Shown here: piece after piece, positions 1-25,556 of the stretch
Layout: every line of letters starts with the position of its first letter
How positions within the stretch are numbered: position 1 is the stretch's first letter
Virus record (IMG/VR): IMGVR_UViG_3300042326_001692
Location: 1 to 25,556 of that record
DNA length: 25,556 nt
Direction: 5' to 3' (one strand)
From: a virus
Position numbers and translations under genes: made by a program
The notes under the pieces: generated by a model
What the model was told of the DNA's origin: nothing
The model's database searches: none
Seen by the model: only the letters and a program-made list of their open reading frames with translations

Positions 1-2
1 CA

Positions 3-1121
3 ATATCCTTAACTCCAAGCCCAAGCCCTGCTACTACAACATGCCCACCATGCTATAAGTGCAGCCAAAATGCTGGAGCAGGAGAAACAATAGTAGATAC
101 ATTTAGGGGTCCAAATGCATGTGTATCATGTTCTAGCGTTTTAGAATCCTATAATGTAAATTGTTCAACGACTACAACGACAACTCATAATCCATGTGCT
201 TCACCTCCGTGTTGCCCTGATGAAACTGGAACTAGATGTGGAACTAATTGCTGTTGCTGCGGTGGTGGATTAGCACCAACAGGTCCAAATTGTGAATGTC
301 TGCCATGTGGCAGTTCTAGAGAAGAGTGTGAGGGAACAAGTACTACCTCTACCTCTACGAGTACTAGTACAAGTACCTCTACAAGCACAACAAATACAAC
401 ATCTAATCCAATTTATTGTAGTCTTTACTCTTGTAGATGGCGAGCCGTTGGAAATCAAAGCATGGGTTATGAATGGGTTATATTTAATAATAGTTGTCCA
501 CCGCCATGTACATGTTCAGATATGCCAAATTATATGGGTAATCCAGAAGCTCTATATGCAGATATCCCATGTTCTGGAATCAATGCAACTACAACACCTT
601 CGCCAAATTGCATGTCATTACAATGTACATATTGGTCTGGAATGTTGGGTGTTGAATGGACATTATTTAATTCTGGTTGTATGCCACCATGTGTATGTGG
701 TCCAGCACCATCTGGCTTTCCAGTTGAACAATATCAATACTCATTAGCTCCATGTGTAGAAGGAACTAGTACATCGACATCGACCTCTACCTCTACGAGT
801 ACCAGTACATCAACAAGCACTTCGACTTCGACAAGTACCAGTACATCGACTAGTACGACAGAAACACCGACCACTACGAGTACCAGTACATCGACTAGTA
901 CGACAGAAACACCGACCAGTACGACAGAAACACCGACCAGTACGACAAATCCTAGCATGGGAACATGTACTCAATATACCTGTGATGGAGATGGCTTTTT
1001 GATATTTATTAATAGTGTTTCATCTACTGAGGCCAATTGTGGTAGCAGTTATTGTTATGGTAATTGTTATGCAGACGAATCATGTAGAGGGCAAACAGCC
1101 TATCTATATTCACCCCCTTAA
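3..1121 (+). CDS. Cys-rich, Thr/Ser-linker modular protein (partial, 5' end missing)
   Basis: The reading frame is open from the window edge, giving 372 residues of the C-terminal part of a longer protein. It alternates cysteine-rich modules with linkers made almost only of Thr and Ser. About 36 residues are Cys. An N-terminal part contains a run of four Cys (near 242-262). Two clearly homologous modules follow (about 414-576 and 609-755) with the shared pattern Cys-x3-4-Cys, a Trp about 16-19 residues later, an Asn-rich turn, then Cys-x2-Pro-Cys-x-Cys and a closing Pro-Cys. A third, more diverged module (966-1085) lies close to the C-terminus. Disulfide or metal-stabilised small domains on O-glycosylatable mucin-like linkers are my inference. 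No transmembrane segment is visible in the part present. It lies just upstream of a putative virion protein, so a tail, fibre or capsid-surface role is plausible. The family is not recognised and the true start is outside the window. Confidence 0.8.
   Translation: MSLTPSPSPATTTCPPCYKCSQNAGAGETIVDTFRGPNACVSCSSVLESYNVNCSTTTTTTHNPCASPPCCPDETGTRCGTNCCCCGGGLAPTGPNCECLPCGSSREECEGTSTTSTSTSTSTSTSTSTTNTTSNPIYCSLYSCRWRAVGNQSMGYEWVIFNNSCPPPCTCSDMPNYMGNPEALYADIPCSGINATTTPSPNCMSLQCTYWSGMLGVEWTLFNSGCMPPCVCGPAPSGFPVEQYQYSLAPCVEGTSTSTSTSTSTSTSTSTSTSTSTSTSTSTSTTETPTTTSTSTSTSTTETPTSTTETPTSTTNPSMGTCTQYTCDGDGFLIFINSVSSTEANCGSSYCYGNCYADESCRGQTAYLYSPP
333..404 (+). repeat. Thr/Ser dipeptide linker repeat 1
   Basis: Low-complexity coding stretch with alternating Thr and Ser codons (acc tct, acg agt, act agt, aca agt). 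Synonymous codons vary from unit to unit, so the peptide repeat is conserved better than the DNA, which points to selection on the protein. It separates the first Cys-rich part from module A. Confidence 0.8.
762..947 (+). repeat. Thr/Ser linker repeat 2 with TETPT units
   Basis: Second mucin-like linker: alternating Thr/Ser, then three units that encode Thr-Thr-Glu-Thr-Pro-Thr. Here the DNA itself is repeated: the 39-base segment 834-872 recurs exactly at 879-917 (45-base offset), and the last unit recurs once more at 918-938 with a 21-base offset. All offsets are multiples of three, so gain or loss of units keeps the frame. This indicates recent in-frame tandem duplication, in contrast to the older-looking first part of the linker. 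Confidence 0.85.
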
Positions 1122-1171
1122 TGCTAGTATGTAAGATGAAAAAAGTGAATTGCGGTGTATATAACTATATC

Positions 1172-1178
1172 TAAGGAG
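1172..1178 (+). promoter_or_regulatory. Ribosome binding site for the 204-residue virion-like protein
   Basis: TAAGGAG lies seven bases before the ATG at 1186. The 64-base gap between the two plus-strand genes also holds an AT-rich stretch (gtatataactatat, about 1157-1170) that could be part of a promoter, but I see no convincing paired box. Confidence 0.75.
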
Positions 1179-1185
1179 AAAAATC

Positions 1186-1800
1186 ATGGCTACATTTGCT
1201 TTTTATTCAGCAGGAAACGACATAGGTTCAAGTGGCGTGGGCTTTTTTGGAAGCTCTGGATTTGGATCATCTGTTTCTGTAGGTGCGTATCAAGATTCTA
1301 CCTATATAACTAACAGTAATGGCACTATTGCTGGTGCTGCACTAAATAATATTAAATATTCTCATCCAAGTTCTGGCATAGTTAATGGAATTGGATCTCC
1401 AAGCGGTTTAAATCTTCAAGCAATAACCAATGCTCAAGCCAGTTTAAATGTGCGTTTTACCCATACTAGCCCAGTAGCCACACAGAATGTAAAGTTAAGG
1501 ATCTACGACAGATCAAACATTAACAATGCAGCTAGTGGTGTTACTACTAAAGTTGCAGAAATTATTCATCCAACCTTAACTAATGTTTCAGATGGTTCTG
1601 GATCTGCTTCTTGGCAAACGCCAGCAGGATCTGGATCAATTGTATCATTAGCTAATTCGCCTGGAATGTCAGGCTTAAGTCCAAACGGAAGTGGAACAAC
1701 GGCAGACAGGCACGATTGGTTTCTTGCTTTATCTGCATCTCCAGATTCAATTGGTTCAAAAACCCAATATGCTATGTGGGTTGAACTTGAGTATCTCTAA
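1186..1800 (+). CDS. Putative virion structural protein (Gly/Ser-rich, 204 aa)
   Basis: Starts with an ATG that has a strong RBS. The protein opens with an aromatic/Gly/Ser-rich segment (residues 4-35, with NDIGSSGVGFFGSSGFGSSV) followed by a region with LNVRFTHTSPVATQNVKLRIYDRSN (about 87-111), a beta-rich composition with few Lys/Arg and no Cys. It has no signal peptide or membrane segment. I recall similar proteins with the FxGxxGFGxSV opening and the RFTH/RIYDR segment in other phage genomes, usually near structural genes, but I cannot name the exact virion part. Its neighbour upstream is the Cys-rich Thr/Ser protein. The 3' end overlaps by 29 bases the end of the convergent minus-strand gene. 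Decoration, neck or fibre-associated roles are all possible. Confidence 0.75.
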   Translation: MATFAFYSAGNDIGSSGVGFFGSSGFGSSVSVGAYQDSTYITNSNGTIAGAALNNIKYSHPSSGIVNGIGSPSGLNLQAITNAQASLNVRFTHTSPVATQNVKLRIYDRSNINNAASGVTTKVAEIIHPTLTNVSDGSGSASWQTPAGSGSIVSLANSPGMSGLSPNGSGTTADRHDWFLALSASPDSIGSKTQYAMWVELEYL

Positions 1801-1930
1801 GTTTAAGTTCTTCTTTAATTAATTTAGAAATCTCCTTTGACCATTCGGTATCATATCCGTCTAGCCAAAGGAGTTCTTTTTTAAGCTCTTCAGTCTTTAA
1901 AGAGCTAACATCAATACCAACATCACTCAT
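1772..1930 (-). CDS. Small hypothetical protein (52 aa), last gene of the minus-strand run
   Basis: The ATG at 1930 overlaps the TGA of the gene before it (ATGAGTGA), the same coupling seen throughout this gene run, and this is why I call it a gene despite its size. The product is charged and probably all-helical: an MSDVGIDV start, then a Lys/Glu-rich stretch containing LKTEELKKELLWLDGYDTEW and ISKLIKEELKLR. The final 29 bases overlap the end of the plus-strand virion gene on the other strand. The function is unknown. A longer reading of the same frame starting further upstream would overlap most of the zinc protein gene and is not likely. Confidence 0.6.
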   Translation of the reverse strand: MSDVGIDVSSLKTEELKKELLWLDGYDTEWSKEISKLIKEELKLRDTQVQPT

Positions 1931-2291
1931 CTTTGTTTTCGCCTCGGTATTTGCTCCAACCATTATGTGGTCCATAAGAACCAGCTTCACGATCAGGCTT
2001 GCCATTAGCATCAAGCTTGCGTACTGGGAAAATCCCACCACCATCTTGTCGCTGCCCATAAGACAATCTTGCCCTACATTTTGAGTTAGTGCAACCCATC
2101 TCAAAATATTCGTAGACTTTCTTGTTTTTCTCTACGGATCGTGTTTTTGGCATAATTGCGGTATTGCCACACAACCCACACTTTTCTTCATTAAAGATTT
2201 CGGAAATGCCTCCTACTTCTCTAAACACATCTTTAACAGAGTCACAATCAATTTCAATTGTGCAAAACTTTGTTGGGATAATAGCCTTCAT
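1923..2291 (-). CDS. Phage zinc-finger-like protein of unknown function (122 aa)
   Basis: Contains a four-cysteine cluster: CGLC (C38, C41) and CTNSKC (C67, C72), spaced like a zinc ribbon. It is followed by a basic and Gly-rich tail with LSYGQRQDGGGIFPVRK (77-92) and GWSKYRG near the C-terminus. The start is an ATG preceded by a near-perfect GGAGGAAG; that RBS overlaps the stop of the putative annealing protein two bases upstream, so the two are probably translated together. Cys4 proteins of this layout are often found beside phage annealing proteins, so an accessory role in DNA recombination is possible. That link is inferred from context only; nothing in the sequence shows catalytic residues. 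Confidence 0.75.
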   Translation of the reverse strand: MKAIIPTKFCTIEIDCDSVKDVFREVGGISEIFNEEKCGLCGNTAIMPKTRSVEKNKKVYEYFEMGCTNSKCRARLSYGQRQDGGGIFPVRKLDANGKPDREAGSYGPHNGWSKYRGENKDE

Positions 2292-2293
2292 AA

Positions 2294-2959
2294 TTACTTC
2301 CTCCAGTTAGAGTTATAGCCCTTGAACTTAACATTAATAGACGCTTGATTTCTTTGCATTTCAGACAAATGTGATATTACAGCAACTGCTGACTTGTATG
2401 GAATTTCTTCAAGCTTTCCATTAAAGTTAAAATCCTTTGCTGCACCCAAATAAGCTGGCACATTGATATCATTTCTTTGGCAGAGAGTTTCTATGAAATT
2501 CATCTGCGTAGGAGTTATTTTACCATTAACCCCAGTTTCTTCAAGAGGAACTAGCCCTGCCTCTTCAGCAGCGATTACTTTGCGTAATTTAAGCAGCTTC
2601 CTCAATGCTCGACCTTCAGCCCTAGTTTCAGCTATTGCAGAAGAATAGACAGCAAATCGGTGGTCACAATTGCCAGGATAGCAATCAGCTACACTTTGTT
2701 GCGATACTACCTCTTCTCCAATACGAACTGTAACTTCATATTCAACAACACATCTATTATCATTTTGAGGTGTTGGTGATTGTACAACTTTGGCATTTCC
2801 ATCAATAATTGGCCCAAGAAGTAGTTCTGTAACTCTCCTTAAACCATCTACTGTTGGATTTCCATCAGCTAGTTCATCTGGACCAAAATGAGATAGGACA
2901 TACTCATTCCAATCTCTACTAGTTCTAAGAGGAATTTCATTCTCTTCTTCATCTAACAT
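2294..2959 (-). CDS. Putative single-strand annealing protein (Rad52/Erf-like, 221 aa)
   Basis: No sequence match can be run here, so this is a judgement from layout. Residues 12-60 carry W-x-E-Y-x-L-S-x-F-G-P-D-E-L and DGLRRVTELLLGPI. Residues 85-135 are a beta-rich stretch that ends in a helix with AETRAEGRALRKLLKL, which resembles the conserved helix with an RAL core of Erf and Rad52-type phage annealing proteins. The C-terminal third (KITPTQMNFIETLC, then EIPYKSAVAVISHLSEMQ) resembles the helical tail domain often attached to such proteins. Those families bind single-stranded DNA and promote annealing during phage recombination. The RecA, RecB-like nuclease and SSB genes in the same run fit. 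It could instead be an unrelated ssDNA-binding phage protein. Confidence 0.5.
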   Translation of the reverse strand: MLDEEENEIPLRTSRDWNEYVLSHFGPDELADGNPTVDGLRRVTELLLGPIIDGNAKVVQSPTPQNDNRCVVEYEVTVRIGEEVVSQQSVADCYPGNCDHRFAVYSSAIAETRAEGRALRKLLKLRKVIAAEEAGLVPLEETGVNGKITPTQMNFIETLCQRNDINVPAYLGAAKDFNFNGKLEEIPYKSAVAVISHLSEMQRNQASINVKFKGYNSNWRK

Positions 2960-2962
2960 TAA

Positions 2963-3727
2963 TTACTCCAGTTCAAAAAAACATTCCTTCGTACCATTCT
3001 TAACTAAGTCTATTGTATGCAAAAGTTTTTTCAAGATCGTTCTCATATAAAATCCAGAACTATTTCCATCTATGTTTTTTACACGAATCATTTTCATTCC
3101 AGCATTTATTATAAATCCAGTTTTTTTATTATCACTAGCCACTTGTTTTTTATGTATATCCTCACCCCAAATAGACCTAAAATGACTTGGCCCATCTATT
3201 TCTATTGCCAAATTAAGGTCAGAAATAAATATATCTATATGTTGTTTTCTGTCAATAGCCCAAAATTCTTTGTGAAAATCTGCTTTAAAACCTTCTTTTT
3301 TCAGTCCAGTAATCAAGAACTTTTCTAGTTTAGATCCATATACTGCTGCTGCCCTAACTGATATTGCTGCTGCCTTTTGCATTTCTTCTACTTTTTGCAC
3401 AGACTTAGCTTCCCATTGCTGTCTAGACATTTCAGCCCTTCTTTTTTTTTCATCCTCTCCCATTTCTTGCCATACATTAGCAATAGAGTCACTTATCTTA
3501 TTCTTTGTAGCTTCTGATGTTTTCTTGCCTTTTGTGGGGTGTTTACACCTACCAGTTTCTATAGCTTTTTCTTGTGCTTGAGATTTATCCCTAAGTGGTA
3601 TGCCAAATTCTACTAAAGCCCTTCTAACTTTATTGGGATATGTACCAAATTCTTCTGCTATTTGATATGTAGATTTAACTTGTTGTACATAATGCTCAAT
3701 TAAGTATTCATGCGTTAACTGGTTCAT
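2963..3727 (-). CDS. Free-standing homing-type endonuclease, NUMOD3 plus Vsr/EDxHD-like nuclease
   Basis: 254 residues. Residues 20-46 form a helix-turn-helix of the kind seen in intron endonucleases (YQIAEEFGTYPNKVRRALVE). Residues 62-82 match a NUMOD3 DNA-binding repeat (HPTKGKKTSEATKNKISDS). After a charged helical linker, residues 130-220 form a PD-(D/E)XK-type nuclease: E135, HIDIFIS with D165, then AIEIDGPSHF with E176, D178, H182, and D199. This arrangement resembles the Vsr-related I-Bth0305I/EDxHD homing nucleases. It would cut a DNA target and drive its own spread. The ATG at 3727 is preferred over the GTG at 3736, since an AGGAG (3736-3740) sits eight bases before it. It overlaps the gene upstream by 20 bases, so it is translationally coupled and not a simple loose insertion. 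Confidence 0.8.
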   Translation of the reverse strand: MNQLTHEYLIEHYVQQVKSTYQIAEEFGTYPNKVRRALVEFGIPLRDKSQAQEKAIETGRCKHPTKGKKTSEATKNKISDSIANVWQEMGEDEKKRRAEMSRQQWEAKSVQKVEEMQKAAAISVRAAAVYGSKLEKFLITGLKKEGFKADFHKEFWAIDRKQHIDIFISDLNLAIEIDGPSHFRSIWGEDIHKKQVASDNKKTGFIINAGMKMIRVKNIDGNSSGFYMRTILKKLLHTIDLVKNGTKECFFELE

Positions 3728-4166
3728 TTTTATCACTCCTAAATATTTCGCTTAATTTAAAGTCTTCAACCACCAAACATTTTTTATTCCACGCCTCTTC
3801 AATAGCTAATGCATGTCTATTACTTCTAGCAACCAATTTAATTTTACTGTTTCCATATATTTGCTGAATGTCTTCATAATCAAAAGATTGCAATCTCATC
3901 CATTCTAAATCCCAAACATAAAAATAAAAGCTTTTTACAGATGGATTTTTTAATATAAGTTTGCATGAATCTATATCTGTAGCAACAATGTTCTTGCCTT
4001 TATAATTCCAAAAATCATACATCATAAAGATAGAGAATCCATTGTTTGCATTAATAGTGTAGTCATTTTGAGAAAATACAACTAAATCATTATCATGTGA
4101 CTGTTTAGTCAAAAGATATGAAAGCTGACTAAACCTTATTTTATTTACAACAATTGCTATTTCCAC
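3708..4166 (-). CDS. Hypothetical protein of the sugar cassette, possible small GT-B-like protein (152 aa)
   Basis: I do not recognise this family with confidence. The N-terminus from the GTG start (MEIAIVVNKIRFSQ) looks like the first strand and loop of a Rossmann-type domain. Later segments are strand-helix units, such as NIVATDIDSCKLIL and KIKLVARSNRHALAIEEAWNKKCLVVEDF; the last resembles the end of a GT-B donor domain, where a helix follows a strand and a name-place loop. The GTG at 4166 is chosen because GAGGAA (4174-4179) stands seven bases before it, while the ATG five codons upstream lacks a good RBS. It is flanked by the GHMP-kinase-like gene and the homing nuclease. A minimal glycosyltransferase or a sugar-cassette accessory protein is the best guess. 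Confidence 0.55.
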   Translation of the reverse strand: MEIAIVVNKIRFSQLSYLLTKQSHDNDLVVFSQNDYTINANNGFSIFMMYDFWNYKGKNIVATDIDSCKLILKNPSVKSFYFYVWDLEWMRLQSFDYEDIQQIYGNSKIKLVARSNRHALAIEEAWNKKCLVVEDFKLSEIFRSDKNEPVNA

Positions 4167-4881
4167 TGAATAGTTCCTCATGGATTATGCCATTTAAATC
4201 TAGACTGCTATTTATTTGAACATGGTCTTTCATTATTGACTTTATCGAATCTTGATTTTCTGGTTTTACGAATAACAACATTAAAGAACCATCCATTTTG
4301 CCACCTATTGCACCATTAAGCCTACAATCAGAATAAAGTTTTTCTATGTATGAATTCTTAGATGCTGGATCAACATCTCTTTTTATTTTCCAGTACGAGT
4401 TTATTAATTGACCTAAAAACACCCAATTTTTTTCTTGATATGCACCATAAAAATCCCCAACCATCTTTTCAAGATTGTCCATTTTATGAAATGATTTAGC
4501 TATAGAATTATCGTATTGAAAAAAATCTTTATTTATTTCATAAAGCATAATATGATCAAAAAATTCTTTTTCATAATTAAGCTTTATTGAAAACCAAAGA
4601 TGATCTGAAATTGTTAAATAGTTCAATCCACCAAATACAGCAGATTGAATTTTAGCAAAGTCATCATTAGGGTAAAGATCTTTTATAATTATATTTTTTT
4701 CAAAATGATTATTCATATATACATAATTTAATACTTTTAATGTTGCATCACATAGAGCTTGTGTTTCAATTATTGTATTAAAGTTAACAGATGTCCAAAA
4801 ATTACATGATGCAAAACTAATTACTTTATTGGTATGATCACCAATTATAGTTATTGGTCTTGGAATTCTAAATGCTAACAT
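4141..4881 (-). CDS. GHMP-kinase-like protein, HddA type, apparently degenerate (246 aa)
   Basis: The fold match is to sugar kinases such as D-glycero-D-manno-heptose 7-phosphate kinase. The start (AFRIPRPITIIGDHTN, residues 3-18) matches the first GHMP motif. The middle KIQSAVFGGLNYLT corresponds to the family's QDQYAAxxGGLNxI segment. The C-terminal SYWKIKRDVDPASKN and LNGAIGGKMDGSLMLLF correspond to the W-x-x-K and GAxGGKxxGAGxGGF motifs. However, the ATP-binding P-xxx-GLGSSS loop is not found where it should be (between about residues 30 and 50), and the third motif has lost its Gly-rich core. At 246 residues it is shorter than usual (about 330-350). It may be an inactive or altered kinase. 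The ATG at 4881 has GGAG five bases before it. It overlaps the next gene by 26 bases and the previous by 7. Confidence 0.65.
   Translation of the reverse strand: MLAFRIPRPITIIGDHTNKVISFASCNFWTSVNFNTIIETQALCDATLKVLNYVYMNNHFEKNIIIKDLYPNDDFAKIQSAVFGGLNYLTISDHLWFSIKLNYEKEFFDHIMLYEINKDFFQYDNSIAKSFHKMDNLEKMVGDFYGAYQEKNWVFLGQLINSYWKIKRDVDPASKNSYIEKLYSDCRLNGAIGGKMDGSLMLLFVKPENQDSIKSIMKDHVQINSSLDLNGIIHEELFSGNSNCCK
4174..4179 (-). promoter_or_regulatory. RBS that selects a GTG start at 4166
   Basis: GAGGAA on the minus strand, seven bases before GTG (4166-4164). It makes MEIAIVVNK the likely N-terminus instead of a start five codons earlier. Confidence 0.6.
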
Positions 4882-5579
4882 AACCACTCCATAATATTGC
4901 TTTGATCTATTGTGGATTGATTAAACTCTACATCTATTTGTGGACACGAATCATTTGTTTCTAAAAAGAAACAATTCAAATTTAAAAACTTAACTTCTTT
5001 GTTGTCTTCAGTATCATAAAATGACTTAACTGTATAGTCAGCTATCTTTGCTGGATATTCAAAGCTATATATTGGAAACTTAAAACACTCTTTCATTAAA
5101 AAGCTTGAAAAATTAGAAGATGCATCTGTAAGTCCAGCTTGAACATATAGTGGCATTGAATAACAATTCATTGTGTTTACAAAATGATTATTTATTTGGT
5201 CTGCAAATTCTTTAAAGCAGTTGTCACCATAAATAATTTGAGGGCTTGCAACTATTTTTTTATTTGTACAAAATTTATCGCATACTTTATAGGCTAGACT
5301 TTTTGATTGTTGATATGTTTTTAAATTGTATGTTTCCATCAAATGTTCTGGTTTAGTTTTAATAATAGTCCAAGAGCATCTTACTGAACATGCTTTTAAA
5401 ACATCAATTATATTATTAGATGTTTCATTGTCCTCTATTGCTATAACTACTTTTAAAGTGGTATTGGTAAAATCTCTAGTTATCCACCACAAGCATTTTC
5501 TAAGATGATCTGAAGATTTGACAAAACCTAAATTTACACTTAATACTTCTCTAGAATTTTCTTTAGTTCTAGTAGACAT
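4875..5579 (-). CDS. Diverged GT-A-like protein of the sugar cassette (234 aa)
   Basis: ATG at 5579 with AGGAG eight bases upstream. Residues 20-60 show the first strand and helix of a GT-A fold (DHLRKCLWWITRDFTNTTLKVVIAIEDNETSNNI), and residues 75-125 keep the pattern in which Ser/Ala helix residues precede a strand and a Pro-x-Ile-Ile-Tyr loop (KIVASPQIIYGDNCF), which is where the DxD motif sits in GT2 enzymes. No DxD is visible at that place, so catalysis is doubtful or uses other residues. The C-terminal 60 residues are aromatic and acidic and match nothing I know. It lies between the GHMP-kinase-like and CgeB-like genes, overlapping the latter by 40 bases. A real glycosyltransferase with an unusual metal site, or an inactive relative, are both possible. 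Confidence 0.45.
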   Translation of the reverse strand: MSTRTKENSREVLSVNLGFVKSSDHLRKCLWWITRDFTNTTLKVVIAIEDNETSNNIIDVLKACSVRCSWTIIKTKPEHLMETYNLKTYQQSKSLAYKVCDKFCTNKKIVASPQIIYGDNCFKEFADQINNHFVNTMNCYSMPLYVQAGLTDASSNFSSFLMKECFKFPIYSFEYPAKIADYTVKSFYDTEDNKEVKFLNLNCFFLETNDSCPQIDVEFNQSTIDQSNIMEWLC

Positions 5580-6406
5580 TTAGTTGACTCCTGTTCCATA
5601 CCCAATAGATTAAAAAGTTTTGCTACTCTATTATGCGATGTATGATTGTTCCTTACATCTTTATTTATTCTTTCTACTTCATCATTTAACGAATCTGGAT
5701 TTTGAAGCAAGTCAATAATTGCTTTAAAAAAAGATTCTTCGTCTTCATAATTAAAATTATCTGCACTTATTAAGTCTTTCGTCTTAGCCGATCTATACAG
5801 TATACATGGTTTTCCAGATGCGAACACCTTTAAAGGCCAAATTTCGCCAGAAAATAAATCAGAAGAAACAGATAAGGAACAAGACATTATAATATCTTTA
5901 ACTAGATTTTCCTTTGCCTTTCCTAAATACTGTCTATACGGCCACTTCTTATCTCCCCATACCTTAACAATAAAGCCATTTTCAGATAAGGTGTTTAAAA
6001 TAACATTGTCATTATCATCTATGTATTCACCAACATAATTAATATCAGAAATTAAGTTTGATTTTAATTTTCCTTTGAGCAAAGGATAGATATCTACAGA
6101 TGGGTCAAAATTATTAAAACAATAAACATTATCATGAAAATTTTTATTTTCTAAAAAAGAAGTGTTCTTATAAAATATAACGACTTTACATTTTGGATAA
6201 AGATTTATTGCTTTTTTTGTAGCTCTATCAAATGCTGATTCACATGTAATAAATAAATCTGGTTTTTTTTCATAAAAAGCATCTAAGATTGATTTTTCTT
6301 TTTGCTTAAAAAATAGAAATTCATGTCCACAAGATATAAATGCTTTGCCCCAACCTGAGAATTCTTCTATGTTTAATTGTTCTCCATGAACACAAAGAAT
6401 ATTCAT
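5540..6406 (-). CDS. CgeB-like glycosyltransferase (GT-B, 288 aa)
   Basis: The N-terminal half reads MNILCVHGEQL, then a domain with PDLFITCESAF and KVVIFYKNTSF. The C-terminal half has INYVGEYIDDND, GFIVKVWGDKKWP, IIMSCSLSVSSDLFSGEIWPLKVFASGKPCILY (about 170-205), and a helical tail. The segment with S-x-E-x-W-P-L-K-V-F-A-S-G-K-P corresponds to the donor-binding loop of the CgeB/Glyco_trans_1_2 family (usual form P-x-R-x-F-E-A-x-A-x-G). CgeB-type enzymes transfer sugars from nucleotide donors to proteins or spore/surface polymers. The start follows the stop of the nucleotidyltransferase by one base, and an AGAGG stands just before the ATG. Activity is plausible; donor and acceptor are unknown. 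Confidence 0.65.
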   Translation of the reverse strand: MNILCVHGEQLNIEEFSGWGKAFISCGHEFLFFKQKEKSILDAFYEKKPDLFITCESAFDRATKKAINLYPKCKVVIFYKNTSFLENKNFHDNVYCFNNFDPSVDIYPLLKGKLKSNLISDINYVGEYIDDNDNVILNTLSENGFIVKVWGDKKWPYRQYLGKAKENLVKDIIMSCSLSVSSDLFSGEIWPLKVFASGKPCILYRSAKTKDLISADNFNYEDEESFFKAIIDLLQNPDSLNDEVERINKDVRNNHTSHNRVAKLFNLLGMEQESTKCLLELKKILEKY

Positions 6407-6407
6407 C

Positions 6408-7094
6408 TTAGCCTCTTTTCACTAGTTTCTTTGCTCTATCTATATCTTTGGAAGTATCTATTTCAACCATTTTCCAGTTGTTGTTCCTGTGAGCTTTGAA
6501 TATACCAGAATGATCTATTATTTCATTAAAAATTTCAAAACAAAATTTCTTATGTGATCTTTCATTATTTGTTATTTTTTTATAAAGAAGTAGCTCATTT
6601 CCGGTGAGCATAGCTATATGCCCCCACTTTGGACTTATACCATAGGAAAAATGAACTACATTGTTATCAACCACATTTACGCCAACTTCCATAGATCTTT
6701 GATTTTTTTCATTATCTATAGCAACCCAAGAACTATTTTTAGGTGTTTCTTTAAAGATATCGTCTGTAAAAACAAGATCGCCATAAATTATTAAAAGTTT
6801 TGAATAGTTGTTTCTGCTTAAGGCTAAATTAACAGACATTGATGTGTTGGTAGATTCGTAATTTTTATTTTCTATGTATGAAATTAAAGAAGGCATTTTT
6901 TCTAAAACTTTATCTTTTTGAAAACCTACTATTACAGTTATTTCGTATTTTGGAAAACACGATTGAATTATACTTATTTGTCTACCTATAACTGTTTGAT
7001 CTGACGATATACCAATAGCCGACTTAGGACCATATGCCTTCATTCTTTTGCCAAGGCCAGCAGCTAATATAACAACGCCAAGTTTATGAGCCAT
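6408..7094 (-). CDS. Sugar-1-phosphate (or choline-phosphate-type) nucleotidyltransferase (228 aa)
   Basis: The signature LAAGLGKRM (residues 10-18) followed by GPKSAIGI with the catalytic Lys near residue 24 marks an NTP_transferase. NKNYESTNTSMSVNLAL (about 76-92) matches the base-recognition loop, and LLIIYGDLVFTDD (about 100-112) gives the metal-binding Asp. The C-terminal EIDTSKDIDRAKKLV is the usual terminal helix. The enzyme would condense an NTP with a phosphorylated sugar or alcohol to make the activated donor used by nearby transferases. Length is typical for the short MobA/LicC-like branch, so the product could be a CDP- or GDP-linked group. The start overlaps the GT2 gene upstream by 11 bases. 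Confidence 0.8.
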   Translation of the reverse strand: MAHKLGVVILAAGLGKRMKAYGPKSAIGISSDQTVIGRQISIIQSCFPKYEITVIVGFQKDKVLEKMPSLISYIENKNYESTNTSMSVNLALSRNNYSKLLIIYGDLVFTDDIFKETPKNSSWVAIDNEKNQRSMEVGVNVVDNNVVHFSYGISPKWGHIAMLTGNELLLYKKITNNERSHKKFCFEIFNEIIDHSGIFKAHRNNNWKMVEIDTSKDIDRAKKLVKRG

Positions 7095-7857
7095 TACTTA
7101 TTTTGTCTCTTATTCTTGCCCAATTTTTAGTCCATATATTTTTATCTACTGTATTAGAAGAATTGTATTTTCCTGTTCTCATAATTACATATTTTTCTGG
7201 TATGTGATAACAAACGAATTTTTTAGATATTCTTATCCACCAATCATAATCTTCTGCTACACGCATTTCTTCATCGAAAAGACCAGAGTCTTCAATTGCA
7301 TATTTGGCAACCAAACTATGTGGCGGGATTATACACTCTGAAAGCAATCTTTCTGAGCAGAATGGTTCTTTGTATTGTTGATGCACTCTATTTTTATCCA
7401 CAGATAAATTTTCATAGTCACAATATACAACGCCAACATAGCCTTGATGTTCAATCATTTTCTTAACTGTTTTTTTTATTTTTCCAGAAATGTGCATGTC
7501 ATCTGAATCAATAAATGAAAAAAAGTCTGTTTCATCAAAACAAGACTTTATTCCAATGTTTCTGGCTGCTGATGGACCTCTAGATGTATTTGCAGCAATT
7601 AATTTTATTTGAAAATTATAATCTTTATATGTTCCAATTACTCCATCAATTTTATTTTCTGAAAATGGTTTTGGATTAGTTATTAAATTATATACATTTT
7701 GTGCTGAATTATCTGTAGATCCATCATCAACAACGACAATGCTTTTACTGTCATACGGATCATTAGCTACACTGTCTAGACAGCTTTCTATCCAATGACC
7801 ATAATTGTAATTTGGTACAACTACAGTTACTCTTGGCTGTTTACTATGCATGGACAT
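7084..7857 (-). CDS. Family 2 glycosyltransferase (GT-A, 257 aa)
   Basis: Complete GT2 signature set: VTVVVPNYNYGHWIESCLDS (10-29), VVDDGSTDNS near residue 42, SRGPSAARNIGIKS (about 93-106), FFSFIDSDDMHI with the DxD equivalent (about 112-123) and the catalytic-base region VAEDYDWWIRIS (about 199-210). It would use a nucleotide-sugar donor with a metal ion in the cytoplasm. No membrane segments are seen, so it is a soluble enzyme. It overlaps the gene upstream by 31 bases. ATG at 7857 or the ATG two codons later are both possible starts. This is the least diverged of the GT-A proteins in the cassette. Confidence 0.88.
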   Translation of the reverse strand: MSMHSKQPRVTVVVPNYNYGHWIESCLDSVANDPYDSKSIVVVDDGSTDNSAQNVYNLITNPKPFSENKIDGVIGTYKDYNFQIKLIAANTSRGPSAARNIGIKSCFDETDFFSFIDSDDMHISGKIKKTVKKMIEHQGYVGVVYCDYENLSVDKNRVHQQYKEPFCSERLLSECIIPPHSLVAKYAIEDSGLFDEEMRVAEDYDWWIRISKKFVCYHIPEKYVIMRTGKYNSSNTVDKNIWTKNWARIRDKISNGS

Positions 7858-8648
7858 ATGTCTTCACACTTTTTAATCATGGAAGTAAGGTTCTGTGTTG
7901 TTGCTACATACTTTATTTTTTCAATAATGCTATTTGCTGGTTTTTCAGAATTGTCATCAACAACAGCTTGTTCATTTCCACGCAATGCATTAAATATAAA
8001 TGACTGAAAGGTAAGTCCGTTATTTTCAGAATCAATCGGCTCTAACAACAAAAATCTTTGCATGTTGTCATTTAAAGCAATGTCAATTTGTTCTACAAAT
8101 TTATTTGGCACAATAAAATCAGAAGTAAAAACAGACATGTATATGCAATTTGTTTTTTGCATTGCTACATTCATAGAAACATCTCCGACATATTCACCAT
8201 CAACTATATGTCTAATAGACCATTTAAATGTTACTTTTTTATCATTAAGAATCTTCATTATTTTTGATGGCTGAACTTCTGGATTAGCACAGAAAATTAC
8301 TTCACTAAATTGTTTGGTCTGGTTACAAATACTATCTATAATTCTAATTAAATTTGCTTGATCCTCTTTTATCATAACTAAACAGCCGACTCTAACTGAA
8401 CATCTTTCTCTAGCACTTTCTTTTGCTTCTTCAAATGTTTTTCCTTCTAAAAAAGATGTTGGTCTGTATGTCATACAAGCATGATTGTTGATTACAAAAA
8501 ATTCCTTTTCATCATCAAATGATTCATCTACTGCAACACCATTTTCTTTGAGCTTTTTTATTTTATCAAAAGAGCAGTCTGTTTGAGTTTTATCAGAATA
8601 AATAGCAAAAATACAATCTTTACATGATGTGTGAACAGTTCCTAGCAT
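7827..8648 (-). CDS. Cys4-cluster protein fused to GT-A-like domain (273 aa)
   Basis: The N-terminus carries TSCKDCIFA (C9, C12), C25 and C58 (INNHACMTYRP), a four-cysteine cluster suited to binding zinc or an Fe-S group. From about residue 85 a GT-A-like domain follows: VGCLVMIKEDQANLIRIIDS, an SNxxx-like VIFCANPEVQPSKI, and VSMNVAMQKTNCIYMSVFTSDFIVPNKF (about 160-190), matching the helix-strand-DxD part of GT2, though the DxD reads TSD. The last 60 residues are helical. Start: AAGGAG (8655-8660) is six bases before the ATG at 8648, clearly better than an upstream in-frame start, and this ATG overlaps the stop of the methyltransferase-like gene. What the cysteine cluster does in a glycosyltransferase is not known to me; substrate recognition or scaffold roles are conceivable. 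Confidence 0.6.
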   Translation of the reverse strand: MLGTVHTSCKDCIFAIYSDKTQTDCSFDKIKKLKENGVAVDESFDDEKEFFVINNHACMTYRPTSFLEGKTFEEAKESARERCSVRVGCLVMIKEDQANLIRIIDSICNQTKQFSEVIFCANPEVQPSKIMKILNDKKVTFKWSIRHIVDGEYVGDVSMNVAMQKTNCIYMSVFTSDFIVPNKFVEQIDIALNDNMQRFLLLEPIDSENNGLTFQSFIFNALRGNEQAVVDDNSEKPANSIIEKIKYVATTQNLTSMIKKCEDICPCIVNSQE

Positions 8649-9127
8649 TATTTTCTCCTTGATTCTATATAGCAATAAAACGAGTCAAGTTTGACATTCT
8701 CTATTATCATACCATTTTCTACAAGTATATTTTTTATAAAAGGTATTGTAAATCCAGATTTTTTAAAGTTCCAACCTTCTTCTTGACCGCCATATATATG
8801 TTTTGAAATATCTTCTTCTTTAATAGTTCCAATTGTTATTAATCTACATAATTCAATAATATCTTCAAAAAAAAGAAACAACCTTCCTTCATGTTTTAAT
8901 TTTTTGCACCAATGCTTAATAGTGTCTTTTATTTCTAAATGACTTATAAAATTTAAAACTCTTTTGCAGGAAATAGCATCTAATTCACCATCATCTGCAA
9001 TTTTACTTAAATCTTGATAATGACAATATAAAACACTTTCAGACGATGTTGGAAATGGGCTTATATATGTAAACTCACTGTCCTCAACATCTTCTTTAAA
9101 GAATGGTATTCCTATATTTATTTTCAT
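8648..9127 (-). CDS. SAM-dependent methyltransferase-like protein, short (159 aa)
   Basis: Residues 50-100 (LDAISCKRVLNFISHLEIKDTIKHWCKKLKHEGRLFLFFED) follow the pattern of class I methyltransferases after the SAM site: an acidic strand, then a helix, then L-K-x-G-G-R-L-x-x. ISKHIYGGQEEGWNFKKSGFT and ILVENGMIIENVKLD complete the usual C-terminal sheet. The N-terminal Gly-rich SAM-binding loop is not visible, and the protein is about 50-80 residues shorter than normal. The ATG at 9127 overlaps the TGA of the GT4 gene upstream (ATGA); a GTG three codons earlier is the alternative. It may methylate a sugar, or may be an inactive remnant. The TSSESVLYCHYQDLSKI segment could be a worn SAM strand. 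Confidence 0.6.
   Translation of the reverse strand: MKINIGIPFFKEDVEDSEFTYISPFPTSSESVLYCHYQDLSKIADDGELDAISCKRVLNFISHLEIKDTIKHWCKKLKHEGRLFLFFEDIIELCRLITIGTIKEEDISKHIYGGQEEGWNFKKSGFTIPFIKNILVENGMIIENVKLDSFYCYIESRRK
8655..8660 (-). promoter_or_regulatory. RBS that selects the start at 8648
   Basis: AAGGAG six bases before ATG on the minus strand, embedded in the last codons of the preceding gene. It argues against an in-frame start nine codons earlier. Confidence 0.75.
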
Positions 9128-10119
9128 AATTCCCACCAGTTTTTGGTTACTGCCTTCTGTAAAACTTCATTCCATCTGTTTGTAAAAGATTCTAAAGAAA
9201 AATTTTGAAGTATTGTCTTTCTTGCTTCTTCACCCATTTTTCTGCATAAAGAAGGATCTTCCAAACAATTATTCAAAAAAGATCTAAGTTCATTTTCATC
9301 ATTTGAAATAAATCCATTTACGCCATTTTTAATTATTTCTGGACACATACCATTTGCAGTAGTAATAACACAGCAACCACATGCCATAGCTTCTATTAAA
9401 GTGGTTGGCAATGGGCTAAATATTGATGTGTTTAAAAATATACTAGATCTATTATAACTATTAACTAAATCATCAATGTCTTTAGCTGGTTCAGAAAGTT
9501 CTGGATTGCTACCGATTACAACTACTGGCATATCTTTTGTTATGCTTTGCCATAATGTAAATCCACATTCATAATCTCTATTTTTCCAATCGTTAACAAC
9601 ACTTAGAATATTGTTTTCTCTTTTTATTTTCTTATTGTTAAAAACCTTAGTGTCAACCCCATGATTGATAACTTCATGTTCTTCTTTAAAATCCCAAGAT
9701 TTTACAGAATATTCAGAAATAAATATGTTTGTATTACCAAATTTTTTCTTTAATGCAGTTCTTGTTTTTGTCATGCACACATGTTCTAGGCATATTAATG
9801 GTATGTGTAAATGTTTAGATATAGTCAAAGCTATATCAAATTGCATAAATTTTTCATGACTTAAAATAGCATCGAAAACAAGATAATTTGGAATATCAGA
9901 TATTTTTTCTATATTATTTAATAACTTGTGATTTTTTGGTACTTCTGCATATTGAGAATTCCAAGTTTTAATCTTTGGATTGTTTATAACCCAAAAATCA
10001 GCATTGATATCAGCCATATTAGACTGATATCTTTCATGCGTTGAAAATGTAAGTATCTTAAGTCTATCTCCACTTTTTCTAGTGGATGACCTTACTATAT
10101 TACTTAATGCAGGATGCAT
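9124..10119 (-). CDS. Family 4-like glycosyltransferase (GT-B, 331 aa)
   Basis: The C-terminal GT4 domain is clear: NILSVVNDWKNRDYECG opens the donor domain, SSIFLNTSIFSPLPTTLIEA holds the acidic donor-binding residue, and MACGCCVITTANGMCPEIIKNGVNGFI (about 250-276) is the standard nucleotide-sugar loop, followed by the E-L-R-S-F-L and GEEARKTILQNFSLESF helices. The N-terminal half is a shortened acceptor domain with KILTFSTHERYQSNMADI. In most GT4 enzymes the first donor-site glutamate stands eight residues before the second; here the corresponding place is Ser/Pro-rich, so the retaining mechanism may be altered. It directly abuts phoH upstream and overlaps the methyltransferase-like gene. 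Confidence 0.8.
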   Translation of the reverse strand: MHPALSNIVRSSTRKSGDRLKILTFSTHERYQSNMADINADFWVINNPKIKTWNSQYAEVPKNHKLLNNIEKISDIPNYLVFDAILSHEKFMQFDIALTISKHLHIPLICLEHVCMTKTRTALKKKFGNTNIFISEYSVKSWDFKEEHEVINHGVDTKVFNNKKIKRENNILSVVNDWKNRDYECGFTLWQSITKDMPVVVIGSNPELSEPAKDIDDLVNSYNRSSIFLNTSIFSPLPTTLIEAMACGCCVITTANGMCPEIIKNGVNGFISNDENELRSFLNNCLEDPSLCRKMGEEARKTILQNFSLESFTNRWNEVLQKAVTKNWWEL

Positions 10120-10854
10120 CTATTCCCCTAACTGCTCAACGATATATTTAATAAGCCCATGCCTTTGTATATCATCGCCAGTAAGGAACACTTTAGCAAT
10201 ATCTTTATGATTAAGTTTTTCTAAAATCCACCCCATAGTGTTTCCTTCGTAATGAGGCAAGTCTGTTTGTGTATGATCACCACAAACAATAACTTTTGCA
10301 TTTTGACCAAATCTAGTTAGAAACATTTTTAATTGTCTTCTTGTGGCATTTTGTGCTTCATCTAAAATAATCATAGAATCATGAAATGTTCTTCCCCTCA
10401 TTAATTCAAGAGGGCATATTTCTAATATCTGATCATTTCTGATTGCTTTCATTTTTGTTTTTGTGACAAAATTACCAATTGCTTCAAGCATGGCAACCAT
10501 AAAAGGCTCAGTCTTTTCCTTAAGATCGCCTGGAAAAGCACCAATCTTTTGTCCGCATTCAATTAGTGGTCTAGCTATAATAATTTTTTCTATTTTTTTC
10601 TGCATCAATAGTCCAGCAGCAACACCACAAGCTATAAATGTTTTCCCTGCACCAGCAGGACCAGAACATATTGTAAGTGTGTGCTTTTCAATTGCTTCTA
10701 TATAGATATCTTGATTTTTTGTTTTACCTTTTATTTGATTCGTTTTTTCTTCTTCAACTGATTTATCCCTTTCTTCCTTCCAAGAAACCTCTGTAGGTTC
10801 TTCTTTATAGTTTGCAATGTCTACCCAAGTTTGTTTTTTCTTTTTTGGAGGCAT
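10120..10854 (-). CDS. phoH: PhoH-like P-loop ATPase (244 aa)
   Basis: Residues 50-244 form a PhoH domain: SGPAGAGKTFIA (Walker A, 64-75), IIIARPLIECGQKIGAFPGD (91-110), MIILDEAQNATRRQLKMFLTR (Walker B with DEAQ, 161-181) and VIVCGDHTQTDLP (188-200), ending in GLIKYIVEQLG. The first 48 residues are Lys/Glu-rich and disordered-looking. PhoH proteins are ATPases with RNA-binding or helicase-like relatives (some fused to PIN toxins) and are very common in phages; their role in infection is unsettled. AAAGGTGA stands ahead of the ATG, and the start lies 50 bases inside the preceding GT gene. Its stop touches the ATG of the next GT gene (TAGATG). Confidence 0.93.
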   Translation of the reverse strand: MPPKKKKQTWVDIANYKEEPTEVSWKEERDKSVEEEKTNQIKGKTKNQDIYIEAIEKHTLTICSGPAGAGKTFIACGVAAGLLMQKKIEKIIIARPLIECGQKIGAFPGDLKEKTEPFMVAMLEAIGNFVTKTKMKAIRNDQILEICPLELMRGRTFHDSMIILDEAQNATRRQLKMFLTRFGQNAKVIVCGDHTQTDLPHYEGNTMGWILEKLNHKDIAKVFLTGDDIQRHGLIKYIVEQLGE

Positions 10855-11944
10855 GTTTAATCACCTTTAAAAAATTTAACCCCACTTTTTCGTGGGAGAA
10901 TTCGTAGGCACGATCTAAAGCAGAAGTAGCCTTAGACTTTCTAACATCCTCCATTGAATAACAATCTCTCATCTTCCTTCTTAAGTCATGAATATCAATT
11001 GACCACCAATATTCAGATCCATCGTAGATGCCATCAAAAATCCTTTCTTGACCAAAAACAAATTCTTTATGGCAATCAACCAACCAACCAACATTGTCAT
11101 TCAAATAGTCTTTGTAGCCAGAACAATTGGTTACAATAGGTGTCTTTCCAAAACCCATTGCATCAAATGCTGGTATACTCCAAGCTTCACCATAAGATGC
11201 TTGTACAAAAGCATCGCATGAATTGTGTAGTTTGTATATTGCGTTATTTGACAATCTTTCTTTTATGCAAAATACTCTAGGGAGTCTTTTTACATTAAGT
11301 CCAGATGAAATAGAATTACAATATTTAGTAAAGTCTTCTTTATCATCATGATTTGTTTTTACTATTAAACAAACATTTTCATCTCTTGAAAACTCTAAAA
11401 AATACGCCTTTAACAACGCTGATAAGTTTTTTCTTCTTTTTTGTTCGCCTATAGTGTAAAAAATAAAATCTTTTTTAAAAGTATTGTCCTCTATCTGTTT
11501 TAGTTTATCAAATTTTTGAGTGTAAACAGAAAAATCTCTAGCATGAGGAACAACATATATCGGAACTTTTACCCCACTATTTCTGCATGATTCAATCATT
11601 TGATTATTTATAACAATACAACAATCCATGTTATTTAAATGATTTTGCCATCCAGACATTCTAAACGAAGATGTTTCATAAGCAAAAAGTGCTATGTTTA
11701 AATTAAAATTTGAATCATATTGCATATGAATTGGAAGAGTATGTTGAATAACAACATCGCAATTATCTGCCGACCTTTTTTCTAATTCTTCAACTCTTTT
11801 GTGTGGAGTATGATTTAATGTGTTGAACTTTAATGGTCTACAAACAACATTTACGCCAACTGAATCTAAAGATAATATATAATCTTCAGCAGCTTGACCG
11901 TATCCAGTTCCATCTCTGTAATTTCCTATGTAAAGAACTTTCAT
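10805..11944 (-). CDS. Family 4-like glycosyltransferase (GT-B, 379 aa)
   Basis: MKVLYIGNYRDGTGYGQAAEDY is a typical GT4 acceptor-domain start with its Gly-rich first loop. The domain junction reads VPIYVVPHARD. The donor domain carries FYTIGEQKRRKNLSALLKA (about 188-206, the K/R-K-N phosphate site), then VQASYGEAWSIPAFDAMGFGKTPIVTNCSGYKDYL (about 275-309). The E-x7-E motif keeps its first Glu, while the second is Asp. The start follows an AAGGA nine bases upstream. It is probably an active retaining glycosyltransferase acting in the cytoplasm, though no acceptor can be named. It is followed by phoH. Confidence 0.85.
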   Translation of the reverse strand: MKVLYIGNYRDGTGYGQAAEDYILSLDSVGVNVVCRPLKFNTLNHTPHKRVEELEKRSADNCDVVIQHTLPIHMQYDSNFNLNIALFAYETSSFRMSGWQNHLNNMDCCIVINNQMIESCRNSGVKVPIYVVPHARDFSVYTQKFDKLKQIEDNTFKKDFIFYTIGEQKRRKNLSALLKAYFLEFSRDENVCLIVKTNHDDKEDFTKYCNSISSGLNVKRLPRVFCIKERLSNNAIYKLHNSCDAFVQASYGEAWSIPAFDAMGFGKTPIVTNCSGYKDYLNDNVGWLVDCHKEFVFGQERIFDGIYDGSEYWWSIDIHDLRRKMRDCYSMEDVRKSKATSALDRAYEFSHEKVGLNFLKVIKHASKKEKTNLGRHCKL

Positions 11945-11945
11945 T

Positions 11946-13445
11946 TTAGTTCCTTATAGATTCATAGTGGTTATATTTAGATATTATTTTTTCTACTTCT
12001 TTATATATATCTTCCTTAGAAGACATATTGTAATTTATTCTTTTTAAAAACCTTGAAAATAAAAGAGAAAAATCATCATTAAAACACTTTAACAATTGCT
12101 TTAAAAATTCTACATTATTATCAAAAGATATTTCTGAAGGTATGCTCATATATTTTTTGGGTTCATTCCATGTATTAGAACTTGGTACAGATAAAAAGTG
12201 GTTTTTTAACTTTTCTGAAACAGCATCATAGCTATACTTTTCTTTTGTCAAATTTAGTGTTTTATTAGACTTGAACTTTCTTACTGATTCTGGTTGTTTA
12301 AAATATTTAATACAAATATCTACAAAATTTTGATTATCTGGAAGTGCAAACTTTCTATGTGTTTCAACTTCATAATGCATTCTTTGTACTTTTATTGGAA
12401 AACCATCTAGTTTTCTAACTATATCGTACATAGCACTATAGTCTGTAGCACAAATAGGAACCCCACAAGAAGCTGCTTCTACTAATGGCATCCCAAATCC
12501 TTCTGCACAAGAATATTGAACATATAGATCCATTAAATTATACACCATTGCCATAGAGTCTCTTTTTGCACCAGAACTTGTGTTTGGAAACAAAGAAGAT
12601 ATTTTTTTACAATAATTGCATTCTATAATTGCACCATTAAAATTTGATATTGATATGTTAAAACAGCCCCTACAACTATAAGTAAACAACAGTTTTTTTG
12701 ATATTTTGGGTCTTTCAGCTATTAATTTTGGTATATCCCAACCAACATCTGGATAAGTAGTGTGCATATATAGAAATAATTTTGAAGATATCTCTTTTGG
12801 TGCTTGATTCAACAACATTTCAAATGCATCAAAAAGATCTGGAATTAGTTTTCTTTTTTGATTTCTCATAACAGAACCGATTATTAAACAATCTGGATCT
12901 AATCCATGAGATTTTTTAAATTCCTTTTTGTCTTTAATCATAGTAAAAACTTCATCTGCTGCTGGAGAAGCAGAAGAAATTAAATTTAAATTTGGATAAT
13001 TTTCTTTGAGTATGTCTAAAGCCCAATCTGAGTATGTAAATATAGAATCTGCCTTAGTTAAAGTATATATCCATTCTGAATCTAATGGAATCGAATCAAT
13101 AGTTGGCATATAGGCCCAATGGAAATGTCTCTTGTAGGGAGAATCTCCAATAAAATCATCAATCCAAGGATCTCTGAAAGACCATACTACATCTGGTTTA
13201 AATTCTAAAAGAACATCTTCAAAGATTGAAGAGCCAAATCTTCCGCTAGTTTTATTTTCTTCTGGATAATATATTTTCCAAGGTGGTTTTGGAACTGACG
13301 GATGATCTTTACCAAAACACGCTATCTCTGCCAATTCAAATTCTCCTGTTTGATAAAGCCTGTTCATAATCTGGCAACCATAATTGGCATATCCAGAGTT
13401 TATAAAAGTTGCTTCACCACACAGGAGTATTCGTTTTTTTGACAT
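11946..13445 (-). CDS. Family 4-like glycosyltransferase with inserted zinc ribbon (499 aa)
   Basis: The N-terminal GT-B half starts MSKKRILLCGEATFINSGYA and contains PDVVWSFRDPWI. The donor half has IIGSVMRNQKRKLIPDLFDAF (188-208) and YVQYSCAEGFGMPLVEAASC (308-327) with both acidic residues, then GVPICATDYSAM. Between them an insert has four cysteines in two CxxC pairs (C258/C261 and C276/C279), a zinc-ribbon pattern, placed just before the SLFPNTSSGAKRDSMAMVYNLMDL segment. I recall the same insert in glycosyltransferases of other phages. The last 110 residues form a helical tail. RBS AGGAA precedes the ATG. The gene stands between ssb and the second GT4 gene, so the sugar cassette is joined directly to the replication genes. 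Confidence 0.88.
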   Translation of the reverse strand: MSKKRILLCGEATFINSGYANYGCQIMNRLYQTGEFELAEIACFGKDHPSVPKPPWKIYYPEENKTSGRFGSSIFEDVLLEFKPDVVWSFRDPWIDDFIGDSPYKRHFHWAYMPTIDSIPLDSEWIYTLTKADSIFTYSDWALDILKENYPNLNLISSASPAADEVFTMIKDKKEFKKSHGLDPDCLIIGSVMRNQKRKLIPDLFDAFEMLLNQAPKEISSKLFLYMHTTYPDVGWDIPKLIAERPKISKKLLFTYSCRGCFNISISNFNGAIIECNYCKKISSLFPNTSSGAKRDSMAMVYNLMDLYVQYSCAEGFGMPLVEAASCGVPICATDYSAMYDIVRKLDGFPIKVQRMHYEVETHRKFALPDNQNFVDICIKYFKQPESVRKFKSNKTLNLTKEKYSYDAVSEKLKNHFLSVPSSNTWNEPKKYMSIPSEISFDNNVEFLKQLLKCFNDDFSLLFSRFLKRINYNMSSKEDIYKEVEKIISKYNHYESIRN

Positions 13446-13453
13446 TTTAATTC

Positions 13454-13840
13454 CTATAGTATTTGATTACCGAAATCTTCTTCTTCTGCAAATACTTCTG
13501 AATGTTGTTCTTCTTCATCGTTTGCTTTCTGATCTACATACCAAAATTTTTGAACTATAAATTTAATTTTATGCCTGTTTTTTCCATTTTCTTTATCTAC
13601 CCAACTTTCTGTTTTAGCAGAAGTATGCACTAAAATTCTAGAACCTTTTTTAAAATACTTCCCAATCAAATCAGCAGTTTTTTCCCAAGCAACACAATCA
13701 ATAAAAGTCATTTCTGGTTTTTCTTGATTCTTAGATGGATTTCTAACCGAAATACAAAAGTTAACAACAGATTTTCCATTGTTTAATTTTATAAGTTCTG
13801 GTTCTCTAGTTAGCTTACCAAGGAAAGAACAAATATTCAT
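13454..13840 (-). CDS. ssb: Single-stranded DNA-binding protein (128 aa)
   Basis: Bacterial-type OB fold: MNICSFLGKLTREPELIKLNNGKSVVNFCISV (1-32) is the standard SSB opening, with FIDCVAWEKTADLIGKYFKKGSRILVHTSAKTESW (46-80) and HKIKFIVQKFWYVD (90-103). The C-terminal 20 residues are acidic and end in EEEDFGNQIL instead of the usual DDDIPF. The acidic-Phe core is kept, but four extra residues follow, which may change docking of partner proteins. It would coat ssDNA at the phage fork. It sits nine bases downstream of the polymerase C-terminal gene, so it belongs to the replication unit. Confidence 0.93.
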   Translation of the reverse strand: MNICSFLGKLTREPELIKLNNGKSVVNFCISVRNPSKNQEKPEMTFIDCVAWEKTADLIGKYFKKGSRILVHTSAKTESWVDKENGKNRHKIKFIVQKFWYVDQKANDEEEQHSEVFAEEEDFGNQIL

Positions 13841-13849
13841 TTCTATCTC

Positions 13850-15475
13850 CTAAATTTGAACAACAGTTTTAACTAAAAGAGAGTCACTTTTTTTGTCTCG
13901 TTCACCTTGAATCAAGACTGTATTACCCTCTTTTAACAAAGAAGCAAAATCTTTGTACGAGTTTGGAAAACAAATGACATCATCTATTTTTCCAGTAGCA
14001 TCAGATATTGATAAAAATGCCATTCTAGATCCTGGTGTTTTTCCAGCCTTTGTAAGCACTTCTTTAGACCTTCTTATTTCAACACCAAAGACCATATAGC
14101 CACTCTTTCCATCTAAGTATTCTTTGCATGTAGTGTTAGAACTACTTGTGTCGCAAGAGTCTGTAGCATTATATGTTAAAGAAATTCCTAAAGAATCCTT
14201 TTCAATCCAACAAACCCAACTTGGAATATCTATTAAAGGAGAAGGGGGATTTTTAATCATAGAAGCAATGCTTTTTAAAACCTCAACTCTTTTGACTGAA
14301 GAACAACAGCCACCTTCTTTTTTTGTCTTTGCTGAGTTTAAAATCATATCTGGTATATTAGTGATTTCAACATTAGCTTTTATCCACTCCTTTTCTTTGT
14401 CTGTTAATTCAGACCAAGCATTAAATTCAGCAAGAAGAACCTTCCTTTTGCTGCCAAATTTTCTTAGAGCGTTAACAGCAATTAGTTTTTCAATACTTGA
14501 TTTTGGCATTTCATCAGAACATTTAACAACAAATTCTTCCCAAGAATCTATACTTTTGCCGTAATTATTTATAGCTAGTTTGATTTTTTCAAATTGAGAT
14601 TGCCCAATTCCTTTTACATCAGTAATACCAAACCAAATTGATATTCCGTCAGTGTAAAAGTTGCTATTTAGCATCATTATGTCTGGAGAATAGACAGCTA
14701 TATTGAATTTTTTTGCATCTTCAATTAGTTCAGATATTTCAAGCTGACTATCTGCTTTGTCTTTTGCAAAATAAAGCCAGCTAGTAAAGAATTGAACTGG
14801 AAAATGGCTCTTTAAATAAGCAGTATCATATCCAATTAAGCCATAGCAGCAACTGTGACTGCGATTAAACGAGTATTTTTGACTCTGTTCAATCCATCCA
14901 AATATTTCTTCAGCTTGATCTTCTGAGACTACTTCTATCTTTTTAGCACCCTCAATAAACATCGTCTTACATTTTGCCATTTCGCTAGATGATTTCTTTC
15001 CCATTGCCTTACGAAGCATGTCTGCTTCTTGCAAAGTAAATCCAGCGATAACTCTAGAAAGTTCCATTGCCTGTTCTTGAAAAACAAGTGACCCATAAGT
15101 TGATTTAAGTGCATCATCAACAATAGGATGATAGGATGAAACCTCTTCTTCTCCGTTTACAATACGGCAATAATGTGCGGTCATACTAACGCCCTTATCA
15201 TCAACAGAACGCAAAGCTCCCGGTCTGATAAGAGCACCTAAAGCAGTTAAATGATCAACAGTTTTTGGTCTTAATTTTTTAGACCATTGTTTTCCAAGAT
15301 CTGATTCTAACTGGAAAATTCCTTTTGTATCGCCTCTAGAAAATATATCCCAAGCAATATCGCAAGAAGGAAGATTAGTTGGATCTACTTCCATTAGAGG
15401 CAAAGAATCTTTGGTTAAAGGATCTCCAATTATTGGAAAACTACAACCACATGAAAATTTGTATGTTTTTGTCAT
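13850..15475 (-). CDS. dnaE: DNA polymerase III alpha subunit, C-terminal half (fingers, HhH, OB; 541 aa)
   Basis: Starts with a short Cys-containing leader (KFSCGCSFPIIGD, 6-18), then takes up the DnaE sequence just after the third catalytic Asp: AWDIFSRGDTKGIFQLES (41-58), LTALGALIRPGALR (76-89), VFQEQAMELSRVIAGFTLQEADMLRKAMGKK (131-161), YSFNRSHSCCYGLIGYDTAYLKSHFP (201-226), the helix-hairpin-helix part near GITDVKGIGQSQFEKI (283-298), and an OB domain at 455-541 (YMVFGVEIRRSKEVLTKAGK, MAFLSISDATGKIDDVICFP). It lacks PHP and the palm Asp residues, so it can work only with the gene product at 16382-18298. Its site equivalent to the cyanobacterial DnaE split-intein site (before FNRSHS) is uninterrupted. 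Confidence 0.93.
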   Translation of the reverse strand: MTKTYKFSCGCSFPIIGDPLTKDSLPLMEVDPTNLPSCDIAWDIFSRGDTKGIFQLESDLGKQWSKKLRPKTVDHLTALGALIRPGALRSVDDKGVSMTAHYCRIVNGEEEVSSYHPIVDDALKSTYGSLVFQEQAMELSRVIAGFTLQEADMLRKAMGKKSSSEMAKCKTMFIEGAKKIEVVSEDQAEEIFGWIEQSQKYSFNRSHSCCYGLIGYDTAYLKSHFPVQFFTSWLYFAKDKADSQLEISELIEDAKKFNIAVYSPDIMMLNSNFYTDGISIWFGITDVKGIGQSQFEKIKLAINNYGKSIDSWEEFVVKCSDEMPKSSIEKLIAVNALRKFGSKRKVLLAEFNAWSELTDKEKEWIKANVEITNIPDMILNSAKTKKEGGCCSSVKRVEVLKSIASMIKNPPSPLIDIPSWVCWIEKDSLGISLTYNATDSCDTSSSNTTCKEYLDGKSGYMVFGVEIRRSKEVLTKAGKTPGSRMAFLSISDATGKIDDVICFPNSYKDFASLLKEGNTVLIQGERDKKSDSLLVKTVVQI

Positions 15476-15479
15476 ATTA

Positions 15480-16118
15480 TTATTTCTTAAATGAGTCTTT
15501 AAATTTAACTTTTGGGTATATTGATCTATGTAGTTTTAAGAAGTATGTGATTAAGTCTGCTGTTTGCTCAACATCAACTAGTGCATCATGAGCATTAGCC
15601 TTTGACATTCCAAAATGATCTCTAATAGTATCCATTTTCATATTAGGCATATCATCTGAATTTTCAAACCAAAGCAACATCATTTCATCTAAATCAAACA
15701 TGCTTCTTTTATTGAAGAAAGATTGTGTGGCATTTGGTTGAACATATCCTAATTCAATACAGACTCTTTGAAAAATCGGCATATCAAAAAATCTAATGTT
15801 TTTTCCTGCTGGAACAGGAGCTAATATATTGCTTTTACCAACCGCAAAAGTAGATATAAAATCAATAAACCTACTCCAAACAACATCAAGATTGGGTGCA
15901 AGCTGAAGTTCTTCTCTTGTCTTTTTGTTTACTGCTAGTGCTGCTTCTTGCAAATTTCCAAAGTCTCTAGGTTTTACAAGACTATTAAAGACTGCACCTT
16001 CTATTGGTTGAAGAGTTTTTCTATTTATTGCCTTTGCAGCAATTTGAATAACTTCACAAGTATTTGTATCTAAAGATCCTGTTTCAAAATCAAAAACAAT
16101 AATCGTATTACTCTTCAT
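15480..16118 (-). CDS. DnaQ-like DEDDh 3'-5' exonuclease (212 aa)
   Basis: Exo I: IIVFDFETGSLD with D10 and E12. Exo II: NIRFFDMPIFQRV with D112. Exo III: NAHDALVDVEQTADL with H177 and D182. This is the DEDDh family of the Pol III epsilon subunit and RNase T. The length fits a stand-alone catalytic domain, with a basic C-terminal tail and no obvious clamp-binding motif that I can be sure of. Its place between the two halves of the DNA polymerase strongly suggests it is the phage proofreader. The ATG overlaps the end of the 93-residue gene upstream, with GGAGAAG close to the right distance. Confidence 0.92.
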   Translation of the reverse strand: MKSNTIIVFDFETGSLDTNTCEVIQIAAKAINRKTLQPIEGAVFNSLVKPRDFGNLQEAALAVNKKTREELQLAPNLDVVWSRFIDFISTFAVGKSNILAPVPAGKNIRFFDMPIFQRVCIELGYVQPNATQSFFNKRSMFDLDEMMLLWFENSDDMPNMKMDTIRDHFGMSKANAHDALVDVEQTADLITYFLKLHRSIYPKVKFKDSFKK

Positions 16119-16389
16119 CGTCTTCTTCTCCTTTAATAGTTAGTTCTATTGATCCATCATCAATTTGCTGTATTTTAAGTTCGACTTCTGCATCTTCTGC
16201 TGAATCTAAAAAATCCTTATCTATAAGTAACATACCTCCATTTTGAATTGTTATTGCCTTTAATAGTTTGTTCGCCTGTTTAACAAGATCTTTCTTTAAT
16301 GAAGAGCAATCAGACAAAGCATCTAACAAGGCTGTTTGCTGGACTACCAGTTTACTTATTATAGATATTTCAAGAGAATTATCATTCAT
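16108..16389 (-). CDS. Acidic hypothetical protein inside the polymerase locus (93 aa)
   Basis: ATG at 16389 with AGGGGA six bases before it, overlapping the last codons of the polymerase N-terminal gene by eight bases. Residues 1-50 are amphipathic helices (LEISIISKLVVQQTALLDAL, LKKDLVKQANKLLKAI), residues 70-87 are beta-like (VELKIQQIDDGSIELTIKG), and the tail is EEDDEE. The family is unknown to me. Position between the two polymerase halves and before the exonuclease suggests a replisome role, such as holding the split subunits together, but this is inference from context only. Confidence 0.75.
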   Translation of the reverse strand: MNDNSLEISIISKLVVQQTALLDALSDCSSLKKDLVKQANKLLKAITIQNGGMLLIDKDFLDSAEDAEVELKIQQIDDGSIELTIKGEEDDEE

Positions 16390-18298
16390 TTGGTTTCCCC
16401 TTTAAAATATTTATACAACCCATTATTTTATCTAAAACTGCAACTCCAAGTATATCAAACTTAACCATTCCAATTGACTCTAAATCTGACATTTCCATAC
16501 CAGCTATCATCTGTTTTGTCTTTTTATCAAATGTCATTGGACATACTTCTGATAAAGGAATATTGCTAATAACTATACCAGCAGCATGTTTGCCCTGACT
16601 TCTTTTTGTTCCTTCTAATCTTATTGCCTGTGCAAATTCCTTTGCTAATCTTCCAGAGTAAGTGCCATCTTTTTCAATCTTACAATACTCAGATAATCTA
16701 TCAGGAATATTCTCTAACGCCCACCTTATTATTGAAGAATCTCCATCTTCATCTTTCATGTCTTGTAGTTGTTCAGATATCTCGGATTCATCTGGAATGT
16801 ACTTAGTTACATTGTTGCTTTCTTCAAAAGAAAAACCATGAACTCTAAGCACATCTTTTAATGATCCACGACCCTGCATACGACTAAATGTTATCATTTG
16901 GCAAACATTGCTGCTTCCATACTTTTGTTTTATATATTCTATTACTTTATCACGCTTTGTAATTGGAAAGTCACAGTCAATATCTGGCAAACTTATACGA
17001 CCAGCAGAGTTTCTTCCTGCGTTATAGAATCTTTCAAATATAAGAGAATGTTTAATGGGGTCTACTTCTGTTATACCCAAGAGGTAAGATATCATGCAGC
17101 CAGCACCAGAACCTCTACCTCTACCCATAATCCAACCCTTAGACTTTGCCCAATTGCAATAGTCTTGCACAATTAAAAAGTATCCAGCCAAACCAGAAGT
17201 ATCTATAACTTCAAGTTCGTGCTTTATTCTCTCTGTGTATACCTTATATTCATCTGTTTTTGGCTTTATTGCAGAGAAACGCCTATTCCACCCATCTCTG
17301 CATAACTTTCTCAAATAAAGGATCTGAGAAAGACCATCTGGACAAGCAAAGTTTGGTATAGCTGGTTGGTTTATAAGCGAATAGTTTTCACATAAGCTAT
17401 CAATTAAACAACAGTTGTTTATTTCATCTTCTTCGTGAAAGCTAGATATTTCTTCAATTGTTGGAAGATAATATTTATTTGACTTAAAGAATACAGAAAG
17501 CCCAAATTCTTCGTTGTTTTCTAATTTGCTATTTACATTCTTAAGAGTTGTTTCCATTGAAGAACACAATAAGACCCTTTGATCAGGAGCATCCTCTGGC
17601 ATAACATAATGAACATCTGGAGTTGCTATTTTTTTAATACCAGTTTTTGCACAAAGTTCTCTCAGGCATTCAGCAATAACCTTTGATGCAACTAAGTTAG
17701 AGCTATCAAACAATTGTATTTCTACAAAAAAATTATCTACCCCAAATATCTCAATGTATTTTGCACAAATATTTCCAGCTTCATTTAGCCAGTTGGGTTT
17801 GAGCATTTCTTTTATTTCATCATAATCAGTTCTTTTATAAGCCTCTTTATGATCTTCAAATAAAGAATTAGCCAAATCTGTTCCTGGATGACCAGAAAAT
17901 GCAATTAAATCACTGCACAGTCCTTTAAAGTCATTTAAGTTTAATCTTGGTTTATAATAAAAATAATCTAAGGAATTGGCTAAAGAAGACAAATTAATTA
18001 AGTTTTTCCAGCCGTTTAGATTTTTAGCAATGACACACAGGTGAGTTAAGCTTGAGTTTTCTTTATTGTGTTCTGTTGCTATATTCTTACAAATATAAAA
18101 TTCACAACCAATGATTGGTTTTATACCTTGTGAAATACAAGCTTTAGAAAAAGAAATAGCACCAGATATAGTTCCATGATCAGTTATGGCACATGAAGTA
18201 TATCCAAGTTCTTTGCATCTTTTTGCTAAAAGATCTGGCTTACTTAATCCGTCTAATAGGCTATAATGGGTATGACAATGCAATGGTATCCAATTCAT
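16382..18298 (-). CDS. dnaE: DNA polymerase III alpha subunit, N-terminal half (PHP and palm; 638 aa)
   Basis: PHP domain: PLHCHTHYSLLDGL (5-18), ITDHGT (38-43), GCEFY (64-68), TPDVHYV (226-232). Palm: MGRGRGSGAGCMISYLLGI (391-409), ISLPDIDCDF (435-444) with catalytic D441 and D443, HAAGIVIS (571-578), and VKFDILGVAVLDKI (612-625) with the third catalytic Asp D615. The protein then stops 23 residues later, about where DnaE would run on toward the fingers. Thus all three catalytic Asp are here, while the fingers and OB domain are in the separate gene at 13850-15475. The ATG at 18298 is chosen since AAGGA (18305-18309) stands six bases before it; an in-frame TTG two codons earlier is less likely. 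Confidence 0.94.
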   Translation of the reverse strand: MNWIPLHCHTHYSLLDGLSKPDLLAKRCKELGYTSCAITDHGTISGAISFSKACISQGIKPIIGCEFYICKNIATEHNKENSSLTHLCVIAKNLNGWKNLINLSSLANSLDYFYYKPRLNLNDFKGLCSDLIAFSGHPGTDLANSLFEDHKEAYKRTDYDEIKEMLKPNWLNEAGNICAKYIEIFGVDNFFVEIQLFDSSNLVASKVIAECLRELCAKTGIKKIATPDVHYVMPEDAPDQRVLLCSSMETTLKNVNSKLENNEEFGLSVFFKSNKYYLPTIEEISSFHEEDEINNCCLIDSLCENYSLINQPAIPNFACPDGLSQILYLRKLCRDGWNRRFSAIKPKTDEYKVYTERIKHELEVIDTSGLAGYFLIVQDYCNWAKSKGWIMGRGRGSGAGCMISYLLGITEVDPIKHSLIFERFYNAGRNSAGRISLPDIDCDFPITKRDKVIEYIKQKYGSSNVCQMITFSRMQGRGSLKDVLRVHGFSFEESNNVTKYIPDESEISEQLQDMKDEDGDSSIIRWALENIPDRLSEYCKIEKDGTYSGRLAKEFAQAIRLEGTKRSQGKHAAGIVISNIPLSEVCPMTFDKKTKQMIAGMEMSDLESIGMVKFDILGVAVLDKIMGCINILKGKPNE

Positions 18299-18304
18299 AT
18301 TCAA

Positions 18305-18309
18305 TCCTT
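18305..18309 (-). promoter_or_regulatory. RBS of the polymerase N-terminal gene
   Basis: AAGGA on the minus strand, six bases before the ATG at 18298. It lies in the 28-base space after the NUDIX gene, the longest gap in the whole minus-strand run. Confidence 0.65.
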
Positions 18310-18326
18310 AAATTTTTTTCAATTAA

Positions 18327-19094
18327 TTAATTTCTTAAGTAGTTCCTAATTACATGTACTGACCAATCTTCCCAGTTTATATCTGATATTACCGTTGTTT
18401 TTGTATGTTTGAATTCGCCATTTGCAAGAGCTTTATCAATTGGATTAAGCGAAGTTCCGTCTTTTAAGTGAACATGAAAAACAACGCCAAAATGAACAGC
18501 GTTAACTGTAGACGAATCGTCATTTATAACACCAACCAATCTTACAGAATGAGGATCTGAAAATTGAACTTCTTCTTCTATCTCTCTTTTGCAAGCATTA
18601 CCTATTGTTTCAATGTTATTTCCATCGCAAGGATTAACATGACCACCAACACCAACAGACCATAGATCATGAAGCCTATTTTCAGAACCATGTTTTGATC
18701 TTTGATAGACAAATAGCTGATCGTTTTTTGTAAAAATACAATAAGGAATTACTTGTTTATAGTTTAAGTCATTTTCTGCAATATCTCTGTCTATATAGAA
18801 TAAGTTTTCTGGAACAAGAATTTTATTTTTAATTTTAGAAGATTTTTCTCCAGTTAACATTCCTTGAAACGATAATTCTTCAGTTAACAATTCTTTTTTA
18901 AAGACTAAAACTTTCTCGCCATTGTACTTTGAAATATACTCTGGTTCTTTTGAAACAATTAGTTTTCCTTCTTCATCATAATTTGGATAGTCTTGATCTG
19001 TAGGAGATTCTTCTGGACTAAATGTTGTAGAAGTTGATGTTTGCATTGATTTTTCAAAAATAGCTTCTATCCACTTTTTACTTTTTGACATCAT
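18327..19094 (-). CDS. NUDIX hydrolase (255 aa)
   Basis: The Nudix box is in SVGVGGHVNPCDGNN...IETIGNACKREIEEEV, with R170-E171 and E174-E175 as the metal-binding set. The whole protein follows a bacterial NUDIX subfamily: KVLVFKKELL and LSFQGML (60-80), FYIDRDIAENDLNYKQVIPYCIFTKNDQLFVYQRSKHGSENRLHDLWS (99-146). The first 45 residues are an extra Ser/Thr/Glu-rich, probably disordered segment. It would hydrolyse a nucleoside diphosphate linked to another group, perhaps cleaning nucleotide pools or a nucleotide sugar. Start: GGGAG precedes two adjacent ATG codons (19094 and 19091), both overlapping the end of the nuclease gene. Confidence 0.87.
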   Translation of the reverse strand: MMSKSKKWIEAIFEKSMQTSTSTTFSPEESPTDQDYPNYDEEGKLIVSKEPEYISKYNGEKVLVFKKELLTEELSFQGMLTGEKSSKIKNKILVPENLFYIDRDIAENDLNYKQVIPYCIFTKNDQLFVYQRSKHGSENRLHDLWSVGVGGHVNPCDGNNIETIGNACKREIEEEVQFSDPHSVRLVGVINDDSSTVNAVHFGVVFHVHLKDGTSLNPIDKALANGEFKHTKTTVISDINWEDWSVHVIRNYLRN

Positions 19095-20109
19095 TATTCT
19101 CCCTGTTAGATTGACCGCCACCATCGCCATAAGAAACAACTGTTTTTTTATTGGCATATTTAGTATACGCAACATTCATGCCCAATTGTATAAGTTCTTT
19201 ATTCATAAAGTCACATATTGATTTTTCTGTGTCTTCATATTTTTCTTTATAAAATCTACAAAGCTTCTCACATTTCCACTTATCCTTACCATAATCTATA
19301 ATTCTTGATGGAAAATGGCAAGACTTTATTTTTTCAAATTCATACCTAATCATTTCAATTGTTGTTTTTATATCTTCTTTATGAAAACACAATGTAAAAG
19401 GACCACCGGCTTTATTAAAAAAAATAGTAATAATTATATTTTCTTCGTCTGGATAAAGCTTGTTTAATGCATAATGATAAAGTCTTAATTGAAAGTCTTT
19501 ATAAAAATCATCGTAGTTTTTTTCTTTTCCAGTTGCCCAGTTTTTTCTTTCTCCTGTTTTCCAGTCTATGTACTCTATTGTTTTTTTGTCTACTCTAGTT
19601 ATTAAGTCCATTGTTCCTTTGATTCTAAGATTTCCAGACATAACAGTACCATCATCTAAGTAGTATTCGTATTTAGCCCAAGGTTCTTCAATCTCTATAT
19701 CAAAATACTGCTCTGGTTGCTCAATTTTTCTAGATAAAGGTGAAAACATACCATTGTTAAACAACAAGGTATCCCAAGTCCACTTAGAACATTCTTTTAG
19801 ATCTTTGTCATCCCATTCATGAATGCTTTTATTTTTATAATGATTAAAGGCAGACAGTATGGCACTTTCTGGAGAAATATCTATTGTGGAAAAAGTTTCT
19901 TTTAATTCACCATCTGTAAATGTAGATGTTTCATTTTGTAGGCAAAGCTTTTTATTTGCCAACAATTCTAATGCTTTATGAACAACATTGCCTTTTTCCG
20001 CTTTTTTATTGGAATCATCTTGAAAGCCTAAGTTGTAAGTTAGCCAGTACTTATGTTGACACCATGCGTAAGAACTTACAGAACTAGACCTTAGATAAGT
20101 TATGATCAT
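19078..20109 (-). CDS. RecB/Cas4-like PD-(D/E)XK nuclease, probable Fe-S type (343 aa)
   Basis: Nuclease core: GNVVHKALELLA (40-51, H44), RIKGTMDLI with D168 (162-170), IEYIDWKTGE with D182 and K184 (178-187), and QLRLYHYALNKLY (207-219, the motif with the conserved Gln and Tyr). Four cysteines stand where an iron-sulfur cluster is found in AddB- and Cas4-type nucleases: C17 in SYAWCQHKYWL, and C280, C284, C299 near the C-terminus; spacing is wider than usual. It is likely a DNA exonuclease for end resection in recombination, or for host DNA breakdown. The last 30 residues are a Gly/Asn-rich tail. It overlaps the dNMP kinase gene by 26 bases. Confidence 0.85.
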   Translation of the reverse strand: MIITYLRSSSVSSYAWCQHKYWLTYNLGFQDDSNKKAEKGNVVHKALELLANKKLCLQNETSTFTDGELKETFSTIDISPESAILSAFNHYKNKSIHEWDDKDLKECSKWTWDTLLFNNGMFSPLSRKIEQPEQYFDIEIEEPWAKYEYYLDDGTVMSGNLRIKGTMDLITRVDKKTIEYIDWKTGERKNWATGKEKNYDDFYKDFQLRLYHYALNKLYPDEENIIITIFFNKAGGPFTLCFHKEDIKTTIEMIRYEFEKIKSCHFPSRIIDYGKDKWKCEKLCRFYKEKYEDTEKSICDFMNKELIQLGMNVAYTKYANKKTVVSYGDGGGQSNRENNDVKK

Positions 20110-20737
20110 TTTTAATCCAATTTATTTGTTTTAGTTTTCTAATCAATTCAAATTGTTGTTGTTCTTTAGACATATTTTCGTTATTTAAAATAATGTCAAA
20201 TTTACTTGTACATTTATCTATTTCATTTTCACTTATATGACTATCATTATCTGTGCTTCTTGTTAACCTAATAACTATTCCACCAGCATCTTTAATGCTA
20301 TCAATTTCATTTTCAAATCTTGCATCAGTAATAAAATTTAATGGACAATTTTGTTTGCTTATTGCATTAAAACAAGCGTTGATGTGTATTGATTTATTCA
20401 TTTTTCTGGCTATTCCAGTTCCAAATTCTTGTAAGAATTCTCTAGCTGTCATTTGTCCTATAGGTGGATTTAAATTATTATATTTTATTTCACTATAATG
20501 AGGTAAGTCTTCCCATAAATAACTTGTGAGTGAGTTTTTATCTTCTAAAGATCCAAAAACCTGTTTGTGTTTTAATCCAAAAAAGTTGATTGCTACTGAC
20601 TTCATTGTTTGAGCAAAAGAGAACATGCATGAATCACAACCAAAAAGCCTTAAAGAATTAAGAGAAAGAAATCCAGCTAAAGTATCTTTGCCAGAACCTT
20701 TTCTTCCAGAAAAACCTATCAATCTTTGAATTGTCAT
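20084..20737 (-). CDS. Deoxynucleoside monophosphate kinase (217 aa)
   Basis: P-loop GFSGRKGSGKDTLAGFL (8-24), QMTAREFLQEFGTGIARKM (about 95-113) as the substrate-binding helix, and LNFITDARFENEIDSIKDAGGIVIRLTR (about 133-160) with the Arg-rich LID-like part. These match phage dNMP kinases like T4 gp1. It would phosphorylate dNMPs made from host DNA breakdown into dNDPs, feeding the polymerase encoded 2-7 kb downstream. AAAGGA stands before an ATG that overlaps the primase stop (TAATG). Confidence 0.9.
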   Translation of the reverse strand: MTIQRLIGFSGRKGSGKDTLAGFLSLNSLRLFGCDSCMFSFAQTMKSVAINFFGLKHKQVFGSLEDKNSLTSYLWEDLPHYSEIKYNNLNPPIGQMTAREFLQEFGTGIARKMNKSIHINACFNAISKQNCPLNFITDARFENEIDSIKDAGGIVIRLTRSTDNDSHISENEIDKCTSKFDIILNNENMSKEQQQFELIRKLKQINWIKNDHNLSKV

Positions 20738-21864
20738 TAATACGAGTTCCTTTCAATCAAAGGCTTAATCATGCTGTTTATTTGCTCATTGCTAAGATCA
20801 CCTGGATCTTTAATGCCATCTGGCAGAGATGGGCATACTATTTTAAACATTCTAGAAAGAGATGAATTTAATTTATTCGAGGCACTATTGCCAGCTTTAT
20901 CTGAGTCAAAAAGCAATATTAATGTAGTAGCACCAGAAGATTCAAGCAAAACCTGTTGTGTATCTGTAAGAGAAGAGCCAAAAACAGCAACAACATTGTG
21001 TATTCCGTTTTCAACAAATTTCCATACATCTGCTGGACCTTCAACTAATATAACTATTCCAGTTTTTTTAATCTCATCTTTAGCATTACCAAAATTATAA
21101 AGATAATTCTTTTTTGAAAATCCTTTATTGTGAATCCATTTACTAATAATAGTTTGTGGATCACAGATTTCATTTTCATGATAGTTACTGCATTTACTGC
21201 ATTTATCAAGTATTGTTCTTCCAGTAAAACCTACAATTGTTTTATTGTCTGAATCATATACTGGAACTACTGCTCTTTTCCTAAAGAATCTATTGTCTGA
21301 TTTTGATTCCCCAATGTCATACATATCTAATATGTGTGCAGAATAGCCTCTAGACACAAAGTATTTTGATGGTATATCAAGTCTTTCTCTTACAACTTTT
21401 TTAGTGTATAAAAATTCTTTTTGTTTTTTAACAGTTGTAAATAAGTGTGCATGTTTATCAAAAGCATGAGAAGGAACATCGTCTTTTATACTGGAAAGAT
21501 CTATCTTTAATAAACCACAAAGAGAAGCAATTGTGTCTGAAAAACTAACTGTTCTATCTCCAACCTTTGACCAACCATACTTTTTATTACTCATTACTCC
21601 ACGGAAAAATCCTATAGATGTATTTATAAATGTGTTTTCGCAATGATGTGTATAACAAACCCAATTGCCAACTCTTGTATGTCCAGACATAAAAAGATTT
21701 ACTGCTGTTCTATTATCCCCACCATGAACTGGACAAGCACACACTATTGAGTCCGAAACGGATTTATATTGAATATTAAAATAGTCCATAAGAAATTCTA
21801 TTTTATCGCATATTACAGCATTTAAATATTCATTCTTAGTTATTTCAGTTGACTTCGATTTCAT
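20737..21864 (-). CDS. DnaG-type DNA primase (375 aa)
   Basis: Zinc-binding part: ACPVHGG (C44, H47) and NWVCYTHHCE (C70, C75), a CHC2-type finger. The catalytic core has RAVVPVYDSDNKTIVGFTGR (197-216), YLYNFGNA (254-261), and a TOPRIM domain VILVEGPADVW (271-281, E275) with LILLFDSDKAG (315-325, D319 and D321). No helicase-binding C-terminal domain is present, so the protein is shorter than bacterial DnaG. An additional cysteine group CSKC...C (C222, C225, C234) lies between core strands and may bind a second zinc. It lays RNA primers for the phage fork. The start overlaps the helicase end by 20 bases, with AAGGA seven bases before the ATG. Confidence 0.9.
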   Translation of the reverse strand: MKSKSTEITKNEYLNAVICDKIEFLMDYFNIQYKSVSDSIVCACPVHGGDNRTAVNLFMSGHTRVGNWVCYTHHCENTFINTSIGFFRGVMSNKKYGWSKVGDRTVSFSDTIASLCGLLKIDLSSIKDDVPSHAFDKHAHLFTTVKKQKEFLYTKKVVRERLDIPSKYFVSRGYSAHILDMYDIGESKSDNRFFRKRAVVPVYDSDNKTIVGFTGRTILDKCSKCSNYHENEICDPQTIISKWIHNKGFSKKNYLYNFGNAKDEIKKTGIVILVEGPADVWKFVENGIHNVVAVFGSSLTDTQQVLLESSGATTLILLFDSDKAGNSASNKLNSSLSRMFKIVCPSLPDGIKDPGDLSNEQINSMIKPLIERNSY

Positions 21865-23305
21865 CTGGCAATCCTTCCACTACAAAACCATTATTCTGTC
21901 TTGTAGACTGAGATTTAAAAATTTGACTTCTAGTTGGACCTTCTTCTATTTTTCCAAATTCATAATTAGCAAATATATTTATATAATCGCCTTGATCCAT
22001 TCCTTTGCCATGTCTTGCAACAACAGGAACTAATTTCAAATTGTATCTAATCTTATCCTGAGAGAATCCTTCATCTGCCATTTCCTCTTCACTTTTCCTT
22101 TTATAGATTGAAAAGTTGGAACATAGCCAAAGTATTCTGTCAGAACCAGATGCTACATCAGTATCTTCACGATTAATACCATCTCTGTTTAGCTGAGTAA
22201 ACGCTAAACATGAAGCATTATATTGAACCATAAAGTTATGTAGGTTTGTCATTAAAAAGCCAAGAGCTTGATATTCTGCCATATTTTTACCAATGCCAGA
22301 ATCATCCATTAGCTTTATATAGTCATATATGATTAAACATGGGTTTGCTTTTCCAGAATCATCAAGACCAACATCTTTAATTACCCATCTTCTAGCCATA
22401 CTTATAACTTCATCAAAGCTTTTTCCTGCAATAGACTTGTATTGAAATGGCATTTCTTTAATTTTTTCAATAGCCTTTTTAATACTATTTCTTTTTGAAA
22501 CATCTTTTGAGAATAAACCGCTTTCAATTTCTTCTATTTTAACTCCAGACATACAAGCCAATATTCTATGCCAATGATCTTTCTCCGTCATTTCTGTATC
22601 AAGCATTAAGACTGGAATCTTGTTTGACGATACGCTAATGCCAACATTGTCAGCAAAAAAGCTTTTACCAGTTTTCATTCTAGCACCGATAAGATTCACT
22701 GTTCCTGGCCTAAATCCACCCCCAATAGCCATATCATATGCTTTGAATCCAGAGGAAATACCCAACTGTGAAATTGGATTTGACTCTAAATACTCAACAT
22801 ATTCTTCTATGCCATCGCTCATTAGTTTTGGATTAGGATCTTCGGAGTTTGAAATCTTAAATGTTGCATCTAAAACACATGATTCTGCAATAGAAATAAT
22901 GTGGCTTATAGGCTCATCGCCAGTCACATTTTCAAGTGTGTTTGCACCATTGATTAGATTTAAAGACAGGTTTTTGGCAATGCTCAACTTTTTAAGCTTT
23001 GCTGCACTTTTTCTGGCATTAACTAATTCAACTGGAAAACTGGTTAGTGATCTTAAATACTTTGCCTGTTCTGATGTCTTAAAAAACTGTGATAAGTTTA
23101 AAGATTCAGCAGTAGAAATAACTGTTGGTATATCTACCCTTGAACTCTTATCAGTAATTATTTTTGAAAAACATTTGAATATAGCAGCATTGTCATCGCT
23201 AGAAAAACAGTTTTCATCAATAATATCTGCAACTTCAATAAAACAATCGTAGCCTTTCTGAAAAAGTCCAGCTAAGACCACTCTTTCTGCACCTACATCT
23301 ATCAT
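21845..23305 (-). CDS. dnaB: DnaB-type replicative helicase (486 aa)
   Basis: N-terminal helical domain (1-110), then the RecA-like motor: NLIGARMKTGKSFFADNV (204-221, Walker A), VLMLDTEMT (232-240, H1a with the DTE glutamate), LIIYDYIKLM (324-333, Walker B) and LAFTQLNRDG (367-376). A positively charged stretch with VVARHGKG (428-435) matches the Arg-finger end. It would unwind DNA 5' to 3' at the fork and load the primase encoded next to it. The ATG at 23305 overlaps the stop of the preceding gene (ATGATAGATG over TGA), with GGTGAGAAG upstream; an in-frame start eleven codons earlier is less likely. The P-loop has no intein, unlike that of RecA nearby. Confidence 0.93.
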   Translation of the reverse strand: MIDVGAERVVLAGLFQKGYDCFIEVADIIDENCFSSDDNAAIFKCFSKIITDKSSRVDIPTVISTAESLNLSQFFKTSEQAKYLRSLTSFPVELVNARKSAAKLKKLSIAKNLSLNLINGANTLENVTGDEPISHIISIAESCVLDATFKISNSEDPNPKLMSDGIEEYVEYLESNPISQLGISSGFKAYDMAIGGGFRPGTVNLIGARMKTGKSFFADNVGISVSSNKIPVLMLDTEMTEKDHWHRILACMSGVKIEEIESGLFSKDVSKRNSIKKAIEKIKEMPFQYKSIAGKSFDEVISMARRWVIKDVGLDDSGKANPCLIIYDYIKLMDDSGIGKNMAEYQALGFLMTNLHNFMVQYNASCLAFTQLNRDGINREDTDVASGSDRILWLCSNFSIYKRKSEEEMADEGFSQDKIRYNLKLVPVVARHGKGMDQGDYINIFANYEFGKIEEGPTRSQIFKSQSTRQNNGFVVEGLPDEIEVN

Positions 23306-23787
23306 CTTCTCACCGCTTTTTTCATGCAAGGAACACATATAAATCCAGAAGATTCATTATCTCTAGATTTAAACGCATATTCCTCTGAGGTTATTTCCAT
23401 AGTATTGGAACATTTTGTACAGTTAACGCTTTGAAATCCAGAAGATTCATCTACTGGCCTTCTGTATTTCTTAGGTTGTAAATCTTTAGATTGCTCTTCA
23501 ATAAAAGAACATTCTAAAGTTTGATCATCTACAAATTTGTTTTGAAATACTGGTCTAGCAACTGATTCTTTTGTCTTTGCTGCACTATTATTCGTATTGA
23601 TCATGAATTTATTCAATTGGGCATCATCGTTTTTAATTGTTTCAACAACAACTTCTTTTTTTTGTTCAACCACTTTTTCTTTTTTATTATTGAGCACCAC
23701 AACGCCAGCCAAATCCTGCAATACTTCATCTACTAATACCCAATCGCTTTTTTGTATTGCTTCTTTTAATTTAGATATTACGCTCAT
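23302..23787 (-). CDS. Hypothetical phage protein with C-terminal zinc ribbon (161 aa)
   Basis: The first 30 residues are a helix (MSVISKLKEAIQKSDWVLVDEVLQ), 31-110 are low-complexity and rich in Lys, Val, Asn, and 118-161 carry two CxxC pairs (C123/C126 and C151/C154) in a zinc-ribbon arrangement flanked by two SSGF repeats. RBS AAAGGA sits before the ATG. The gene lies between DnaB and another unknown gene in the replication run, so a helicase-loader, primase-partner or transcription role is possible; nothing in the sequence distinguishes these. Confidence 0.78.
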   Translation of the reverse strand: MSVISKLKEAIQKSDWVLVDEVLQDLAGVVVLNNKKEKVVEQKKEVVVETIKNDDAQLNKFMINTNNSAAKTKESVARPVFQNKFVDDQTLECSFIEEQSKDLQPKKYRRPVDESSGFQSVNCTKCSNTMEITSEEYAFKSRDNESSGFICVPCMKKAVRR

Positions 23788-24283
23788 TATTTTTCCTTTT
23801 GTTGTAAGAAAGATTAGAAAATGTATCAGAAACCTTTTCTACTCTTATAGGTAAATATTCTGTCCTGTCTATTCTTGCTTGTATCTTTACTGCAAGCATT
23901 TTTACTTTTTGTGCATAATCATCATCTTTAACTGATAATGCCATTCTTTCATCTGGAGAGAAGTATCTATAATCTGTAAGTTTAGACGAAATAGCTTTTA
24001 ATATCTTTTCGTTACACCATCTTAATTTTGCTTTTTCTCTGTTGAGCATTCTAGATAAATGAAAGGAGAAGCTATTTAATAGAACACAAGCTTCTGCACA
24101 ATCTTCAGAAGACATTTTTTTTAACTCTTCTTGCGAAAGATATAGGTACTTCATACAAGTAAATTCTAAATCTTTAGGGATTGAGGATAAACCTATTGAA
24201 TTTTCATAGCTATCTAAAAGAGAATCAAATTTTTCTTCTTCGCTAACCTTCAATTCTTTTTCGCCATTGTTGTTCTGATTCAT
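23771..24283 (-). CDS. Hypothetical helical phage protein (170 aa)
   Basis: Mostly helical: FDSLLDSYENSIGLSSIPKD (19-38), an acidic stretch, ACVLLNSFSFHLSRMLNREKAKLRWCNEKIL (65-95), and VKMLAVKIQARIDRTEYLPIRVEKV (127-151). The tail is basic and Asn-rich. I recall proteins of this type next to phage recA genes but know no function; a role as a recombination mediator or helicase loader is possible. Overlaps both neighbours (41 and 17 bases). The first ATG has only a weak RBS, so the true start may be a little downstream. Confidence 0.72.
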   Translation of the reverse strand: MNQNNNGEKELKVSEEEKFDSLLDSYENSIGLSSIPKDLEFTCMKYLYLSQEELKKMSSEDCAEACVLLNSFSFHLSRMLNREKAKLRWCNEKILKAISSKLTDYRYFSPDERMALSVKDDDYAQKVKMLAVKIQARIDRTEYLPIRVEKVSDTFSNLSYNKRKNNERNI

Positions 24284-24641
24284 TGAATGGTAACTCTATA
24301 AGGTAAATGTTGTTTTTTTCACACCACTCTATTTTATTTTTATCATTTTTTTTGGAATGATAAAAGTTCAACATTGTATTATGAAAAAAGGGTATGAATT
24401 TGTAGTGTTGTTCCCCATGAACTTCAACTATTGTTTTCCTCAATGGCAACCAAAAGTCTGCTGCTAAACCTCCAGAACCAGGCAAAGTTGCTTCTTCTAA
24501 GATTCTGTCCATTGGATACATTGCTTTAAGTATAGATCTAGCCAATAAATGCAATGAAGATCTAGGTTTAGAATCATCATGATCTGGAACATTGCCAGAA
24601 GTCCAAGAGTAAGTTTTACCATCAAGACCTATTACTTTCAC
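24243..24641 (-). CDS. Small Vsr-like / PD-(D/E)XK nuclease next to recA (132 aa)
   Basis: Residues 44-120 show the nuclease pattern: E49 or E50 (RILEEATLPGSGG), LAADFWLP (D62), KTIVEVHGEQHY (E73, H75, H79) and KNKIEWCEKNNIYLIELP (102-118), resembling very-short-patch-repair and EDxHD homing nucleases. The first 40 residues are an N-terminal extension that begins with MKVIGLDGKTYSW. A DNA nicking or cutting role in repair or recombination fits the context. The GTG start overlaps the recA stop (GTGA at 24641-24638), so it is translationally coupled to RecA. Confidence 0.75.
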   Translation of the reverse strand: MKVIGLDGKTYSWTSGNVPDHDDSKPRSSLHLLARSILKAMYPMDRILEEATLPGSGGLAADFWLPLRKTIVEVHGEQHYKFIPFFHNTMLNFYHSKKNDKNKIEWCEKNNIYLIELPFNESEQQWRKRIEG

Positions 24642-25555
24642 GATATAATAGCCTTAATTTCTTTTTCTAAAGCAGCAATCCACTTAGGATTTTCTAACAA
24701 TAATTTATACATTTTTTCTGCACCTTGAGTTTTAACTAACTTAATAGTAGCATCATCCCAAGCTTCAGCTTTCAGTAGCTTTAAATGTCTTTCCATAAAA
24801 TCTAATGTCATCCAAGCACCAGCTTTGTTTATAAGGCCAAGCTGACAACCTAAATTAATTGCTTCGTATGTATTATCTATTCCAATACCATATCTTATAT
24901 AACTATCTACTTCCATTCCTGGTGACCCTAAAGAACAAGATTCAATTAGCCAATGCACTTGCTGGCCAATTTGCTTGTCTTTTCCTTCACCACCAACAGT
25001 CCAAGGCTTATCAGACTTTACCCTCATTTGAACATCTGCCTGATATTGCAATGTTCTAGAACCCTTTTCTGTATAACCACCATACATACCTTGAGATTGC
25101 GTTAGATGCATAATCGCCCAAACCATACAGTTTTGTACTGGCACTATATTGGCTGCTTGTCTACAAAAACCAGCAAAAAGCTTATTACCAGCCCCTCTAT
25201 TCTCATAGCCAATACCTTGATCCATTTCCTTCTCATCACATAGAGCAGAAACGCTATCTATAATGATCAGGCTACCTGGATGGGTATTGATGGCTTTAAA
25301 GGCCAGATTTAGGTAGTCCTTTGCGGTAAGAATCTTATCTTGAGTAGATCTATAGATTGTCATTTTATTCAAATCTAAGCCAGCTATGCCCCTTAGATTC
25401 ATAGGCTTTAATCTACCCTCTATGTTTAGATAATACACATGTCTAGAACCATTCTCTGGTTTTTGACATTGAGCAGCAAAAGATAGTGAGGTAAGCGTGT
25501 TATGAGTTACAACAAAATTGTCTGTTAAATACAAACCGCTTTTATCTCTAACTGA
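24638..25555 (-). CDS. recA: RecA-family recombinase, C-terminal part, with intein at the P-loop (5' partial)
   Basis: The frame runs off the window edge. From the first extein residue (Thr at 25496-25498) 286 residues follow: TLTSLSFA is the helix directly after the Walker A Lys; NIEGR (E28) is the catalytic Glu strand; GSLIIIDSVSAL (75-86) is Walker B; ENRGAGNKLFAGFCRQ spans loop L1 and its helix; AIMHLTQSQGMYGGYTEKG (128-146) is loop L2. It would form filaments on ssDNA and exchange strands. The upstream residues are the last 19 of an intein, so the P-loop Gly-Lys must lie beyond the edge. The C-terminal 100 residues are helical. Its stop overlaps the start of the small nuclease gene. Confidence 0.92.
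   Translation of the reverse strand, partial: SVRDKSGLYLTDNFVVTHNTLTSLSFAAQCQKPENGSRHVYYLNIEGRLKPMNLRGIAGLDLNKMTIYRSTQDKILTAKDYLNLAFKAINTHPGSLIIIDSVSALCDEKEMDQGIGYENRGAGNKLFAGFCRQAANIVPVQNCMVWAIMHLTQSQGMYGGYTEKGSRTLQYQADVQMRVKSDKPWTVGGEGKDKQIGQQVHWLIESCSLGSPGMEVDSYIRYGIGIDNTYEAINLGCQLGLINKAGAWMTLDFMERHLKLLKAEAWDDATIKLVKTQGAEKMYKLLLENPKWIAALEKEIKAIIS
25499..25555 (-). mobile_element. C-terminal end of an intein inserted in the RecA P-loop
   Basis: These 19 codons encode a canonical intein C-terminus: strand block SVRDKSGLYLTDN followed by FVVTHN, with the penultimate His and the terminal Asn required for cyclisation, and Thr as the +1 nucleophile. After splicing the junction would be Lys-Thr of the RecA Walker A motif, a site known to hold inteins in other P-loop ATPases. 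The intein's size, and whether it carries a homing endonuclease, cannot be judged because the rest is outside the window. Confidence 0.88.
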
Positions 25556-25556
25556 G

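Follow-up and report, generated by a model that had tools for sequence, protein, structure and literature searches.

Inteins inserted in P-loops are already recognized as a class (PMC5050341), and splicing of one of them, the RadA intein of Pyrococcus horikoshii, responds to single-stranded DNA and temperature (PMC5790916). Class 3 inteins are defined by Trp B:12, Cys F:4 and Thr G:5 in combination with His B:10, His G:6 and Asn G:7, mostly with Ser or Thr at the +1 position (PMC5222942; PMC3196547), and the homing cycle predicts that decay follows fixation (PMC3229294). Here we describe a locus at which Walker A of a RecA/UvsX-like phage recombinase is very probably split by a class 3 intein that acts in cis and whose LAGLIDADG domain is inactive.

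The DNA analyzed (the window) spans an entire linear virus record, 25,556 bases long, at one end of which 19 codons encode SVRDKSGLYLTDNFVVTHN and run through a Thr into RecA, the C-extein beginning TLTSLSFAAQ (Table 1). The frame beyond the end of the record was read from three contigs that extend past it (L004, L006 and L007) and are 100% identical to the window over its final 2,057 nt. Window positions 13064-25556 match the L004 contig (141,809 bases) at 100% identity over the 12,493 nt that this comparison covers. A single open frame in L004 reads GGIPEGSWITCSGHPKSGK, then an intein of 322 residues that starts EQPVSAIVYT and ends VCISVRDKSGLYLTDNFVVTHN, and then TLTSLSF. Because the N-extein in the identical contigs ends SGHPKSGK, splicing would yield the Walker A sequence GHPKSGKT. 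A preliminary description, made from the window alone, had placed an intein within Walker A in a phage RecA and predicted an in-frame RecA N-extein ending GxxxxGK past position 25556; the identical contigs bear out both points, with the N-extein ending GHPKSGK and the intein lying between Lys and Thr. Its assignment of block F/G to the window holds for block G and the tail of block F but not for the block F Cys, which lies two residues past the window end.

Table 1. Positions of features in the window.
Feature	Position	Strand	Basis
Intein C-terminal 19 residues (...VTHN; block G preceded by the tail of block F, with Thr-His-Asn as G:5, G:6 and G:7)	25499..25555	-	Register fixed by the identical contigs L004, L006 and L007 and by the alignment
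+1 Thr of the C-extein, the Walker A Thr of GHPKSGK/T once spliced	25496..25498	-	Empty-site relatives read GK/T (L219: GK/S)
RecA C-extein, 286 aa and stop (stop of the frame at 24638)	24638..25498	-	Pfam RecA above cut-off; RecA chains in PDB by phmmer
Vsr/EDxHD-like small nuclease gene next to recA	24243..24641	-	PHROG 9084 'homing endonuclease', 5.2e-15
DNA polymerase III alpha (DnaE), as two ORFs	16382..18304 and 13850..15475	-	
Free-standing nuclease ORF	2963..3736	-	NUMOD3 just below the Pfam cut-off; PHROG HNH/homing endonuclease matches
Cys-rich protein with abundant Thr-Ser repeats, located at the opposite end of the record and cut by its edge	3..1121	+	

By sequence the host is a phage RecA. 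The RecA part of the window scores 36 bits against Pfam RecA (cut-off 27) and the L002 precursor scores 45.3 bits, and the Walker A motif GxxxxGK[T/S] is present across the joined exteins, as GHPKSGK/T in the window-like contigs; RecA ATPase and strand exchange are the predicted activities of the protein. In isolated phages the window RecA matched 163 records, all at less than 60% identity.

N-extein, intein and C-extein lie in one frame at 51 of the 69 loci, including two that are cut within the C-extein (L063 and L069). Four of the remaining loci have an empty site, in eight the contig starts within the intein, in five it starts within the C-extein, and in one (L058) a stop falls at the junction. 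In this last contig, which belongs to clade B, the stop is accompanied by a deletion that removes the GK/EQP junction (L058:5000-5060), the rest of the intein being open, and the arrangement is either a broken allele or an assembly fault. Among the matches listed, 51 of 80 further RecA loci were examined, of which 50 were empty and one (L180) showed an intein end; the other 29 were contigs already covered, and L171 repeats the contig of L062. As the number of these further loci, at least 80, is a lower bound, the balance between empty and occupied sites gives no estimate of frequency. A search of 18 records found the intein exactly once in 13 and not at all in five. Intein lengths are 309-310 and 322 residues in clade A, to which the window belongs, and 335-339 residues in clade B. 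A split intein at the RecA site is ruled out by the one continuous frame in the identical contigs. In bacterial genomes, none of 67 pattern matches was confirmed.

Residue 1 is Glu or Ala, never Cys, Ser or Thr, in all 51 complete inteins, which rules out a class 1 intein with a Cys or Ser start. Such a start had been expected in the preliminary description; the position is instead occupied by Glu, or by Ala in L015-L017. His64, Trp66, Cys302, Thr320, His321 and Asn322 (L004 numbering) are invariant in the 33 distinct inteins, and the same six residues are invariant in all 79 rows of a wider set from which copies were not removed. In that wider set the +1 residue is Thr in 73 rows and Ser in six, and residue 1 is Glu (68 rows), Asp (7), Ala (3) or Leu (1). 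The RecA inteins therefore combine a non-nucleophilic residue 1 with the Trp/Cys/Thr triplet, His B:10, His G:6, Asn G:7 and a +1 Ser or Thr, as in the definition of class 3. Moreover, His64 and Trp66 lie no more than one residue from the published H65 and W67, and the distance from Cys to Asn is 20, equal to that of the Bvi IcmO intein (PMC5222942).

With the full signature present in 33 of 33 distinct inteins, the block F Cys is the most likely starting point of splicing. In this pathway Cys302 would attack the Lys-Glu bond at the N-terminal junction, giving the branched intermediate at block F that characterizes class 3, and the acyl group would be handed to the +1 Thr; Asn322 would then cyclize with the help of His321, releasing the intein, and a final acyl shift would produce the native GHPKSGKT P-loop, so that ATP binding by RecA is expected only after splicing. 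A class 2-like route, with the +1 Thr itself acting on the N-terminal junction and the block F Cys playing no part, would account equally for the residue at position 1, since a non-nucleophile there is common to class 2 and class 3 (PMC5222942), but the entire Trp-Cys-Thr triplet is invariant and we regard this route as extremely unlikely. That RecA function would depend on splicing, as the preliminary description had argued, is a sound deduction because the intein splits the P-loop and strong constraint acts on the extein: extein dN/dS is 0.004-0.047 in seven close clade A pairs, which implies that RecA works and hence that the precursor is spliced in nature.

Class 3 inteins form a monophyletic clade. 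The assignment here draws on the signature residues; neither profile nor fold matches tell the classes apart. The intein profile matched gp41-1 best among known inteins (6riz, the C1A/F65W/D107C variant, 7.3e-15; 6qaz, unaltered, 3e-11), with class 3 DnaB behind it at 3e-6. The AF2 model of the intein (pLDDT 91.3, pTM 0.91) matches the class 3 intein 6bs8_C with Z 19.0 and rmsd 1.7 over 123 residues, but gp41-1 and Prp8 inteins tie with it (Z 18.9 and 18.8), and the best match is PI-SceI (1ef0_A; Z 26.6, rmsd 3.5 over 313). The curated Pfam family Hom_end_hint fell below its 32.1-bit cut-off in two of five precursors (12.5 and 15.6 bits) and was unlisted in the other three. The model of the precursor (pLDDT 66.1, pTM 0.49) was too poor for intein-extein contacts or function and was left unused.

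Both profile and structure place a LAGLIDADG fold within the intein. Pfam LAGLIDADG_3 is above its cut-off in the clade B precursors L040 and L059 and is unlisted for clade A precursors. The GDG and MDxDG motifs of the family align to positions 218 and 326 of PI-SceI, where Asp218 and Asp326 are presumably the catalytic acids. Distant RecA rows keep both acids as GDG and MDxDG, and clade B has LGNG, in which Asn replaces the first Asp throughout, and MDTDG. The first motif in clade A reads LLTVGF, LLTIGF, FLGAGI, LLGCGS or FIGAGV, with V, I, A or C at the acid position, and the second reads ILKVAG in the L021-L036 group, in which Asp is replaced by Ala, and ILSF-AHI in the L002-L018 group, in which the position is F or a gap depending on the alignment. 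Since both acid positions are non-acidic in clade A, the window intein should not cut DNA. The preliminary description had suggested searching the intein for a LAGLIDADG or HNH domain; a LAGLIDADG fold is present, although every clade A row lacks an acid at both catalytic positions. For the same reason its proposal that homing is aided by the host's own gene finds no support in the window lineage; it may apply to distant relatives with intact acids, in which some inteins have apparently moved horizontally.

If the intein were still a mobile homing element, its LAGLIDADG domain would cut empty recA alleles and the host recombinase would repair the break. The fold itself and the intact GDG and MDxDG motifs of distant RecA inteins are consistent with such a cycle, as is the position of one distant relative, L138, the extein of which groups with L130/L131 (100/90) and the intein of which groups with L125/L136 (100/100). 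Between L138 and L136, dN is 0.593 for the extein, 0.071 for the splicing part and 0.093 for the nuclease part, so that some of the intact-acid inteins of distant relatives look horizontally moved. Even this apparent transfer is not recent, since the intein dS for the pair is greater than 1, the extein dS being near saturation. In the seven close clade A pairs dN exceeds that of the extein for the nuclease part in seven and for the splicing part in five, the opposite of what recent transfer predicts, and conflict between intein and extein trees within clade A is not significant (p-AU 0.188). Together with the lost acids of clade A and the Asn of clade B, these data make continued mobility very improbable in the window lineage. 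There the intein is expected to have lost homing through its own nuclease, and signs of recent transfer are absent.

Despite the loss of both acids, the LAGLIDADG domain of the window clade is under purifying selection. Nuclease-part dN/dS is 0.033-0.115 in the same seven pairs (highest upper 95% bound 0.21), compared with 0.019-0.077 for the splicing part; the pairs were hand-picked, and distant pairs with saturated dS gave no ratio. This constraint exceeds the expectation for free decay (PMC3229294) and could be explained by folding within the splicing domain. We lean towards the view that the intein is a decaying passenger, fixed in the clade with a dead nuclease and kept because precise loss is rare, its constraint merely protecting folding and splicing. 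Such decay after fixation is what the homing cycle predicts (PMC3229294); nuclease-part dN/dS is higher than splicing-part dN/dS in all seven close pairs and reaches 0.165-0.306 (splicing part, 0.117-0.173) in more distant clade A pairs, in which dS is near or above 1, and clade B inteins exceed those of clade A by 13-30 residues, indicating some shrinkage in clade A. Nevertheless, the domain is nearly complete and in frame, an in-frame stop occurs in only one of the 60 loci that show the intein C-terminal end (L058, at the junction), and all 33 distinct inteins keep K185, the K-x-[IV]-P lysine. The invariance of this lysine while both metal-binding acids are gone is the basis for a second reading, rather unlikely in our estimate, in which the dead domain is kept for a new job: it would fold, perhaps bind DNA, and time the restoration of Walker A as a domesticated switch on phage recombination, with single-stranded DNA or recA DNA, for example, as candidate signals. 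The passenger reading is the more likely of the two; it is compatible with class 3 splicing and concerns only why the intein is kept.

Precise loss, rare as the passenger reading requires, is likely but not proven in clade C (L167-L170 and L175), the alternative being separate gains. These relatives are intein-free and 68-70% identical, with an uninterrupted GHPKTGKT, L167 being one example, and they nest among intein bearers with support of 100/99 and 98/96 in the large tree. In the smaller tree the second clade C branch has support of 93/94, and forcing clade C outside gives p-AU 0.058, which is not rejected at 0.05. The truncated loci L063 and L069 were omitted from the extein tree, L180, which is cut at its 5' end, was excluded, and identical sequences were kept once. 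In the intein tree clade B groups with L133 (98/98), and constrained trees that hold A and B together (p-AU 0.158) or A, B and L133 together (0.342) are not rejected; the inteins of clades A and B need not be one lineage.

A relative of the Vsr-like gene lies beside recA in 72 of the 74 loci searched, the two exceptions being contigs that end inside recA. Collaborative homing, in which this neighbor would cut empty sites and so spread the nuclease-dead intein, could be read from its matches to PHROG homing endonuclease families and from the overlap of its start with the recA stop in the window (24638-24641). However, the gene is found with and without the intein and is thus not tied to it; beside intein-free recA (L062, L064-L066, L167-L170 and L175) a nuclease specific for empty sites would cut its own genome. 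A role as mobility partner of the intein is therefore unsupported, and we hold collaborative homing to be highly doubtful. The neighbor is perhaps a domesticated homing nuclease.

The window also encodes DnaE in two separate frames, one half comprising the PHP and NTPase/palm part and the other the fingers and OB. The two are separated by an ORF for an RNase_T exonuclease and another of 93 aa; both halves occur as separate frames in 16 of 18 related records, and no intein sequence was seen at the ends of the two ORFs in the window. A 'fractured gene' layout is known from metagenomes, and the dnaE arrangement in a related 206-kb record (L238:3162-6157) resembles it: the dnaE C-half is broken at YSFNK/SHSS by an apparent split intein, of which IntN starts CLSPDSVVETKEG and IntC ends IAVSN/S, and an ORF between them (4137-5066) is nuclease-like and, by eye, Vsr/NUMOD3-like. 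In L239 (550-2949) a DnaE half carries a contiguous intein-like insert, RPG/C...HN/C, with an apparent HNH-type domain. Record G016 (206 kb), from which L175 derives, contains two recA-dnaE modules (45-56 kb and 191-204 kb), of which a single one has the dnaE split intein; this reflects either a chimeric assembly or a real duplication.

The same intein family is found between GK and T or S in distant phage RecAs and in other proteins, including helicases. Pfam names the host of the distant rows as RecA (L114, L130, L133 and L138), DnaB_C (L124 and L139) or SNF2 (L128 and L129); no Pfam match names the host of L120 or L137, both of which look terminase-like. The C-extein side of the GK/S intein in L137 (3265-5538) holds a second intein-like stretch, CYDDKTEVLTQDG, with LAGLIDADG_3 just under the cut-off, so that this protein perhaps carries two inteins. 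The L059 intein has matches in 775 isolated-phage records, and the best 40 of these are annotated as helicases, terminases, DarB-like proteins or a PhoH, or are nameless; among 50,697 isolated-phage records none covers at least 80% of the L004, L138 or L118 precursor. No class 3 intein in a phage RecA was described by title or abstract in the literature searched, in which a prior mention is possible, and passages of PMC10638138, PMC2663765 and PMC8987985 yielded nothing on a phage RecA intein.

The class 3 inteins in DnaB of mycobacteria and mycobacteriophages (Msm DnaB-1, 6bs8; MchDnaB-1, 6rix; MP-Be DnaB) have the signature, the His-Asn end and the fold of the splicing part in common with the inteins described here, the shared residues being a non-nucleophilic residue 1, Trp B:12, Cys F:4 and Thr G:5. 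The native flanks of Msm and Mle DnaB, FGVGK and STLGL, likewise define a GK/S site (PMC5222942), whereas the host here is RecA and the +1 residue of the window intein is Thr. The TerL1-a P-loop inteins of mycobacteriophages differ in having a terminase host (PMC5050341). The RadA intein of P. horikoshii and Thermococcus sibericus is likewise inserted in a RecA-family P-loop without a working nuclease, but it is an archaeal natural mini-intein that has no nuclease domain, and the precursor disulfides reported at its C1 imply a Cys start, in contrast to the Glu or Ala found here (PMC5790916).

The RecA intein of Mycobacterium tuberculosis (2in0 and others) shares the host family, although in a cellular RecA, and it matches the splicing part less well (Z 16.5 versus 19.0 for 6bs8_C). 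We take it to be a class 1 intein at a different insertion site. PI-SceI has the same two-domain layout, but retains Asp218 and Asp326, positions at which the window clade is non-acidic.

What distinguishes this locus is an unusually conserved dead endonuclease in the probable class 3 intein of a phage RecA. The locus extends to phages, with a class 3 intein, a kind of recombinase P-loop site at which conditional splicing is known from the archaeal RadA mini-intein (PMC5790916). Relatives without the intein, a clade whose nuclease is dead and more distant copies that retain the acids together supply natural alleles with which the question of whether some inteins are retained for regulation is directly testable.
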